This document shows positions 1-64,000 of a stretch of 64,000 bases of DNA, in pieces. This DNA is from Pedosphaera parvula Ellin514 (GTDB lineage: Bacteria > Verrucomicrobiota > Verrucomicrobiia > Limisphaerales > Pedosphaeraceae): the NCBI RefSeq assembly GCF_000172555.1, contig NZ_ABOX02000023.1, forward strand, positions 1 through 64,000, read 5' to 3'. The position numbers and the translations under genes were made by a program. The notes beneath the pieces were generated by a model that saw nothing but the letters and a program-made list of their open reading frames with translations, was not told the origin of the DNA and did no database searches. Each line of letters starts with the position of its first letter. Positions within the stretch are counted from its first letter, which is position 1.

Positions 1-72
1 ACTAAATGAAAGGCGTTTTACACCGAAAAACCCGCTCCACTCATAAACGAGCCTTCCCATCCTGTGCCCCTC

Positions 73-250
73 CGCGTACGCGACCCACGACTCCAAACCA
101 CCCGCCAGCAATCATTTAATGGTGGAATGAGGCTTCGCCCGAATTCAAACCTCGTCGGCGACTCCCTCAGCCCATCGAGTCATCTGCGAACGCAGCCCAC
201 GACTCCATCCCACCGCCAGGCACGTTCTATTCGGAGGGCCGATCTCTGAG
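73..250. repeat. Degenerate copy of the 244-bp dispersed repeat
   Basis: This stretch can be aligned by eye with the first two thirds of the tandem units at 1437-1924. Shared blocks, in the same order, are the CGCGTACGCGACC opening, GCCAGCAATCA followed by a TAATGGTGGAATGA block, an AACCTCGTCGG block, a CCCATCGAGT block and a CACCGCCAGGC block. It is shorter and more diverged than the later units. Another unit opening (CGCGTAAGCGACCCACGAC) occurs near 295-313, just before the sigma-factor fragment. Short open frames here are carried by the repeat and show no recognisable protein. Confidence 0.6.
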
Positions 251-308
251 CGGCCCTAACTTTGTCGGCAACTTCATCCCTTCGATGCCTCCCCCGCGTA
301 AGCGACCC

Positions 309-512
309 ACGACTTTGCTCGTGCAGGATGAGGAGTTGCCCGCCCAGCGCACGTTGCCGGTCCAGACAGCGGTGATGGTGGAAGAGGCCAAACTAGGCTG
401 CATCACCGCGATGTTGATGTGCCTGGACCGTCGGCAGCGACTGGCCTTTATCCTTGGTGAAGTTTTGGGCGAGACCAGCGAAACAAGTGCGGTGGAAACC
501 GAAGCCCAAGCT
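309..512 (+). pseudogene. Internal fragment of a sigma-70 family (ECF) RNA polymerase factor gene
   Basis: Reading forward in the frame of position 285, the translation contains EEAKLGCITAML, then CLDRRQRLAFILGEVLG. This resembles the region 2/region 4 junction of ECF sigma factors, where a CLDRxQRLAxxLGEIxG pattern is typical. Only about 65 residues are preserved. There is no region 2 core upstream, and the region 4 helix-turn-helix is missing downstream, where the frame runs into the end of the opposite-strand methyltransferase gene. A copy of the dispersed repeat abuts the 5' side. I read it as a decayed gene remnant. The family call rests on one motif block only. Confidence 0.5.
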
Positions 513-1247
513 TCAGGCAGGCTTCGTCTCGTATATGGCTGGGCTTGACCGCACCCTGGTCAGAAATTCAACGCCGTCCCACAGCGTCGCGTGCTTCGGA
601 TCAAAATAGAGAACGACCAACCGGCGTGGATGACTCGCGAAGGACTGTTTCACCTTTTCCACAAAGTCCGCCATCATCAGCCGTTCAAAGGGATTGTTCA
701 TAAAAATGACCAATGGCATTTCGGGAAGTTGGTAATCGGCCACATCCATGCAGAGCAGCTCGATCTCTCCGCACTTCCTCTCTTCCACCCGACATTGGCT
801 GATGTTGCTCTCAGCGACCGTGTGAAGTTCTGCCGAGAACTCCACTCCGATCACCTTGCGAAAGGGAAAGGTGGCAGCCAGGAGCACCGCCCGGCCCTTG
901 CCGGAACCAAAGTCTATAAAGGTGAACTCTTGGCATGGCAGGTTCTGCTCCCGCATGATCTCGATAAAGTCGGTTTCATTGACTGGTCCATATCCCGTGG
1001 CATAAATCCAGTTCTTGCTGTTGATCTCAAAACCGGCCACTGCGAACGTCCCGCCGGTATCCACGTTGAATTTGCGATCAAATTCCAAATGCATCGCATC
1101 CCTATACGCTTGGGCCTGCCGCGCGGAAGGTGTGGCACTGCGAATGCAATTGCCCACCGCACCCAGGCAATATCGGAACGTCCCGATGACACCACGGTTT
1201 GCCAGCGATTTCTCAGCTCTCCTCAACAAGGCACGTTTTGCTTTCAT
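513..1247 (-). CDS. Class I SAM-dependent methyltransferase
   Basis: This 244-residue protein should transfer a methyl group from S-adenosylmethionine to an unknown acceptor. The glycine-rich SAM loop is clear at about residues 107-118 (FTFIDFGSGKGR), followed by VIGVEFS for the acidic end of strand 2, LLCMDVADY and a FMNNPF block in the motif IV position. The N-terminal 60 residues are basic and lack a membrane segment, so it is probably cytoplasmic. The start is well supported: AAGGAGG lies just upstream of the ATG. It stands alone, facing the repeat region on both sides. The substrate cannot be told from sequence. Confidence 0.8.
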   Translation of the reverse strand: MKAKRALLRRAEKSLANRGVIGTFRYCLGAVGNCIRSATPSARQAQAYRDAMHLEFDRKFNVDTGGTFAVAGFEINSKNWIYATGYGPVNETDFIEIMREQNLPCQEFTFIDFGSGKGRAVLLAATFPFRKVIGVEFSAELHTVAESNISQCRVEERKCGEIELLCMDVADYQLPEMPLVIFMNNPFERLMMADFVEKVKQSFASHPRRLVVLYFDPKHATLWDGVEFLTRVRSSPAIYETKPA

Positions 1248-2025
1248 TCCACCCTCCTTGGTATTCTTTTTGTTCCACCAAAGTACGGTAAAGATCGCGC
1301 GTGTCCGTCAGCTATGGGGAACTCACCTTCTTTGGCAAAAACGGGTGACGCATTCTCACCCGGCAAAAATTCGCCCAATCACAGGAATACCCTAAACCAG
1401 TTTAATAAAAGGGCTTTCAATGAACTAGCCCCATTCGCGCACGCGACCACGCACCCCAAACCGCCGCGCCAGCAATCAATTAAATGGTGGAATGACGCTG
1501 GTGCCCGTCCGGAAGGACTCGAATTCTAACATCGTCGGTGATTCTACTCACCCCATCGAGTCCATCTGCAGACGCAGCCAGCGACCCAAACCCACCGCCA
1601 GGCTCGTGGGTAGGGCGATCCAGTCCCTTGGGCGCCGCACTGACATTGCCAGAGATTCAAATCGCTCTCTTGTTCCAATCGCGTACGCGACCAACGACTC
1701 CAGTTCCCCGCGCCAGCAATCAATCAAACGGTGGAATGACGCTGGTGCCCGTGTGGAAACACCCGGAATTCCAACCTCGTCGTTGATTCTACACACCCCA
1801 TCGAGCCCATCTGCAGACGCAGCCTGCGACCCAAACCCACGGCCAGGCTCGTGGAGAGGGCGATCCAGTCCCTTGGGCACCGCACTGACATTGCCAGAGA
1901 TTCAAATCGCTCTCTTGATTGAATCGCGTACACGCCCCACCACTCCTGATTACCAGTTATCAGTTTTCGGTTGGGAACCTTTCCTGATCCTCTTCAACCC
2001 CACACTTCCGGCTGCGTCATCCTGC
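1248..2025. other. Long non-coding stretch dominated by tandem repeats
   Basis: Between the methyltransferase start and the end of the next minus-strand gene I see no gene. The stretch from 1437 to about 1945 is the tandem repeat annotated separately. Position 1248-1436 would hold the methyltransferase promoter, but no convincing -35/-10 pair stands out. Open frames running through the repeats on both strands are rich in R, P and S and simply track the repeat unit. Confidence 0.5.
1437..1945. repeat. Tandem direct repeat, two 244-bp units plus a partial third
   Basis: The AGCAATCAAT block occurs at 1471 and again at 1715, a period of 244 bp. Most of the unit is conserved between copies, including the GGTGGAATGACGCTGGTGCC block, CCATCGAG, CAGACGCAGCC, GGGCGATCCAGTCCCTTGGG and CATTGCCAGAGATTC. 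A third unit begins at about 1925 (CGCGTACACGCCCC) but breaks off within some 20 bp. A diverged copy lies at 73-250. Since 244 is not a multiple of three, the frame shifts between units, which argues against a protein repeat. No transposase or palindromic ends are visible. Confidence 0.85.
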
Positions 2026-3270
2026 TTATTCCACGTTGTGCACAGTATACATTATCCGTGCCGAGACGAAGCGCACATTTTGAGTGTTTTGCTCGCCCGA
2101 ATAACGCAAAAAATAAACGTAATTTGCATTATCAACCGTGCTAAAAGAGCTGTTGATACTACTCGCCGCGACCGTCCACACTACACCGCCGCTGCCGGTG
2201 GTCGCAGCGCTGGCAATCAAAGATGCTGTATTTCCCAGATAACCGGAGGCATCCGAACGGTATAATTCAATAACGCTTTGCAGACTGCCGCCGTTCTTGA
2301 CGAGATGTCCCTGTAGACCCGTGATAGTTGCGAAATCTGGAAGGTGAACCGGCGCCACAAAATAAGCCACGGTGCCTGGCGTTCCCCCCGTTGCCCAGAG
2401 CGAATTCAGGCCGTTGACATTCGAACTGCTAAACCCGTCGTCAATTCTACCCTGATAAGTAGTGGGATTTGCGGAAACAAGCTCAGCCGCCGGAATATTA
2501 TAGTAATGTGTCTTCCCAGTTCGAAAGGTGTAATTCTCGTTGCCGGGGATGGCAACGCTGCCGCCCACCTCCAGTTTCGGAGTACCTAGGGCAACACCAA
2601 AATCAGAGAGGATCGGGTTGGATGGATCATCGACGGGTGCTTTAGCAATACCGACTCTATTGTACAAGGTAATGACCTGATTGTTTGCGCTCCCGACCGT
2701 CAAGCCGTTCAGGGGCAACGTCAACGCCCCGGTCAACGTCACCGCACTGCCGTTGTTCAGCACGACCGACGGCGGCAGTTGCGCGATGTTGATTGTTCCG
2801 GTGATGTTCGTCCCGGCGACGGAATTCGCTGCGGCGGCCGTGGCGGCAGTAATGGCATTGGTCGCGCTGGTCGCCGTCGCCGCATGAATGGATTGCATCG
2901 CGTAAGGTGTGGAGGAAACCGGTTGCCGCGGTGTCAGCAGCATAAACGCGCCACTATCGCCGTTGGTCCTAACCCCGATCTGAATCCAGCGCGCACTTCC
3001 ATTGAAAACGCCGTCACCGCAATCCAACAGCACGTTGAAAAGACCATTGCTGATAATGGTCGCAGCATTTGTAACCGGGCCACCCACAACATTGCCGTTC
3101 GTGCCGACATCATAGACCGTAAATTGCAAATCGTAAGAGCCACTGGCCGGTGCCCCGTGGTCGTTCAACCTGCCTTGATAGTTAAACGCTGTCCCCTGGC
3201 AAAAACCAGAAGAAGCGAGAGCCGTGAAAAAAGACAACGCAATATAACAAAAAAGGTATTTCGATTTCAT
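2026..3270 (-). CDS. Secreted protein with Verrucomicrobia-type NYQGRL N-terminal domain
   Basis: This 414-residue protein begins with a signal peptide (hydrophobic residues 5-20, likely cut after GFCQG). It continues with FNYQGRLNDHG, YDLQFTVYD, NGLFNVLLDCGDGVFNGSARWIQIGVRTNG and LTPRQPVSSTPYAMQS. I know this combination as the start of many exported proteins of unknown function in Verrucomicrobia and Planctomycetes, sometimes compared with tail-fibre or structural repeats. An Ala/Thr/Asn-rich stretch (about 125-185) resembles a beta-helical or low-complexity stalk. The C-terminal half has no recognised domain. It stands alone; no useful ribosome binding site precedes the ATG. Function unknown. 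Confidence 0.7.
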   Translation of the reverse strand: MKSKYLFCYIALSFFTALASSGFCQGTAFNYQGRLNDHGAPASGSYDLQFTVYDVGTNGNVVGGPVTNAATIISNGLFNVLLDCGDGVFNGSARWIQIGVRTNGDSGAFMLLTPRQPVSSTPYAMQSIHAATATSATNAITAATAAAANSVAGTNITGTINIAQLPPSVVLNNGSAVTLTGALTLPLNGLTVGSANNQVITLYNRVGIAKAPVDDPSNPILSDFGVALGTPKLEVGGSVAIPGNENYTFRTGKTHYYNIPAAELVSANPTTYQGRIDDGFSSSNVNGLNSLWATGGTPGTVAYFVAPVHLPDFATITGLQGHLVKNGGSLQSVIELYRSDASGYLGNTASLIASAATTGSGGVVWTVAASSINSSFSTVDNANYVYFLRYSGEQNTQNVRFVSARIMYTVHNVE

Positions 3271-3577
3271 GATTTTTGGGCCACTTGTCAGGCGAGTTCA
3301 AGAAGACACCCGTCTGCCACTGGTTGTCAGTGGGACGTTCGCTACCAGGACCCATGCTAGTAAAATTGGTCCGGCCATAAAGGTTTTTCTCCGGCAACAA
3401 TCGTCACCTCACGAATCCACTTCCAAAACTCGACCGAAGCCCCCAGGTTGAATCAGTATTGGATACCGCAACGTGGTTGGTTTCTCCACAACCGGGCAGC
3501 GCCGAACTGACCAGGCCCACGCCTCATTCACAACAAATCGATTCTCACCCGAATGCGTCCCATGGACTCTGAGCATT

Positions 3578-3594
3578 TGTCACACGCTGTGACA
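3578..3594. promoter_or_regulatory. Perfect palindrome TGTCACA-CGC-TGTGACA, possible operator
   Basis: The two 7-base arms are exact reverse complements around CGC. It lies about 190 bp before the preferred start of the HEAT-repeat gene and just before the leader shared with nagA. The symmetry is what a dimeric regulator would bind. The arms do not match the standard CRP/FNR spacing (TGTGA-N6-TCACA), so I do not name a regulator. No T-run follows, so it is not a terminator. Confidence 0.35.
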
Positions 3595-3605
3595 CGTCCG
3601 GCACT

Positions 3606-3691
3606 CCAAAATTTCTCCTAGCCACCACCCCCATTCTCCCCGAAACTCCTTCTCCAAATGAATTCCAGTGAATTTCATGCTCCACTACGCC
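3606..3691 (+). repeat. Leader repeat, copy 1 (matches the nagA leader)
   Basis: The block CCAAAATTTCTCCTAGCCAC, then a C/T-rich stretch ending in a degenerate ATTCTCC...GAAACT, then AATGAATTCCAGTGAA-TTTCATGC and CACTACGCC recurs in the same order at 6617-6706. The copy includes an ATG (3658) that is the exact counterpart of the nagA start codon, but the frame behind it does not continue into nagA-like sequence. It may be a relic of a nagA 5' duplication or a mobile leader. Confidence 0.7.
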
Positions 3692-3787
3692 TCCGTACCA
3701 TCCAGACCCACCCTTTCCTCTGGACAGAAATTCAGCGTGAACTACGCTCATCCCATGAGGTCTCACAACACAGCATTCGGGAGTATA

Positions 3788-6550
3788 ATGACCAATGCCT
3801 TCACCATTATGGGTCGCGTCTTTCTCTGGATTGTAATCTTATTGACATACAACAGCACTGGTCACAGCGCAGAAAGCAGCACTGTCGTCCCAACAGCATC
3901 GGCAGAACCCAGCCTCGAATCACTTTTAAACAGGACGTTTCCCGAAAAAAAACTTTCCAACCTTGGCAGTGCAGATTTCAAAAGCCTGACACCAACTCTA
4001 TGCAATCAAATCGCCGTGGCCGCCGCCCGCGAACTCTCTCTGCACACCACCAACGGTGCGATGATAACCGCCAACACCGTGGACGTACTGCTCTACAAGT
4101 CTGCGAGAAACGACACGCCTATTGAAGCCGCCTTGCGCCAGTTGTGTGGAGATAACGAAGCGCGGATGGAACTTCTGCGTGACCTGGAAAATGAACATCT
4201 CATTAGCGACCCTAGGGTAATTGAGCCACTCATCAATATGCTGGAATATCCTGGAGTTCATACAGCCATCAGGTCAGAAGCAGCGCAGACCCTGAATCAA
4301 CTCACTGCACGGACTTTCGGTTCTGACGGTGGCGACTCTTGGAACCTTTCCGAAGCAAACAAAGCTCAAATCTCACAGGCGCGTCAGTGGTGGATCAGAA
4401 ATCGCGATCATCACCCCGTGTTCGATGCCGAGGTCGAAACCCTGATTAAGACACGCATAGCCACCATTCAGGTCCAACTGCGGAGGGACCTCACAAATTA
4501 TCCGGAACTCAACCGTACGTTGAGGCCTGCCGATCTTCGCATCACCCACAGCGACCCCGTAACCTTGGTGGATATCGCGCTGGATACCAGGTATCTTCAG
4601 CAAGGCATTTTTCGCTATAGACCCGATGGAACTCCAAGACCGGCCAGGGAGGAGGATTATGTGACGCTAAGCATCTCCGCTAAATTCGGGACGCCGCCTT
4701 TCCCCAAGGCCGGTCCCCAGATAAGCAAGGCGACAGCAGAAGGTGCGCCCCCTGGAAACAAAGAGGTGATGCTGAATGAAGTGCTGCCAGGCACCGACAT
4801 TATTATCAGTGTTAAGGCGACTTCCAAAGGCGCTGAGTTCATACGACAGGTGCATGATAGTTTGGCAACGTTGCCTCATGCACCGGAGTCAGTTGACACC
4901 GCACTTGGTCAACTGGAATCACTTAAAGCCTCGGAGATTACCCGGTTGAAGCAATTGCTTCAGCAGCAGGCAACCGCAGCCTCAGCGCTATCAGGTTTGG
5001 TTGATCTGGGAGCAGACGGCCCGGTAATAGGCGCGTTGACCAACGCCAACCCGCTCATTCGGCGTTATGCACTGCTTGCGCTGGCCAATCCTGACGTCGG
5101 CGAGGATGCCGTAGCTCCGCTCGCCTCGTTACTCAAGGATGATAATTCTGAAACTCGTTACCTCGCGGCTTGGGCTTTGGGGAGAGTTCATAAGCAAGCG
5201 GCAGTTACGGTTCCGGCATTGAAATCTGGCTTGGAAGATAAGGATGCCTGGGTGCGCCATAATGCCGTGGAGGCGCTCGGCGAATTCAACGAGTCGGCGC
5301 AGGTTTCAATCCCGGTTTTGATTACAGCCGTTGCTGATACGAATGCCCTTGTTCGTGCCAAAGCCATTGCAACTTTAGGCGGCCTTTGCAGGTTCAATAA
5401 CGAACAAGATGCCGCTGTCGTACCAGCACTTATCACCGTTCTGAATGATCAAAATGAAGATGTTCGCCGGTCTGCGGTCTGGGCGTTGGGCGAAATCATG
5501 AATGGCAGGCTCGGAGGCGAGCATCCTCGTCCAGACGGCAGCAACCGGACGCCTGAAGCGCTCGGATCTCGGGCTAAAATTCTCGAAACATTTGAACCTC
5601 AGGCACGTATACTCCTGCCGGCCCTCATTCAGGCGACCACCGATAAGAGCCCCGCCGTTCGTAAGGCTGCGGTGTATGCCTTGGGAGATATAGGTATCTA
5701 CCATCCGGACGAAGATGCCAAAATGATCGCCGCGTTGAAACATGCCTTGAACGATGCGGATAAGGACGTCCGCGGCAGCTCGATCAGCGCCCTGGCAAAT
5801 TTTGGTGCCGAAGCAACGAACGTTATCCCTTCGCTCGCCGAGTTGGCCAAAAATGCTGATCCCTCTATCACGAATGAAATTATCCAGGCTACCTCCCAGA
5901 TTAAGGCCGCGGCCTACAAGCAAAAGTTGGACTCAATCCTCAAGGAGAAATATCCCCGGCTCGACCAGGTGGCCGGTCCGCTTACAAAAACCGATAAGAC
6001 CCAGTGGTCTATCCAGACGAATTTTATTCCGGGCATCAAACCACAGCCCAGCTTCCTCAAGCGGGCCGTGTTTCAGGTGCCAATGAATTACCCCGAACAA
6101 CGTTTGGTAGACATTGACATAGTGGCCTTCAAGGCTCCAAAGAGTGGAGAGGTCTGGGTGGGATGGGACATGGATTTCTATGTCGAAACTGACTCTGAAA
6201 TTCTTGGAGCCATGCTGACACCTTGGGGAGATGTGCAGTGGCACACGAACCTTAATTCCCAACCATCCGAGGCAGATTTGGCTGCAGCCATTGATCAGTT
6301 TCAAAAGAAAGTCAGCCACTCGAAGCTGAAAGGAGAATCTGAAGAGAGCACAATTTTCAGAGACGCTGTTCCACACGATTTCCTTTGGCTCCTGGGTACG
6401 GGGCAAAATGTGATGCCAAAATTCCTGGATGCCACAGTGAATCGAGGAAGCATCCGTCTCGATTTGGAAAATCCGGAATCCGGCCAGAAAGCGAGCATCT
6501 GGATTGATGCCAAAACGCGGAAGCTTCTAAAGGCCCAACCGGCTGAATAA
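3788..6550 (+). CDS. Exported HEAT-repeat protein
   Basis: From the preferred start the protein has 920 residues. It opens with a signal sequence (MTNAFTIMGRVFLWIVILL, cut near SAES). The middle carries at least six PBS-lyase/HEAT-like helical repeats: APLASLLKDDNSETRYLAAWALG, VPALKSGLEDKDAWVRHNAVEALG, IPVLITAVADTNALVRAKAIATLGG, VPALITVLNDQNEDVRRSAVWALGEI and two more. Such repeats form protein-binding scaffolds. The C-terminal 200 residues (about 720-920) have no recognised domain. I chose 3788 because a GGGAG motif precedes it and the signal peptide then sits at the N-terminus; starts at 3668, 3755 and 3809 are possible. Partner unknown. Confidence 0.7.
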   Translation: MTNAFTIMGRVFLWIVILLTYNSTGHSAESSTVVPTASAEPSLESLLNRTFPEKKLSNLGSADFKSLTPTLCNQIAVAAARELSLHTTNGAMITANTVDVLLYKSARNDTPIEAALRQLCGDNEARMELLRDLENEHLISDPRVIEPLINMLEYPGVHTAIRSEAAQTLNQLTARTFGSDGGDSWNLSEANKAQISQARQWWIRNRDHHPVFDAEVETLIKTRIATIQVQLRRDLTNYPELNRTLRPADLRITHSDPVTLVDIALDTRYLQQGIFRYRPDGTPRPAREEDYVTLSISAKFGTPPFPKAGPQISKATAEGAPPGNKEVMLNEVLPGTDIIISVKATSKGAEFIRQVHDSLATLPHAPESVDTALGQLESLKASEITRLKQLLQQQATAASALSGLVDLGADGPVIGALTNANPLIRRYALLALANPDVGEDAVAPLASLLKDDNSETRYLAAWALGRVHKQAAVTVPALKSGLEDKDAWVRHNAVEALGEFNESAQVSIPVLITAVADTNALVRAKAIATLGGLCRFNNEQDAAVVPALITVLNDQNEDVRRSAVWALGEIMNGRLGGEHPRPDGSNRTPEALGSRAKILETFEPQARILLPALIQATTDKSPAVRKAAVYALGDIGIYHPDEDAKMIAALKHALNDADKDVRGSSISALANFGAEATNVIPSLAELAKNADPSITNEIIQATSQIKAAAYKQKLDSILKEKYPRLDQVAGPLTKTDKTQWSIQTNFIPGIKPQPSFLKRAVFQVPMNYPEQRLVDIDIVAFKAPKSGEVWVGWDMDFYVETDSEILGAMLTPWGDVQWHTNLNSQPSEADLAAAIDQFQKKVSHSKLKGESEESTIFRDAVPHDFLWLLGTGQNVMPKFLDATVNRGSIRLDLENPESGQKASIWIDAKTRKLLKAQPAE

Positions 6551-6616
6551 GCTTTCAACACTCCATTTGGTTTTCATAGATATCATCTACACTGGGGTAT
6601 TCCTGTACTCTCTTCC

Positions 6617-6706
6617 CCAAAAATTTCTCCTAGCCACTCTCCCATTTCTCCTTGAGACTTTGTCTTAGAATGAATTCCAGTGAAATTCATGCCTGGCACT
6701 ACGCCA
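6617..6706 (+). repeat. Leader repeat, copy 2, overlapping the nagA start
   Basis: This is the second copy of the block at 3606-3691. It covers the last 50 bp before nagA and its first dozen codons. The ATGAATTCCAGTGAAATTCAT part is itself an imperfect palindrome (ATGAATT...AATTCAT) centred on the start codon region. A hairpin there could cover the ribosome entry site; that is inference only. Confidence 0.65.
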
Positions 6707-7806
6707 CGCGCCAACCCGTTCGATTAAACTGGGCGAATGACGTCATCACCCAACTCGAATCCGCTCCCACTCCGCCCAAGGAAAACCTCTGGCTCGCTCC
6801 CGGCATCTTCGATCCCCAGGTAAACGGTTATGGTGGCATAGATTTCCAGCAGGACAATCTCACGACCGAAGACATCCTCACCGCTACGCGCGAGCTCCGC
6901 AAATCCGGCTGCACACAAATCCTGCTCACCCTGATCACCGACGACTGGTCCAAGCTCACCGCCCGCCTGCGTCATTTAAAGAGCCTGCGTGACAGCTCGA
7001 AGGAGCTCCAAGCCACCATCGCCGGCTGGCATATCGAAGGCCCTTTCCTCTCCGCCGAACCCGGCTTTCACGGCGCGCATCGCCCGGAATTCATGCACAA
7101 TCCCACCGCCGCGGATATCCAGGCCTTGCGCACCATCACCGCTGGCGACCCATTGCTCCTGACCATCGCTCCCGAACGTCCCGGCACCATTGAAGCCATT
7201 GCGCTTGCCACGTCACTTGGCATCAAAACCAGCCTCGGCCACACCAACGCCTCCGCCATCGTGCTGCTTCAAGCCGTCAAAGCCGGTGCCACCGGTTTCA
7301 CCCATCTTGGCAACGGCTGCCCGCGCGAATTAAACCGCCATGACAACATCCTCTGGCGCGTCTTCGAAACCCCCGGCCTCACCGTCGGACTGATCCCCGA
7401 CCAGATTCATGTCTCCCCGCCCCTCTTCCGCCTGATGCATCGCGTCCTCGGCCCCGATTCCATTTACTACACAACCGACGCCATGTCCGCCGCCGGAGCA
7501 CCTCCTGGAAAATACAAACTCGGAGCCTTGGAACTCGAGGTTGGTCCCGATCAAATCGTCCGTCAGCCCGGCAAAACCAACTTCGCCGGTTCCGCCCTCA
7601 AACCAATCGATGGCGTCTTCCGCGCTGCCCAGATGTTGCACCAACCGTGGCAGGAAGTGTGGAAACGCTTCTCAGAAATCCCGGCGCGAATGATGGGCCT
7701 CTCGCACGGCCTCGAAAAAGGAAAACCCGCGAACTTCTGTCTCATGAAATTCGCGGGCGAAAACCAACTGACTGAACTGAAAACATTCAGTCAGGGCGCG
7801 GCCTAG
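6670..7806 (+). CDS. nagA: N-acetylglucosamine-6-phosphate deacetylase
   Basis: This 378-residue amidohydrolase should remove acetate from GlcNAc-6-phosphate in amino-sugar or peptidoglycan recycling, in the cytoplasm. Visible family features in order: PGIFDPQVNGYGGIDFQ, the HIEGPF metal-site glutamate, LGHTNAS, the THLGNGC metal histidine region, and the catalytic aspartate in YYTTDAMSAAG, then NFAGSALK. Length is usual for the family. The ATG at 6670 is preferred over a TTG at 6652. No nagB or transporter is adjacent, so it is an orphan step here. It ends six bases before the convergent doxX-like gene. Confidence 0.85.
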   Translation: MNSSEIHAWHYATRQPVRLNWANDVITQLESAPTPPKENLWLAPGIFDPQVNGYGGIDFQQDNLTTEDILTATRELRKSGCTQILLTLITDDWSKLTARLRHLKSLRDSSKELQATIAGWHIEGPFLSAEPGFHGAHRPEFMHNPTAADIQALRTITAGDPLLLTIAPERPGTIEAIALATSLGIKTSLGHTNASAIVLLQAVKAGATGFTHLGNGCPRELNRHDNILWRVFETPGLTVGLIPDQIHVSPPLFRLMHRVLGPDSIYYTTDAMSAAGAPPGKYKLGALELEVGPDQIVRQPGKTNFAGSALKPIDGVFRAAQMLHQPWQEVWKRFSEIPARMMGLSHGLEKGKPANFCLMKFAGENQLTELKTFSQGAA

Positions 7807-7812
7807 CCCGAG

Positions 7813-8310
7813 CTAGGTCACATTCGACACTTCCGACTCTCCGATTTCTGTGCGATACAAATCCGGATTGCTTTTACGACTCATGTAATAGTCCAGCGAC
7901 CACCTGCCTGAGCCGTAAAAGGAAAACAAAACCAACAGGAACAGCACCAGCGCCGCGAATTCAGCATTTTGGCGGGCTTCCACCGAAGCAATCACGTTCG
8001 GCATATGCACGTAGAAAATGGCCGCGAACAAAACCGGAATTTGAATCAGGGCGGCCACTCGCGTGAACAATCCCAACGTCAGGCAAACACCCCCCACCAG
8101 GTGGGCCACAACGATGTAATGAGCCAGAATTGTCGGGGCGAACCACATACTCCCCTCTCCGGCCGTCAAGCGCAGCAGGTAATCCATATGCGTCATGAAA
8201 TAGAGTGCTTTCAGGATGAGTCCAACCCCAAGATAAATGCGGATCAGATCAAGGATCACATCCCCGTGAGTTTTGATCCAATGATTCGCTTCACTGCTTC
8301 GCTTTGCCAT
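7813..8310 (-). CDS. DoxX family membrane protein
   Basis: The protein has 165 residues and four predicted membrane helices (about 18-38, 60-80, 85-105, 115-133). Its pattern is that of DoxX/YphA-type proteins: LIRIYLGVGLILKALYF, then AHYIVVAHLVGGVCLTLGLFTRVAAL and the closing ALVLFLLVLFSFYGSGRWSLDYY. Members are small inner-membrane proteins tied to redox or oxidative-stress functions, with poorly defined chemistry. A ribosome binding site (AAAGGA) precedes the ATG. It is transcribed divergently from uvrB and convergently with nagA. Confidence 0.75.
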   Translation of the reverse strand: MAKRSSEANHWIKTHGDVILDLIRIYLGVGLILKALYFMTHMDYLLRLTAGEGSMWFAPTILAHYIVVAHLVGGVCLTLGLFTRVAALIQIPVLFAAIFYVHMPNVIASVEARQNAEFAALVLFLLVLFSFYGSGRWSLDYYMSRKSNPDLYRTEIGESEVSNVT

Positions 8311-8448
8311 AAGGATCCTTTCCTTTCAACCAGTCTCGCCCACCAGCAATCCGAAATCTTATATGAAAGATATTCTTATTCTTTTCAAAAGCAATTCTTA
8401 TCATTTTCCACATTGGATTATCTATTATTATTCTGGCTCTTACGTTCG

Positions 8449-8477
8449 TTGACACCCTGCCGTATCACCACTAAGTT
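8449..8477 (+). promoter_or_regulatory. Candidate promoter for uvrB
   Basis: A perfect TTGACA (8449-8454) is followed after 17 bases by TAAGTT (8472-8477), a weak -10 match. Transcription would begin within a few bases of the GTG start of uvrB at 8486. No ribosome binding site is visible there, so the message may be leaderless or nearly so. Confidence 0.35.
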
Positions 8478-8485
8478 TCGCTTCT

Positions 8486-10534
8486 GTGTTCGACCTAGTT
8501 TCATCCTATCCTCCTGCTGGAGATCAACCTCAGGCCATCGCCAAGTTGACCGAAGGTTTGCTTTCGGGCGCCAAACACCAGACGCTGCTCGGCGTAACTG
8601 GTTCTGGAAAAACATTCACAGTGGCCAATGTCATCAAGAACATTAACAAGCCCACCCTGGTCATCTCGCATAATAAGACCTTGGCCGCCCAGCTCTACGC
8701 TGAATTCAAAAGTTTCTTCCCCAACAACGCCGTCGAATACTTTGTCAGCTACTTCGATTACTATCAGCCCGAGGCATACATTCCCCGCACGGACACGTTC
8801 GTGGAAAAAGATTCCAGCGTAAACGAGGAGATCGAGCGCATGCGCCTCTCCACCATGAGTTCGCTCTTTTCCCGCCAGGATGTCGTCGTCGTCGCCAGCG
8901 TGTCGTGCATTTACGGTATCGGCAGCAAGGAGGACTATGAAGCCCTCATCATCCCCATCTGCGTCGGCCAGCAAATCACCCGCGAACAGTTCCTCAACCG
9001 CCTCGTTGACCTCCAATACACCCGCAACGACATCGAATTCACCCGCGGCCAATTCCGCGTCCGTGGCGATACCGTCGAACTCTGCCCCGCCGGTCGCGAA
9101 GATGGTCTGCGCATCGAATTTTTCGGCGAAGAAATCGAGCGCATCACCCGCTTCGAACCGCTCACCGGCCACAAGCTCGAAACCTTGAACACAGCCGTTG
9201 TCTATCCTGCCAAACAATTCGTCACCACGGCGGACAAAATGAAGCCGGCCATCCTGTCAATTCGCGAAGAATTGGGTGACCGCATCGCCTGGTTCGAAAA
9301 ACATGGAAAACTCCTGGAAGCCCAGCGCATCAAGCAGCGGACGGAATACGATCTCGAAATGATGGAGGAAATGGGGTTCTGCTCCGGCATCGAAAATTAC
9401 ACCCGCCACATCAACGGCCGCGCTCCCGGCTCCAGACCCACGACCTTGTTTGATTTCTTCCCCAAGGACCACCTGCTGGTTATTGATGAATCTCACGCCA
9501 CCATTCCCCAAATCGGCGGAATGTATGCCGGTGATCGCTCCCGCAAGACCGTGCTCGTGGAATACGGCTTCCGCCTCCCCAGCGCCCTGGACAATCGTCC
9601 TCTGAATTTCGACGAGTTCCAACACATGCAGGGACCGACCTTGTATGTCAGCGCCACCCCCAGCCCCCGGGAAATTGAATGGTCTCAGGGTCGCGTTGCC
9701 GAACAGATTATCCGCCCCACCGGTCTGGTGGATCCCACCATCACCGTCAAACCGCTCCAGGGCCAAATCGATGACCTGATTGAGGAGGCACGTAAGCGTG
9801 TGGATTCGAAGGAACGCATTTTGGTCACCACCCTGACCAAACGAACCGCTGAAGAACTCACCGATTATCTCCGCAACATCGGCATCAACGTCCGCTATCT
9901 GCATAGCGAAATTGATGCCATCGAGCGCGTGGAAATTCTGCGCGGTTTACGCAAGGGCGAGTTTGATGTGCTGGTCGGCATCAACCTCCTCCGCGAAGGC
10001 CTCGATCTCCCCGAAGTCTCCTTGGTAGCCATTCTCGATGCCGATAAGGAAGGCTATCTGCGTAGCGTCACCAGCTTGATCCAAACTGCCGGTCGCGCCG
10101 CCCGCCATCTGAACGGCGAAGTGATTCTTTACGCCGATGTCATGACGCAGAGCATTCAGAAGTTTCTGGCCGTGTCCAAATTTCGCCGCGAACGCCAGCT
10201 TGCCTACAACAAGGAACACAACATCACCCCGAAGAGCGTCAGCCGCGCCGTCGAGGAAAGTCTCTCCACCAACAAGGAATTCAAGGATCAGGCCAATTCC
10301 ATGCTTAAGGAATCCGGCGTGGATTTCGACGTCACCGAAACCATCAAGGAATTGGAGGAGGAAATGCTGGCCGCCGCCAACAATCTCGAATTTGAAAAGG
10401 CCGCCCTGATGCGCGATCAAATTCGTGAACTGAAGCGCTCCACCGGCGATGGTAAACCAGAGGAAAAATCACGCAGTGTCACTTATGGAAAACCTCGTCG
10501 CGGCGGCAAACGAGTAAAGGCTGCCGGACGTTAG
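8486..10534 (+). CDS. uvrB: Excinuclease ABC subunit B
   Basis: UvrB (682 residues) is the damage-verification helicase of nucleotide excision repair: it is loaded by UvrA, opens DNA at the lesion and recruits UvrC. Seen here are the Walker A motif [10 protein letters not shown] (about 32-41), the [12 protein letters not shown] beta-hairpin (about 88-99), the DESHATIPQ box, helicase motifs [15 protein letters not shown] and QTAGRAARH, and the C-terminal UVR motif [22 protein letters not shown] (about 628-650) that contacts UvrC. Length is normal. The start is GTG; the residues [18 protein letters not shown] match the usual N-terminus. uvrA and uvrC are not in the window. Confidence 0.96.
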
Positions 10535-10535
10535 G

Positions 10536-11096
10536 CTAGTTCAACGAAACATCCTCCGGCATTTGCGCCAGCACCCGGTACATCCCACCTTTTTGCTTCA
10601 AAACATACTGCCACAGGTCATCCGGATCGGTATCGAAAACCAGGTCCACCGTCGCCGGATGCGTCAGCCACGCCTTCCGCTTCATTTCCTCTTCCAATTG
10701 CCCCGGACTCCAGCCCGCATAACCCGCAAAAAGCTTGATCCTTTTGCCAGGGGAAAATGATTCACCCAGTTCAACGAGGGTTTCTAATGAATGCCCCAGT
10801 TCAACATTGGGCAGCACACTCGCTTCGGGAAGGTAAGTGTCCGAGTAGAGATAGCTGAGCGCTGACAACTGAACCGGACCGCCAAGATAAAGCGCATTGT
10901 CCGTCAGTTGTTCGGGAAGATCAGCCAATACCATTTCTCCAAGTTTGTTGCCGCTGTCCCTATTCAACACCAGCCCCAATGCCCCTTCGGCATCATGCTG
11001 GCAAACAAGAACAACCGTCCTTTGGAAAAATGACCCGCTGAGCTGTCCGCTGTCCAACAACAACTGACCCTTTAAAAATTTGGGAATCTCAATCAT
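10536..11096 (-). CDS. YqgE/AlgH family protein
   Basis: At 186 residues this matches the YqgE/AlgH (DUF179) family: the N-terminal LKGQLLLDSGQLSGSFFQRTVVLVCQHDAEGALGLVLNR and the YLGGPVQ motif are characteristic. The biochemical role of the family is unsettled; AlgH was linked to alginate regulation in Pseudomonas. No signal peptide is seen. Its stop codon is one base from that of uvrB on the other strand, and it is divergent from the small lipoprotein gene. Confidence 0.88.
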   Translation of the reverse strand: MIEIPKFLKGQLLLDSGQLSGSFFQRTVVLVCQHDAEGALGLVLNRDSGNKLGEMVLADLPEQLTDNALYLGGPVQLSALSYLYSDTYLPEASVLPNVELGHSLETLVELGESFSPGKRIKLFAGYAGWSPGQLEEEMKRKAWLTHPATVDLVFDTDPDDLWQYVLKQKGGMYRVLAQMPEDVSLN

Positions 11097-11161
11097 TTTA
11101 ATTTCCCCAACTCAATTTGCATCAAACTTGCTCTGTTGGCAATCTGGATTAAAATCGTGCC

Positions 11162-11278
11162 ATGTCAAAGATTTATCTTATCCTTTTGATGGCGATTGCC
11201 CTCGCTTTTGCGAGCGGCTGCAAGACCGATTCCGGAAGCCGTGAGTTCGTTCCCGGCAAAGGTTGGGTGCCAAACTAG
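11162..11278 (+). CDS. Small lipoprotein, 38 residues
   Basis: An ATG at 11162 opens a 38-residue frame: a basic start (MSK), a hydrophobic segment (IYLILLMAIALAFA), then ASGC, which fits a lipobox with the lipidated cysteine at residue 20, and a short polar tail ending GKGWVPN. Such tiny lipoproteins are often missed. The lipobox and the clean gap between divergent and convergent neighbours argue that it is real. It stops four bases before the end of the DA1-like gene. Function unknown. Confidence 0.6.
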   Translation: MSKIYLILLMAIALAFASGCKTDSGSREFVPGKGWVPN

Positions 11279-11282
11279 ACAG

Positions 11283-12455
11283 CTATTCCTTGCGCAGGAA
11301 AAGTTCCTTTTTCTCCGCGGAACCTTCCATCTGAACCAGCACCGAATCCGCACGAATCTCCAGGCAACGAATGGTCACATTCGTTTGCCCCAATCTAACC
11401 TTCCCCTTTTCCATCGCTTCAAATGTGCTGTCATTGATCAGGGCGAACCGCCGTTGATTTGATCCCGAGATACCTTTGAGCGCCAAAACATTTGGCACCG
11501 GGGTTGGTGCTGCCGGTCCCCACAACATCGGCGCGGCGTTGGCCTCCACCACCGGTATGCCTCCAACCGTATAACCGTTCATGTTGGAATCCGTGCCAGC
11601 CTTGATCCATTTCACCAACCGGTTAAAATCATAGATGTCCTCAGCCGCCAGCAAGGCCCTCGTCTGCCCCCTGGTATAGGCATTTGCCCGGATGATGCGC
11701 ATCTCCCTTTGATCGTGCCGGCCGTACATCATTTTATACGCCACCAACTCACAAAATCCCTCCTCCGTACTGCGATCCAGCTTGCGGCCTTTGCCCACGT
11801 TTTCCTTTAACCATACGTGCGTGTACTCATGCGCGCACACGGCTGCCAGATGATTCTCCGGCAGCCCATTCAATACGTAAATACTGTATTGGAAATGGTT
11901 GGTATCCTTCTTATCAGTGTCGGTCAGCCCTTCCAAACCTGTCAGGGCATGATTCTCGTATTCCGGGTCATATAGTTTCTGCAACTCATGCCCATTAACC
12001 AGGGAAAATTTTATGTCATCCTTGAACGTTCCCATCTCGGCGAGAATCCCGTGCATCTCTCGTTTAACGTAATAAAAAATGTTCTCGGCATCCTTTTGAT
12101 AAAGCACTGCCTTCCGCGCGTCCTCCTGGCACAGCAAACGTCCATCATCCAGTTTGACAGCATTGGCCGCAGGAAGACCACATACATAGCACCGGGAATA
12201 TTTATACGCACATTTTAGACAAATCATTTCTCTGGTAAGCGAGCTCTGATTTATGGTCGCAATAAAATATCCATGCAAGGGCTCGTTACAAACCGCGCAC
12301 ACCTTTGCTGCCTCCGCTGGGATAACCAACGCTCCCAAAAAAGCCATTAGCAGGCAACCCATGCCTTTCAGTCTATTGATTCCTGAAAGTACACGGGTTA
12401 ACAACCCCGCCCCATTACCCCTGCCAAACCTTTCCAACCAGTGCTTCAAATTCAT
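11283..12455 (-). CDS. Secreted DA1-like metallopeptidase with LIM-like zinc-finger domain
   Basis: The product (390 residues) has an N-terminal membrane/signal segment (about 30-50, GCLLMAFLGALVIPAEA). Then comes a cysteine-rich module with pairs CAVC, CLKC, CYVC and a further C near CQED, spaced like a LIM double zinc finger. The peptidase part has HEYTH, with ENVGKGRKLDRSTEEGFCELVAY about 20 residues later. This HExxH plus EGFCE layout is that of DA1, the plant LIM peptidase that is activated by ubiquitin. A GTG at 12536 is in frame but lies inside the terminator at 12515-12546, so I use the ATG at 12455. Substrate unknown. Confidence 0.75.
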   Translation of the reverse strand: MNLKHWLERFGRGNGAGLLTRVLSGINRLKGMGCLLMAFLGALVIPAEAAKVCAVCNEPLHGYFIATINQSSLTREMICLKCAYKYSRCYVCGLPAANAVKLDDGRLLCQEDARKAVLYQKDAENIFYYVKREMHGILAEMGTFKDDIKFSLVNGHELQKLYDPEYENHALTGLEGLTDTDKKDTNHFQYSIYVLNGLPENHLAAVCAHEYTHVWLKENVGKGRKLDRSTEEGFCELVAYKMMYGRHDQREMRIIRANAYTRGQTRALLAAEDIYDFNRLVKWIKAGTDSNMNGYTVGGIPVVEANAAPMLWGPAAPTPVPNVLALKGISGSNQRRFALINDSTFEAMEKGKVRLGQTNVTIRCLEIRADSVLVQMEGSAEKKELFLRKE

Positions 12456-12514
12456 GATGATATCTACATTTGTCTTCCTTGGTGAAAGCAGAGTTGATGC
12501 CACCTGAAAAATAA

Positions 12515-12546
12515 AAAACACCCTATGATATTTCACAGGGTGTTTT
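12515..12546 (-). terminator. Rho-independent terminator after transketolase
   Basis: Arms 12515-12524 (AAAACACCCT) and 12537-12546 (AGGGTGTTTT) pair over ten bases with a 12-base loop. Read on the minus strand, the stem is followed by a T-run from the A-run at 12513-12518. It sits 43 bases past the transketolase stop and separates it from the DA1-like gene. Confidence 0.85.
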
Positions 12547-12589
12547 GAACGTAAATACTTTATTCTAAATAACTTAATTCTATACGAGA

Positions 12590-14428
12590 TTACAGAATCG
12601 ATTTAACCATCTTCACAATGCCAGCCGCGTCAATCCCGTATTTAGCCAGCAGTTCCTCCGGCTTACCAGAATGAGGCAATTCTCTAATCGCCAGCTTATG
12701 CACCCGAACTCCGTCCACGCTCAACTCGCCGGCAACAGCATCGCCTAAGCCACCTTCGGGATAATGATCCTCCACTGTGAGCACAACGTTGTTCGTCTTT
12801 TTGGCCGCTTCCCGGATGACATCCTTCCCCAGCGGCTTGACGCTGTAAGCATCGATTACCGTGATACCAACGCCTTCCTTCGCCAAAATGTCGGCAGCCT
12901 TCAAGGCTTCGAAGAGCGTCACACCTGCTCCCACAACCGTGACCTTGTCTCCCGCCGCTTGCTTGCGAACTTTCGCGCCACCAATGGGGAACTGTTCGTC
13001 GTTGTTGTAAATAATCGGAGTCTTGGGCCGTGAGGTACGCAGAAAGGCAACCCCCTTGTGCGATGCCATTTGTTCCATGAGCTTTTCCGCGCAAACAGCG
13101 TCGCTCGGGTATAGCACAACACTCCCTTCAATGGCGCGCATCATGGCAATGTCTTCCAATGCCATTTGCGAAGTGCCATCCTCGCCAATGCTCACGCCCA
13201 CATGCGACCCAACCAGCTTGACGTTGGCCATGGAAATCGCCGCCATGCGGATTTGATCGTAGGCGCGGCTGAAGAAGCAGGCAAACGTGGAAGCAAAAGG
13301 CACCTTTCCACGGGTGCTGAAACCGGTCGCCACTCCCACCATGTTCTGTTCAGCGATAAAACACTCGATGAAGCGGGCCGGGAACTTCTTATAAAATTTT
13401 TCTGAATAGGTCGAATTCTTGGTATCGCCGTCCAGAGCGACAACCCGTTCATCCACCTCGCCGATGCGCAACAAGGCGGCACCAAACGCTTCGCGCGTTG
13501 CCACCATCTCACCCAATTTATAATTGGTCGCGGGATAGCCGGCTGGCGCCTCGTTCTTCGGCATCGGCAATTGTGTCGGTGCCGGAATTGGCTCGGCCAG
13601 GCCGCTCTTTGCCTTCGGCTGAAGTTCAGCAATGGCTTTGGCGGCTTCATCCTTCGAAAGGGCCTTGCCATGCCAGCCTTCCTTGTCCGCCATGAAAGAA
13701 ACGCCCTGGCCCTTGATCGTCTTCGCGATGATCGCCAAAGGTTGATCGCCCACTCCAGCAGCGCCCAACACTTCGAGGATTTCTTCCATGTCATGACCGT
13801 CGATGACTTCAGTGCGCCAACCGAAGGCTTCAAAACGCTTGCGATAAACCTCCAAGTCCCACTGAAATGCTGTAGGCTGGCTCTGCCCCAGACGATTCAC
13901 ATCCACAATGGCCACCAGATTATTTAGCTTGTTAATGCCAGCCAGGGAAGCCGCTTCCCAAACTGAACCCTCGGCGCATTCGCCATCACCCATCAACACA
14001 TAAGTGCGGTAATCCAGTTGGTCCAAACGCGCGCAAAGCGCCATTCCGACGCCCACACTCAATCCCTGCCCCAGGGAACCAGTCGCAACGTCAACAAATG
14101 AAAGACGCGGAGTGGGATGCCCTTCCAAATCACTATCCAGGCGGCGCAAGGTCAGCAAATGCTCCCTCGGAAACAAACCCGCTTCAGCCCAGGCCGCATA
14201 AAGCAGGGGCGCCGCATGGCCTTTTGAAAGAATAAAACGGTCATTGTTTGCGTATTTCGGATTTTTGGGGTCATACCGCATATGCCCAAAAAATAATGCC
14301 GCGACTATATCTGCCGCCGAGCAGCAGGTGCTGGGGTGACCACTTCCCGCAGCTGTTGTGGATTCAATGGAGTCAATTCGCAATTGGTTCGCGATGCCCG
14401 ATAACTGTTCCTCTATTTGCGTATTCAT
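12590..14428 (-). CDS. tkt: Transketolase
   Basis: This 612-residue enzyme moves two-carbon ketol units between sugar phosphates in the non-oxidative pentose phosphate pathway, using thiamine diphosphate and a divalent metal. Both halves are in one chain: the ThDP-binding domain with ILSKGHAAPLLYA, GSLGQGLSVGVGMAL and GDGECAEGSVWEAAS followed by IVDVNRLGQ (about 65-185), then the pyrimidine-binding domain with FIAEQNMVGVATGFSTRGKVPFASTFACFFSRAYDQIR (about 350-390) and the C-terminal domain. The length is that of the shorter, animal/archaeal-like transketolases rather than the ~660-residue E. coli form. The start follows tRNA-Arg by 166 bp. Confidence 0.93.
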   Translation of the reverse strand: MNTQIEEQLSGIANQLRIDSIESTTAAGSGHPSTCCSAADIVAALFFGHMRYDPKNPKYANNDRFILSKGHAAPLLYAAWAEAGLFPREHLLTLRRLDSDLEGHPTPRLSFVDVATGSLGQGLSVGVGMALCARLDQLDYRTYVLMGDGECAEGSVWEAASLAGINKLNNLVAIVDVNRLGQSQPTAFQWDLEVYRKRFEAFGWRTEVIDGHDMEEILEVLGAAGVGDQPLAIIAKTIKGQGVSFMADKEGWHGKALSKDEAAKAIAELQPKAKSGLAEPIPAPTQLPMPKNEAPAGYPATNYKLGEMVATREAFGAALLRIGEVDERVVALDGDTKNSTYSEKFYKKFPARFIECFIAEQNMVGVATGFSTRGKVPFASTFACFFSRAYDQIRMAAISMANVKLVGSHVGVSIGEDGTSQMALEDIAMMRAIEGSVVLYPSDAVCAEKLMEQMASHKGVAFLRTSRPKTPIIYNNDEQFPIGGAKVRKQAAGDKVTVVGAGVTLFEALKAADILAKEGVGITVIDAYSVKPLGKDVIREAAKKTNNVVLTVEDHYPEGGLGDAVAGELSVDGVRVHKLAIRELPHSGKPEELLAKYGIDAAGIVKMVKSIL

Positions 14429-14594
14429 TCGTTCTTTTAAAAAACTCTATTGCATGCCAAAAGAAAAGCGAGGCAGAAAAAAAGAGGATTTTGCCACCGC
14501 CCTCGCACACGACAGGAGATGTTACAAGCTGGGAAGATGATAATTCCTCAATCCCTAACGCCCGGCTCTCAAACTTGACCAGTCTTTGGTGAAC

Positions 14595-14671
14595 TGGTGC
14601 GCGTGGCGGGAGTTGAACCCACAACCTGCGGCTTCGGAGGCCGTCACTCTATCCAATTGAGCTACACGCGC
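14595..14671 (-). tRNA. tRNA-Arg (anticodon CCG)
   Basis: Read on the minus strand, the sequence folds as a cloverleaf: acceptor GCGCGTG pairing with CACGCGC, D-arm GCTC...GAGT with the AATTGGATA loop, anticodon loop CTCCGAA, and a T-arm loop TTCAACT. Anticodon CCG reads CGG (Arg). The discriminator base is A and the CCA end is encoded (14595-14597). The first pair of the anticodon stem (A-C) is mismatched. Confidence 0.93.
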
Positions 14672-14841
14672 AAACCCGTTAAAACTTATATCAAGCTCTC
14701 AAAGGATTATAATATGCCGCGTGTTGCAATCTCGGCAAGCAAAACCGAAGCCTGAAAACCAACTCGGGTGCTCAGAGTGCTGAAAGTCCGGCTTGCGACA
14801 AATCAACATGTGAGCAATGGTTTGTTTTTAGAGGCGTGATT

Positions 14842-15309
14842 ATGAACAAACTCGATCAGAACGGCGTTGTAGTATCATGTTCCAACTGCGGACAGCGCAA
14901 CCGTATTCGATACGAACAGTTGCATCTCCCGGTGCGCTGCGCCAGGTGCAAGACGGATATCAAGGGTCTGAATGCTCCTGTTGATATCGATGGCGAAGAA
15001 AGTTTTAACCTGTTGATCGGTCTCTCCTCCATTCCTGTCCTCGTGGATTTCTGGGCCTCATGGTGTGGTCCCTGCAAAATGGTGGCACCCGAATTCGAGA
15101 AGCTTGCTGCGTCCAATGCGGGCGAAATAATCGTCGCCAAGGTCAACACGGAAGATCAGCCAGCCATCGCCCGTCGATATAGCATCACGTCCATACCCAC
15201 CATGATTCTTTTTCAGGCGGGCCATGAAGTGGCGCGCACTGCCGGTGCACGACCCGCAGCCGGCATTCAGGAATTTCTCAATCAATCCTTGGCGCGCGCA
15301 AAAGCTTAG
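14842..15309 (+). CDS. trxC: Thioredoxin with N-terminal zinc ribbon (thioredoxin-2 type)
   Basis: This 155-residue protein reduces disulfides in the cytoplasm. The N-terminus carries CSNCG (about 12-16) and CARCK (about 33-37), a four-cysteine zinc ribbon typical of TrxC. The thioredoxin fold follows with FWASWCGPCKM (active-site WCGPC) and the cis-proline at SIPTMILF. I prefer the ATG at 14842, seven bases after GAGG, over the GTG at 14836. It is convergent with the histidine kinase gene. TrxC proteins are often induced by oxidative stress in other bacteria; no regulator site is visible. Confidence 0.9.
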   Translation: MNKLDQNGVVVSCSNCGQRNRIRYEQLHLPVRCARCKTDIKGLNAPVDIDGEESFNLLIGLSSIPVLVDFWASWCGPCKMVAPEFEKLAASNAGEIIVAKVNTEDQPAIARRYSITSIPTMILFQAGHEVARTAGARPAAGIQEFLNQSLARAKA

Positions 15310-15346
15310 CTTTCTCCGGCAACCAATTGCGGGCAATAAGTGCTGA

Positions 15347-17350
15347 TTAATTCAAACCCTGTGCCTTCGGAAGATTGGCCGTCAGTTTCCTCAGGGCTAG
15401 AAATAACTCATTTACCTGTGGCGGCTTGCTTAAAACAACATCGATTTGGTCCGGATGATTCCCTTCCACTTTCATGATGTCACCCCAACCGGTAAGCATG
15501 ATCACCGGTGTTCCATGCGATTCTTCCTTGATCAGCTTCGCGACCTGCCGCCCATCCATCTTCGGCATGCCCAGGTCGGTGAGCACCACATCGAAGGATT
15601 CGTTACGCGCCTTTGCTGACCGAAAGGCTTCAAGGGCGCCAAAACCATTGCTGGCTCCTTCCACTGTATGACCGGCGCTCTGCAAAATAATCCGTAGCAC
15701 GTCCAAAACTGGCGCTTCATCGTCCACACACAGGATTCTAAGCGGAGCCATGACAACGGCTTCAGGAACCGAAACTTCCCCTGTAGCAGTCGCAGCTTCG
15801 GCCGCCGGGAATGATAAGCGAATCACTGTACCTTTGCCCAACTCGCTCTCGATCACGATCTGTCCTGTATGACGTTGAATAACCCCGAAGACTTTCGAGA
15901 GCCCCAATCCCTTGGCGCCATGCTTGTCTTTCGTTGAAAAGAACGGCTCCAGACATCTTTTCCTTGTCTCCGCATTCATTCCCACACCGGTGTCACTGAT
16001 TTCCACTACCACACTCTTGCCCACCACACTCCCCGGCCGCTCGCCGCCATTCCCCGCGATCCTGGTTTTCAAGGTCAAAGTGCCGCCCTGGGGCATGGCT
16101 TGAATCGCATTAAGTGTTACCTGGGTTAAAGCTTCGCGAACTTCACTCTTCTGCCCTTTGATGTTGGGAAGCTCGGCACAATAATCGGTCTTCACGTCAA
16201 TGTGCACCCCGCTTAGCACCTGCGTGTCGAGCCATTGTGTGTAACTGATTTCAAGCACCTCCTCGACTATCCTGTTCAATTCGAGTGAAATTTTCGCCTC
16301 CTTGCCCGCTTCACGGCGATAAAAATCCCGGATGCAAGCCACACTTTGCGCAATTTTATCTCCCGCATTTTTGATGCCCATCACGTAATTCCGCACACTC
16401 TCCGGCAGCTCCGGATGACTACGCTGGATCAAAGTAGCGTAACCCAAAATGGGCGTCAGCGCGTTATTAATATCGTGCGCAATTCCACGACTCATCTGGC
16501 TTAAGGCCTGCAAGCGTTCTTCCTGCAAATTCTTTTCCTGCGCCAACCGCAGCTCTTCATAGGCCGCACGCAACTTCTCATCCATCGCGGCGCGGTCCAG
16601 CAACCCGCCCTCCTGCGCTCCTATCTGCAATATCTTCGCTTCAATACTCTGCAGTTCTGACGGAGTCGAACGAATCTGGTTCAGCAACGTCTCATTCGCC
16701 GCCCGGGCCTCTTCCAAAACCAGCACAATCATGCTCACTGCAATAAATAGCTGAAGCACTGCTGAAATCAAAAAACCCGTGCTTACCCAGTGGTTGTTTC
16801 CCGCAAAAAATGGACAGGCACTCAAGTAAATGCCCCATAACGCAAATCCAAATGATAGCAATCCCGCCCCGATGAATTCGAAGCGCTTCCGCATCCGATA
16901 AAATGAAAAGGCTGTCACGAGACTGGCCACTCCTATGATACCGAAAATCGGCACCTGCATCTGCAACTGGTTTTTCAAGTGGTAAGCCCCAACATAACTC
17001 CAAACCAAAAGAAAACCCATGAACAGGTAAAAGGACATCGATCGCGAGGGAAGTTTTAAAAACTGGGAACTGCCCCAGAATAAGAGTGCCGCCGACACCC
17101 CAATACACCAGTGCCTCAACATTATGTGCATCGGACCAGGATTGCCCCCCTGCTCCCAAAGCCCAAATCCCAACCACCCGGCGTAAAAAATCCAACCCAG
17201 GGTCCAGGTGCTAAAATATCTCCGCCCCGTATATCGATTCAGATAATGAAACAATCCGACTAAAACCAATACGCTCAGCAAGGAAACTATCATTGCCGCA
17301 TTCAAATAATCCGACGCAAATACGAGGTTAAGCCGAGCGCCTTTTGCCAT
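15347..17350 (-). CDS. Membrane hybrid sensor histidine kinase
   Basis: The protein has 667 residues. The first 215 form a membrane sensor with about six or seven helices and no large periplasmic loop. A short coiled linker leads to the HisKA box MSRGIAHDINNALTPILGYA (phospho-accepting His near residue 291), then the ATPase domain with an N-box region (VTLNAIQAMPQGG), G1 (ISDTGVGM) and G2 (KGLGLSKVFGVI). A receiver domain follows at about 540-660 with CVDDE, VVLTDLGMPKMDG (phospho-Asp) and a conserved K in LSKPP. A stand-alone receiver is encoded 570 bp away, divergently, and may be a partner. Signal unknown. Confidence 0.9.
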   Translation of the reverse strand: MAKGARLNLVFASDYLNAAMIVSLLSVLVLVGLFHYLNRYTGRRYFSTWTLGWIFYAGWLGFGLWEQGGNPGPMHIMLRHWCIGVSAALLFWGSSQFLKLPSRSMSFYLFMGFLLVWSYVGAYHLKNQLQMQVPIFGIIGVASLVTAFSFYRMRKRFEFIGAGLLSFGFALWGIYLSACPFFAGNNHWVSTGFLISAVLQLFIAVSMIVLVLEEARAANETLLNQIRSTPSELQSIEAKILQIGAQEGGLLDRAAMDEKLRAAYEELRLAQEKNLQEERLQALSQMSRGIAHDINNALTPILGYATLIQRSHPELPESVRNYVMGIKNAGDKIAQSVACIRDFYRREAGKEAKISLELNRIVEEVLEISYTQWLDTQVLSGVHIDVKTDYCAELPNIKGQKSEVREALTQVTLNAIQAMPQGGTLTLKTRIAGNGGERPGSVVGKSVVVEISDTGVGMNAETRKRCLEPFFSTKDKHGAKGLGLSKVFGVIQRHTGQIVIESELGKGTVIRLSFPAAEAATATGEVSVPEAVVMAPLRILCVDDEAPVLDVLRIILQSAGHTVEGASNGFGALEAFRSAKARNESFDVVLTDLGMPKMDGRQVAKLIKEESHGTPVIMLTGWGDIMKVEGNHPDQIDVVLSKPPQVNELFLALRKLTANLPKAQGLN

Positions 17351-17919
17351 TTATGTCTTTCTCATTTGCCTTCCACCGGCAGCCATGAAGCATCCCTTCC
17401 GGCACGAAGGAACCAAAGATGCAGCACATTCTATTCCAAAGAGCATCAATGAGATCAGTGAAAAATGCGGAATCCTGTAATAGGTTGTAAGGCAGGCTCC
17501 CCCTCCTGGTAAAACATCATCCCATCTCATTTTCGCACAGTTGCGAATCCGCGGTACAACTCTGTCTCTCACATTTCAACTGACGCCGTTAATTCATCCA
17601 TTATTCAAACTTATCTTCATGACTCACTATTCGTAATAAGAAAAACACCACACCAGGCTTTCAGTTTCGCCAAATCACTCAACCGGTTGATTTTTTGGTA
17701 TTAATGTCGAAAAAACCATCTCCTTATTGCAGGAGGAAATTGGGTCTGGGACAGGACGAGAAAAGTCATGGCCGAATCCCTCCCGCTCATCATTTTCTCT
17801 TCTCCATTCCGCGAAATAAACTGGCGTTACGTCCGGCAGTTGAACCCCATCCCATTCAAGTTGGATACCCCTTGGGCTAATTCCCACCTCGCCTTCATGG
17901 TCGTTCTGCACAATGGTGC
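17351..17919. other. Divergent intergenic region of 569 bp
   Basis: This separates the histidine kinase and the receiver gene and should hold both promoters. Several open frames of 60-90 codons run through it on both strands, but none shows a ribosome binding site, domain or signal sequence. I recognise no RNA gene or repeat here. Confidence 0.4.
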
Positions 17920-18393
17920 ATGAACTCAATCTTATCATGTCATATGTCTCCGCCCTTTAAAGTTCTGGTAGCCGATGACTCAGAAGAAGATCGTTTCCTT
18001 TTGGAACGCTGTATTCGCCGAAATTCCTGGCTGCAACTGATTGGCGCAGTGTCGGACGGACGGCAAGTGCTGCAATGGCTCGCTGGTGATGGGAGGTATT
18101 CCGATCGTCTTATGTTTCCCTTTCCCGATTTATTACTTCTGGATGCCATCATGGTCGAAGCCAACGCCCTTCAGATTCTTAACTGGCTTTACAACCATCC
18201 ATTCCCCGAACTAAAAGTCGTTATCTTCACCGGTTCAAGCACGCCCGCAGCCTGCGAGGAATACCTGCGTCAAGGTGCGCATGCCTGCTACCAAAAAGCC
18301 GTCGACTTTGGTGAACTTAAAAAGGACGTTGGGCAGGTCGCCGACGCGCTCCGTGCCGGCAGCTACAACTTCGCCTCACCCCAATTGGTTTGA
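17920..18393 (+). CDS. Stand-alone response-regulator receiver protein
   Basis: This 157-residue protein is a single CheY-like receiver without an output domain. Key positions are visible: the acidic pair in VLVADDSEED, the phospho-acceptor Asp in DLLLLDAIM, the Thr/Ser switch in VVIFTGSS and the conserved Lys in CYQKAVD. The M in AIM where many receivers have MP is a mild departure. The start may be 17920 or the ATG at 17944, eight codons later; neither has a clear ribosome binding site. It lies opposite the hybrid kinase, which makes it a candidate phosphotransfer partner. Confidence 0.82.
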   Translation: MNSILSCHMSPPFKVLVADDSEEDRFLLERCIRRNSWLQLIGAVSDGRQVLQWLAGDGRYSDRLMFPFPDLLLLDAIMVEANALQILNWLYNHPFPELKVVIFTGSSTPAACEEYLRQGAHACYQKAVDFGELKKDVGQVADALRAGSYNFASPQLV

Positions 18394-19398
18394 ACATCCA
18401 CGAACCTTCGAATTCTTCGGTCATAATTTCCATCCTCCTCCGCCCCCAAAAATTCTGTGCTAATCTGGGAAATTTGTGGGCGATCCTCCAAGTGCTTTTG
18501 GTTGCATTCTCCTGGCTATCATAAACGGTTGTTGAAAATGGGCACGAGGAGTTCATGCTCTTAATATGCGCTTCAACCAAAGCCTTCTGAAATGGGCCAT
18601 GGTCATTTTCTGCACTCAATGACTAATAACTTCCCTTGTCCCCAAAGCCATGGCTTTTCAGTCTCCATTTTCCTCAAATTTATTGCCTCCTTTCATTCCG
18701 GTCCTTTTCCCCATTTCGGAATTTAACCTTGGCATTCGGTACAAACAGTTCGAAACACCTCCCGCCCCCAACGGCACTTACTAACCAGATAGGCTGTTAT
18801 CATTCAGCTTCGACCGGAAGCTTGGATGAAATGACTCCATGCAGTTACTTTTTTTTGCAACTTAACGCACTAATCACTTGACGCACTAAGCAAACCTTTC
18901 TATTCTGCCCATATCCATCTCGTCACAGAAAAGTAACCTCCTCGTTGGGGACAACTTTTCTCTTGGATGCGAGGATGGAGCAGAAAAAAAAGCCTGCGCC
19001 GGAACATGAGCGGCAATGAACACGGAGTCCATTCAAGGTCTGGACCGCGCGCCAAGGCTCTCAAACCGTAATAACCCGGTTCCAATGAAAACTATGAGCA
19101 GAAAAAAAAATGTTCGACAGCCGGAGTCCTGCCGCAACAACAAAGCCAACCCCTCATTTGCGCGCCACCTGATGGCCCTCGCCGCCGCGCATATGCCCAG
19201 GGAGGTTCACTCATGTGTGTGAAGCCGCAGACCTGGTGCAACAGCTCGATCGAAAGAAACAGTGGCATGAGCACGGCCAGTTTCAAGTATATGGGCCACT
19301 CGTTGAATGAGCTATCTCCAGAGCACACCAACGGTGTAACACAAACGTCACCCGAGTGTCGTCGGCATGAAACATTATGGTGTCAATTTTCGGCACAG
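18394..19398. other. Long intergenic stretch, no recognised gene
   Basis: About 1 kb without a convincing gene. At 18865-18888 two near-identical words (TAACGCACTAA and TGACGCACTAA) stand 16 bp apart, too little to call an iteron. From 19213 an open frame with a good GGAGG (19201-19205) runs in frame into the pilin-like gene; it could be a longer N-terminus or a leader. Confidence 0.4.
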
Positions 19399-20202
19399 AT
19401 GAAAATGCAGAGTAGCACGCGGGCCTTTACTTTAATCGAATTGCTGGTGGTTATCGCCATCATTGCCATTTTGGCAGGGTTGCTGTTGCCAGCGCTAAGC
19501 CGGGCCAAGGACAAAGCAAAACGAATCGGTTGCCTGAGCAATCTCAAACAACTGGGCTTGGGCAGCACGATGTATGCGCTGGATTACGAGGGGAATCTTT
19601 GCCCTCCTTCTATCTCCGGTCGGTTCACCGGTTTTCCGCCGGGAACGGCGTTCACCGATCGTGACGGGTCGGATGATGACCTCAATTGGCTGCTGCCTTA
19701 TGCCAAGAACTTTGGCTCCTATGTGTGCCCGGCGACCCAAAACTATATCCGGACCAATATGAGCACCTATGGGGGGCAGCAGTACGTCGCGGACCTGCTC
19801 GACAACGCCCGGGACCTCAAAGCCAGCGGCCACAGCTACGAATGTTTTGGCACGTTCGGTTATGTGACGGGCAATGCGGAGGTTAGCGCGAAAAAGACTG
19901 AAAACAGGCTGGCCAATCAGACGCTCTCCAAGCCGGCGAACAAGACCGGTGCCTCAGTCGGTACTGCGCCTGGGCCTTCCCGAATATTCTTGTTGCTGGA
20001 TGGCGACGACACGGCTAGCGGCACCAAGCCCGGGGCCACCAACAACTGGCCCGATTCTACGGACAATCACGGCGCGGCCGGGTCGACCATGTCTTTTTGC
20101 GACGGCCATGCCAAGTGGGTGGCGCAAAAGTTTTACGACAGTGTAGTCAATATAAGCCAGAACGGGGACACCACGCACGGGCCGGTGATTCCTCTTCCGT
20201 AA
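19399..20202 (+). CDS. Type II secretion/type IV pilin-like protein with H-X9-DG C-terminus
   Basis: The product (267 residues from this start) carries the prepilin methylation/cleavage motif [30 protein letters not shown]. It has Ala rather than Gly at the cleavage site and the invariant Glu at +5. The C-terminus shows H-rich [13 protein letters not shown], the H-X9-DG/DUF1559 signature of the very numerous pseudopilin-like proteins of Planctomycetes and Verrucomicrobia. These are thought to be surface or periplasmic assemblies; individual roles are unknown. The frame opens at 19213 with an excellent GGAGG seven bases upstream, so a 66-residue longer form cannot be excluded. The next gene follows after 53 bp. 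Confidence 0.85.
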
Positions 20203-20255
20203 GTCAACTTCTAGATAGTGTCAAATTCAATACAACAGTCCATTCCAATAACCAG

Positions 20256-23200
20256 ATGAAATCCACAAGAAACACGAATCGTTTGTACCAGCGGTGTCTC
20301 CGCCCGCTGGTGGGGCTCCTGGCGAGTGGGACAGCCGCTTTGCTTCCCTCGCTGTCGGCCGCGCCCGCTCCCAACCACGGCATTGTCGCCGCCAACATTG
20401 ACGTCACCATCAATGACTTTTTCAACAACACTAATTCGGTGAGCTTTAGCCTGCCCTATCAAACCGGCGATTTTCGGATGGCCCAGGAAGGCTCGAATAA
20501 TGGGGACTATGACACGCAGATTGGCGACAATCCCACGAACAACGTCAACGACGGTGTCATGATAACGAGCGTTCGACAAAACGGCCGCGATGACCAATGG
20601 GTTGCGCATCCGAACACGAACTACAGCATCGCCCAGATTGATTATCATCGGCCGGGCGCAGCGCGTGAAGGCGCATATTGGATTCCGGTGGCGATGGCCA
20701 TCAATCCGACCGCGGTGGTGGAATATGATGTCAACGTGGCGGCGGCCTGGTTTCCCTACAACAAATGGATCGGCGGCTTTGCCCGCAATTCCACCGGCGC
20801 CAACGGCGGTGCCCTTGACCTGTTCACCGGCTCACCGGGCCTCGTCCTGGGCACCAACTTCAAAGACCTCGGGGCTGGCAAATCCATCGTGGATTTGAAG
20901 AGCCTGGGCATTGACTCGCGCACCGACGGCACCTTGCTCGTGGTCGGCGGTAAAAACGAAAACAACTATGCGGTGGCCGGCGTTAACACCACCAACGGAA
21001 CTTGGAATTTGTTGTTGCACGACGTGGCCAATAATGCCGCCAGCACCGAACAAGATCCCATCGCGTTTGTCTTCATTCCCAAGACGGACACCAACGTGAT
21101 CTCCGGGCGCTTTCGAGGCGACGGCACCATTTTGACCTACAGCGGGGCCACTCCCCAGTTTACGGTGACCTCCAACAGCGTGGGCACTTTTGAGCTCAAA
21201 CTCATTGGCAAGACGCCCCGGTACGGCGTCTTGATTGTTTCGCCGGAAGGCGGTTTCACCGGGAACCAGGACAATATTGTCAACTATCAGGTGAACGACG
21301 CCGGGGATGGCTGGATTATCGAATCACGTGACATGCCGGCGCCGGCCAATCAGACCCCCAGCAACATCCCGCCGCTGGAAACGCCCGACAACGGCACCTC
21401 GCCCATCTGTGGTTTCGTGTTCATTCCCGGTCCAACGCCCGGCTTCGCAGTCACCCCGACCAACGGACTGGTGACGAGTGAAACCGGCCAACAAGCCACC
21501 TTCTCGGTCGCGCTGCAAACCCGGCCCACTGCCGACGTGACCATCAATCTCAGCTCGAGCGACACCACCGAAGGCGCCGTCTCGCCTGACAGCCTCACCT
21601 TCACCGCCGACAACTGGAACGTGCCCCAAACCGTCACCGTGACCGGCGTGGATGACGCCCTGGTGGACGGACCCGTGGCCTACTCAGTCATCCTGAGTGC
21701 GGCCATCAGCGCGGATTCGGATTATAACGGCCTGACGCCCTCGAGCGTGGCCCTGGTCAACGCCGACGATGAGAGCGGCGGTTTCGTGGTCAGCCCGACG
21801 GGCGGCCTCACCACCACTGAAGCCGGCGGACAGGCGACCTTCACGGTCCGGCTCACCACTGCGCCCACGGCGGACGTGAGCATCAGCCTGGCCTCCAGCG
21901 ACACCACCGAAGGCACCGTTTCTCCTGCCTCGCTGACGTTTAACGCGAGCAACTGGAACCAGGACCAGACGGTCACGATCACCGGTGTGGATGATTTGGT
22001 CGCGGACGGCAACGTGCCTTACACTATCATCACCGGGGCGGCCACCAGCTCTGACCCAAACTATAACGGCTTTAATCCGCCGGATGTAACCGTGGTGAAC
22101 TTGGACAACGACACCGCCGCTCTGAATATTGTGGCGCCTACCAATGGATTCCAGGTCGTCGAAGGCGGGGCGAATACCTACACCGTCGCGTTGCACAGCC
22201 AGCCCACCGCCAATGTGACCATCTCCCTCACCTCCGGCGATACGGCGCAAGGCGGCACGCCCTCCCCCTCGAGTCTCACTTTCACGCCCGCCAACTGGAA
22301 CATCCCCCAGAGCGTGAGCTTTGCTGGCGCTGACGACCTGAACTTGGACGGGAACACCACTTGGCGGCTTACCAACTCGGTAACCTCCTCTGACACGGTC
22401 TATGCCGCCCTGGCACCGGTAGTGCTTGCCGTGACGACGCTCGACAACGAAGCGACAGTTACACTGCCTTCCGGAGACCTAAGATACGGCATCGGCCAGT
22501 CTGGCGTTGGGATTGACGGACGGGCGGCCATTTCCGACCCGAACACACTGAATTACGCCTCCGCCAAGCTGACTGTCGCCCTCACGGCCAACGGCACGGC
22601 GGACGATCGGCTGGAAATCCGCAGCAGCGGTACCGACCCTGGCCAGATCAGTGTCTCCGGCAACACCGTCAGCTACGGCGGAACGGCCATCGCAACCTTC
22701 ACGGGTGGCACGGGTACCGCACCGCTGGTCGCAACCTTCAACGCCGCCACCGACGTTACTGCTGCGCAGGCCCTGCTTCGCAACATCACCTTCCGCAACG
22801 TCAACAGCAATCCCTCGCGCAACCGCCGTGCCGTCTCTGTTACCTTGACGCACAGCGACGGTGGCACCGGCAGCGCGGCCACCGGCATTAGCCTCGGACT
22901 GGTCCGCTTCGCCGACTTCCAGCAGGAGGCTGATCACGGCTACGGCGCCTATACCAACGCCGCCGACATCGAGTTGTTCCAACTGCAGCCCGACACCGCC
23001 CTGCCGCGGGGGCACTCTACCGACACCAACAATCCACAGATGTGGCTGGATTACCGGGATGCGGACACTCCCAATCAAAGCGAGGCCCTCCTGCGCTTCG
23101 ACAATATCGTCGGCAACGGCCCGGGCCAGATTCCCTCCAATGCCATCATCGTGTCCGCCGAGTTGCTCCTAAACGTCAGAGACGCCGGCGATGGCAGCCC

Positions 23201-24371
23201 GCTCTATCGAATGCTGATCCCGTGGGACGCTACTAACGCAACCTGGAACTCCATGGGCAATGGCATTCAGCCCGACGACGTCAAGGCTCGCAGCACGTAC
23301 GACTCCGCGCTGGGCGTGCCGGCAGTAACCGGGGACAGCGGCATCGGTGTGATCAGCGTCGGCGTTACCGTTGATGTCCAGGCTTGGGTGAATGGGGAGA
23401 ACAATTACGGCTGGGGCATGCCATCGTGGAACAGCGAGATTAACCCCACTTGGGGCAACGGCACCGACGGTCTGGGCTTCCGCTGCTGCGAATCGCCCAA
23501 CATCGACGACCGCCCGCGGCTGCGCGTGCTCTGGTTGCCCGCCAGCTCGGTTAGCACGGCGAGTTTCCGGCAGAATGTCAACGGCTATACCAACGCCGCC
23601 GATACCCGCATCCGGCAAAATACCCCGGATGTCTCCGCCGCCACCGCCACAGCGGTTCTCGTGGATTGGGACGTGGCCGGCACCGGAACGCTTAATCCGG
23701 ATGACGTGCTGATTCGCTTCGATCAGGTCATCGGCACCAACCCGGGCCAGGTGCCGCCGGGCGCAGTCGTCGAAGCAGCAATGCTCGATTTGGCGACCGT
23801 CAGCGGCAACGGCTATGGGGATGGGGGTCAATTCTTCGCGATGCTCACTCCGTGGCAGGACACCGATACGTGGAACTCGCTGGGCAATGGCGTCCAAGCC
23901 GACGGCGTGAAAGCGGCGAGCACGCCGACAGTCTCCGCTGGCTCACCGACGCTTAACCCCAACGTGTGCGGCGGGTACATGTCCTTCGAGGTGACGCCTG
24001 ATGCCCAGGCTTGGGTCAGCGGCATCCGCACCAATTACGGCTGGGCCATCCTGCCGTGGAACGGTGGCGGCGACGGCTGGGCCGTCTCGATGTCCGAATC
24101 CACCGACGAACGCGAACGCCCACAATTGCGCGTTTATTACACCGCCGCGGCCACGCCGCTGAGGATTCTCTCCCTGCAGCGCGGCGCCACCACTGTCACG
24201 CTCAAATTCAGCGGCGTGATCGGCAACACCTACTCCGTGCAACGTGCGCCCACCGTCACCGGCGCGTATTCCAGCATCGGCTCCGTTACCGTGCAACCGG
24301 ACGGCACGGCGACGTTCATGGATAATGCACCGCTGGCAGGACAAGCCTTCTATCGCATCTCTGCTCCATAA
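20256..24371 (+). CDS. Large modular secreted protein (Calx-beta-like repeats, two DNRLRE/CBM96-like modules)
   Basis: This 1371-residue protein has a signal peptide (about 1-35, LVGLLASGTAALLPSLSAAPA). An N-terminal domain of about 350 residues is unassigned. Three beta-sandwich repeats follow with an exact 113-residue period (starting at nt 21441, 21780 and 22119), each with SLTF-NWN-Q-V-GVDD-type motifs like Calx-beta/cadherin-like domains. A further Ig/cadherin-like domain leads to two related modules (about 22906-23540 and 23560-24150), each with NAAD, ALLRFD/VLIRFD, WDATNATWNSMGNG/WQDTDTWNSLGNG and VQAWVNG/AQAWVSG. This is the layout of DNRLRE/CBM96-type carbohydrate-binding domains. 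A short C-terminal beta-domain ends the chain. Likely cell-surface adhesion; no catalytic domain seen. Confidence 0.75.
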   Translation: MKSTRNTNRLYQRCLRPLVGLLASGTAALLPSLSAAPAPNHGIVAANIDVTINDFFNNTNSVSFSLPYQTGDFRMAQEGSNNGDYDTQIGDNPTNNVNDGVMITSVRQNGRDDQWVAHPNTNYSIAQIDYHRPGAAREGAYWIPVAMAINPTAVVEYDVNVAAAWFPYNKWIGGFARNSTGANGGALDLFTGSPGLVLGTNFKDLGAGKSIVDLKSLGIDSRTDGTLLVVGGKNENNYAVAGVNTTNGTWNLLLHDVANNAASTEQDPIAFVFIPKTDTNVISGRFRGDGTILTYSGATPQFTVTSNSVGTFELKLIGKTPRYGVLIVSPEGGFTGNQDNIVNYQVNDAGDGWIIESRDMPAPANQTPSNIPPLETPDNGTSPICGFVFIPGPTPGFAVTPTNGLVTSETGQQATFSVALQTRPTADVTINLSSSDTTEGAVSPDSLTFTADNWNVPQTVTVTGVDDALVDGPVAYSVILSAAISADSDYNGLTPSSVALVNADDESGGFVVSPTGGLTTTEAGGQATFTVRLTTAPTADVSISLASSDTTEGTVSPASLTFNASNWNQDQTVTITGVDDLVADGNVPYTIITGAATSSDPNYNGFNPPDVTVVNLDNDTAALNIVAPTNGFQVVEGGANTYTVALHSQPTANVTISLTSGDTAQGGTPSPSSLTFTPANWNIPQSVSFAGADDLNLDGNTTWRLTNSVTSSDTVYAALAPVVLAVTTLDNEATVTLPSGDLRYGIGQSGVGIDGRAAISDPNTLNYASAKLTVALTANGTADDRLEIRSSGTDPGQISVSGNTVSYGGTAIATFTGGTGTAPLVATFNAATDVTAAQALLRNITFRNVNSNPSRNRRAVSVTLTHSDGGTGSAATGISLGLVRFADFQQEADHGYGAYTNAADIELFQLQPDTALPRGHSTDTNNPQMWLDYRDADTPNQSEALLRFDNIVGNGPGQIPSNAIIVSAELLLNVRDAGDGSPLYRMLIPWDATNATWNSMGNGIQPDDVKARSTYDSALGVPAVTGDSGIGVISVGVTVDVQAWVNGENNYGWGMPSWNSEINPTWGNGTDGLGFRCCESPNIDDRPRLRVLWLPASSVSTASFRQNVNGYTNAADTRIRQNTPDVSAATATAVLVDWDVAGTGTLNPDDVLIRFDQVIGTNPGQVPPGAVVEAAMLDLATVSGNGYGDGGQFFAMLTPWQDTDTWNSLGNGVQADGVKAASTPTVSAGSPTLNPNVCGGYMSFEVTPDAQAWVSGIRTNYGWAILPWNGGGDGWAVSMSESTDERERPQLRVYYTAAATPLRILSLQRGATTVTLKFSGVIGNTYSVQRAPTVTGAYSSIGSVTVQPDGTATFMDNAPLAGQAFYRISAP

Positions 24372-24427
24372 GCAGAGCGCCCCTCGATCACTCTGAGTGC
24401 GAGAAGGGCTGCCTCGTTGATTAACTG

Positions 24428-24454
24428 GGAGCGCCGGCCAAAGGCCGGCGCTCC
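24428..24454. terminator. Strong GC hairpin, probable terminator of the surface-protein transcript
   Basis: Arms GGAGCGCCGGCC (24428-24439) and GGCCGGCGCTCC (24443-24454) pair perfectly over 12 bases with an AAA loop. Only TT and then TTTAT follow, so the T-tract is weak. It may also be one copy of a dispersed palindrome. Confidence 0.55.
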
Positions 24455-24550
24455 TTGCCGTTTATGTTACTGTTTCTGGGGTAATTTGCCTTCCGGGCTC
24501 ACGCCTCACGATCAATCAGCCATTCTCCCCCGGTTCCCCCATTCTTCCCT

Positions 24551-24565
24551 GAGACCAACGGTCTC
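24551..24565. terminator. Short hairpin GAGACC-AAC-GGTCTC followed by TTTTCC
   Basis: A six-base perfect stem with a three-base loop and a short T-run on the plus strand. It is a weak second terminator or leader hairpin before coxB. Confidence 0.3.
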
Positions 24566-24720
24566 TTTTCCTGTAATTGTCCTTCCCCGGTTTTCTCGGT
24601 TCATCACCCCATTGAAGGACAAGGGACCCGGACTAATGTGCAATAATAGCGTGCCTCCGGTGGCACTCTATTCGAACAAGGACATCCGTTCTCGAACAAG
24701 GCTGGGGTTTTCCCCAATCT

Positions 24721-25653
24721 ATGGAAAAAACCAGTATATTTCATCCAAATTCCCCGTTCGCGCGGTCCACCGTGGACCTCCTGAACGTGACGTTCGTCAT
24801 AAGTGCAGTCATCATGACTCTGGTGTGTGGACTGGTTGCCTATTGCATCTGGCGCTTTCGAGGCCGCCCGGAACATCCGGAACCACATCAACTTCGGGGC
24901 CATAAAACGTTGGAGATTGTTTGGACTGTCATTCCTTTTCTGCTGCTGGTCTACCTGCTGATACTCACAGTCCGATCAATGTATGCATCCGATCCCCCCA
25001 GGCACAACAGAGATCCCGATATTATCGTAACTGGACACCAGTTTTGGTGGGAAGCGAGGTATCCAAAGTCCGGTGTGGTGACAGCAAATGAAATTCATAT
25101 CCCCACGGGCCAACCCCTGTTGCTTCGCCTCGAGTCAGCCGATGTCATCCATGATTTCTGGGTAGGGCAACTGGGGCGGAAAATGGACGTGATGCCCGAC
25201 TACGCGAATTTCATCTGGATTCAGGCCAACCAGCCCAGGGATTACTATGGAGTCTGCGCAGAATTCTGCGGGGTTCAACATGCCTGGATGCGGATTCGGG
25301 TAACCGCTCAATCTCCCGAGGAGTTTGCCGACTGGGAACGGCAACAGCTGCAACCTGCTCCCACTCCTGCAGGTGCATCGGCTCAAAGGGGCGCCGAACT
25401 GTTTAGGCAAATAACCTGCATTAACTGCCACGCCATTCGTGGTCTGCCGGGCGAACCCCACGCCGGACCAGATCTCACCCATGTCGCCACTCGTCAAACC
25501 CTGGGTGCAGGCGTGGTTGAGAACACGCCGGAACATTTGGCGCAGTGGCTCAAAAATCCGCAAAAACTCAAACCGGGCAATCTCATGCCAAACATGTTGC
25601 TCACCGACGCACAGGTGCAGGATATGGTGAGTTATTTCCAGACACTAAAATGA
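24721..25653 (+). CDS. coxB: Cytochrome c oxidase subunit II with C-terminal cytochrome c domain (caa3 type)
   Basis: Subunit II (310 residues) takes electrons into the CuA centre. Two N-terminal membrane helices (about 24-44 and 64-84) are followed by the cupredoxin domain: HQFWWEARYP, the CuA His in DVIHDFW and the CAEFCGVQHAWM cluster giving the two Cys, His and Met ligands. A fused cytochrome c domain at about 215-310 has CINCH as haem site and a likely axial Met in GNLMPNML. The fused haem marks the caa3 type, which accepts electrons directly from a bc complex or a small cytochrome. First gene of the operon; its stop overlaps the next start (ATGA). Confidence 0.95.
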   Translation: MEKTSIFHPNSPFARSTVDLLNVTFVISAVIMTLVCGLVAYCIWRFRGRPEHPEPHQLRGHKTLEIVWTVIPFLLLVYLLILTVRSMYASDPPRHNRDPDIIVTGHQFWWEARYPKSGVVTANEIHIPTGQPLLLRLESADVIHDFWVGQLGRKMDVMPDYANFIWIQANQPRDYYGVCAEFCGVQHAWMRIRVTAQSPEEFADWERQQLQPAPTPAGASAQRGAELFRQITCINCHAIRGLPGEPHAGPDLTHVATRQTLGAGVVENTPEHLAQWLKNPQKLKPGNLMPNMLLTDAQVQDMVSYFQTLK

Positions 25654-27887
25654 GTGAAACAACTTCCAACGCCATTCCGCTCCCCCAACCCGCTTCAGTC
25701 AAGGAAACGGGCTGGCTTTATGGATGGATTACCACAGTCGATCACAAACGCATTGGCATTCTCTATCTGTTTACTGCCCTCGTCTTTTTCGCCATAGCCG
25801 GCATCATGGCCCTGCTCATGCGTCTGCAACTGGCCTTCCCAAACAACACTCTCATCCATCCGGCTGCTTATAATCAGCTGTTTACCATGCATGGCACAAC
25901 CATGGTATTCCTGGTCGGAATGCCCATGCTCATCGGGTTCGCCAATTATTTTGTCCCGCTGATGATCGGCGCACGCGACATGGCATTTCCACGACTGAAC
26001 GCCATGACGTTGTGGATGCTGGTATTCGGAGGCATCCTGCTCTACTTCAGCTACGCAACGGGCGATCCTCCTGCCGTCGGCTGGTTCAGCTATGCGCCCC
26101 TGAGTGAAAAATCTTTCTCCTCCGGCCCCGGGGTGAACTACTGGATTGCATCTCTACTCATTCTGGGCACCAGCTCGATCGCTGCCGGCGTTAATTTGAT
26201 CGCAACGGTTTTGTCGCTCCGCGTTCGAGGAATGACCATGCGCAAACTGCCGCTCTTTGTCTGGATGTCCTTCATCACCGCAGTCCTCATCATTTTTGCG
26301 CTCCCTGCACTCAATGTGGCCATCGTGATGCTGTTGATTGATCGGCAACTGAATTCCTTTTTTTTCAGCCCGCTCCGCGGCGGCGCATCCATCCTGTGGC
26401 AGCACTTCTTTTGGGCCTTCGGTCATCCGGAGGTCTACATCCTCGCGCTGCCCGCTTTTGGAATGATTTCGGAAGTGCTGCCGGTATTCTCCCGCAAGCC
26501 GATCTTTGGTTACGAATTCGTTGCAACTTCGGGCGTCATCATCGCCCTGCTGAGCTACGGAGTCTGGGCTCATCATATGTTCGCTTCCGGGTTGGGGCAC
26601 GCTGCTGAAATCTTTTTTGGAGCTGCAAGCATGCTCATCGCCATCCCGACGGGAGTAAAGGTTTTCAACTGGATAGCCACCATGTGGGGCGGCTCGCTGC
26701 GTTTCACCACTTCCATGCTGTTTGCCATAGGCTTTCTCGTCAATTTCACCCTTGGCGGACTCAGCGGCGTCACGTTCACCGCTGTTCCGGCCAACTGGCA
26801 AACAACGGACACCTATTATGTCGTTGCGCATTTCCATTATGTGTTGATCGGCGGCACAGTCTTCGGGACCTTCGCCGGCCTGTACTACTGGTTCCCCAAA
26901 ATGAGTGGCCGCATGCTCTCCGAGCGCCTCGGCAAATGGCATTTTTGGCTGACAATGATCTCCTTCAATTTGACTTTCTTTGTGCAACACATCCTTGGCC
27001 TCATCGGCATGCCGCGTCGCGTGTACACTTATCCAGATCTCCCTTATTACGCCTCTTTGAACCTCATTTCCACCGCGGGAGCGGTGCTCTCCGCAGTCGC
27101 AGTGCTGGTCCTGCTCTGGAATATTTTCCGGAGCCTGCGCCATGGCGAACCTGCGGGGGACAATCCTTGGAGGGCTTTTACATTGGAATGGATCACCACC
27201 TCTCCTCCGGCAGAACACAACTTTGAACGCGTGCCGCCTGTGCACAGCCGCCGGCCGGTATGGGACCTGATGCATCCGGAAAATCCAGACCCGCCCATCT
27301 CCGGCGTGGTCAACCAGGATAGCCCTTATCTGGAAAAGAACTTTGTCGGCATGTGGAGCTTCATTCTTTCTGAAGCGACTTTCTTCGCCCTCCTGATTTC
27401 AGGTTACATCTATTATAATGCCTATTGGCACAGCACTGGGCCTGATGCAGCGGCCCATCTCAACCGCAATCTTGCAACCGTATTCACTCTGTTCCTCCTG
27501 GCCAGCAGCCTCACGTTCTGGCTCGCGGAGAAGAACCTGCATCGCGGCAATCACCATAGCTTTCGCTTCTGGTTGGTCATCACAATACTGCTCGGCCTGG
27601 TTTTTATCGTGGGACAAGGCCATGAATACTTCGATCTGTTCCGTCGCGGCGTTACCATCGATACGACCCTCTTCGCCAGTTCGTTTTTCACCCTGACCGG
27701 TTTTCACGGGTTGCATGTCTGCGTCGGCTTGATTGGCTTGCTGATCGTACTCTGGCTGGCATTCAAAGGTGATTTCAAATCGGGACGAATCGAGGCGGTG
27801 AGAACCATTGGCTTTTACTGGCACTTTGTCGACGTGGTTTGGATCTTTGTCTTTACAACCGTTTATCTCGTCGGACCACATCTATGA
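25650..27887 (+). CDS. Cytochrome c oxidase subunit I fused to subunit III
   Basis: This 745-residue chain holds the O2-reducing core. The subunit I part (about 1-540) shows the low-spin haem His in FTMHGTTM, the CuB His and cross-linked Tyr in FGHPEVYILALP, HHMF, and the haem pair in VAHFHYVLIGG. After a linker of about 50 residues, the subunit III part begins at about residue 560 (FVGMWSFILSEATFFALLISGYIYYNA) and runs to GFYWHFVDVVWIFVF. Such I/III fusions are known in caa3 oxidases, for example Thermus. The start at 25650 shares ATGA with the coxB stop, and its own stop shares ATGA with ctaG, so translation is coupled. Confidence 0.93.
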   Translation: MSETTSNAIPLPQPASVKETGWLYGWITTVDHKRIGILYLFTALVFFAIAGIMALLMRLQLAFPNNTLIHPAAYNQLFTMHGTTMVFLVGMPMLIGFANYFVPLMIGARDMAFPRLNAMTLWMLVFGGILLYFSYATGDPPAVGWFSYAPLSEKSFSSGPGVNYWIASLLILGTSSIAAGVNLIATVLSLRVRGMTMRKLPLFVWMSFITAVLIIFALPALNVAIVMLLIDRQLNSFFFSPLRGGASILWQHFFWAFGHPEVYILALPAFGMISEVLPVFSRKPIFGYEFVATSGVIIALLSYGVWAHHMFASGLGHAAEIFFGAASMLIAIPTGVKVFNWIATMWGGSLRFTTSMLFAIGFLVNFTLGGLSGVTFTAVPANWQTTDTYYVVAHFHYVLIGGTVFGTFAGLYYWFPKMSGRMLSERLGKWHFWLTMISFNLTFFVQHILGLIGMPRRVYTYPDLPYYASLNLISTAGAVLSAVAVLVLLWNIFRSLRHGEPAGDNPWRAFTLEWITTSPPAEHNFERVPPVHSRRPVWDLMHPENPDPPISGVVNQDSPYLEKNFVGMWSFILSEATFFALLISGYIYYNAYWHSTGPDAAAHLNRNLATVFTLFLLASSLTFWLAEKNLHRGNHHSFRFWLVITILLGLVFIVGQGHEYFDLFRRGVTIDTTLFASSFFTLTGFHGLHVCVGLIGLLIVLWLAFKGDFKSGRIEAVRTIGFYWHFVDVVWIFVFTTVYLVGPHL

Positions 27888-28717
27888 CAACAACACAATT
27901 TCTATCCTCAAGCTGGAACGTGATCCCCGCAGCCTTGACATTGTGCGTTCTCCTACTGGCCGCCGGCATGGGAAGACAGATTTCTTCAGCACGTCATAAG
28001 CTCTGGCTGGCATTGGCCGCCGCTCTCTTTGCAGTGGCGATGTTCTCTCCCCTCAACGCCCTAGCCAGGGGATATCTATTCAGTGCACATATGGCTCAGC
28101 ACCTCTTACTGCTTCTAATCATCCCTGCCCTGTTCTGTCTCAGTTTGCCAGTCCAATCCGCTCAACACTCAACGCGGAATGAAAAATGTCCTGAACCCAA
28201 TATCTCTGTGAAGAGCCTTGTAATCTCCTGGCTCGCGGGAGTAGGCGCCATGTGGCTCTGGCACATCCCTGCCTTCTGCAACGCAGCAGCCACAAATGAC
28301 TGGATTCGACGTTTGCAAACCATTTCCCTCCTGATCATGGGGGGAATGTTCTGGTGGCCTGTTCTCCGCCCCGGCACTTCCCGGCGGATTGCACCACTTG
28401 CCGGTGTGGCCTATTTGTTCATGGCCTGCATGGCCTGCACGCTCCTCGGAATTTACATCACCTTTTCCCCGGTGCCTGTCTGTTCGGCTTATCATCACCC
28501 TGTCGATCGACTCGGCATCCTCCCCTTGATCCGGCAGCAGTGGGGTCTCACCCCTTCTGTGGATCAACAGGTGGGTGGCTTGTTGATGTGGGTTCCATCC
28601 TGCTTGATTTACCTCGTCGGTATTATCGGGCAACTCGCCCGCTGGTACGGCAATAATGAACCCGCAGAAGCCCCGTTCGTCCCCAGCCCGCAAGCAGGAG
28701 GGGCCGGAACCTCATAA
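27884..28717 (+). CDS. ctaG: CtaG-type cytochrome oxidase assembly/membrane protein (caa3 family)
   Basis: A 277-residue protein with about seven membrane helices, matching the caa3_CtaG family (PF09678). Characteristic motifs are SAHMAQHLLLLL, MWLWHIPAFCNAA, GGMFWWPVLRP and DQQVGGLLMWVPSCLIYL. In Bacillus this protein is needed for oxidase assembly, probably copper or haem insertion; here the role is inferred from that family and the gene order. It overlaps the subunit I/III gene by four bases. It is not the unrelated Cox11-type CtaG. Confidence 0.88.
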   Translation: MTTTQFLSSSWNVIPAALTLCVLLLAAGMGRQISSARHKLWLALAAALFAVAMFSPLNALARGYLFSAHMAQHLLLLLIIPALFCLSLPVQSAQHSTRNEKCPEPNISVKSLVISWLAGVGAMWLWHIPAFCNAAATNDWIRRLQTISLLIMGGMFWWPVLRPGTSRRIAPLAGVAYLFMACMACTLLGIYITFSPVPVCSAYHHPVDRLGILPLIRQQWGLTPSVDQQVGGLLMWVPSCLIYLVGIIGQLARWYGNNEPAEAPFVPSPQAGGAGTS

Positions 28718-28736
28718 CCCGTTTCGAAAACAATTT

Positions 28737-28967
28737 ATGGCCAACAATACCGTTCATCTACCCGCTACACCGCCCCCGGATTGGGATGTCGCACGACCGG
28801 AAAGACCGCCCGGGCCATCTCTGGCTCCTGCGGCCCTGTCACTCGCATCCACTTTTCTGATTTGGGGCCTGATCAGTTCACCCATCATCAGTGGCATCGG
28901 AGCGATTCTGTTCGCAGTATCGCTGGCAGCATGGATCAAAAGTATTCGCCATGAAAGAAACTCATAA
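28737..28967 (+). CDS. Small membrane protein of the oxidase operon
   Basis: This 76-residue protein has a Pro-rich N-terminus (LPATPPPDWDVARPERPPGP) and two hydrophobic segments joined by a tight turn (SLAPAALSLASTFLIWGL and GAILFAVSLAAWIKSI). It may be a subunit IV-like small component of the oxidase, but I see no family match. An in-frame ATG at 28656 would add 27 residues inside ctaG; I prefer 28737. The last 17 bases overlap the Rieske gene. Confidence 0.6.
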   Translation: MANNTVHLPATPPPDWDVARPERPPGPSLAPAALSLASTFLIWGLISSPIISGIGAILFAVSLAAWIKSIRHERNS

Positions 28968-29487
28968 TCAAGGGCCTCCCCATCCACAATCGCCCGCCAC
29001 CCCGGAGGAACTTTCAAGACGGGCGTTTTTCCGGGACATAAGCCTCGTTCTTGGCGGCTGCATCACCTTGGGATTGGCCGCCCCTCTGGTTGGTTTTATC
29101 TTCAGTCCGCTGACTCGCCACGAGCCGAAAGTCTGGCGCTCTGTCGGGAAGGTTGATTCTTTCAAAATCGGTGAGACAGTGGATGTGCGCTATGATGATG
29201 CTTCGCCGGAACCATGGGCGGGCGTCACAGCGCGCACAGCAGCATGGTTGCGACGGGAGAGCGAGAACACCTTCGTTGCCTTCTCGATTAATTGCACTCA
29301 TCTGGGATGTCCGGTTCGATGGCTGCCTGCGGCAAGACTGTTTATGTGTCCCTGCCATGGCGGCGTGTTCTATGAAAACGGGGACGTGGCCGCAGGGCCG
29401 CCTGAGCGTCCTCTCACCCGCTATCCCGTTCGGGTGCTGAATGGTGAGGTACAGATAGAAACCGCTCCCATCCCGATTGTTAGCTGA
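28951..29487 (+). CDS. Rieske iron-sulfur protein of a bc-type complex
   Basis: The protein has 178 residues. A twin-arginine-like SRRAFFRDI precedes a single membrane anchor (about 36-56), then the soluble Rieske domain with CTHLGC and CPCHGG as the 2Fe-2S ligands, spaced by a short insertion (PVRWLPAARLFM). It takes electrons from quinol at the Qo site and passes them to cytochrome c. It overlaps the preceding small gene by 17 bases, and the cytochrome b gene follows after 13 bp. Confidence 0.93.
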   Translation: MKETHNQGPPHPQSPATPEELSRRAFFRDISLVLGGCITLGLAAPLVGFIFSPLTRHEPKVWRSVGKVDSFKIGETVDVRYDDASPEPWAGVTARTAAWLRRESENTFVAFSINCTHLGCPVRWLPAARLFMCPCHGGVFYENGDVAAGPPERPLTRYPVRVLNGEVQIETAPIPIVS

Positions 29488-29500
29488 CGCAGGAATTGTC

Positions 29501-30904
29501 ATGATCAGAAGAAAGCTCAAGCAGACTTGGGAGTGGCTCGACGATCGCGTGGGGTTCACGGAAACATTCGGCCCGATGATCACACATCTGGTGCCGCGTG
29601 GAGCACGGTGGTGGTACGTTTTCGGCAGTGCGACTCTGTTCGCTTTCATGATTCAGGTTATCTCCGGCGTCGCCCTCGCCTTCTCCTATATTCCCTCCAC
29701 CGCACACGCCTATGAGACCTTGCAGTTCATCACAAACCAGGCACCATTCGGCAATTTCCTTCGCGCTCTCCATTACTACGGAGCCTCCGCAATGGTGCTG
29801 ATGGTTGGACTCCACATGGCTCAGGTGTTCCTGTTTGGAGCCTACAAATACCCTCGAGAGATGACCTGGGTTACCGGCGTGATGATGTTGGGATTTGTCC
29901 TGATCATGGGTTTTACGGGACAACTTTTGCGCTGGGATCAAACCGGCGTTTGGTCAGTAATTGTCGCTGCGGAACAGGTTGGACGAACGCCTTTGATCGG
30001 TGACTGGCTGGCACGATTTACCCTGGGTGGCGACACCGTGGGCGGAGCCACGCTAAGCCGCTTTTTTGCCATACATGTTTTCATCATGCCGGCAATGGTC
30101 TTTGCCTTCGTCGGCATTCACTTGCTTGGGGTTTTGCGACACGGCATTTCTCCACCGCCGAAACCTGGTCAGTTTCTTTCCCGCAAGACATACCATCAGG
30201 AGTATGCAGATTATCTCAAGAAGGATGGAGTGCCGTTCTGGCCTGATTCGGCCTGGCGCGATGTGGTTTTTGGAGCAGCCATGGCAGCTGTCATCGTGAT
30301 CCTGGCGTTGGCATTCGGCCCGCCGGAGCTGGGCAAACAGCCCGATCCAAGTCTGGTTGAAGCATATCCAAGGCCGGACTGGTATCTGCTCTGGTATTTT
30401 GCTGTGCTGGCACTTCTGCCCAAAGGAACGGAAACCTGGTTCATGGTCTTTGGCCCCATGCTGGCAGGATTTTGGCTGATTGTCCTCCCATTCATCTCAA
30501 AGAGGGGTGAACGCAGCCCGCGTCGGCGCCCCTGGGCGTGGGCGGCCGTGCTCATGGTTGTTATAATGATCGCGACTTTTTGGAGGGCGGGCATAAAATC
30601 CAATTGGTCACCCAATTTCAATATCGAACCCCTGTCGGAAAAAGTCGTTGGAGCTGCGAGCGGTCCGATTGCTGCAGGCGCACACCTGTTTTACTCCAAA
30701 GGCTGCTTGAACTGCCATCTGATCGAAAATTACGGTGGACGACGCGGTCCGGACCTCACCAACATCGGCAGCCAACGTACGAAGGAACAACTCATCCTTA
30801 CCATCCTGGGTGGACGAGGAAATATGCCTGCCTATGCAAGCAATATCACGCCTGAAGAAATGAAGGAATTAACGACCTTCCTCGAGTCTCGCAAGCAACG
30901 CTGA
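29501..30904 (+). CDS. Cytochrome b fused to a C-terminal cytochrome c domain
   Basis: This 467-residue membrane protein forms the quinol-oxidising core. The first ~200 residues are the four-helix cytochrome b part with haem His pairs in ALHYYGASAMVLMVGLHMAQVF and RFFAIHVFIMPAMVFAFVGIHLLG. The second part has PDWYLLWYF, the b6f/menaquinol-type variant of the PEWY Qo motif. After a last helix, a periplasmic cytochrome c domain (about 380-467) carries CLNCH and GNMPAYAS, whose Met is a likely axial ligand. AGGA precedes the ATG at the right distance. With the Rieske gene it makes a compact three-cofactor bc complex feeding the caa3 oxidase in the same operon. Confidence 0.93.
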   Translation: MIRRKLKQTWEWLDDRVGFTETFGPMITHLVPRGARWWYVFGSATLFAFMIQVISGVALAFSYIPSTAHAYETLQFITNQAPFGNFLRALHYYGASAMVLMVGLHMAQVFLFGAYKYPREMTWVTGVMMLGFVLIMGFTGQLLRWDQTGVWSVIVAAEQVGRTPLIGDWLARFTLGGDTVGGATLSRFFAIHVFIMPAMVFAFVGIHLLGVLRHGISPPPKPGQFLSRKTYHQEYADYLKKDGVPFWPDSAWRDVVFGAAMAAVIVILALAFGPPELGKQPDPSLVEAYPRPDWYLLWYFAVLALLPKGTETWFMVFGPMLAGFWLIVLPFISKRGERSPRRRPWAWAAVLMVVIMIATFWRAGIKSNWSPNFNIEPLSEKVVGAASGPIAAGAHLFYSKGCLNCHLIENYGGRRGPDLTNIGSQRTKEQLILTILGGRGNMPAYASNITPEEMKELTTFLESRKQR

Positions 30905-31146
30905 TGGCCGTCGCTCGCCCGCCATGTTGGTCAGTTTAACTGGATTTTTAATCCCCACAATCATTCCTTTTCGGAGGGTCCTTCCGTCACTGGGAATAGC
31001 TCCATTGAGATTAAGTCTCAACATTATTATCGACTTTAAGATTTGCCTGCTTATTTTTTTTGGGAACATTTATTCCGGTTCATCACTCTTAGCCACAAAA
31101 TGATGTACTGGATGTGTTTTAGAGTGCTTAACGCCGGAGGCCTGTC

Positions 31147-31944
31147 GTGAAGTCGTGGAAATGGTTCGCCGGATACCTCATGTCTCTCGGCATCGGGTCT
31201 CTGGTTCTGCTCCTCAATTCCTGTTCCACCACCGATCGAACCATCGTTGCTCCCCCTCAAATCGAGGGTGCCACTTTCGTCGGTGATAAAGCCTGCCTCG
31301 AATGCCACGCCAACATCAGCCACGCCTTCCCCGCCAGCCCTCATGCACGGCTGCGTCTCGAGAAAGCTGGTATGCCCGGTGTTCAAGGCTGCGAATCCTG
31401 CCATGGCCCCGCCAGCAAACATGTCGCCGTCGGTGGCGGGCGCGGCAGATTCATCATCAATCCCGGCAAAGACCCTCAATCCTGTTTCCAATGCCACCTC
31501 GAAACCGAGGCCGCCTTTCATCTTCCCCAACATCATCCCCTCATCGAAGGGAAAATGAACTGTGTCCAATGCCACGACCCGCACGGTTTGGACATCATGA
31601 AACCAAAACATGGTCTCGCCATGTCACGCCTGAATGAGACCTGCTCCCAGTGTCATCGCGAACAAACGCGTCCCTTCGTATTCGAACACGAAGCGCTTCG
31701 GGAAGGCTGCATCGTCTGCCACAGTCCCCACGGCTCCATCAACGCCAAGATGCTAATCCAGCGCGATTCAAATCTTTGTCTCAAATGCCACGCACAAATC
31801 CAGGGTCCCGGCGCTGGCGGCACCGGGCATATCTTCATTGGCAAGGAAGATCACACCGACCATCTCCGCTACGGCACCTGCTGGACTGCCGGCTGCCACA
31901 CCGCCATCCATGGCTCAAACATTAACCCTCACATGTTCTATTGA
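31147..31944 (+). CDS. Octahaem c-type cytochrome, DmsE/MtrA-like lipoprotein
   Basis: This 265-residue exported protein has a lipobox-like LLNSC near residue 30. Seven CXXCH sites follow in order: CLECH, CESCH, CFQCH, CVQCH, CSQCH, CIVCH, CLKCH. An eighth, atypical site CWTAGCH (CX4CH) lies near the C-terminus. Many extra His (HLPQHHPL, KHGLAMS, HGSINAK, DHTDHLRY) can be distal ligands. The spacing and the DPHG/SPHG repeats recall the DmsE/MtrA electron-transfer cytochromes, which have ten haems. The start is GTG with CGGAGG six bases upstream. A barrel gene follows after 32 bp, as mtrB-type genes follow mtrA. Confidence 0.85.
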   Translation: MKSWKWFAGYLMSLGIGSLVLLLNSCSTTDRTIVAPPQIEGATFVGDKACLECHANISHAFPASPHARLRLEKAGMPGVQGCESCHGPASKHVAVGGGRGRFIINPGKDPQSCFQCHLETEAAFHLPQHHPLIEGKMNCVQCHDPHGLDIMKPKHGLAMSRLNETCSQCHREQTRPFVFEHEALREGCIVCHSPHGSINAKMLIQRDSNLCLKCHAQIQGPGAGGTGHIFIGKEDHTDHLRYGTCWTAGCHTAIHGSNINPHMFY

Positions 31945-31976
31945 AGCAGTGAGCCGTACCATTTTCCAGAAGCGCC

Positions 31977-34352
31977 ATGACTTACCCACTCTCATCCCGG
32001 TCCGGTCCGGCTCTATTTTTGCTCCTATTAACTCTAAGTATCGCCGCAACTGCTGCCGAGGCGGATCTTTCCAAACTGCCTCCGCCCGCCACCAACCACA
32101 TTGACTTCTCGCGCGATATCCAACCCATCTTCAATCAGTCATGCCTCCGTTGTCATGGGCCGGAAAAACCGAAAAGTCATTTCCGCCTCGATAATCGTGA
32201 CTCGGCCATCAAAGGTGGGGAAAATGGCGTGGACATCCTCCCCGGTAACAGCGCCAAAAGTCCACTCGTCCAATTCGTCGCCGGGCTGCCGGAGGAGATG
32301 CAAATGCCTCCCGCCGGCAAAGGCAATCCCTTGACTCCCGGTCAAATCGCCCTGCTCCGCGCCTGGATTGATCAGGGCGCAATGTGGAGTTCCACCGCCC
32401 CCACCAATACTCTCGCCTTCACCTTTTCCCCCACCCTGCGTTTCATCACTGTGAATGGAAACGAGCAGCAGTTCCGGGAACATTACTGGCAACGCGAAGG
32501 TTGGAACGGTGGTGTGGAACAATTCGAACTGACGGAGCAAGTCAAACCCGACACCAAGGTCATGACTTTGGGTCATGTCCTGCAGGACGATTACAGACTG
32601 GAATTGTCCGTGCAAAAGGATGAAGTCGGTTTCGTGCACACGGGCTGGGAACAATATCGCAAATACTATTCTGATACGGGCGGCTTCTATCCCACTTTCA
32701 CTCCCCAGGTGTTTAGCCTCGACCGCGACCTGCACCTCGATATCGGACGTGCCTGGATTGACTTCGGACTCACCCTGCCCAACTGGCCGCAAATGGTTTT
32801 AGGCTACGAATACCAATATAAAAACGGCAATAAATCCACTCTCGAATGGGGCGACATCGTGCAAGGCGGAATCGATCGCAAAATTGCTCCCGCCAGCCAG
32901 TACCAGAACGAACGAACCCACATCATCAAATTCGATTTAAGTTACGATATTCAGGGTATCCAGCTTGAGGATAATTTCCGTGGCGAGTTCTACTCTTTGC
33001 GCACCCATGATACCAATGTCATTTTTTTCCCGGCCGTCAGCACCTTCCAGGGTGAAAGCGTCAGCGAAGGTTACCATCATTTCCAGGGCGCCAACACACT
33101 CCATGCTGAAAAACAGTTCAATGATTGGCTGTTCGGCTCGGCCGGCTACCTCTACAGCCACCTGAACGCTGATGCCTCCTTCAGCGTTGACACGATCAAT
33201 CTCTCCGGCATTGCTCTCCCGCAACACCGCTGGCGCGGTCCTGACATCACCCTCGAACGTGAATCGCAGGTCTTCAACTTAAGCACGCTCCTCGGCCCAT
33301 GGGATGGTCTGACTCTCTCGGCTGGCGTCCAAAACGAATACACCCGCCAAAAAGGTTTCGGTAACGACAATTTTGATGAAATTTTTGGCGCCAACTTCTT
33401 CTTTCCTGTCCCCGTCACCACCACTTCCGATTTGGATACGGCGTTGGTCGAGGAAAATATTGGCGTGCGTTATACAAAAATTCCTTTCACCGCGCTGTTC
33501 GCCGATGCCCGGTTGCGCCAGGAAAGCATCGGCCAGTTTGAAGAGGAGAAAGGGGGCGACCAGGAATTCTTACGGAAAACGGACTTTTCGAGCCAGCTTT
33601 ATGACATTCGCACCGGCTTCAATACTTCTCCCTGGCCGTGGGTCTCTTTCACCGCGCAATTTCGCCGCTACGACGATAACAGCCACTATAATAACACGCT
33701 GGATCAACAGCCCATCGGCTTCCCGGGCATTGGCTATTCGGCCTTCATCCGCGCACGTGATCTTCTCACGGATGAAGTGGAAACCAAAATCGCCCTGCGC
33801 GTCACCAGTTGGTTTAGGACCACACTTTCCTATCGGATGCTCTCGTCTGATTATCATACCACCACCGATCCCGTCCCCTTTGGCATCTCTCCGGGCGGCA
33901 CTTTGCTGGCGGGACACTCCGATGACCACATCTACAGCCTGGGCGCCACTGTCACCCCTTTTCAACGGCTTTATCTTTCTGGGACTTTCTCCTACCAAAA
34001 CTCCAGCACCGTCACCGCCAACAACGGCGACCCCTCGATTGTCCCCTATCGCGGCGATATCTACAGCGTTCTTGCCAATGCCACCTATGTGCTGAGTCAG
34101 GCTACCGACATATTTGCGACTTACTCCTTTTCCTACGCCGATTATGCTCAAAATAATTTTGTCGCCGGCCTGCCCGTAGGCATCCGCTACCAGCAACACG
34201 TCATTCAAGGCGGTTTATTGCGCCGCTTCGGTAAAAATCTCTCGGCCAAACTCCAATACGCCTATTTCCTCTACGACGAACCCACGAGCGGCACCTTCAA
34301 TAATTATAACGCTCAAGGCATTTTCGCGACGCTCACCTACAGGTTTCAATAA
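31977..34352 (+). CDS. Outer-membrane beta-barrel with N-terminal PSC1-type haem domain
   Basis: A 791-residue protein. A signal peptide (about 1-27) leads to a cytochrome domain at about 43-135: IDFSRDIQPIFNQSCLRCHGPEK, LRLD-like FRLDNRD, GG, MPPAGKGNPLT and LLRAWIDQGAMW, the layout of PSCyt1 (PF07635). The remaining ~640 residues are alternating amphipathic strands rich in Tyr, Trp and Gly, with charged loops and no other domain, ending in LQYAYFLYDEP...IFATLTYRFQ, as expected for a large barrel of about 26-30 strands like MtrB/PioB. No N-terminal CXXC of the MtrB type is seen; the haem domain takes its place. It follows the octahaem cytochrome by 32 bp. Confidence 0.75.
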   Translation: MTYPLSSRSGPALFLLLLTLSIAATAAEADLSKLPPPATNHIDFSRDIQPIFNQSCLRCHGPEKPKSHFRLDNRDSAIKGGENGVDILPGNSAKSPLVQFVAGLPEEMQMPPAGKGNPLTPGQIALLRAWIDQGAMWSSTAPTNTLAFTFSPTLRFITVNGNEQQFREHYWQREGWNGGVEQFELTEQVKPDTKVMTLGHVLQDDYRLELSVQKDEVGFVHTGWEQYRKYYSDTGGFYPTFTPQVFSLDRDLHLDIGRAWIDFGLTLPNWPQMVLGYEYQYKNGNKSTLEWGDIVQGGIDRKIAPASQYQNERTHIIKFDLSYDIQGIQLEDNFRGEFYSLRTHDTNVIFFPAVSTFQGESVSEGYHHFQGANTLHAEKQFNDWLFGSAGYLYSHLNADASFSVDTINLSGIALPQHRWRGPDITLERESQVFNLSTLLGPWDGLTLSAGVQNEYTRQKGFGNDNFDEIFGANFFFPVPVTTTSDLDTALVEENIGVRYTKIPFTALFADARLRQESIGQFEEEKGGDQEFLRKTDFSSQLYDIRTGFNTSPWPWVSFTAQFRRYDDNSHYNNTLDQQPIGFPGIGYSAFIRARDLLTDEVETKIALRVTSWFRTTLSYRMLSSDYHTTTDPVPFGISPGGTLLAGHSDDHIYSLGATVTPFQRLYLSGTFSYQNSSTVTANNGDPSIVPYRGDIYSVLANATYVLSQATDIFATYSFSYADYAQNNFVAGLPVGIRYQQHVIQGGLLRRFGKNLSAKLQYAYFLYDEPTSGTFNNYNAQGIFATLTYRFQ

Positions 34353-34518
34353 AAAGTTCATTAACTTGGGAACAAAACTGAAGTAATCGCCTCCTAATCT
34401 CAAGTGGTTGCTGTTTAAGGGTTATTTGTTTGCAACATCTGCAAATCAGGATACCCTGAAAATCGAGCGATCATCTTAAATGCGTACTGATAATCGAACA
34501 CCTAACCTGAAAGCTAAG

Positions 34519-35376
34519 ATGAGAATTCAAAATCAGTTCCCCTTCAAAATCCCGTTGGCCGCTCTTCTCCTGGCGCTTTTAATTCTTTCCCAAAACTCGG
34601 CTTCGGCTGCCACCACAAACGTGGCTTTCGGCGGAGCCACCCTCACCTTCAGACCTGCTGTCATCACCATCAACGTCGGCGATACCATCGTCTTTTCCAA
34701 TGCCGGCGGTTCACACACCGTAACCGGCACCGGCACCGACCCTTTCTGCGGCAGCGGCGGCGTCACCACCTCCTGCTCGCATACCTTCAACACCGTCGGT
34801 TCATTCGGTTATCAATGCATACCTCATGCGGGGGTAGGCATGGTCGGCACGGTCAACGTGGTTGCTGCTTCTGTTCCACCCACAATCAGCCTGACCGCCC
34901 CGGCCTCCGGGGCCGTTTATGCCGCCCCAGCCAATGTGAAGTTCACTACTACAGTCACTGCCGGCACCGGTTCAGTCACCAATGTGCAATATTTTGCAAA
35001 CGTCACTAATTCCCTGGGCTCCACCCCCTCTTCCCCTTTCAACTTTACCGCGTCCAACCTGGCAGCCGGAATTTATTCTCTCACCGGCAAGGCGCAAAAC
35101 AGCGTCGGCCTGGCAACTACCTCTTCTCCGGTTTCAATTACCGTGGTCAGTCCCGTCGCGATTTCCAACTTCCTCGCCCAAGTCACGAATGGTCAGTTTA
35201 CCTTTGAGCACACTGCCAACCCCGGTCTCAAATACGTGGTGGAAAAATCCGCCGACCTGACCGCCTGGTCACCGACTGTTACCAACACCGCCAGCAGCAA
35301 CAGCGTGCATGTAAGCGACGCTTTCCAGGTTGGAACGCTGCGCTTCTACCGGGTCGGCCGCCTGCCAAATCCCTAA
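34519..35376 (+). CDS. Secreted blue-copper (plastocyanin-like) protein with Ig-like domain
   Basis: The protein has 285 residues. A signal peptide (about 1-31, ending SASA) is followed by a cupredoxin domain at about 33-115. Type 1 copper ligands are readable: His in GGSHTVTG, then Cys, His and Met in YQCIPHAGVGM. An extra Cys pair (FCGS, TSCSH) may form a disulfide. An Ig-like beta domain (about 120-205) and a C-terminal VVEKSADLTAW-type domain common in Verrucomicrobia exported proteins complete it. It lies 166 bp after the barrel gene and could be a periplasmic or extracellular one-electron carrier for it. An earlier start at 34480 is possible. Confidence 0.78.
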   Translation: MRIQNQFPFKIPLAALLLALLILSQNSASAATTNVAFGGATLTFRPAVITINVGDTIVFSNAGGSHTVTGTGTDPFCGSGGVTTSCSHTFNTVGSFGYQCIPHAGVGMVGTVNVVAASVPPTISLTAPASGAVYAAPANVKFTTTVTAGTGSVTNVQYFANVTNSLGSTPSSPFNFTASNLAAGIYSLTGKAQNSVGLATTSSPVSITVVSPVAISNFLAQVTNGQFTFEHTANPGLKYVVEKSADLTAWSPTVTNTASSNSVHVSDAFQVGTLRFYRVGRLPNP

Positions 35377-35499
35377 AAGATTCTGGTTTGCTGAGAAGCT
35401 CATACTCATAAAAACATCGCGTCAGCCATCCCCAAGAATAAATATTGGGCTCACATCGTCCATCCGATACACTTGGTAGCAGAAGCTCCCAATTATCTG

Positions 35500-36531
35500 A
35501 TGAAACGCATTTGTTCGCTCTTTCTATTTCTCGCTCTCACCGCTACCGCCATGGCGTCGGCATCCGCCGATCCCGCCAATCCGAACGCCAACGCCAAAGC
35601 GCGTGCAATTCTCAGCTATTTCCAAAGCCTCGCCTCTGCTCGGACCAATCGCATCCTCTCCGGCCAGTTCACTGATGCCGGCCCGAGAGCAAGCCTCAAA
35701 CTGCTTGAGAACATCCAGAGCCAAACCGGCCACTGGCCCGCGCTCATGGGCGCTGATTACGCCAACTATGGACGAGGCAGCCTTACCTCCAAGGAACCAA
35801 ATCAGGCAGCCATCGATTACTGGAAACAAGGCGGTCTCGTCACCATCAGTGCACACCTATACAATCCCGCCAACACCAATGGCGGCGGCCTGCGGGATAA
35901 GGGTGTTGACCTGAACACCCTTCTCGATCCCAATTCAGACACTCACAAACGTTGGATGAACGAACTCGACACCATTGCCACCGGCCTGCAACAACTCAAA
36001 GACGCCGGCGTTGTCGTCCTCTGGCGCCCTTTCCACGAAATGAATGGCGGTTGGTTCTGGTGGGGTGATAAAGACCCCGAAACTTTCAAGAAAGTCTGGC
36101 AACACATGTTCCACTACTTCACCACCACCAAAAAGCTCGACAACCTCCTCTGGGTCTACAGCCCCAACCACGGCAAAAATACGGCCGCCTATTATGCTGG
36201 TGACAACTACGTCGATCTCGTCGGCCTCGATGCCTATACCGACTTCGTCGATAAACAACACATCCACGGTTACGATGAAGTGGCTGAGTTGCCCAAGCCC
36301 TTCGGCTTCACCGAATACGGCCCGCATGGTTCGGAGAAGCCGCCCGGCGATTACGATTATCGCCGCTTCATCGCCGGCGTGGAAAAAGACTTCCCGAAAA
36401 CCTGCTTCTTCATGTGCTGGAATTGGAAATGGAGTCTCGCCATGAATAATAACACCAAGGAACTTCTTGATAACCCCGCGATCGCCAATCGCGAAAACAT
36501 TCCGGCTCAACTCACAGGAACTGGCAAGTAA
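35500..36531 (+). CDS. Secreted glycoside hydrolase family 26, probable beta-mannanase
   Basis: This 343-residue enzyme has a signal peptide (MKRICSLFLFLALTATAMASASA). The GH26 fold is shown by RILSGQF near the N-terminus, the acid/base Glu in VLWRPFHEMNGGWFWW and the nucleophile Glu in FGFTEYGPHG, with WVYSPNHG and YYAGDNYVDLVGLDAY between. The family mainly cleaves beta-1,4-mannan; lichenase and xylanase activity also occur. It would act outside the cytoplasm on plant hemicellulose. No sugar transporter or other hydrolase is beside it. Confidence 0.88.
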   Translation: MKRICSLFLFLALTATAMASASADPANPNANAKARAILSYFQSLASARTNRILSGQFTDAGPRASLKLLENIQSQTGHWPALMGADYANYGRGSLTSKEPNQAAIDYWKQGGLVTISAHLYNPANTNGGGLRDKGVDLNTLLDPNSDTHKRWMNELDTIATGLQQLKDAGVVVLWRPFHEMNGGWFWWGDKDPETFKKVWQHMFHYFTTTKKLDNLLWVYSPNHGKNTAAYYAGDNYVDLVGLDAYTDFVDKQHIHGYDEVAELPKPFGFTEYGPHGSEKPPGDYDYRRFIAGVEKDFPKTCFFMCWNWKWSLAMNNNTKELLDNPAIANRENIPAQLTGTGK

Positions 36532-36840
36532 CACCCTCTCAAAATCTGAGTGAATTCGGGAAAGCTTTGGCAGGAAAGGTCATTCAACCAACTTGGGAAT
36601 GGCTTTCGTCAAACCCGTCATGCTTGCCCACCTTTTACACCCGCCACTCGGGACAAACCAGTGACCTCTTAAGGCCCGTATGGGCCGGCATGTTGATAGC
36701 ATCAAAACCCAAAAAGAAACCCCGCTTCGGCCCGCGATTTTAAACAGTTCAAGGCAGACAATCCGAAGCGGAACCCGCCAGCGCAATCCAGCTCATCCGC
36801 CGCATTATCCTTGCCAATATTTACTTACTTCACCCAGGCA
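36532..36840. other. Convergent intergenic stretch, no gene
   Basis: This lies between the ends of the GH26 gene and pgeF. One weak hairpin (GGCCC-GTAT-GGGCC, 36673-36686) without a T-run is the only structure I see. Confidence 0.4.
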
Positions 36841-37656
36841 TCACAACTTTACGATCGCCGATGGAAACCTGCCCGTCTTCGGCTTTTCGGCCCAATGTGA
36901 AAAAAACTGTTCCCGATGACAGGCTGTGCAAAGACGCGAATTGAAAACATTCTCCTTCAGAATTCCCGCATCATACAGTTGATCCTCCAGTGCGCTCCCA
37001 AGATCAACCGCCGTCAAACCATACTCGCACTTTCCCAAATATTTCTCCCACCCCGGTAATCCAGCCTGCTCGGCATTCGCCATCCGATAGCAACAATGTC
37101 CAATCGTCGGCCCTATTGCCGCCACAATATTTTCCGCGGAAGCCGGCACGAAATCAAAGATCGCCTTGATGGTCTCGCCCACAACATTGGCAACGACTCC
37201 CCGCCACCCAGCGTGCGCCAACCCAATGACTCCAAACTGCTTCTCGTAAAAGAAAATGGGACTGCAATCCGCCGTGCTCAGAAAAAGAATCACCTCTCGC
37301 TCCTTCGTGATTACCGCATCGGCACCTGTCAGAGTGTAAAACTTTGAGGTAACCATCTCCCTGTCCCGGACGGTCACCACTTTATTGCTGTGCGCAAAAC
37401 TGGGAACCACCAGCGGTGCATTCGGAAATCCAAGCGCTTCCCGCACCTTCTGCTGGTTCATTGCCACGTGCTCCCTCACATCATTCGTGGCGAAGACAGT
37501 ATTCAACGAATCAAAAGGTGCCAGGCTCACCCCGCCGTGACGCGTAAAAGTCCCGTAACGAAACATTTCTTCGTACGGCTTGAACAAATCAAATTGCAAC
37601 GCCTTTAAACCACCCGGCGTTTTATAAGTCTGCGAGTTGCCAGCCATCCCTGACAT
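36841..37656 (-). CDS. pgeF: Peptidoglycan editing factor/laccase-domain protein (YfiH family)
   Basis: At 271 residues this matches the YfiH/PgeF (Cu-oxidase_4) family. Diagnostic residues are the His of SFAHSNKV, the STADCSPI Cys, the LAHAGWRG motif with its metal His, and AIGPTIGHCCY. The family is described both as a purine nucleoside phosphorylase/adenosine deaminase-like enzyme and as an enzyme that corrects L-Ser misincorporation in peptidoglycan precursors. It has no signal peptide. It may be co-transcribed with the LMF-like gene 57 bp upstream. Confidence 0.9.
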   Translation of the reverse strand: MSGMAGNSQTYKTPGGLKALQFDLFKPYEEMFRYGTFTRHGGVSLAPFDSLNTVFATNDVREHVAMNQQKVREALGFPNAPLVVPSFAHSNKVVTVRDREMVTSKFYTLTGADAVITKEREVILFLSTADCSPIFFYEKQFGVIGLAHAGWRGVVANVVGETIKAIFDFVPASAENIVAAIGPTIGHCCYRMANAEQAGLPGWEKYLGKCEYGLTAVDLGSALEDQLYDAGILKENVFNSRLCTACHREQFFSHWAEKPKTGRFPSAIVKL

Positions 37657-37713
37657 CTAAGTCGAAATTGGAGCAACAAACAATCCCTGACATTTGCCAT
37701 GGGCAGAGCGTCT

Positions 37714-39678
37714 TTATTTCAATGAAATTTCCGGCAGGTATTCGCCCTTATATTCCCGCTTCCACCAGTTGCCGCTCTCCCGCCGTTCCTTGAAGTTCGT
37801 GAAGTGATACTCATACACCGCCGCTCGGAGATAACGCGGCGGCCTTTGTGGAAACGGATTTCTGTCCATTAGCTTCAACACGCTCGGCTCTCCTTGCAGC
37901 AACCGAATACAGAAGTTTACAAACCAGGGATTCTCCTGGTACGCGCTCAATGCCGCAAACCACATCTGCCAATCCAACCTCGGCTGATGCGGCGCAACAA
38001 ACTTTGGCCTTCGCTTCAATTCTCCCGGTTTATATTTAAATTCATAATCCTTCCACATCTGCCCATCATCACTTCCCTGCACGATGATTTCGAAGCGGGG
38101 ATTCGTCATCACCGCGAACAATCCATAGCTGTTCACGCTACGAAACGGGCTGATCCATTCGTAAAGAGCAAGATCCCACGCTGGCCATGCACGCCATCCC
38201 AACAGGCCAAACACTTGCGGCACACTCACAAGCAGGACAACCGCCGCCACTGGCACCAGAATCCATTTGGACCAATTGAGCCTGGCTGCGCCGGGTTGTT
38301 GTAGCGGCCCCCGTGGCACCGTGATTTCCGGCAAGGTTTTGTGCTTCTCAGAATCCTCTGTCTCCTGGATTTCAATCACATCCTCCATTAAACACTTTCT
38401 TCTAAATCTGGCCGGAACCAGCCTCCTCAGTGCGGCGTCATCCAACAACAGCAATGAAAGCGCAATCGCCAAAAAATTGAAAAAGCAGTAATTCCCTGTC
38501 AAGAAGATGAAGGTCTGCAACGCAATAAAACTCCAGCACGCGAAAAACCGAACCCGCCTCGGTCCAAAAATACAGAATGGCACTACCAGCTCGATAAAGA
38601 ACATCAGCACAGTGGAGAGTTTTTGGAAACCAGCCGGTGCCTGATGTGCATACCATCCGATCCACGTCGGCAGCGGCTGCGTCTCGTAATGCACATTGAG
38701 TGCCGTCAAATGTCGCCACATGAGATCGCCGCTGGCCAGCTTCACCACGCCGGATTCAAACATCAGTCGGAACAAGAGCCACCAAAGTAGCCAGCGAGCA
38801 ATTCTGGATGGTGGCTCTAGGTTTCCAGTTCTAAGCCTTAACTGCAATGGTGAGAGGAAGATCGCCAGGAAGCCCGTCTCCAACAATAAAACATCCCATT
38901 GAAAACCCAGGAACTCCTGACAAACAACACTCAGGGAAAGGTAAATCAACCAAAGTAAAAAAAGACACGGTGCGGGAGCGAAACCAATAATTAAAACTAC
39001 CGACAACGCCGCTCCAACCCAGCAAAGTCCCTGCAAAAATCCATCGCTTGCACTGACCCAACTCAGCGTGGGCACCAAATGATATCTCTCCCATCCAATC
39101 TGTCCTTGAGCCACCTGCTCGTGAACCGCTTCCATCATGTTCTTCGCAGGCAGTATGCCGTGGCTGCCAACGAGTCCGAGTATCTGCGTTCCCAAGGACA
39201 CAAACGCGCTCAGGTAAATGATTCCTACTAATCGAAGGAATAATGCTCGCGAGAAAACAAAAGACGGCAGTGCTCCCTCCTGCCCCCAGAGCAGTCGTGT
39301 GAGAACCGAGGCCGCAGTCCTATGCTTCGCAACGAGGTGGTAAAGGAACTCCGTCACGGGCGCAAAACCGGGCGCGTGCTGGTAAAGCCAATAAGTCCAC
39401 CTCCACGATCGGCTGTAAGTCAACGAACGGAATACTGCCTCAGCTCCGCTATGGACAGTTCCATCAGTCTCAATGAACTGAACTGCCGTATCAAACTGCT
39501 CGCGGGGAATTTCTGGAAACTGCCCGGCCACCTTCGGATTTTGCGAATCGATATAATCCACCCGGCCAGCGGTGGTTTGCTGCCAACGGGTGACCCAGAA
39601 TTTGCAGAAATTGCATTCCCCGTCATAGATCATCAGCGGTTTTCCCGGAGGCGACGCCACTTTGTCCGCTCGTTTCAC
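37714..39678 (-). CDS. DCC thiol-disulfide domain fused to lipase maturation factor-like membrane protein
   Basis: The 654-residue protein starts with a DCC (DUF393) domain, YDGECNFCKFWV, at about 19-30; its CXXC suggests thiol-disulfide exchange. About eight membrane segments follow (140-420), resembling LMF1 (PF06762): QWDVLLLETGFLAIFL, LFRLMFESGVVKL and HYETQPLPTWIGWY. The C-terminal soluble part has NPWFVNFCIRLLQGEPSVLKLMDRNPFP and YEYHFTNFKERRESGNWWKREYKGEY, also typical of LMF. In animals LMF1 matures lipases in the ER; the bacterial role is unknown. Cytoplasmic/inner-membrane location is inferred. Confidence 0.83.
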   Translation of the reverse strand: MKRADKVASPPGKPLMIYDGECNFCKFWVTRWQQTTAGRVDYIDSQNPKVAGQFPEIPREQFDTAVQFIETDGTVHSGAEAVFRSLTYSRSWRWTYWLYQHAPGFAPVTEFLYHLVAKHRTAASVLTRLLWGQEGALPSFVFSRALFLRLVGIIYLSAFVSLGTQILGLVGSHGILPAKNMMEAVHEQVAQGQIGWERYHLVPTLSWVSASDGFLQGLCWVGAALSVVLIIGFAPAPCLFLLWLIYLSLSVVCQEFLGFQWDVLLLETGFLAIFLSPLQLRLRTGNLEPPSRIARWLLWWLLFRLMFESGVVKLASGDLMWRHLTALNVHYETQPLPTWIGWYAHQAPAGFQKLSTVLMFFIELVVPFCIFGPRRVRFFACWSFIALQTFIFLTGNYCFFNFLAIALSLLLLDDAALRRLVPARFRRKCLMEDVIEIQETEDSEKHKTLPEITVPRGPLQQPGAARLNWSKWILVPVAAVVLLVSVPQVFGLLGWRAWPAWDLALYEWISPFRSVNSYGLFAVMTNPRFEIIVQGSDDGQMWKDYEFKYKPGELKRRPKFVAPHQPRLDWQMWFAALSAYQENPWFVNFCIRLLQGEPSVLKLMDRNPFPQRPPRYLRAAVYEYHFTNFKERRESGNWWKREYKGEYLPEISLK

Positions 39679-39734
39679 ACTCAGAACCTATTCTCTTCCC
39701 TCTCCCTTGCCAATGATTCCCAGGCTTCTTTGTT

Positions 39735-40187
39735 CTATTCCCTGTTCTTACTATCAACGATGATGGTAACCGGCCCATCATTCGTCAGGCTCACTTTCAT
39801 GTCGGCTCCAAACTCCCCCGTTTGAACAGGCTTTCCAAAATCGGCCGTAAGCCGCCCAATAAATTGTTCGTATAACGGAATCGCAATCTCCGGTTTGGCA
39901 GATCGACTGTAGGAAGGGCGATTTCCTTTCTTCGTGCTCGCAAAAAGTGTGAACTGGCTGATGAGCAAAATCTCTCCCTGACTTTCCTGCACCGAAAGAT
40001 TCATCACTCCATTCGCATCGTCAAAGATTCGCAAACGCACTAGCTTCCCGCTCAGCCATTCGATGTCCTCAGCCGTGTCCGCTTCCTCCACTGCCAGAAG
40101 GACCAACAATCCTTTGGCAATGTCGCCTTTCACATTTCCTTCAATGACAACTTTGGCTTCCGAAACTCGTTGAATGACTGCTCGCAT
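39735..40187 (-). CDS. dtd: D-aminoacyl-tRNA deacylase
   Basis: Dtd (150 residues) hydrolyses D-aminoacyl-tRNA, and glycine mischarged on tRNA-Ala, to keep D-amino acids out of protein. Clear signatures are MRAVIQRVSEAKV at the start, LLISQFTLFAST (SQFTL motif) and a C-terminal NDGPVTIIVDS corresponding to the NxGP(V/F)T motif. Length matches the family. The ATG at 40187 is used; a TTG six codons upstream is less likely. The pyrophosphatase gene ends 44 bp upstream on the same strand. Confidence 0.95.
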   Translation of the reverse strand: MRAVIQRVSEAKVVIEGNVKGDIAKGLLVLLAVEEADTAEDIEWLSGKLVRLRIFDDANGVMNLSVQESQGEILLISQFTLFASTKKGNRPSYSRSAKPEIAIPLYEQFIGRLTADFGKPVQTGEFGADMKVSLTNDGPVTIIVDSKNRE

Positions 40188-40231
40188 ACCAACGAGGTTG
40201 GCCAACTTTCGCGATTTTGGAAAGCCCGGAC

Positions 40232-40762
40232 CTAACCACTCATCTGCGACTTGATCAGCCTTTGTGCCGCACGCGAACCGGATCGTTTCAGCGGCATGAA
40301 CTTCTTGCTTCCTTCCATCTCGGTATAGGAAATGAAGAAGTGCTCAATCTCATCAACAACCCGCGCGTTCAGGTCTGTCAGTTCCTCCACGTCGGCATAA
40401 GTCGGTTGCTTGTCGAAAACTGCAATAAACCGGTCATTGCGCACAATTTTTCCGCTCAACTCCTTCTGTTTCGCTTCGATTACGCCAATCAATCGCGTCC
40501 GCACAATGCAACCGCAAAACGTCGACTCCTCCATCAGCACCAACACATCCAGTGGATCTCCATCCTCGCCCTTGGTGGACGGAATAAATCCAAAGTCATG
40601 AGGAAAAACCATTCCCGTTGCCAGGGATTTGTCCAATGCAAACAATCCGATGTCGGGCATAAACTTGTATTTATTACGCACGCCCTTGGATGTTTCGATT
40701 ATGGTGTTTAGCTTTCCGGTCTCCTTATCAAACGCAGGCAGTTGTAAAAATGGTGAATTCAT
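40232..40762 (-). CDS. ppa: Inorganic pyrophosphatase (family I)
   Basis: This 176-residue cytoplasmic enzyme splits pyrophosphate, pulling biosynthetic reactions forward. The signature EDGDPLDVLVL with the metal-binding Asp triad is present, as are the upstream FPHDFGFIPSTKG and downstream acidic residues in KIVRNDRFIAV. The ATG at 40762 follows AGGA at a good distance; a longer form beginning at 40789 is unlikely. Downstream comes dtd, a possible housekeeping pair. Confidence 0.93.
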   Translation of the reverse strand: MNSPFLQLPAFDKETGKLNTIIETSKGVRNKYKFMPDIGLFALDKSLATGMVFPHDFGFIPSTKGEDGDPLDVLVLMEESTFCGCIVRTRLIGVIEAKQKELSGKIVRNDRFIAVFDKQPTYADVEELTDLNARVVDEIEHFFISYTEMEGSKKFMPLKRSGSRAAQRLIKSQMSG

Positions 40763-41007
40763 TATTTCCTCAATTTCAAAATACCACATTCCTGCCTGCC
40801 AGAGGGTTTTATCTCAGGGACAAATCGCTTTTAAAATTTGCGACGCTGGCGGGCACGAGGTAATTTTGGATGTTAAGAACCTAACCACTAATCGTAGGCA
40901 GGCATCAACAACTGATATATTGTGATACGATCCTTCCACGGCTCAAGCTGTGACGGACTCCATGCTTTTGTCGTTTCCAATAATCGGATCGGAAAGTTTT
41001 CAACACT

Positions 41008-41616
41008 ATGAAATCAAAAAGATTCAGCTCGCTTCGCGCCGCCTCACCCCGCTTTGACCGGGCACAGCCAAAACTCCATCAGCGAGCGAAGGAAATTCAG
41101 CCATTTGATGCTGTCATAGCAGAACTGCCCATCGGCCTGTCCGTCAAAGTGCGGGAGGAAATGGTAGGCGAACTGAACCAAATCCTTTCCGACACCATCA
41201 CCCTTCGGGACCTTTATAAAAAGTCACATTGGCAGGTCAGTGGCCCAACCTTTTATCAACTCCACCTGCTCTTCGATAAGCACTATTCAGAGCAAACCGA
41301 GTTGGTGGATGAGATTGCCGAACGCATCATGCTCCTGGGCGGCATCAGTGTGGCCATGGCTCACGATGTGGCTGAAACCACAAACATTCCCCGCCCTCCA
41401 ACTGGCCGCGAAGAAGTTCCCGTCGAAATCTCCCGACTGCTGGAGGCGCACGAAATTGTGATCAAGGAGACGCGTTCCGCCGCTCATCGCGCTGCCGATA
41501 TCGAAGATGACGGCACCAATGACCTCCTGGTTAGCGACGTTCTGCGCACGAACGAACTTCAAGTCTGGTTCCTTTCAGAACACCTTGTAAGCATGCCGCT
41601 CACCAAGGCAAAATAA
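41008..41616 (+). CDS. dps: Dps-like DNA-protecting ferritin
   Basis: At 202 residues this is a Dps family miniferritin. It oxidises Fe2+ with H2O2 and stores the iron in a dodecamer, protecting DNA. The inter-subunit ferroxidase ligands are visible: His in YKKSHWQVSGP and the Asp/Glu in LFDKHYSEQTELVDEIAERI. The N-terminus adds about 40 basic residues (KSKRFSSLRAASPRFDRAQPK) before the core, a tail that in other Dps proteins binds DNA. It ends at a bidirectional terminator shared with the htrA-like gene. Confidence 0.92.
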   Translation: MKSKRFSSLRAASPRFDRAQPKLHQRAKEIQPFDAVIAELPIGLSVKVREEMVGELNQILSDTITLRDLYKKSHWQVSGPTFYQLHLLFDKHYSEQTELVDEIAERIMLLGGISVAMAHDVAETTNIPRPPTGREEVPVEISRLLEAHEIVIKETRSAAHRAADIEDDGTNDLLVSDVLRTNELQVWFLSEHLVSMPLTKAK

Positions 41617-41631
41617 ATCCCAACAAAATAA

Positions 41632-41659
41632 AAGGGGGTGCTGTTTCAAGCACCCCCTT
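41632..41659. terminator. Bidirectional terminator between dps and the HtrA-like gene
   Basis: Arms AAGGGGGTGCT (41632-41642) and AGCACCCCCTT (41649-41659) pair perfectly over 11 bases with a six-base loop. The minus strand reads TTTATTTTG after the stem, so it fits best as the terminator of the HtrA-like gene. It lies between two convergent genes. Confidence 0.85.
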
Positions 41660-41687
41660 CACAGGTTCACTAATACGTCTGGTGAAC

Positions 41688-42752
41688 TCAATCAGCTTTC
41701 CACTGCGACTCACCTGGCACAATTTCGAGCGACAATTTCTCGGTGTGACGGATCGCCGTTATCGGCGTCTGCGTGCCAATCCGCGCGTATGTGAGCAATT
41801 TGTGGAGTGCATCGATGCTCTCCACCGGTTGTCCCGCGAACTCCACCAGGATATCCCCTTCCTGTAATCCAGCTTTTTGAGCCGGACTGCCAGGCTCAAC
41901 GGAAACCACGAGCAAACCGCTCTCCACCGGCAAACCATGAAATCGTATCACCCGCCGATGAATCTTTACATTCTGCCCGCCGACTCCGATATAGCTCCGC
42001 CGTATCTTGCCATCTTTGATCAACCAGCCCGCCACATACTTCGCAGTATCGATCGCAATCGCAAAACAGATTCCCTGCGCTGGCAAAATCACCGCGCTGT
42101 TCACCCCGATCACTTCGCCCCGGGAGTTAACGAGTGGCCCGCCGGAATTGCCCGGATTCAGGGCCGCATCAGTTTGCAGGATATCATCCATCAATCGTCC
42201 CGAGCTGGCGCGCAATGACCTGCCCAGCGCACTCACCACACCCGCCGTTACCGTGTATTGAAACCCATATGGATTGCCGATCGCGATGGCGAGCTGGCCA
42301 ACTTTCAAGTTTTTGGATTCGCCAAGTTTAGCCACCGCGAGATTCGGCGCATAAATCCGCAATACCGCCAGATCCGTCTCCGGATCTTCGCCGATTAAAT
42401 GCGCATCCGGGCGACGTCCATCATCCAGCGTCACCTCGATCTTGTCCGCGCCGTGAACCACATGGCTGTTTGTCAGCACCAGTCCATCCGGGCTGATAAT
42501 GAATCCCGACCCGCTGCCGGCGCGCACCTCACCGCGCCCCGGAACCCGCTTGTGCACTTCAATGTTTACCACCGAATGGCTCACCTGCTCAGCCGCGTGG
42601 ACCACCGCCTGGGAATAGCTGTCCAGCAACTGATCGTCGTTTGGTTGTAAAGTTGGGGTTGCTCCTGTGATTATCGGTGTCTCCGCACTATTGGAGACTC
42701 CTTCGATGATCACCTTTTCCGGTTCCTGATCATCTAAATTGTAGGTTCTCAT
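41688..42752 (-). CDS. HtrA/DegP-like serine protease with one PDZ domain
   Basis: The product has 354 residues. The trypsin-like domain (about 55-245) has the full catalytic triad: His in LTNSHVVHGAD, Asp in DPETDLAVLRI and Ser in ALNPGNSGGPLV. One PDZ domain (about 255-345) follows, with SGLLVVSVEPGSPAQKAGLQEGDILVEFAGQPV. Unlike typical DegP/DegS there is no signal peptide or membrane anchor in the first 50 residues, which are acidic (MRTYNLDDQEPEKVIIEG). It may be cytoplasmic or exported by another route. The family handles protein quality control. Confidence 0.88.
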   Translation of the reverse strand: MRTYNLDDQEPEKVIIEGVSNSAETPIITGATPTLQPNDDQLLDSYSQAVVHAAEQVSHSVVNIEVHKRVPGRGEVRAGSGSGFIISPDGLVLTNSHVVHGADKIEVTLDDGRRPDAHLIGEDPETDLAVLRIYAPNLAVAKLGESKNLKVGQLAIAIGNPYGFQYTVTAGVVSALGRSLRASSGRLMDDILQTDAALNPGNSGGPLVNSRGEVIGVNSAVILPAQGICFAIAIDTAKYVAGWLIKDGKIRRSYIGVGGQNVKIHRRVIRFHGLPVESGLLVVSVEPGSPAQKAGLQEGDILVEFAGQPVESIDALHKLLTYARIGTQTPITAIRHTEKLSLEIVPGESQWKAD

Positions 42753-43099
42753 TCTCTCTGCCTTTCCTCCCGAAACCCAGAAAGTTCCGGGATATTTAAT
42801 GGCTTAGAGTAATGCCAATTTGCTGGAGGTCAAATGAGCACCGAAACCACGTCTTTGCACTCACTTGCAGTCGGTTGAGGGAGGCGGTTTTTCTTTTCCA
42901 TTTCCTCCACAGTTCTGGCTTGTTACTACCATTGTTTTTCTTCAAGGTATCACGTGGAAAAGGAATCCATGAGCTACCTGATTCAAGACCAGTTCATCCC
43001 TTCACCGACGCCCGTCTGTGAAGGTTCCGTTGATTGCTCAGTTTTATCGGCAACCAGGACTAATTCCTTAACAAGGATAAGCAAAGATTTTTATTTAGC
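42753..43099. other. Divergent intergenic region of 347 bp
   Basis: This holds the 5' regions of the HtrA-like gene and of the DUF3592 gene. I recognise no RNA, repeat or convincing promoter box here. Confidence 0.4.
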
Positions 43100-43699
43100 A
43101 TGCCTATTCTTATTCTCGTAGTCTTTGTCCTCGTAATCCTCGTCTTCAGCCTTGGAATCTGGGTCGGATTAATCGTCGGTCTTTCCAAAGCCATGCGCAA
43201 GACTCCGGCTCGATCGCAGAAGACCAACCTGGCAATTCGCGGTTGGTTTTTGAGTGGAATGGGTCTCCTTTTCTTTTTGGCTGCCATTTTCATCGCCGCA
43301 TATTCCTGGAACTTTCTCCATCATGCCCTGCCTGCTCAGGGGCTGGTTGTCGGCTTCAAGGAAAGGCAAGACAAAGAGCATAACTCGGTCTCGTATGCAT
43401 CAGTATTTGCTTTTCAGGATGGCCGCGGTGTCACTCACACCAATAGGGTGTTTTCATCGTATACCTCCCGACCTGGCTATCAGCTCGGAGAAATTGTTCC
43501 AGTGCTTTATAACCAGTTAAACCCTGCCCAGGCGAAGATCAATTCCTTCATGGAGATTTGGGGTACATCCGCAATCCTCGGAGGGCTTGGCCTGATGTTG
43601 ATGATTGTTGCGGCAGGCATGTTGCTATGGCCTCGCTTTGTAAATCGTTTTAAGAATGTGTCCGTATCGCCGACCGCAGCGAAAAGCCAGTCCAAATAA
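43100..43699 (+). CDS. DUF3592 membrane protein
   Basis: The 199-residue protein has three hydrophobic segments (about 3-27, 50-72, 153-175). Between the second and third is a soluble extracytoplasmic part with ARGLVVGF-like AQGLVVGFKERQD, YASVFAFQDGRGVTH and GEIVPVLYNQLNPAQAKI. That is the DUF3592 pattern (VxxxYdP.np..A.i). The function of the family is unknown. A second small membrane gene follows after 87 bp in the same direction. Confidence 0.75.
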   Translation: MPILILVVFVLVILVFSLGIWVGLIVGLSKAMRKTPARSQKTNLAIRGWFLSGMGLLFFLAAIFIAAYSWNFLHHALPAQGLVVGFKERQDKEHNSVSYASVFAFQDGRGVTHTNRVFSSYTSRPGYQLGEIVPVLYNQLNPAQAKINSFMEIWGTSAILGGLGLMLMIVAAGMLLWPRFVNRFKNVSVSPTAAKSQSK

Positions 43700-43786
43700 A
43701 TCAGCGCCCCTTGGGATAACTCCTGATTTGTTAAACACTGTTAACGATTTGATTTTGTTACTAACCTAACCTTTTACTTATCCCCC

Positions 43787-44071
43787 ATGAAAGACCTTAC
43801 AAATCCCAATTGGATCAAGTTTAAAGGCATCCTTTTTCTCCTGGTTGGTCTCCTCTCGGCAACGTTGTTGATCCTGGAACATCCGTCGTTAAGGATCTGC
43901 ACTTTGCTCGCCATTTCCATCTGGTGTTTCTGTCGCTTCTATTATTTCGCCTTCTACGTCATTGAACGCTACGTAGACCCAGGCTACCGCTTCTCCGGAC
44001 TGTGGTCCTTTGCTCTTTATTTAACTCAAAGGAAACGCAAGGAAGGAACTTCTCTCCCGGGCGAAAAATGA
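43787..44071 (+). CDS. Small membrane protein of unknown function
   Basis: A 94-residue protein with two membrane segments (about 13-30 and 34-57, the second with ISIWCFCRFYYFAFYV), then YVDPGYRFSGLWSFALYLTQRKR. The last part resembles many small Verrucomicrobia membrane proteins, but I cannot name a family. It ends exactly one base before the end of the convergent MFS gene. Confidence 0.65.
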   Translation: MKDLTNPNWIKFKGILFLLVGLLSATLLILEHPSLRICTLLAISIWCFCRFYYFAFYVIERYVDPGYRFSGLWSFALYLTQRKRKEGTSLPGEK

Positions 44072-45337
44072 TTATCCCTCCATAAGCACAGGTTCTGCTG
44101 CCACTTCCTTTTTCACCGGAGCTTTCAAAAACCTGGCTAGATAAATGCAACCATAGGCGCAGGCGATGGAAATAAATCCATTGATTGGAAAATGAGTCAC
44201 TGGACTGGTTGGAGTTTTCTGCTGAACAATGTAACCACCCAAAAATGCTGTCACTCCCATGCTGAGTTGCTGCACCGCGGAGTTGATACTCATGAATCCT
44301 CCGCGATATCGCGCTTCAACCGCTCCCGTCATCATGGCCATGGCCGGCACCATCCGGGCCGACATGCAAACCATCAACAACGTGGAAGTGGCGACCGCTG
44401 CCACCACCGGTACACGCGGCAGATTGGTAACCAGCAGGATTGGCACGGCTGTGGTCAACGAGGTAATGGTAAACACCCTCAACTTTCCCGCGCGGTCCGC
44501 CCACCGTCCCACCCAGTTCATGCTATACAAGGTGCACAATCCTCCGCACAAATAAATCAATGGCAATTGGGTTTCAGTAAGCCCCACATTCGACACCATA
44601 TAAGTGCTGATGTAAGGAAAAACGGCGAATCCTGCGCAGGTAAGCGCAGCCATGAATAGAAAAGCTTTCTGATGATCGGGATGCATCATTACCGTCAACG
44701 TCCTCGCGAATGGATGTTGATCCTGGTGATGTGCCAAATGTCCGCGCAACGGCGGCGTAATCCAGGCAGCGATGATCAGAATGATGAAGCTCAACACCGT
44801 CAACGCATAGAAGGGTACGTGCCAGTTATAATGACTCGCGAGCAACAACCCCAACGGTACGCCCACGATTGACGACACGGAAAATGCGGACATGACCATG
44901 CCCATCGCTGCTCCACGACGCTCCATAGGAATCACATCACCCACAATCGCGAGGATAACGGCTCCAACCACGCCACCGAAAGCCCCCGCAAAAAACCGCG
45001 ACGCCACCAGCAACTGATAATTATAAGCCATGGCACAAAACAGCGTCCCCACGCCAAATCCAAGGTAGAGCCATAACAGCGCTCTCTTCCGGTCAAATCG
45101 ATCCAAAAAGAATCCCGCCGCGAGTCCCGCAACGCCTGCGCTGATCCCATAGGAGGAAACAATTAGCCCAAATTGCTTCGGGTCTATGCTGAACACCCGC
45201 ATATACTGCGGCCCAAGTGGCATGATGATTAAGAAATCTAAAATGGTTGTGAACTGGATTGCGGCGAGGGTTAGCAGCAGCAAACGCTCGCGTGCGAGGG
45301 TCCAGTGACTTCCACCCGGTTGATTTTCTTTGCTCAT
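44072..45337 (-). CDS. MFS transporter (AraJ/DHA1-like exporter)
   Basis: The 421-residue protein has 12 predicted membrane helices. The motif A-like loop FFLDRFDRKRALLWLYLGFG between helices 2 and 3, and GDVIPMERRGAAMGMVMSAFSVSSIVGVPLGLLLA around helix 5 (motif C region), are typical of the DHA1 drug or metabolite efflux group. The substrate cannot be read. It is last in a row of minus-strand redox genes (114 bp gap), so it may export a product or toxic carbonyl compound handled by them. Confidence 0.83.
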   Translation of the reverse strand: MSKENQPGGSHWTLARERLLLLTLAAIQFTTILDFLIIMPLGPQYMRVFSIDPKQFGLIVSSYGISAGVAGLAAGFFLDRFDRKRALLWLYLGFGVGTLFCAMAYNYQLLVASRFFAGAFGGVVGAVILAIVGDVIPMERRGAAMGMVMSAFSVSSIVGVPLGLLLASHYNWHVPFYALTVLSFIILIIAAWITPPLRGHLAHHQDQHPFARTLTVMMHPDHQKAFLFMAALTCAGFAVFPYISTYMVSNVGLTETQLPLIYLCGGLCTLYSMNWVGRWADRAGKLRVFTITSLTTAVPILLVTNLPRVPVVAAVATSTLLMVCMSARMVPAMAMMTGAVEARYRGGFMSINSAVQQLSMGVTAFLGGYIVQQKTPTSPVTHFPINGFISIACAYGCIYLARFLKAPVKKEVAAEPVLMEG

Positions 45338-45451
45338 TTTTGTTACATCCTACTCAAACCGGTAATTCTAAGTTGAATCGAAGCCCTCGCAAGCTCATTC
45401 AGGAATCCTGCAACTAAAGAGGTATGCGGCAGTTTAATAATGTGTTGGAAA

Positions 45452-46486
45452 TCAGGCCCGGTGATTGTGAATTTGCCCCAGCGTGCCGCCATGTAGAAAA
45501 TCGCTGACCGCTTGTCGGGTCAGGAAATCATGAGGATATCCCAGCTCAATCCTGCTCACATCGTCCAGTTTCTTCATGATATTATCCGGCAGAATGAAAT
45601 CCAGGCAGGCCAGGTTGTCCTTGACTTGCGAAACTTTCCGCGCGCCAATAATCGGGATGGTATTATAACGCTGCCTCACCCAGTTGATCGCCACCTGCGC
45701 CGGTGACCGGTTAATTTCATCGGCGATCTCCTGAACCGCTTTGGCAATGGACAGATTCCGCTCGTCCAGCTTGGTAAAATTCGCCTTGTCCAGGCGCTTC
45801 TCTTCGCCGTTACCCGATTTCTTGGTGTACTTCCCTGACAATAACCCACTCGCCAACGGCGACCAGGCAGTCACGCCAATATCCAAGGCCTTCGCCATCG
45901 GCAACAGCTCACGCTCAGGCGTTCTCTCGATAAGGCTATACTCAATCTGCAATCCCACGAAGGGTGTCCAACCTCTCAATGTCGCCAGCGTGTTCGCTTG
46001 CGATATCAACCACGCCGGCATGTTGGAAACTCCGGCGTAAAGAATTTTTCCCGCACGCACGAGATCATCCATTGCCCGCATGACTTCCTCCACCGGTGTC
46101 AGCGAATCCCAGGCATGCAGCCAATACACATCCACATAATCTGTCCCGAGACGCTTGAGACTGCCCTCAAGTGCGCGCACCATATTCTTGCGATGATTCC
46201 CTCCAGCATTGGGATCACCCGGGTTGCTGTTAAACGAATATTTCGTTCCGATGACAAAACGATCACGTTGCGCCCCGACAAATTCTCCCACCATACGCTC
46301 GCTGCTCCCATTAGTGTAGCCATCCGCGGTATCGATGAAATTCCCTCCGGCTGCGACATATAAATCGAAAATCGCTCGACTCTCATCCTTCGAGGAACCC
46401 CACCCCCACTCCTCACCAAAAGTCATGGTCCCAAGACAAATCTCAGAAACTCGCAGCCCACTTTTGCCAAACAATTTGTAATTCAT
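45452..46486 (-). CDS. Aldo/keto reductase
   Basis: This 344-residue enzyme uses NADPH to reduce aldehydes or ketones. The AKR tetrad is present: Asp and Tyr in FIDTADGYTNG, Lys in VIGTKYS and His in VYWLHAWD; the cofactor site includes the IIGARKVSQVKDNL stretch. It belongs with the YajO/Tas-type AKRs. It begins 19 bp after the quinone reductase and is likely co-transcribed. Confidence 0.9.
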   Translation of the reverse strand: MNYKLFGKSGLRVSEICLGTMTFGEEWGWGSSKDESRAIFDLYVAAGGNFIDTADGYTNGSSERMVGEFVGAQRDRFVIGTKYSFNSNPGDPNAGGNHRKNMVRALEGSLKRLGTDYVDVYWLHAWDSLTPVEEVMRAMDDLVRAGKILYAGVSNMPAWLISQANTLATLRGWTPFVGLQIEYSLIERTPERELLPMAKALDIGVTAWSPLASGLLSGKYTKKSGNGEEKRLDKANFTKLDERNLSIAKAVQEIADEINRSPAQVAINWVRQRYNTIPIIGARKVSQVKDNLACLDFILPDNIMKKLDDVSRIELGYPHDFLTRQAVSDFLHGGTLGQIHNHRA

Positions 46487-46505
46487 AGCTCTGTTTCCTT
46501 GACGG

Positions 46506-47468
46506 TTATGGAATTAAAACAATTTTCCCAAACGAACCAGGCTCCATCACCAGCTTGTGGCCCAAGGCAGCCTCAGCGAGGGGTAACTCCTTTCGAACAA
46601 CCGGTCGCAACGCGCCATTCTCCAATCCCGCTTCCAATGCCAGGTGAATTCCCGCCAGATCCTTCGGCGACACGCTATTCAGAAACACTCCAATGATTGC
46701 CGCGTCCCGGCTCATCATATCACGCGGATTCACCTCCACCGGCCCGCGACTGCCAATCACCGCTACGCGTCCCCCCTTCGCCAGCAGGGTGAGATCCTTC
46801 CCCAAATTTGCATGGGCCGCCATTTCGAGAATGAGATCGACACCCCGCCCTCCGGTTAAATCCAGAATCTGTTTCAGATACTCGGGCGCGCGATGGTCCA
46901 AAACATGATGCGCTCCCTGCTCCTTCACCAACTTGCGTCCTTCCTCAGTACCACCTGTACCAATGATGATAAATCCAGCAGCCTTGGCCAATTGCACCGC
47001 CGCAATACCAACTCCACCCGTTGCTCCATGCACCAGCACTGTTTCACCCGCAACTCCTTGCGCTTTTTGAAACAACGCACGATAAGCCGTTGCATAAGGC
47101 ACGTTCACCGCCGCTCCTTGTGAATAGGTTACTTTCTCGGGCAAACGATGCACCTGCGTCGGTTCGCACAAGACATACTCCGCATAAGTCCCGGTGATGC
47201 TGTCGCCTACGTACACCCGATCCCCGATCTTCACGTTGCCAACTCCCGCACCAACTCCTTCAACCACTCCGGCAGCGTCCTTCCCCGGCGTATAAGGTAG
47301 GTTCGGCTTGGCGGCATACGCACCCGAGCGAACATATGTGTCCACGGGATTTATCCCCGCAGCATGCACTTTCACGAGAACTGTTCCCGAACCAATCTCT
47401 GGTTTGGGAACGTCCTCCAGCTTCAAAACCTCAGGACCGCCGAATTGGTGAACTCGAATTGCCTTCAT
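46506..47468 (-). CDS. NADPH:quinone reductase-like medium-chain dehydrogenase
   Basis: The 320-residue protein belongs to the zinc-free quinone oxidoreductase branch of the MDR superfamily. It starts MKAIRVHQFGGPEVLKLEDVP and has GINPVDTYVRSGAY, the NADP-binding VHGATGGVGIAAVQLAKAAG (about 143-162) and AVIGSRGPVEVNPRDMM. No structural or catalytic zinc Cys/His set is seen. It reduces quinones or enones. Gaps of 21 and 19 bp to the AKR genes on either side indicate an operon. Confidence 0.9.
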   Translation of the reverse strand: MKAIRVHQFGGPEVLKLEDVPKPEIGSGTVLVKVHAAGINPVDTYVRSGAYAAKPNLPYTPGKDAAGVVEGVGAGVGNVKIGDRVYVGDSITGTYAEYVLCEPTQVHRLPEKVTYSQGAAVNVPYATAYRALFQKAQGVAGETVLVHGATGGVGIAAVQLAKAAGFIIIGTGGTEEGRKLVKEQGAHHVLDHRAPEYLKQILDLTGGRGVDLILEMAAHANLGKDLTLLAKGGRVAVIGSRGPVEVNPRDMMSRDAAIIGVFLNSVSPKDLAGIHLALEAGLENGALRPVVRKELPLAEAALGHKLVMEPGSFGKIVLIP

Positions 47469-47489
47469 GATTACCTTCTGAATTCTGCA

Positions 47490-48479
<990 letters not shown>

Positions 48480-48555
48480 ATCGCCTTTAGTCCCTGCACC
48501 CGCTTGCTTGAGTCGCAGGAGAATTTTTAATTTGTCAGGTGATCAGAAATCGAAA

Positions 48556-48573
48556 GCGATGCCGGAGCATCGC
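48556..48573 (-). terminator. Possible terminator behind the SDR gene
   Basis: GCGATGC (48556-48562) and GCATCGC (48567-48573) form a perfect seven-base stem with a CGGA loop. The minus strand then reads TTTCGATTTCTG, only moderately T-rich. If active it would split the SDR gene from the AKR-QOR-AKR group. Confidence 0.4.
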
Positions 48574-48598
48574 GCTGTAAATATAAGTGCGTGAAGAT

Positions 48599-49393
48599 CT
48601 ACAAAATGGATCGAACCACGCCGCCATCCACTCGCAACGCGGCGCCATTCGTCGCCGACGCCACTGGACTGCACACATAAGTCACCATTGCGGCAACTTC
48701 TTCCGAGGTGGCGAATCTTTTCAGCAGGGAACTCGGCCTCACCGATTTGAAGAACTCCTTTTCGACCGCAGCCACATCCGTTTTATTGTGTTTGGCCATG
48801 TCTTCAACAAACTGTCCCACCCCCTCGGATCTGGTCGGTCCCGGCAGAACGGAATTGACGGTCACACCTGTCCCGGCAGTCGTCTCCGCCAGTCCACGCG
48901 CAATCGCCAACTGCGCCGTCTTCGTCATTCCATAGTGAATCATCTCCACCGGTATGTTTACTCCGGACTCGCTGGATATAAAAACAATCCGACCCCAATT
49001 GTTTTCCAACATTTTGGGCAAATAAAAACGGCTGAGCCGGATGCCGCTCAGCACGTTCACTTCATAAATTTTGAGCCATTCCTCGTCAGTTATGTGCTCG
49101 AAAGCTTTCGGCGCGTACATGCCGAGGTTGTTAACGAGAATGTCCACGGAATGTACCTGCCTGGTAAGTGTTTCGACACCTGGCTTGGTGGATAAATCCG
49201 CCGCAACTCCTGTAATTTCTCCCTTGATGCCGTTCGCGCGAAGCTTCTTTATTGCCTCATCGACACGTGCTTGAGAACGCCCCGAAATAATGACTGAAGC
49301 GCCCTCTCTGGCCAGTGATTCTGCAATTGCCAATCCTATTCCTGCGGTCGAACCACTGACCAGAGCCCGTTTATTCTGTAATTTCAGATCCAT
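48599..49393 (-). CDS. Short-chain dehydrogenase/reductase
   Basis: This 264-residue SDR has the nucleotide loop VSGSTAGIGLAIAESL, the NNLGMYAPK (NNAG-like) motif, the catalytic Ser in VFISSESG and YGMTKTA (YxxxK). It is close in layout to FabG-like reductases of unknown substrate. The start is 45 bp after the sigma factor stop on the same strand. Confidence 0.9.
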   Translation of the reverse strand: MDLKLQNKRALVSGSTAGIGLAIAESLAREGASVIISGRSQARVDEAIKKLRANGIKGEITGVAADLSTKPGVETLTRQVHSVDILVNNLGMYAPKAFEHITDEEWLKIYEVNVLSGIRLSRFYLPKMLENNWGRIVFISSESGVNIPVEMIHYGMTKTAQLAIARGLAETTAGTGVTVNSVLPGPTRSEGVGQFVEDMAKHNKTDVAAVEKEFFKSVRPSSLLKRFATSEEVAAMVTYVCSPVASATNGAALRVDGGVVRSIL

Positions 49394-49438
49394 ACCCTAT
49401 CCCTCAGTGCGTTACCCTTACCCTTGAAGCCGCCACCG

Positions 49439-50500
49439 TCAAGCGGCAGCTTTGACTGTCTCCAACTTCTCGATTTGTTTGCGCAATTTATTGAGCGCAA
49501 CATTCTGAATCTGGCGAATGCGTTCGCGCGTCACACCGAACTTCTGGCCCACTTCTTCGAGTGTCCGTTCAGGATCTCCGTCCAGGCCAAAACGATAACG
49601 CAGGATCTCCGCTTCACGCGGATCCAAAGTCGCCACCAACTCGCGCAGCATGGAAGTATTCGTCTTCTCTTCCAACTGCTCGTAAGGGGTGTCGGCAGTT
49701 TCATCGCGCACCACATCTGCAATACGACTGGTTTCATCATCACCCAATGGGGCTTCCAGCGAAGCCGGACGGATCGCCGCCGTGCGCAGTTGCGCCACTT
49801 TTTGAGCGCTAAATCCAAGTTCATCGCCCAATTCTTCGTCCGTCGGCTCACGCCCCAGCACTTCCTGCAATTTCACCGAGGCCTGGCGCATATGGAACAA
49901 CTTGTCCACGACATGCACAGGCAAACGGATGGTCTTGGATTGATTGGCCAACGCGCGTTTGATGGATTGTTTGATCCACCAGGCGCTGTAGGTGGAAAGC
50001 TTGGCGCCCTTCGCAGGGTCAAAACGTTCCACGGCCTTCATCAAGCCCATGTTGCCTTCATTGATCAGGTCCAAAAGAGGCATGCCGTAATCTTCATACT
50101 CGCGTGCAATCTTCACCACCAGGCGCAAATTCGCCTTGATCATCTGTTCGCGGGCTTTTTTATCACCCTTCTTGATCCGCTTGGCCAAATCAACCTCCTC
50201 CTGTGGGGTGAGCAATTTGGTCTGCCCAACTTCACGGAGATAAAGGTTAAAGGCCGTATTGCCATCGTAAGGCTGGCGTTCCACCGGCTGTTCCACTGGA
50301 GCCACCTCGCGAGGGACGCTCGTTTCGGTCTTCGACAGTTGCTCTAACGTCGGTTCATCGATTTCAACCACCTTGGAACGTCCGCTCAAAGTTGGCACCT
50401 CAGCGCGCCGCTTTAAAGTGATCTTTCGCCCACCCCTTCCAAGTTCCGTGGATGAGGCTTGCTTCTTCGTTACTTTCTTATGTTGCTTCAATGTCTTCAC
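49439..50500 (-). CDS. rpoD: Primary-type sigma-70 factor
   Basis: The protein has 353 residues from a GTG start with AAGGA upstream. A basic N-terminal tail (about 1-90; KTLKQHKKVTKKQ) replaces the long region 1.1/non-conserved domain of E. coli RpoD. Region 1.2 starts at NAFNLYLREVGQTKLLTPQEEVDLAKRI. Region 2 has RLVVKIAREYEDYGMPLLDLINEGNMGLMKAVERFD and YSAWWIKQSIKRAL, region 3 LGREPTDEELGDELGFS, and region 4 TLEEVGQKFGVTRERIRQIQNVALNKLR with the -35 helix-turn-helix. It is a group 1/2 sigma factor; whether it is the housekeeping one cannot be decided from this window. Confidence 0.92.
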   Translation of the reverse strand: MKTLKQHKKVTKKQASSTELGRGGRKITLKRRAEVPTLSGRSKVVEIDEPTLEQLSKTETSVPREVAPVEQPVERQPYDGNTAFNLYLREVGQTKLLTPQEEVDLAKRIKKGDKKAREQMIKANLRLVVKIAREYEDYGMPLLDLINEGNMGLMKAVERFDPAKGAKLSTYSAWWIKQSIKRALANQSKTIRLPVHVVDKLFHMRQASVKLQEVLGREPTDEELGDELGFSAQKVAQLRTAAIRPASLEAPLGDDETSRIADVVRDETADTPYEQLEEKTNTSMLRELVATLDPREAEILRYRFGLDGDPERTLEEVGQKFGVTRERIRQIQNVALNKLRKQIEKLETVKAAA

Positions 50501-50543
50501 AAAATTCCTTTTCTGTTTCGCTTTGCGGTTTCTCTCAGTTGGA

Positions 50544-50876
50544 TTACGCGGCCGTTGCAAAGATTGGTTGCCGTTCGCGAATCTCACGCTGACGTTCGGC
50601 CCACTGCTCCATGTTTGAAATTTTTTCCTCTGCCAATGCAGGTAGAAATAAAAGCGGGTAAGGTGTGGTGGAGGCCAAAGCCTCAGCTTCCCATACCGCC
50701 TGCTTGAATAGTTCCTTAGGCAATCGCCCAGCCACCTGCTTATAGAGGCGCTCAACTACCTGGCTCCTCTCAACTACCGTGTTATAGTTGCGGTAGTTTG
50801 CCGCGGATCTAGCCACGCATCCGATACGTTGTTCAACCTTTTGCCCTAACGAGACTGCTTTCCATTGCTTTCTCAT
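50544..50876 (-). CDS. Conserved-looking 110-residue protein upstream of the sigma factor
   Basis: An ATG at 50876 with AAAGGG at a good distance opens a 110-residue, mostly helical, charged protein (SQVVERLYKQVAGRLPKELFKQAVWEAEALA). It has no Cys, signal or membrane segment. It ends 43 bases before the sigma factor start, on the same strand, so the two are probably co-transcribed from the promoter near 51100. I do not recognise the family. A competing long frame here, which extends the sigma factor upstream to 50755, lacks sigma homology and is rejected. Confidence 0.6.
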   Translation of the reverse strand: MRKQWKAVSLGQKVEQRIGCVARSAANYRNYNTVVERSQVVERLYKQVAGRLPKELFKQAVWEAEALASTTPYPLLFLPALAEEKISNMEQWAERQREIRERQPIFATAA

Positions 50877-51513
50877 ATGATTCCCTTTCTTGAAAACCAC
50901 CGGCCAATTCATTTTTCCGCATTATACTGGCGATGAGATATTTGAGAGCCGACAAGCACCACCTTCTTTTGCCTTGCCAACCTGGCGTTCGGATGAAATC
51001 TCTGAGTTTTGCACAAGGCCTTCATTATCTTGGATACTTGTTTCATCTTTAGCTCTCAATCTCCGCCACAAAATCTTTCAATAACGACGTTCTAGAAAAT
51101 ATCATTCTTTACTAAACAGTCAACTATATTTTGAAAAATCTGTAAACTGCTGATTTTAAATGCTATTCTGCATACCCTAACCTGTGATTATTCGGGCTAT
51201 TTTGCCCACTTGCCTGCCATTTATACCGACTAGTCAACTAGCATTATTGTTCAATTTATTTTTACGCTTTGGGCAATAAAACCAGGCAGCTTCGGTAGCA
51301 CACAGAAGTGCTTGAAATCGAAGCGCTAATGAAAACCGAAGGAATGTGAGCTGGAAAATAATGCGGCGGCATTGACGAGAAGCCGTCGGCCTGAGCAGAA
51401 GTGCAACTAGAAGCTACAAAAAAATCCTGTCTCACGCTATCACACGCGAGTTCACTGGACTTCGCCCAGATCTCTCCATTTCCAGTTTCCCAGCCAAACG
51501 GCTCTTCGGCCGA
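50877..51513. other. AT-rich intergenic region upstream of the sigma factor operon
   Basis: The stretch is clearly AT-richer than its surroundings, especially 51080-51280. Besides the promoter at 51096-51123 it has a short inverted repeat CTAGT-CA-ACTAG (about 51229-51240). No gene is seen. Confidence 0.45.
51096..51123 (-). promoter_or_regulatory. Candidate sigma-70 promoter for the sigma factor operon
   Basis: On the minus strand TTGACT (51118-51123) is followed after 16 bases by TATTTT (51096-51101). It lies about 220 bp before the ATG at 50876 in AT-rich DNA. The match is fair and the leader would be long. Confidence 0.4.
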
Positions 51514-51885
51514 TCAGGGTTGCAAAAATCTTTTATTTGCTGCTCGGTATCTTTGAAACTTTTCCCGCTGCTCGGGAGTAAGCGTCGCCGAAATTTTTGC
51601 CTGAGTATTGCTCATGATCTCCTGAAACTCCGGTTGATTCTTCCGCCGCAATTCTCGCAGCCGGATCTGGGTATCGCCTAAAATCACGTGCACCTCTTTT
51701 TGCTGTTCGGGATTCAGCTGCAACCGTCGCACCAAATCTTTCTCCCACCTCTCCCTGACCAGTTCTGGATTCAAAGCTGCCCGGCGGATAATGCCAATGG
51801 CAAGCTGGCGGGTCACCACACTGCCAACGACCACTCCAGCCACAAACACAAGGATCAACACCAGCGTTGGTTTTAAATTCTTCAT
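51514..51885 (-). CDS. Membrane-anchored Spy/CpxP-like small protein
   Basis: The product has 123 residues with one N-terminal anchor (about 7-28, VLILVFVAGVVVGSVVT). The rest is a helical, charged periplasmic part: LQLNPEQQKEVHVILGDTQIRLRELRRKNQPEF and ISATLTPEQREKFQRYRA. The paired LNPEQ/LTPEQ motifs recall the LTxxQ elements of Spy/CpxP and ZraP-like metal or envelope stress proteins. It starts one base after the stop of the anti-sigma-like gene. It may sense or buffer envelope stress for the ECF system. Confidence 0.7.
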   Translation of the reverse strand: MKNLKPTLVLILVFVAGVVVGSVVTRQLAIGIIRRAALNPELVRERWEKDLVRRLQLNPEQQKEVHVILGDTQIRLRELRRKNQPEFQEIMSNTQAKISATLTPEQREKFQRYRAANKRFLQP

Positions 51886-51886
51886 T

Positions 51887-52186
51887 CTAATTCTCACCAT
51901 CCGCAAAAAACCATTGATCGGTAAACTGGCCCGCCTCGGAAGTCAGACTTGCCGAATTGGGACCATAAAATTCCGCAGCCATGCAAATCCCAATGATCAG
52001 CAGCGTCGCCACTGCCATGCGCGGAAACATTTGTCCCAATTGGTCCCAAAGCGATGGTTCTTCGATCACCTTCGTTTCCGCGCGATTCAGAGCTCGAATT
52101 ACATTCTGCTCAAAACCATCCGTCGGCCTTGGTGATGGTTCCTTCCTGGCTTGCTCGAATAAATTCTTTAGTTTGCGATCATTCAT
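51887..52186 (-). CDS. Small membrane protein, possible anti-sigma factor
   Basis: A 99-residue protein: a soluble N-terminus (LFEQARKEPSPRPTDGFEQNVIRAL), one membrane helix (about 57-76, MAVATLLIIGICMAAEFY) and a short outside tail. No zinc HxxxCxxC anti-sigma motif is present. It overlaps the end of the ECF sigma gene by eight bases (ATGAATGA), a sign of coupled translation usual for sigma/anti-sigma pairs; the anti-sigma role is inferred from that position. Confidence 0.6.
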   Translation of the reverse strand: MNDRKLKNLFEQARKEPSPRPTDGFEQNVIRALNRAETKVIEEPSLWDQLGQMFPRMAVATLLIIGICMAAEFYGPNSASLTSEAGQFTDQWFFADGEN

Positions 52187-52745
52187 TTGTTCTCTCCTGC
52201 ATGCGGGTCAGTATTTTCTTCAATCGCGCCCGGGCGCGAAACGCTCTCACACGCACCGTCGGGCTGGTCCAGCCGGTCAATGCGCAGATCTCTTTTACAC
52301 TGCACCCTTCCAATTCCAGCAAAGTGATTACCTGTCGGTCCTCCGGCGAAAGCTCGCTCATGGCGAGGTTCAGCAGCTCCCCTGCCCGACCCGCCTCGAG
52401 TCGCGCCTCTGCATTGGGATCGTGCAACCATTCAAAAACTTCCTCGCCCAAATCTTCCATCGCCAGCTCGGCCCGAAATCGTTTCTGCCGGCGCAGATGG
52501 TCGAGGGCTACATGGACTGCAATGCGCGAAAGCCAGTGATGGAAGGGCGCACGTTCATCGAATTTATCCAGGAACCGCCAGGCCTTGACGAATGTTTCCT
52601 GGGCCAGGTCCTCCAATTTTTGATGGTCCCGTTCGTACTTGTAGAGGATGGCAAACACCTGCGCCTGGTATCGTCGAACAATCTCGGTGAAATCATCCGA
52701 CGAACCATTCCTGATTCGTTCCAGCAGTTCAGCATCCTCACTCAC
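52179..52745 (-). CDS. ECF RNA polymerase sigma factor
   Basis: This is a 188-residue ECF (group 4) sigma factor. Region 2 has DFTEIVRRYQAQVFAILYKYERDHQKLEDLAQETFVKAWRFLDKFD and FHHWLSRIAVHVALDHLRRQKR. Region 4 has ELSPEDRQVITLLELEGCSVKEICALTGWTSPTVRVRAFRARARLKKIL. I chose the GTG at 52745, which places the protein start at the usual MSEDAELLERI. Longer in-frame starts reach back into the Spy-like gene. It lies in a four-gene minus-strand row: Spy-like, sigma, anti-sigma-like, Spy/CpxP-like. Confidence 0.9.
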   Translation of the reverse strand: MSEDAELLERIRNGSSDDFTEIVRRYQAQVFAILYKYERDHQKLEDLAQETFVKAWRFLDKFDERAPFHHWLSRIAVHVALDHLRRQKRFRAELAMEDLGEEVFEWLHDPNAEARLEAGRAGELLNLAMSELSPEDRQVITLLELEGCSVKEICALTGWTSPTVRVRAFRARARLKKILTRMQERTNE

Positions 52746-52776
52746 CGTTCGGTTTGGCCCGACCGCGATGTAATGA

Positions 52777-53256
52777 CTACTGAGCCAGGCGGGCAAAAAA
52801 TATTGAAATCGCTCCATCGACAAAGTCATCCATCTTCTGCTGAAACTCATCAATTTTGGCAAGTTGATCAGCGGTCAGAATTGGGCTGAGCTTGCCATAA
52901 AGCTTCGCTCTTTCAACCGCCAAATTCGCTTCCACCACTGCCACCTTTGCAGAGGCATCACGGATGTCGCTCTCGGCTGCACTTTTTTTCTGAATCACTT
53001 CCCTCAGTTCGATCTTGGCGTCGTGTAACGCCTGAATCATCGGCTTGAGTGTATCTTTTTCCGCCAGCAGCTCCACCTTGATCTTTGTGATCTGCTCATC
53101 GGTCAAACCGAGCTTCTCCTTGGCCTTCGTCAGGAATTGCCCGCCCATTGCTCGACGGCCTGGACCGTTCTCCGCCCGCACCTTCAAAGCCACTGATAAG
53201 CCACCCATAGTCACTGCAACTGTAATCACTATCGCCAGCCATTTTTTCGCATTCAT
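52777..53256 (-). CDS. Periplasmic Spy/CpxP (LTxxQ) family protein
   Basis: The 159-residue protein has a signal peptide (about 1-28, AIVITVAVTMGGLSVALKVRA). The mature part is helical, with LTKAKEKLGLTDEQITKIKVEL and LSPILTADQLAKIDEFQQKMDD, the two LTxxQ-type motifs of the Spy/CpxP family. These proteins act as ATP-independent periplasmic chaperones or stress sensors. It is 31 bp ahead of the ECF sigma gene and is probably its cotranscribed target. Confidence 0.82.
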   Translation of the reverse strand: MNAKKWLAIVITVAVTMGGLSVALKVRAENGPGRRAMGGQFLTKAKEKLGLTDEQITKIKVELLAEKDTLKPMIQALHDAKIELREVIQKKSAAESDIRDASAKVAVVEANLAVERAKLYGKLSPILTADQLAKIDEFQQKMDDFVDGAISIFFARLAQ

Positions 53257-53367
53257 ACAAGTTCTTAACGTATTTCAAGTGGTAAATGTTACCGTCGACC
53301 TCCAGTTTTACAGTCATTTGAATCAAAAGAGTTGAAAACCAGACTTCTCCCCAATAACGTTACAAGT

Positions 53368-54360
53368 ATGAACCCGGTGCTTAGAAACTTGCTCACGTGT
53401 GCTCTCTTTCTTTCCTCAATCTGCCTTTCCTGTGCTGCGGATAAGTCATATACCATCGCGGTCATTCCAAAAGGAACAACTCATGAGTATTGGCAGTGCA
53501 TCCACGCTGGGGCCATCAAAGCGCAGCGCGAATTGCAGGAAAAAGGCATCAAAGTCGATCTTATCTGGAAGGGCCCGTTGCGCGAGGACGACCGAGACCA
53601 GCAGATTCAAGTCGTCGAAAACTTCATGACCCGCCGCGTGAGCGGCATGGTCTTGGCCCCACTGGACAATCAAGCCATGGTTGCCCCGGTAAACAATGCC
53701 ATTCGGGCCAAAATCCCCGTTGTCATCTTCGATTCGGCGTTGAAGACCGATAAATACGTCAGCTTCGTTGCGACGGATAATTACAAAGGCGGTCAATTGG
53801 CTGCCGAACGCATGGGCCAGCTACTCGAGGGCAAAGGCAACGTCATTCTGCTCCGCTACGCCGTCGGCTCCGCCAGCACCGAGGAACGTGAGGCCGGTTT
53901 CATGGATACTCTCAAGTCCAAGTTTCCCAATATTAAAGTGATCTCCTCCGATCAGCATGCCGGTGCCACGCGCGAAACGGCCTATCAAGCTTCACAAAAT
54001 CTTCTGAACCGCTTCGGTCATGAGGTCAATGGCATTTTCTGTCCCTGCGAACCGCCGACGGTCGCGATGGCGAAGGCGCTCCGGGACATTGGTAAAGCTG
54101 GTGGCAAGGTAAAGATGGTTGGCTTTGATGCCGGTTCCCAATCCGTTATCGATCTGAAAAACGGAGATGTTCAAGGTCTGGTGGTTCAAAATCCATTGCG
54201 CATGGGCTATCTGGGAGTAATCACCATGGTCCAACACCTGCAAGGAGAGAAGGTGGAAAAGCGAATCGATACCGGCGTCCAAATCGTGACTCCCGAAAAC
54301 ATGGAGCAAGCAGGAATCAAGGAACTCATACATCCACCGTTGGATACGTATTTGAAGTAG
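53368..54360 (+). CDS. ABC sugar-binding protein (type 1 periplasmic binding family)
   Basis: A 330-residue exported protein, signal peptide about 1-23. It is an RbsB-like periplasmic binding protein: YTIAVIPKGTTHEYWQCIHAGAIKAQRELQEKGIKVDLIWKGP, IQVVENFMTRRVSGMVLAPLDNQAMVAPVNNAI, PVVIFDSAL, FVATDNYKGGQLAAERM and VGFDAGSQSVIDLKNGDVQGLVVQNPLRMGYLGV. The ligand is a sugar or polyol; the inositol oxygenase gene two genes on suggests inositol. The permease follows after 22 bp. No ATPase gene is next to them. Confidence 0.9.
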   Translation: MNPVLRNLLTCALFLSSICLSCAADKSYTIAVIPKGTTHEYWQCIHAGAIKAQRELQEKGIKVDLIWKGPLREDDRDQQIQVVENFMTRRVSGMVLAPLDNQAMVAPVNNAIRAKIPVVIFDSALKTDKYVSFVATDNYKGGQLAAERMGQLLEGKGNVILLRYAVGSASTEEREAGFMDTLKSKFPNIKVISSDQHAGATRETAYQASQNLLNRFGHEVNGIFCPCEPPTVAMAKALRDIGKAGGKVKMVGFDAGSQSVIDLKNGDVQGLVVQNPLRMGYLGVITMVQHLQGEKVEKRIDTGVQIVTPENMEQAGIKELIHPPLDTYLK

Positions 54361-54382
54361 TTCTCAACGCTGAATTGCCAGC

Positions 54383-55396
54383 ATGAACCCGGCCTTGCCA
54401 CTGCCAAAAACGCAAACTCCTGTCGCCGTTCGCAAGGGCTTTAGCCTGGGTTGGCTGCTAACGACCTTGGGCCCCTTCCTCGGATTGCTCCTGGTCGTAG
54501 GACTGTTTTCCGCCCTTCCGGATGTCCGTCCGTATTTTCTCACGGGAGCCAACTTCAAAATCATTTTCACGCAAACGGTCATCGTTGCCATCGGCGCACT
54601 TGGAATGACCATGATCATCATCAGCGGTGGCATCGACCTGAGTGTTGGCTCCGTTGTCGCTTTAACTAGCGTCGTTGGAGCCACCTTGCTCCTTAAAAAT
54701 GTTCCTCCTCTTCTCGTCGTCCTGCTTACCATCTTAGCTGGTGGATTGGTCGGCATGCTCAACGGCACTGTCATTGCCGGATTTAAAATGATGCCATTCA
54801 TTGTCACCCTGGGGATGATGGGCATTGCGCGTGGGGCGGCCAAATGGCTGTCGAACAGTCAGACAGTGAACGCGCCTGAGAACGCCATCAACTCGATCAT
54901 GGCCCTCAACGATCCGGATCATTTCTTCCCCTTGCCCCCCGGCGTTTGGATTGCCATCGGTCTCGCTTGCGTCATGTCGATTGTCATGCGTCGCACCGTA
55001 TTCGGGCGGTACATTTTTGCAATTGGTTCCAATGAAGCGGCCGCCCGGCTTTGCGGTATCCGCGTTCGCTGGCAAAAGACGATTATTTACTCTGTCGCCG
55101 GATTATTCTTCGGCCTGGCGGGTCTTATGCAACTGTCCCGGCTCACCCAGGGGGATCCCACGGTGGCAAATGGCTTGGAATTGGACATCATCGCCGCTGT
55201 GGTCATCGGCGGGGCCAGCTTGAATGGTGGCATTGGCGGAATTCTCGGTTCCATGATTGGAGCGCTGATCATGGCTGTGTTGCGTAATGGCTCGAACCAG
55301 ATGGGTTTACAAACTTATATGCAGGAGATTTTGATCGGCCTGGTGATTATTTTTGCCGTCGGTTTGGATAAACTCAGACAACGGCGCAGGGCCTGA
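54383..55396 (+). CDS. ABC sugar permease (RbsC family)
   Basis: The 337-residue inner-membrane protein has about eight to ten helices and matches RbsC/BPD_transp_2. ALGMTMIIISGGIDLSVGSVVALTSVVGA near the N-terminal third is the family signature. NEAAARLCGIRVRWQKTIIYSVAGLFFGLAGLM and AAVVIGGASLNGGIGGILGSMIGALIMAVLRNG in the last third complete it. It pairs with the binding protein 22 bp upstream. Its partner ATPase must lie elsewhere. Confidence 0.92.
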   Translation: MNPALPLPKTQTPVAVRKGFSLGWLLTTLGPFLGLLLVVGLFSALPDVRPYFLTGANFKIIFTQTVIVAIGALGMTMIIISGGIDLSVGSVVALTSVVGATLLLKNVPPLLVVLLTILAGGLVGMLNGTVIAGFKMMPFIVTLGMMGIARGAAKWLSNSQTVNAPENAINSIMALNDPDHFFPLPPGVWIAIGLACVMSIVMRRTVFGRYIFAIGSNEAAARLCGIRVRWQKTIIYSVAGLFFGLAGLMQLSRLTQGDPTVANGLELDIIAAVVIGGASLNGGIGGILGSMIGALIMAVLRNGSNQMGLQTYMQEILIGLVIIFAVGLDKLRQRRRA

Positions 55397-55498
55397 CTTA
55401 CCCGTATAACTCCCATTTTTCACTTGCGACACCCAGTAATTCGACTGAATATAGCTCAGTTATTCCAAAGAGTAGTAAACCCTTAAGTCTGGAAGAAT

Positions 55499-56389
55499 AT
55501 GTCAACATCGGAAAAACCAATTTCTTCAACCGCACCGCTCGCCAACCTCGAAGAGTGGGATGATTTTGTAAAAGTTCGTTACCCGGAAGAAAGTCTCGTC
55601 GGAACGAATCCGAACAAAAAGAAGGAACAATTCCGGGACTATGAGAATACTGCCCGCCCCACCGTTCGCGAATTTTACCGTTTAAATCACCACAACCAGA
55701 GCTTTGATTTCGTCCAGAATAAACGACGCGAGTTCCTCGCCTTGAACCGGCGCCAGATGGGCATCTGGGAGGCGATGGAATATCTGAATACGCTGATCGA
55801 CGATAGCGATCCGGACACCGACCTCTCCCAACTCGAGCATTTGATGCAGACCGCCGAGCAGATCCGCAAGGATGGTCATCCGCGTTGGTTCATTCTTACC
55901 GGATTGATCCACGATCTCGGAAAAATTCTCTGTCTTTTCGGCGAACCTCAATGGGCGGTTGTCGGCGATACTTTTCCGACCGGCGCAGCTTACTCTGACA
56001 AAATTGTTTTCCACTCTTTCTTTGCGGGCAATCCCGATAGCAAGAATCAAAAATATCAATCCCGCCTTGGCATTTACGAAGAAAAGTGCGGGCTGGACAA
56101 AGTCTTCATGTCCTGGGGACACGATGAATACCTATATCACGTGACCAAGGATTATCTCCCGAAGGAAGCTTTGTACATGATCCGCTATCATTCCTTCTAC
56201 CCCGCGCATCGTGATGGCGAATACGATTATCTCATGAATGATGAAGACCGTGAGATGTTCAAGTGGGTGCAGAAGTTTAACCCCTACGATCTCTACACCA
56301 AGAGTGCAGAGCGTCCGAACCTCAAGGAACTTCGCCCCTATTACGAGGAACTGATCGCAGAATATTTCCCGCCCGTGTTGAAGTGGTAA
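55499..56389 (+). CDS. Inositol oxygenase
   Basis: At 296 residues this matches the MIOX family (PF05153), which uses a di-iron centre and O2 to cleave myo-inositol to D-glucuronate. Iron ligands can be matched to the known ones: His in RKDGHPRWF, the HD pair in [12 protein letters not shown], His in [10 protein letters not shown], His in [16 protein letters not shown] and Asp in [25 protein letters not shown] is also typical. MIOX is best known from animals, plants and fungi and occurs in scattered bacteria. GGAAG precedes the ATG. It lies 102 bp after the permease and ends at a strong terminator. Confidence 0.94.
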
Positions 56390-56417
56390 TTCGCATCAGC
56401 CCGAAACTTTAAAAAAG

Positions 56418-56446
56418 AAAACCAGAGTCCTTAAGACTCTGGTTTT
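56418..56446. terminator. Bidirectional rho-independent terminator
   Basis: AAAACCAGAGTC (56418-56429) pairs with GACTCTGGTTTT (56435-56446) over 12 bases with a five-base loop. A TTTTGCTTTT tract follows on the plus strand and an A-rich stretch precedes, so it can stop both the inositol oxygenase and the convergent Gfo/Idh transcripts. Confidence 0.93.
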
Positions 56447-56486
56447 GCTTTTCTCCCTTGAGAAAACATTTAATGAACCAACATCT

Positions 56487-57758
56487 CTAAATCTTCCACC
56501 CCTTGCGGTAATGATGTTGAATGTATTGGTCTGCTTCTGAACAATTCTTCGCCGTTAATTTCTTTGGATCCCACTCAATCTTTTTACCAACACGATAGGC
56601 TACATTTCCCAGCAATCCGGCCTCGGTCATCATTCCACCGTAGCCAAAGTTACACGTAGTCGTGCCTTTGTTCTTAATGGCGTTAATCCATTCGGCATGG
56701 TGGCCAATGGAATCAGGAATCGAGTGAGCAGGAGCGACAAATCCTGTGAAATCCTTTTCCGGCAGGAGGACGTGCTTTTCGTAGTCAGTCAGTAGCATCC
56801 CTTTTTCACCCACGAACAAAACGCCATTACCCCATTTCGGCAGTTCGTAACTGGGGCGTTTGCCACCGGAATACCAAACCAATTTCAACGACTGCTGTCC
56901 GGGCCTTGGATACTCATAACGCACAATCAGCCACGGTGGTGCGCAGTTGGCGTCGACCGGCGGACCTTCGGCTTCCACGGTGCTCGGATATTTAATATCC
57001 AATGACCAAAAGGCGAGATCCGTCAGGTGACAGCAAAAATCAGACAGGCTGCCCCCGCCGAAATGCCACCAGCGACGCCAATTAAACGGAACATATTCTT
57101 TGCTATACGGAACAGGTTCCACCGGCCCGAGCCACAAATCATAATCAATATTCGGCGGCACTGGTTCCCCTGTTGGCAACGGTTTGGTTTCCCATGGCGA
57201 ATCAGCCCAGCAATGTACTTCCTTGATCGGGCCGAGCGCGCCACTCTTAACAATCTCCACCACACGACGGTAGTGAGGCGTGGCATGAATCTGATTTCCC
57301 ATCTGGGTGACCAATCCCGTCTGGTGCGCGGTCTCTGCCACCAAACGCGCCTCGGAGATGGTATGCGTCAGTGGCTTTTCGCAATACACGTGACGTCCGC
57401 TCTTCAACGCCGAAATGGTGGCAACGGCGTGGGTGTGATCCGGTGTGCCAATGACCACCGCATCAATATCCTTTTGTTCCAGCATCTTTCGCCAATCCTG
57501 GTACTGCTTGGCCTGAGGAAACTTTTGTCCAGCCTTGGCGAGGTTGTTGGAATCGATATCACACAGGGCGACGATGTTTTCGCCCTGCACTCCCATCACA
57601 TCCTGCCAGGCACGTCCCGCCGTTCCCACGCAGCCGATATTCAGCTTCTCATTGGGAGAGATTTTCCCAAAAGAGGTTTTCGTCCCCAGCAACCATGCTC
57701 CGGCAGTGATGACGGCTGAACGCTTGATGAACTGCCTACGATCCATTATTTGCTTCAT
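56487..57758 (-). CDS. TAT-exported Gfo/Idh/MocA family oxidoreductase
   Basis: The 423-residue protein starts with a twin-arginine signal (DRRQFIKRSAVITAGAWLLG). The NAD-binding fold follows with KLNIGCVGTAGRAWQDVMG, VALCDID and VVIGTPDHTHAVATISALKSGRHVYCEKPLTHTISEA, whose EKP motif carries the conserved Lys. The C-terminal Gfo/Idh domain has HCWADSPWETKPLP and the DFCCHLTDLAFWSL region. Exported members are abundant in Planctomycetes and Verrucomicrobia and are linked to sugar oxidation, often with tightly bound cofactor. It follows the DUF1080 gene by 28 bp. An ATG four codons in (57746) may be the true start. Confidence 0.9.
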   Translation of the reverse strand: MKQIMDRRQFIKRSAVITAGAWLLGTKTSFGKISPNEKLNIGCVGTAGRAWQDVMGVQGENIVALCDIDSNNLAKAGQKFPQAKQYQDWRKMLEQKDIDAVVIGTPDHTHAVATISALKSGRHVYCEKPLTHTISEARLVAETAHQTGLVTQMGNQIHATPHYRRVVEIVKSGALGPIKEVHCWADSPWETKPLPTGEPVPPNIDYDLWLGPVEPVPYSKEYVPFNWRRWWHFGGGSLSDFCCHLTDLAFWSLDIKYPSTVEAEGPPVDANCAPPWLIVRYEYPRPGQQSLKLVWYSGGKRPSYELPKWGNGVLFVGEKGMLLTDYEKHVLLPEKDFTGFVAPAHSIPDSIGHHAEWINAIKNKGTTTCNFGYGGMMTEAGLLGNVAYRVGKKIEWDPKKLTAKNCSEADQYIQHHYRKGWKI

Positions 57759-57786
57759 ATCGTTTGTGAAGTTTTGAGACGAGGGT

Positions 57787-59100
57787 TTATTTCACCGGAA
57801 TTTCCCGCACATAAACGTTTTTAAACCATAGCGGGCCGCCATGGTTCTGCAACTCAAGCTGCCCCATCGGATAGATCGGTTTGTCACGTTCCCAATAGTT
57901 TTCCAGCGTGGTGTCGCGCACCACCAACTCACCATTCAAAAATACATGAACCTTTTCCCCTACCATTACGATACGGAACCGGTTCCATTCGCCCACCGGC
58001 TTGTCAGCAAACTTCAACGGATGCCTGGGGTTCTTTTGATTGTTGTACAAACCGCCTGAGCCATCAACGGGATTAAACTGCCCCGGGCTGTGCGGTTCCC
58101 AGATTTGCACCTGTGGACTGCCGCGCAAATAAATGCCACTGTCGCCCTTTGCAGGAATCTTCCAGTCGACCAGCATTTCGAAATTTCCGTAATCCTTCTT
58201 CGTGCAAAGGCTGTCTCCCTTGCCATCAAACACGATTTCACCACCTTCCGCCTTCCAATGTGCACGCATGCGTTCATCCGCCTTTAACTGCCCAGCGGCC
58301 AGTTCTTCAGGAGACATTTTCGCGCGCTTGGGCGGATCACCCACCAGGCCTTTCCAACCGGTCATATCTTCTCCATTAAACAAGGCTACGAAACCTTTGG
58401 GCGCAGTATTTTCCTTCTCCTGGGAAGGCAGGTCCTTCACTTGGATATTTCGAAATTCAAACAGGCTGTGGTGACCAAGAAAACCCAGATGCCCCCGTTC
58501 ACGAAACATGCCCGGATGCTGGCCGATGACTTCCGGATCGCTGACGTCGTTCAAATCGCCGTCTAGAATTACCCTGCCATTCAGCACCACTTTATAATGA
58601 CGCCCGATGACCGAAAGTTCCTCCGTGTTCCACTCGTCGAGCTTGGCCTGGCTGTCATGCGAAGGAATCAACCCATACACCGATCCATTGTGTTGCCACG
58701 GCTTGATGTCCTTGTGAATGGGAGCACCATCATCCAGCAACTGTACCTCAACCCCGACATAGGTAAGGTTCTCATTTTCATTTGGCGCACGCACGGCCAC
58801 GCCGTTGTTCCCGCCCGGATGCACCTTAAACTCGAACCTCATCACAAAGTCCGAGTATTCCTTTTCCGTGATTAAATTACCGCTGCTATGGGCTGGGCAG
58901 ACATGGTTCCATCCTTCACACATATTCGCCGCCTTTCTCCCTATGTAGGTCCAGCCATTCAATGTCTGCCCGTCGAAGATGCTGGTAAAACCAGCTTCGG
59001 GCTCGGCCGCAAGACACGAGGTGACGAGGGATACAGCGGATGCCGCGGCAAGAATGCTTTTGCCCGAAAACGGCAGTCGCCCGAAGAGGCGGTCTTTCAT
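57787..59100 (-). CDS. Exported protein with two DUF1080 (3-keto-disaccharide hydrolase) domains
   Basis: The 437-residue protein has a lipoprotein-type signal (SAVSLVTSCLAAE). Two concanavalin-like DUF1080 domains follow. The first (about 35-225) has GFTSIFDGQTLNGWTYIG, FVMRFEFKVHPGGNNGVAVRAP and GHLGFLGHHSLFEFRNIQVKDL. The second (about 235-437) has GFVALFNGEDMTGWKGLV, FEMLVDWKIPAKGDSGIYLRGSPQVQIW and GQLELQNHGGPLWFKNVYVREI. Some members hydrolyse 3-keto-glycosides, which fits a partner Gfo/Idh oxidoreductase that could form keto sugars. An ATG two codons earlier (59106) is also possible. Confidence 0.88.
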   Translation of the reverse strand: MKDRLFGRLPFSGKSILAAASAVSLVTSCLAAEPEAGFTSIFDGQTLNGWTYIGRKAANMCEGWNHVCPAHSSGNLITEKEYSDFVMRFEFKVHPGGNNGVAVRAPNENENLTYVGVEVQLLDDGAPIHKDIKPWQHNGSVYGLIPSHDSQAKLDEWNTEELSVIGRHYKVVLNGRVILDGDLNDVSDPEVIGQHPGMFRERGHLGFLGHHSLFEFRNIQVKDLPSQEKENTAPKGFVALFNGEDMTGWKGLVGDPPKRAKMSPEELAAGQLKADERMRAHWKAEGGEIVFDGKGDSLCTKKDYGNFEMLVDWKIPAKGDSGIYLRGSPQVQIWEPHSPGQFNPVDGSGGLYNNQKNPRHPLKFADKPVGEWNRFRIVMVGEKVHVFLNGELVVRDTTLENYWERDKPIYPMGQLELQNHGGPLWFKNVYVREIPVK

Positions 59101-59215
59101 AATCATATTCGAAATTTGATTTGCACCTGAGATTTTGAGATTTACTGTCTGCTGTCAAGCCGCTGGTTTAACTACGGTCTTACCCGGCTTCGGTAAAACA
59201 CGGTGAATAGACGTC

Positions 59216-59392
59216 ATGAAGCGCCTAAAAATTCTAATTGCACGGCTGCGCTTGAATATTTGGGTAATTCTACGCGGAAACACTCACAGCAAGGTAATCC
59301 TCCGCGATGCCAATGGAGAAGTGCTTTGCATCAAAACCGTCACCAAGGATGGTCGCGAGGCAAAAACATTTTACGCTCGCGATGCCGACTGA
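59216..59392 (+). CDS. Small protein, 58 residues, unknown
   Basis: An ATG with GGTGA nine bases upstream opens a 58-residue frame: a basic, partly hydrophobic start (MKRLKILIARLRLNIWVILRG) and a polar half (KVILRDANGEVLCIKTVTKDGREAKTFYARDAD) that reads like a folded beta-rich domain. Codon use looks like the neighbours. No family recognised. It lies alone between the divergent DUF1080 gene and the convergent small membrane gene. Confidence 0.5.
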   Translation: MKRLKILIARLRLNIWVILRGNTHSKVILRDANGEVLCIKTVTKDGREAKTFYARDAD

Positions 59393-59441
59393 ACTTTGAA
59401 AAACCGCCCCGGCGGATGAAACAGATGTGCTTTAGCCCTGC

Positions 59442-59615
59442 TTATTCAAGCTTATTCGCCGAGATCCCCTCCGTGCACCACGCGAGGAAAAACAGGACAA
59501 AGAAGGTCGCGCCGAGTGCACGACTAACTCCGGAGAGGGCGGGACTTCCGACATCAGCCAATCCCAAAACCAGCCCAACGATACAGAGCAACAACAGCAT
59601 GGTAGATAATTTCAT
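59442..59615 (-). CDS. Small membrane protein (DUF1328/YtjA-like)
   Basis: From the ATG at 59615, preceded by AGAGGA, the protein has 57 residues with two hydrophobic stretches (LSTMLLLLCIVGLVLGLADVG and LGATFFVLFFLAW). The size and two-helix layout with a Gly/Ala turn resemble the YtjA/DUF1328 family, but the match is loose. A longer frame to 59684 adds a non-hydrophobic leader and is unlikely. Confidence 0.6.
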   Translation of the reverse strand: MKLSTMLLLLCIVGLVLGLADVGSPALSGVSRALGATFFVLFFLAWCTEGISANKLE

Positions 59616-59788
59616 AGCATTTCCTCTGCTTGTGTGCCTGCGGTGGTTGAAATATTTATATCCGCCCCGCTCTCTGATAGCCAATTGATTCTGGGCCTAT
59701 TTTTTCAGCCCGCGCCGGGCTCCCTGAAAATCCGCGCGTGACTTTGCCGGGATTTCATGGAAGGTTTTCCCCGAAATTACAAACAACT

Positions 59789-60427
59789 ATGAAGAAATCA
59801 CTTATTCTGACTTGTTTACTGACCTTGGCCATGGGCCTCGTGACCGCACGTGCGGAGGACGCCAAGGAATCCAAGAAGGACGAACCTAAAACAGAAGAAA
59901 AGAAAGAGGAGAAAAAATCGGCCGCAACCAATGAAGTTGCCGTCATCAAAACGACTGCGGGCGATATGGTGATTCAATTTTGGCCCGACGTCGCGCCAAA
60001 AACGGTCGAGAATTTTAAGAAACTTGCCAGGGAAGGTTTTTACGACGGCACCGCCTTCCATCGCGTCATCAAAGGTTTTATGATCCAGGGCGGCGATCCG
60101 CTTACCAAGGATGCCAGCAAGGAAGATGCCTGGGGCACCGGCGATCCCGGCTACAAAATCAAGGCTGAGTTCAACGACCGTCCCCATGAACGCGGTGTCA
60201 TCTCCATGGCCCGCTCGGCCGATCCCGACTCCGCTGGCAGCCAGTTCTTCATCTGCCATGGCAGTCCTCGCTTCTTGGATCATCAATACACTGCCTTTGG
60301 CAAATTGATTAAAGGCGACGATGTCCTGGAAAAAATTGCCACCACTCCAACCCATCCTCCAGACCGCCCCGACAAGCGTCAAGGTATCATCAGCGTAAAA
60401 ATTGTTCCGGCCGATTCTATAAAGTAG
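59789..60427 (+). CDS. Exported cyclophilin-type peptidyl-prolyl isomerase
   Basis: The protein has 212 residues. A signal peptide (about 1-22, SLILTCLLTLAMGLVTARA) and a highly charged Lys/Glu linker (about 23-48) lead to a cyclophilin domain: VIKTTAGDMVIQFWPDVAPKTVENFKKLA, FYDGTAFHRVIKGFMIQGGDP, DSAGSQFFICHG and TAFGKLIKGDDVLEKI. The catalytic Arg is in FHRVIKGF. It should catalyse proline isomerisation outside the cytoplasm. The next gene, 26 bp on, is a close paralogue without a signal peptide. Confidence 0.93.
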   Translation: MKKSLILTCLLTLAMGLVTARAEDAKESKKDEPKTEEKKEEKKSAATNEVAVIKTTAGDMVIQFWPDVAPKTVENFKKLAREGFYDGTAFHRVIKGFMIQGGDPLTKDASKEDAWGTGDPGYKIKAEFNDRPHERGVISMARSADPDSAGSQFFICHGSPRFLDHQYTAFGKLIKGDDVLEKIATTPTHPPDRPDKRQGIISVKIVPADSIK

Positions 60428-60453
60428 TTTAACCCTCAACCAACAAAGATATT

Positions 60454-60978
60454 GTGAGCAATACCAACGAAGTAGCCGTCATCAAAACCTCCGCTGGCGA
60501 ATTGGTCGTGGAGTTTTGGCCGGATGTCGCGCCGAAAACGGTCGAGAATTTCAAGGCTCTCGCGAACAAAGGATTCTACGACGGCACCGCCTTTCACCGC
60601 ATCGTCAAAGGCTTTATGATCCAGGGCGGCGACCCGCTCACCAAGGACGCGAGCAAGGAATCCATGTGGGGCACCGGCGGCCCGGGTCACAAAGTCCAGG
60701 CTGAATTCAACGAGCGCCCACACGTGCGTGGGGTTCTCTCGATGGCCCGCTCTTCGGACCCCAACTCAGCCGGCAGCCAATTCTTCGTCTGCCTCGCGGA
60801 TGCCCGTTTCCTGGACCGCCAATACACTGCCTTCGGCAAGTTGCTCAAAGGTGATGATGTGCTCGGGAAAATTGGTGACACTCCCACCACCATGAGTAAC
60901 GGCGGTGAACGCAGCAAACCGCTCTCCCGTGTCGGAGTCGAAAGCGTTAAAATCGTCCCTGCTGATTCCATTAAGTAA
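60454..60978 (+). CDS. Cytoplasmic cyclophilin-type peptidyl-prolyl isomerase
   Basis: This 174-residue cyclophilin starts with GTG and enters the domain at once (TNEVAVIKTSAGELVVEFWPDVAPKTVENF). Its FYDGTAFHRIVKGFMIQGGDP, NSAGSQFFVCLA and TAFGKLLKGDDVLGKI blocks are nearly identical to the upstream gene, so the two arose by tandem duplication. The lack of a signal peptide places it in the cytoplasm. It ends at a terminator. Confidence 0.93.
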   Translation: MSNTNEVAVIKTSAGELVVEFWPDVAPKTVENFKALANKGFYDGTAFHRIVKGFMIQGGDPLTKDASKESMWGTGGPGHKVQAEFNERPHVRGVLSMARSSDPNSAGSQFFVCLADARFLDRQYTAFGKLLKGDDVLGKIGDTPTTMSNGGERSKPLSRVGVESVKIVPADSIK

Positions 60979-60988
60979 TTCTTCCAAG

Positions 60989-61023
60989 GCGCGAACGGAT
61001 TTAAACTCGTTCGCGCTTTTTTA
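60989..61023 (+). terminator. Rho-independent terminator after the two cyclophilin genes
   Basis: GCGCGAACG (60989-60997) pairs with CGTTCGCGC (61008-61016) over nine bases with a ten-base loop, followed by TTTTTTATTT. The next start codon (61027) lies directly behind the T-tract. Confidence 0.92.
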
Positions 61024-61026
61024 TTT

Positions 61027-61224
61027 ATGGTCGACCTCAACCAACTCGCCGCCGCACTTGTAGGCCTCGGTTGTCCACAGGAGAAGTCGCTGGAAATGGC
61101 TTCGCAACTCGACAAACGAGCCAGGCAGTTGGCCGAACAAAAGGGCAAGACCTATGGGGAAGCCATGACCCATCTTCTGACTCTGATGAAGCAGGGTTGG
61201 GCCGCGAAGGAAAAAGGATTATAA
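61027..61224 (+). CDS. Small helical protein, 65 residues
   Basis: The 65-residue protein (VDLNQLAAALVGLGCPQEKSLEMASQLDKRARQLAEQKGKTYGEAMTHLLTLMKQGWA) looks like a folded three-helix domain. I know no function. The ATG follows the T-tract of a terminator by three bases, so there is no room for a ribosome binding site; it would need a leaderless message or readthrough from the cyclophilin genes. The Nudix gene starts four bases after its stop, so the pair is probably co-translated. Confidence 0.6.
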   Translation: MVDLNQLAAALVGLGCPQEKSLEMASQLDKRARQLAEQKGKTYGEAMTHLLTLMKQGWAAKEKGL

Positions 61225-61228
61225 CTGC

Positions 61229-61789
61229 ATGATCAAACCATGGGAAAAGATCGGCTCAAAACCGGTCGGCAACTTTCGCATTTTTAATGTTCGTTCAGAT
61301 AAAAAAATCTCTCCAAGAACCGGAAGCGAACATGACTTCTACATCATCGATAGCGCCAATTGGGTAAATGTCATCGCCACCACGCCAGATCAGCAGCTGG
61401 TCATGGTGGAACAGTTTCGCCATGGCACCAACACGGTCGAACTGGAAATTCCCGGCGGTATTATCGATCCCAGGGATCCGTCACCCACTGCAGCGGGGCT
61501 TCGTGAACTCCGTGAAGAAACCGGCTACGAGGGTGAGCAACCGGAAATCCTCGGCAGCATCTATCCCAATCCTGCCATCATGAGCAACACCTGCTACACC
61601 GTTTATGTCCGCAATTGTGTTTGCAAACATGCTTGTGAGTGGGACCACGGCGAAGATATTCTCACCCGCCTCATTCCGCTGGCAGACATTCCAAAACTCG
61701 TAGCCTCCGGCGAAATCCGTCACTCCCTGGTGACCGTCGCCCTCTATCATTTCGATCTCTGGCAACGCGGAATCGGCCATAAGGCCTGA
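61229..61789 (+). CDS. Nudix hydrolase, probable ADP-ribose pyrophosphatase type
   Basis: At 186 residues this resembles ADP-ribose pyrophosphatases (NudF group): VEQFRHGTNTVELEIPGGIIDPRDPSPTAAGLRELREETGYEGE contains the Nudix box REL.EE.GY. The usual first Glu after G-x5 is Asp and the helix insert is one residue longer than the consensus. YPNPAIMSNTCYTVYV is another ADPRase-like feature. It cleaves a nucleoside diphosphate linked to another group; the substrate is inferred. AAGGA precedes the ATG. Confidence 0.88.
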   Translation: MIKPWEKIGSKPVGNFRIFNVRSDKKISPRTGSEHDFYIIDSANWVNVIATTPDQQLVMVEQFRHGTNTVELEIPGGIIDPRDPSPTAAGLRELREETGYEGEQPEILGSIYPNPAIMSNTCYTVYVRNCVCKHACEWDHGEDILTRLIPLADIPKLVASGEIRHSLVTVALYHFDLWQRGIGHKA

Positions 61790-61884
61790 CCTGCTCGTTT
61801 TTGTCACATTTCTGGACATCTGGCTTGGGTCAGCAATCTCGAGAGTTCCTGAAAGGTTCAAAACCCTCGGGATTTCAACCCATA

Positions 61885-61900
61885 TTCAGACTGGTCTGAA
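61885..61900. promoter_or_regulatory. Perfect palindrome TTCAGAC-TG-GTCTGAA
   Basis: Two seven-base arms are exact reverse complements around TG. It lies 20 bp before the ATG of the 52-residue frame at 61920. It is a plausible operator; no T-run follows, so it is not a terminator. No known regulator is named. Confidence 0.4.
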
Positions 61901-61919
61901 TTATGCTAAATCTGATTGC

Positions 61920-62078
61920 ATGAAATCCCTCCGCGAAAGCGTCCAGTTCAGGCTGGCATCAGCATCGTTTCCCACCACTCATGCGCCCCACTCCAGGATG
62001 GAACCAGTGGGAATGATCTTCGCCGGTTTCCTGCTGGCAACCACCACCATGTTTATCTACCTGCTGTTGCGGCCATAA
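61920..62078 (+). CDS. Possible small membrane protein, 52 residues
   Basis: A 52-residue frame with a polar N-terminal half (KSLRESVQFRLASASF) and a C-terminal membrane helix (MEPVGMIFAGFLLATTTMFIYLLLRP). The palindrome just upstream and the clear helix support it; the weak ribosome binding site speaks against it. No family known. Confidence 0.4.
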   Translation: MKSLRESVQFRLASASFPTTHAPHSRMEPVGMIFAGFLLATTTMFIYLLLRP

Positions 62079-62131
62079 GTTAACGACACCGCAGAAACGA
62101 ATTCCCGACTCGCCGGGCATCCCCTCCACGG

Positions 62132-62410
62132 TCATTGCCCCTGACGAATCTTCTCCTTCTTCTCCTCCCGTTCAGCTTCCAACGATTTGCGATTGCTCAC
62201 CAACTGCCGTTCCAACTGCTGCATTGCTTCAAAATCCATTTTCTCCGCTGCTTTGTTCAACTCTTCCTTAACCAAAAGTTCACGTTCCGCAACCTTCGCC
62301 GCATAAATGGAATCGATTTCGGCCAATTGCTTCTTTTGCTCATTCGTCATCTTTTTGCTGGGCGCTGTCTTATTCAGCCGCTCCATCGCCAGTTCGTACG
62401 CAGATTTCAT
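62132..62410 (-). CDS. Small charged helical protein of unknown function
   Basis: The 92-residue protein MKSAYELAMERL...KMTNEQKKQLAEIDSIYAAKVAERELLVKEELNKAAEKMDFEAMQQLERQLVSNRKSLEAEREEKKEKI is almost entirely helical and strongly charged, probably a coiled coil. I recall similar proteins with the same MKSAYELAMERL start in related bacteria, annotated as hypothetical. It is cytoplasmic. A longer start at 62416 adds two residues. Confidence 0.7.
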   Translation of the reverse strand: MKSAYELAMERLNKTAPSKKMTNEQKKQLAEIDSIYAAKVAERELLVKEELNKAAEKMDFEAMQQLERQLVSNRKSLEAEREEKKEKIRQGQ

Positions 62411-63137
62411 AATCAAATTGTTTTTCTCTAAATTATCAATTTATCAGCTCTCGTTTCTTAGCACAGCACTAACCATAACATCAACTCGTGCCACCGACCG
62501 AAGCGCGAATTTTTTTAACCGACGGTTACCGACCTTTCCTTTTCGCGGAGTCATTCCATTCGAAACTCAAAATTTGCATTCGCAATTTTTTCAGCCTTCA
62601 TCCACGTTCCGAACCCATCAGCACAGCTCAAACGCCCAAGTTCTCATAACCAGTGACTCCTCTGAACTTAAAGCCATATCAAATGCAACCCTGATTGATT
62701 GCATTCAGATTAAAGACCTTCTTTGGATGCACTTTTATTTAAGCGAGGTATTTTGAGTATCTCACTATTACTTTGTCAATATACATTGCTTAATATGATA
62801 GTCTTTTATCTTCCTTTGCATTACCCAGCCTCCTTGGTCACCGCACTTCCGGATTCCTGCAATTTGCATGGTAAACCGCCTCCATTACTTGCAATTTTGC
62901 ATGCCTGCAGGGCACGTCTCGATCGGCCATTTCCCAAATCTCCACTCTCACCCAAATGCATTTGCCCGTTTTTCACCATTAAAACCTTACCTCTTCCCAA
63001 CTCAACTTGAACATCCCCTGCCTTACCACCGTCTATATCCCCATGCAATTTCTGGCATACTTTTTGCCTCTATCTGGCGGAAACGTGTCTCCTGGAGTGG
63101 CGAAATCTCCGGAAACATGTAGTGTAAGCGATCATTC
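62411..63137. other. Intergenic region of 727 bp, no gene recognised
   Basis: Frames of 60-150 codons occur on the plus strand but are rich in unusual composition (long Phe/Ser/Leu runs from T-rich DNA) with no ribosome binding site or domain. The region likely holds the divergent promoters of the neighbours. I see no RNA gene. Confidence 0.4.
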
Positions 63138-64000
63138 ATGATGAACCGTTGGCTGCTTTTTTTCTCATGTGCCATCCTGGGTTTGGTGATGCTTCTCTGC
63201 GGCCTGCTGGTGCCCATCCACCTGCGCGCCGTTGATGCAAGCGTCCTCCAAAGCGCCGGCAGGAAATCCCCGACTTTGGTGGATCAAGGCCTCACGTTCG
63301 CCGGCCAATATAAACTCGGTTCTGCTCAACTCCTCTTTCACGCGGCGCAAAACCAATCCCTCCCCAATCGCGAAAAACTCGGTTCTGCCATCGCCAATTT
63401 AACCACTCTGCAACCCAACCTCGCCGTCTGGGGTGCCTCCGAACCCCGACTCGAAAACCTGCTCCGTGCTGGTCCTGCATCGTTCACCGAAACCATCCTC
63501 CGCCTGGATAACCGCGAAAAGGCGCTTCAATTTCTCCAAGCCTCCCCGCGTCCTTCCGTCCAGGAATTGCTGCGCTGCCGCTCGTTGACCAACACAGTTA
63601 TTTTCCCGGCCTCCACCTCCAGTGCCGGCCAGGCCTTCGATGCCGCCCTCACCATATGCGGCCTTCTATTGGAACAAGGTCAAATGAACAAGGGGTTGAG
63701 TGACACCATCCTCGCTGAGGCCTCCGCCGCAAACAGTGGCCAAAGCCCCCAGCCCCTGGAACAAAACCTCATGGATCTCATGTCCCTGGGTCAGCGCTTC
63801 AACTGGGGACAGTTCGCTTCCTTCGTCGGCCCCATCAGCGATGCCGAAACCCTCCATCTTCTTGCCAATCAGGTTCGCAATGCCAACAGCCAGTTGCCCA
63901 CCCTCTTCTCAGCCGTGCAACTCTCCGGGAATCCTGCTGACGTTGCCAAATATCTGCTAAACTTTGGCCAAACAGGCCTTCAAGATCTCGGCGCCAGTCT
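63138..64000 (+). CDS. Membrane-anchored protein of unknown function, truncated by the window end
   Basis: The frame opens at 63138 (or the next ATG, 63141) and stays open to the end of the window, giving 287 residues. One N-terminal anchor (RWLLFFSCAILGLVMLLCGLLVPIHL) is followed by a helical region with LTFAGQYKLGSAQLLFHAAQ, WGASEPRLENLLRA, FTETILRLDNREKALQFLQASPRPSVQELLRCRSL and NLMDLMSLGQRFNWGQFASFVG. It has no Cys-rich or catalytic motif and I cannot name a family. The remainder lies outside the window. Confidence 0.75.
   Translation, partial: MMNRWLLFFSCAILGLVMLLCGLLVPIHLRAVDASVLQSAGRKSPTLVDQGLTFAGQYKLGSAQLLFHAAQNQSLPNREKLGSAIANLTTLQPNLAVWGASEPRLENLLRAGPASFTETILRLDNREKALQFLQASPRPSVQELLRCRSLTNTVIFPASTSSAGQAFDAALTICGLLLEQGQMNKGLSDTILAEASAANSGQSPQPLEQNLMDLMSLGQRFNWGQFASFVGPISDAETLHLLANQVRNANSQLPTLFSAVQLSGNPADVAKYLLNFGQTGLQDLGAS

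Follow-up and report, generated by a model that had tools for sequence, protein, structure and literature searches.

The window analyzed here, a 64,000-nucleotide stretch at positions 1 to 64,000 of contig NZ_ABOX02000023.1, belongs to the 7.41-Mb genome (102 contigs) of Pedosphaera parvula Ellin514, a published and cultured isolate. Inspection of its open reading frames confirmed three plus-strand genes at 31147-35376, which encode an octahaem cytochrome, a haem-bearing barrel and a cupredoxin in this order. The bc-caa3 operon that the initial annotation had placed upstream of them was also verified by Pfam. The features of the locus are as follows.

24721 to 30904, plus strand: bc-caa3 respiratory operon with COX2, COX1/COX3, CtaG, Rieske and cytochrome b-c (Pfam)
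31147 to 31944, plus strand: octahaem c-type cytochrome, predicted lipoprotein, MtrA/DmsE-like, 265 aa (motifs, profile matches)
31222 to 31224, plus strand: lipobox cysteine Cys26, invariant in 24 homologues from both clades described below
31879 to 31899, plus strand: atypical CX4CH site (CWTAGCH) for the eighth haem, kept in nearly all relatives
31977 to 34352, plus strand: outer-membrane beta-barrel protein with N-terminal haem domain, 791 aa (Pfam PSCyt1, AlphaFold model)
32142 to 32318, plus strand: PSCyt1 monohaem domain, CXXCH and Met110 (MPP), candidate His/Met haem (Pfam, E = 4.9e-13)
32412 to 34346, plus strand: barrel domain of MtrB fold, 26 strands (AlphaFold model, aligned to 6r2q_B)
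34480 to 35376, plus strand: secreted type 1 copper protein with cupredoxin, Big_7 Ig and C-terminal domains (Pfam)
34624 to 34860, plus strand: cupredoxin domain (Pfam Copper-bind, residues 49-127)

The octahaem gene starts with GTG, shortly downstream of a GGAGG, and its stop lies 33 bases from the start of the barrel ORF, while the probable start of the copper protein is an internal ATG at 34519. Scanning the locus for promoters and terminators gave nothing beyond the level of shuffled sequence. As to the surroundings, a GH26 glycoside hydrolase gene (35473-36531) lies directly 3' of the cupredoxin gene, and a very long ORF for a secreted multi-domain protein (20097-24371, 1424 aa) has a G+C content of about 0.6, above that of the rest of the window.

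Properties of the three encoded proteins

The octahaem protein possesses seven CXXCH motifs and one CWTAGCH (CX4CH), amounting to eight candidate haem sites. In an alignment of 24 homologues, the lipobox Cys and the eight haem motifs were conserved, and the CX4CH was found to be turned into CXXCH in one relative (L124) via a two-residue deletion. This replacement, together with the conservation in the relatives, suggested that the CX4CH is a genuine haem site. Among the periplasmic cytochromes of Mtr and Pcc systems, no atypical haem motif had been observed by 2014 (PMC4245776).

A profile built from the 24 homologues matched MtrA of the solved Mtr complex with an E value of 2.6e-40 in two overlapping stretches (6r2q_A; the molecule name in the file is wrong, but the entry is a chain of the Mtr complex with a multihaem sequence). 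This match and the invariant Cys26 substantiated the earlier description of the protein as a multihaem DmsE/MtrA-like lipoprotein. Its best NCBIfam match was the GSU2203 decahaem family (NF041028; 6e-49, 166.9 bits, under the cut-off of 325), to which all 24 homologues also matched, and the DmsE decahaem family (TIGR03508) was matched at 7.5e-45 with 153.4 bits, under the cut-off of 192.2. The DmsE/MtrA family is defined by ten haems, and the present protein has eight sites; judging from the two overlapping stretches of the MtrA alignment, we read it as a putative MtrA-like cytochrome minus two internal haems. The haem number had been regarded as a distinguishing mark, but it was ruled out as a novelty, since the nearest kin of the locus, the type B loci whose barrels bear no haem domain, likewise have eight. 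Elsewhere, divergent MtrA-like cytochromes with 8 and 10 haems were encountered (L050:8107-8859 in genome G331 and L051:9209-10300 in G161, respectively), with no barrel homologue detected alongside, and in a genome of the same family the octahaem match was split in two inside one 287-aa open frame (G498:C73:47229-48005).

In the barrel protein, residues 56-114 were assigned to PSCyt1, which was matched by all 37 barrel family members, and the Cys/Cys/His and Met-Pro-Pro of this domain were invariant among 24 barrels of the haem-fused type (type A). The barrel's own haem domain, named in the initial annotation as a difference from known systems, was thus corroborated as a PSCyt1 fusion. The AlphaFold model of the barrel (pLDDT 86.9), which rests on 37 sequences, displayed 26 strands, as counted by hand from the listed structure elements, spanning model residues 120 to 764, with the PSCyt1 domain standing ahead of strand 1. 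Against solved structures, MtrB was the top match both in Foldseek (5.3e-14) and in VIA-align (6r2q_B; Z = 22.0, rmsd 4.2, 576 of 649 residues), the next row of the latter having Z = 16.4 at rmsd 11.6 and all other barrels Z values of 13-16. On these scores, a TonB receptor was rejected and the large barrel proposed to lie beside the cytochrome was upheld; the question raised earlier as to whether the model would be a closed barrel was answered by the 26-strand MtrB fold. The same strand number has been reported for MtrB/PioB/MtoB (PMC10654088). The window barrel matched neither of the MtrB_PioB family models of Pfam and NCBIfam (PF11854 and TIGR03509), which were matched by five (best 4.9e-6) and two of the 37 relatives, respectively, and comparison of the barrel profile with PDB chains returned haem-domain fragments only and no barrel match. 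Given the even number of strands and the topology of MtrB, the PSCyt1 end would be periplasmic. The same genome also encodes a stand-alone 140-aa PSCyt1 cytochrome (L052:9268-9690; G000 contig C11, around 14408-14546), the gene for which matches a section of the fused haem domain with approximately 70% DNA identity over 139 bases; the barrel fusion may have originated from this cytochrome, or the latter may act as a soluble partner.

The third protein was matched by the Pfam domains Copper-bind (E = 4e-9) and Big_7 (Ig domain, 6e-9), and its type 1 copper ligand set, H and C-x2-H-x4-M, was complete in the window and kept in most of the linked or aligned homologues, in good agreement with the secreted blue-copper protein originally suggested. 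Judging from its Ig-like and C-terminal domains, the protein may reside outside the cell rather than in the periplasm.

Conservation and gene neighborhoods of the two clades

The octahaem gene was found immediately upstream of the barrel gene in all 91 loci compared, which consisted of 60 fetched type A loci, the window, and 30 type B loci (20 from the wider phylum and 10 from the order). All 60 fetched type A loci had it directly upstream on the same strand, and it likewise stood ahead of the barrel gene in all 30 type B loci. The adjacency in every relative examined indicated that the arrangement is not due to chance. Of the 320 genomes of the order that were searched, more than 100 contained full-length homologues of the haem-fused barrel, as counted by hand from the list of the barrel search, and type A was found throughout this one order; in a 388-genome sample of the phylum, all 20 fetched octahaem loci, the window's own aside, were of type B. 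The relatives were mostly labelled Verrucomicrobiota, the labels being those of the submitters and some of them evidently wrong. In a tree of 93 octahaem proteins obtained by a quick, short search, the 61 rows with haem-fused barrels were located on one side of a branch with an SH-aLRT of 91, the haem-fused type forming one clade. Both types were present together in one genome (G534, L120 and L148). A same-genus genome (G504) and a same-family genome (G499) gave no octahaem match, indicating that the conduit system is dispensable.

The neighborhoods of the two types were different. Another multihaem gene, defined as one with three or more CXXCH within 7 kb, was observed in none of the 61 type A loci versus 27 of the 31 type B loci, the neighbors of which include NapC/NirT and b561-multihaem proteins; a monohaem cytochrome was present within 7 kb in 18 of 30 type B loci. 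In the genome of P. parvula, no NapC/NirT gene was found, and the octahaem gene held the only paired-CXXCH matches above the cut-off. Separately, a gene for an ECF-type sigma factor recurred near type A loci (18/61; L097:11609-12142 and similar) and possibly represents their regulator.

Of the 61 type A loci, 29 encode a cupredoxin domain on the same strand at a distance of up to 3 kb, versus none of the 27 type B loci; these counts include related genomes many times and hence are not independent events. They were made with the cupredoxin domain alone, as a full-length query may match via the shared Ig and C-terminal domains. The 41 control loci (569 kb) contained no cupredoxin, and the whole genome of P. 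parvula gave four Copper-bind matches in 7.4 Mb, a frequency which argues that the linkage to type A is not background. Relative to the pair, the cupredoxin gene is on the upstream side in some families and on the downstream side in others, and this change of side and the spread over many families argued for repeated maintenance of the linkage. In roughly half of the type A loci, no cupredoxin was encoded within 3 kb. In nine type A loci, all of which have the cupredoxin, a gene for an SCO1/CusF copper protein was situated just upstream of the cytochrome gene. The copper carrier, likewise listed by the initial annotation among the differences, stood as a feature of type A; as for the expectation that the three genes be kept together, it was borne out for the octahaem-barrel pair in all loci examined and in part for the cupredoxin. 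In addition, a Rieske-like protein with a twin-arginine-like leader adjoins the cupredoxin in the type A clusters of family f83 (L106:7062-7862, L110:7171-7965), possibly as a further high-potential electron carrier.

The position just behind a bc-caa3 operon, on the other hand, proved not to be general: it was seen only in the window among the 61 type A loci, with a partial COX2-like ORF at the contig end in L091. The operon was thus ruled out as part of the conserved unit, its adjacency being particular to the window genome.

Proposed mechanism and direction of electron flow

Taken together, these results make it rather likely that the locus specifies an MtrAB-type conduit for electrons across the outer membrane, composed of an octahaem wire, a 26-strand barrel, a PSCyt1 domain and a cupredoxin partner. 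In the proposed mechanism, the lipid-anchored octahaem cytochrome would be inserted in the MtrB-like barrel, and this MtrA-like wire, two haems shorter, would provide a haem path through the outer membrane; because the structure prediction of the octahaem protein had a pLDDT of 41 and was left unused, the wire is placed inside the pore by analogy. The fused PSCyt1 domain, presumably at the inner (periplasmic) mouth, would exchange electrons with soluble carriers, and the cupredoxin would serve as a soluble one-electron partner that replaces the surface multihaem cytochrome and the NapC-type quinol dehydrogenase. Such a conduit would work at cytochrome c/copper potentials and be joined to the cytochrome c pool, not directly to quinol. 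As far as gene neighborhoods can tell, those of type B would point to the quinone pool and those of type A to the cytochrome c/copper level. In this genome, the adjacent bc-caa3 chain is perhaps the link to the oxidase, for which the adjacency constitutes weak evidence, since the relatives are without it.

The porin-cytochrome conduit first proposed for the locus was supported by the MtrB fold and the constant octahaem-barrel adjacency, the passage of electrons across the membrane being inferred. The predicted MtrAB-like conduit is conserved and probably real, and it represents no new principle but a variant, probably of high potential (haem c/copper). More tentatively, type A may represent an order-wide class of high-potential conduits, in which a barrel-borne haem domain and a blue copper protein would read out the haem wire with no multihaem cytochromes, linking aerobic Verrucomicrobiota of soil and freshwater with extracellular partners at the level of cytochrome c/caa3.

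With regard to direction, we lean slightly toward inward flow, because neither quinol dehydrogenase nor surface multihaem genes were present. Similarly to PioAB/MtoAB or the Cyc2-rusticyanin chain, electrons from Fe(II), reduced humics or Mn(II) would then pass through the wire to PSCyt1/cupredoxin and finally to the caa3 oxidase. This possibility, which falls somewhat short of an even chance, is consistent with the surface cytochrome missing from Fe(II)-oxidising Mtr clusters (PMC4245776), with the resemblance of a small high-potential carrier (copper or other) beside a conduit to rusticyanin or PioC (PMC10654088), and with the bc-caa3 operon adjoining the conduit genes in this genome. The adjacency is not conserved, however, the extra domains of the cupredoxin hint at a location outside the periplasm, and there is no evidence of lithotrophy.

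An outward respiratory conduit, through which electrons of heterotrophic origin would reach extracellular humics, Fe(III) or Mn(IV) and for which the cupredoxin would act as a shuttle, either external or periplasmic, appears somewhat less likely. In its favor, the cytochrome-barrel pair is shared with type B, which has NapC-type, b561-type and other multihaem genes, and verrucomicrobial porin-multihaem clusters have been proposed to transfer electrons to humics (PMC5615132). Against it, genes for NapC, b561 or surface multihaem proteins were found near none of the type A loci (0/61), the NapC/NirT gene is absent from this genome, and the Ellin514 isolate is an aerobe.

Improbable in our view is a conduit that serves extracellular redox enzymes with polysaccharides or lignin as their substrates, the secreted cupredoxin being the electron carrier to or from them. 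The secretion and the Ig-like domain of the cupredoxin, the neighboring GH26 gene and the abundance of carbohydrate degradation genes in verrucomicrobial genomes (PMC5615132) would fit such a role, but the annotated representatives of the recurrent neighbor families included no glycoside hydrolase, and as to an LPMO partner, no AA10 LPMO was found in this genome. It is very improbable that the barrel is a usual porin or a receptor of the TonB type whose gene just happens to adjoin that of a periplasmic carrier cytochrome. Single relatives gave weak hits to profiles of other barrels, which might lend this view some color, but the structural match to MtrB is far better (Z of 22 versus 13-16) and the adjacency to the MtrA-like cytochrome is invariant in both clades.

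Work on extracellular electron transfer has mostly concerned metal reducers and iron oxidisers. In the present case, a predicted MtrAB-like conduit is widespread in a large and for the most part uncultured order, whose soil and freshwater members are not usually seen as electroactive. The division into type B, with multihaem neighbors and a proposed link to quinones, and type A, with a haem-fused barrel and a proposed link to copper, gives a testable prediction of redox potential and direction, and the cultured isolate Ellin514 makes the question accessible in culture.

Comparison with known conduits

The window genes share with MtrAB, MtoAB and PioAB an MtrA-related cytochrome and a 26-strand barrel of MtrB fold encoded by adjacent genes, and the Fe(II)-oxidising versions of those systems are without a surface cytochrome (PMC4245776). 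They differ in that the cytochrome is a lipoprotein with eight rather than ten haem sites, the last being CX4CH, in the extra haem domain of the barrel and the cupredoxin, and in that the family cut-offs were unreached. MtrCAB differs further by its surface decahaem MtrC, the 61 type A loci having no second multihaem gene within 7 kb.

We know of no copper partner of the Geobacter pair GSU2203 (OmcK)/GSU2204, the cytochrome of which defines the best-matching NCBIfam family but is decahaem, the window protein being far under its cut-off (166.9 of 325). GSU2204, a barrel of the MtrB/PioB family, itself bears a CXXCH (PMC13188914), and its model was weakly matched by some of the barrel relatives in strand regions. 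GM18_3465 is also a barrel with a haem motif (PMC4245776). In Cyc2, an outer-membrane barrel is likewise joined to a monohaem domain within one protein, but this barrel has approximately 17 strands and operates with no separate multihaem wire (PMC10654088); the 26 strands of the window barrel ruled out a Cyc2-type reading, and the octahaem partner gene is also adjacent. In the rusticyanin chain of Acidithiobacillus, a cupredoxin similarly works with an outer-membrane electron entry, although the types of cupredoxin and barrel are different.

The closest description is that of octahaem-plus-porin clusters in Verrucomicrobia by He et al. (2017), where an eight-haem periplasmic cytochrome beside a large porin was hypothesised to form a conduit and electron transfer to humics was proposed (PMC5615132). 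The window genes agree with that description in its eight haem sites, its porin of 20 or more transmembrane strands and its verrucomicrobial origin, and type B, judged from this text rather than from sequences, is probably the porin-multihaem system concerned. The text mentions neither a haem domain of the porin nor a cupredoxin, and several of the clusters carry extracellular multihaem genes (PMC5615132). The claim of a distinct type of conduit consequently stood in part: the basic octahaem-porin pair of Verrucomicrobia is known already (PMC5615132), as are barrels with a haem motif. No description of a PSCyt1-fused barrel or of a cupredoxin-linked conduit was found in the open-access literature, within which the type A variant is apparently undescribed; it is set apart by its haem-fused barrel, its copper partner and a neighborhood free of other multihaem cytochromes.
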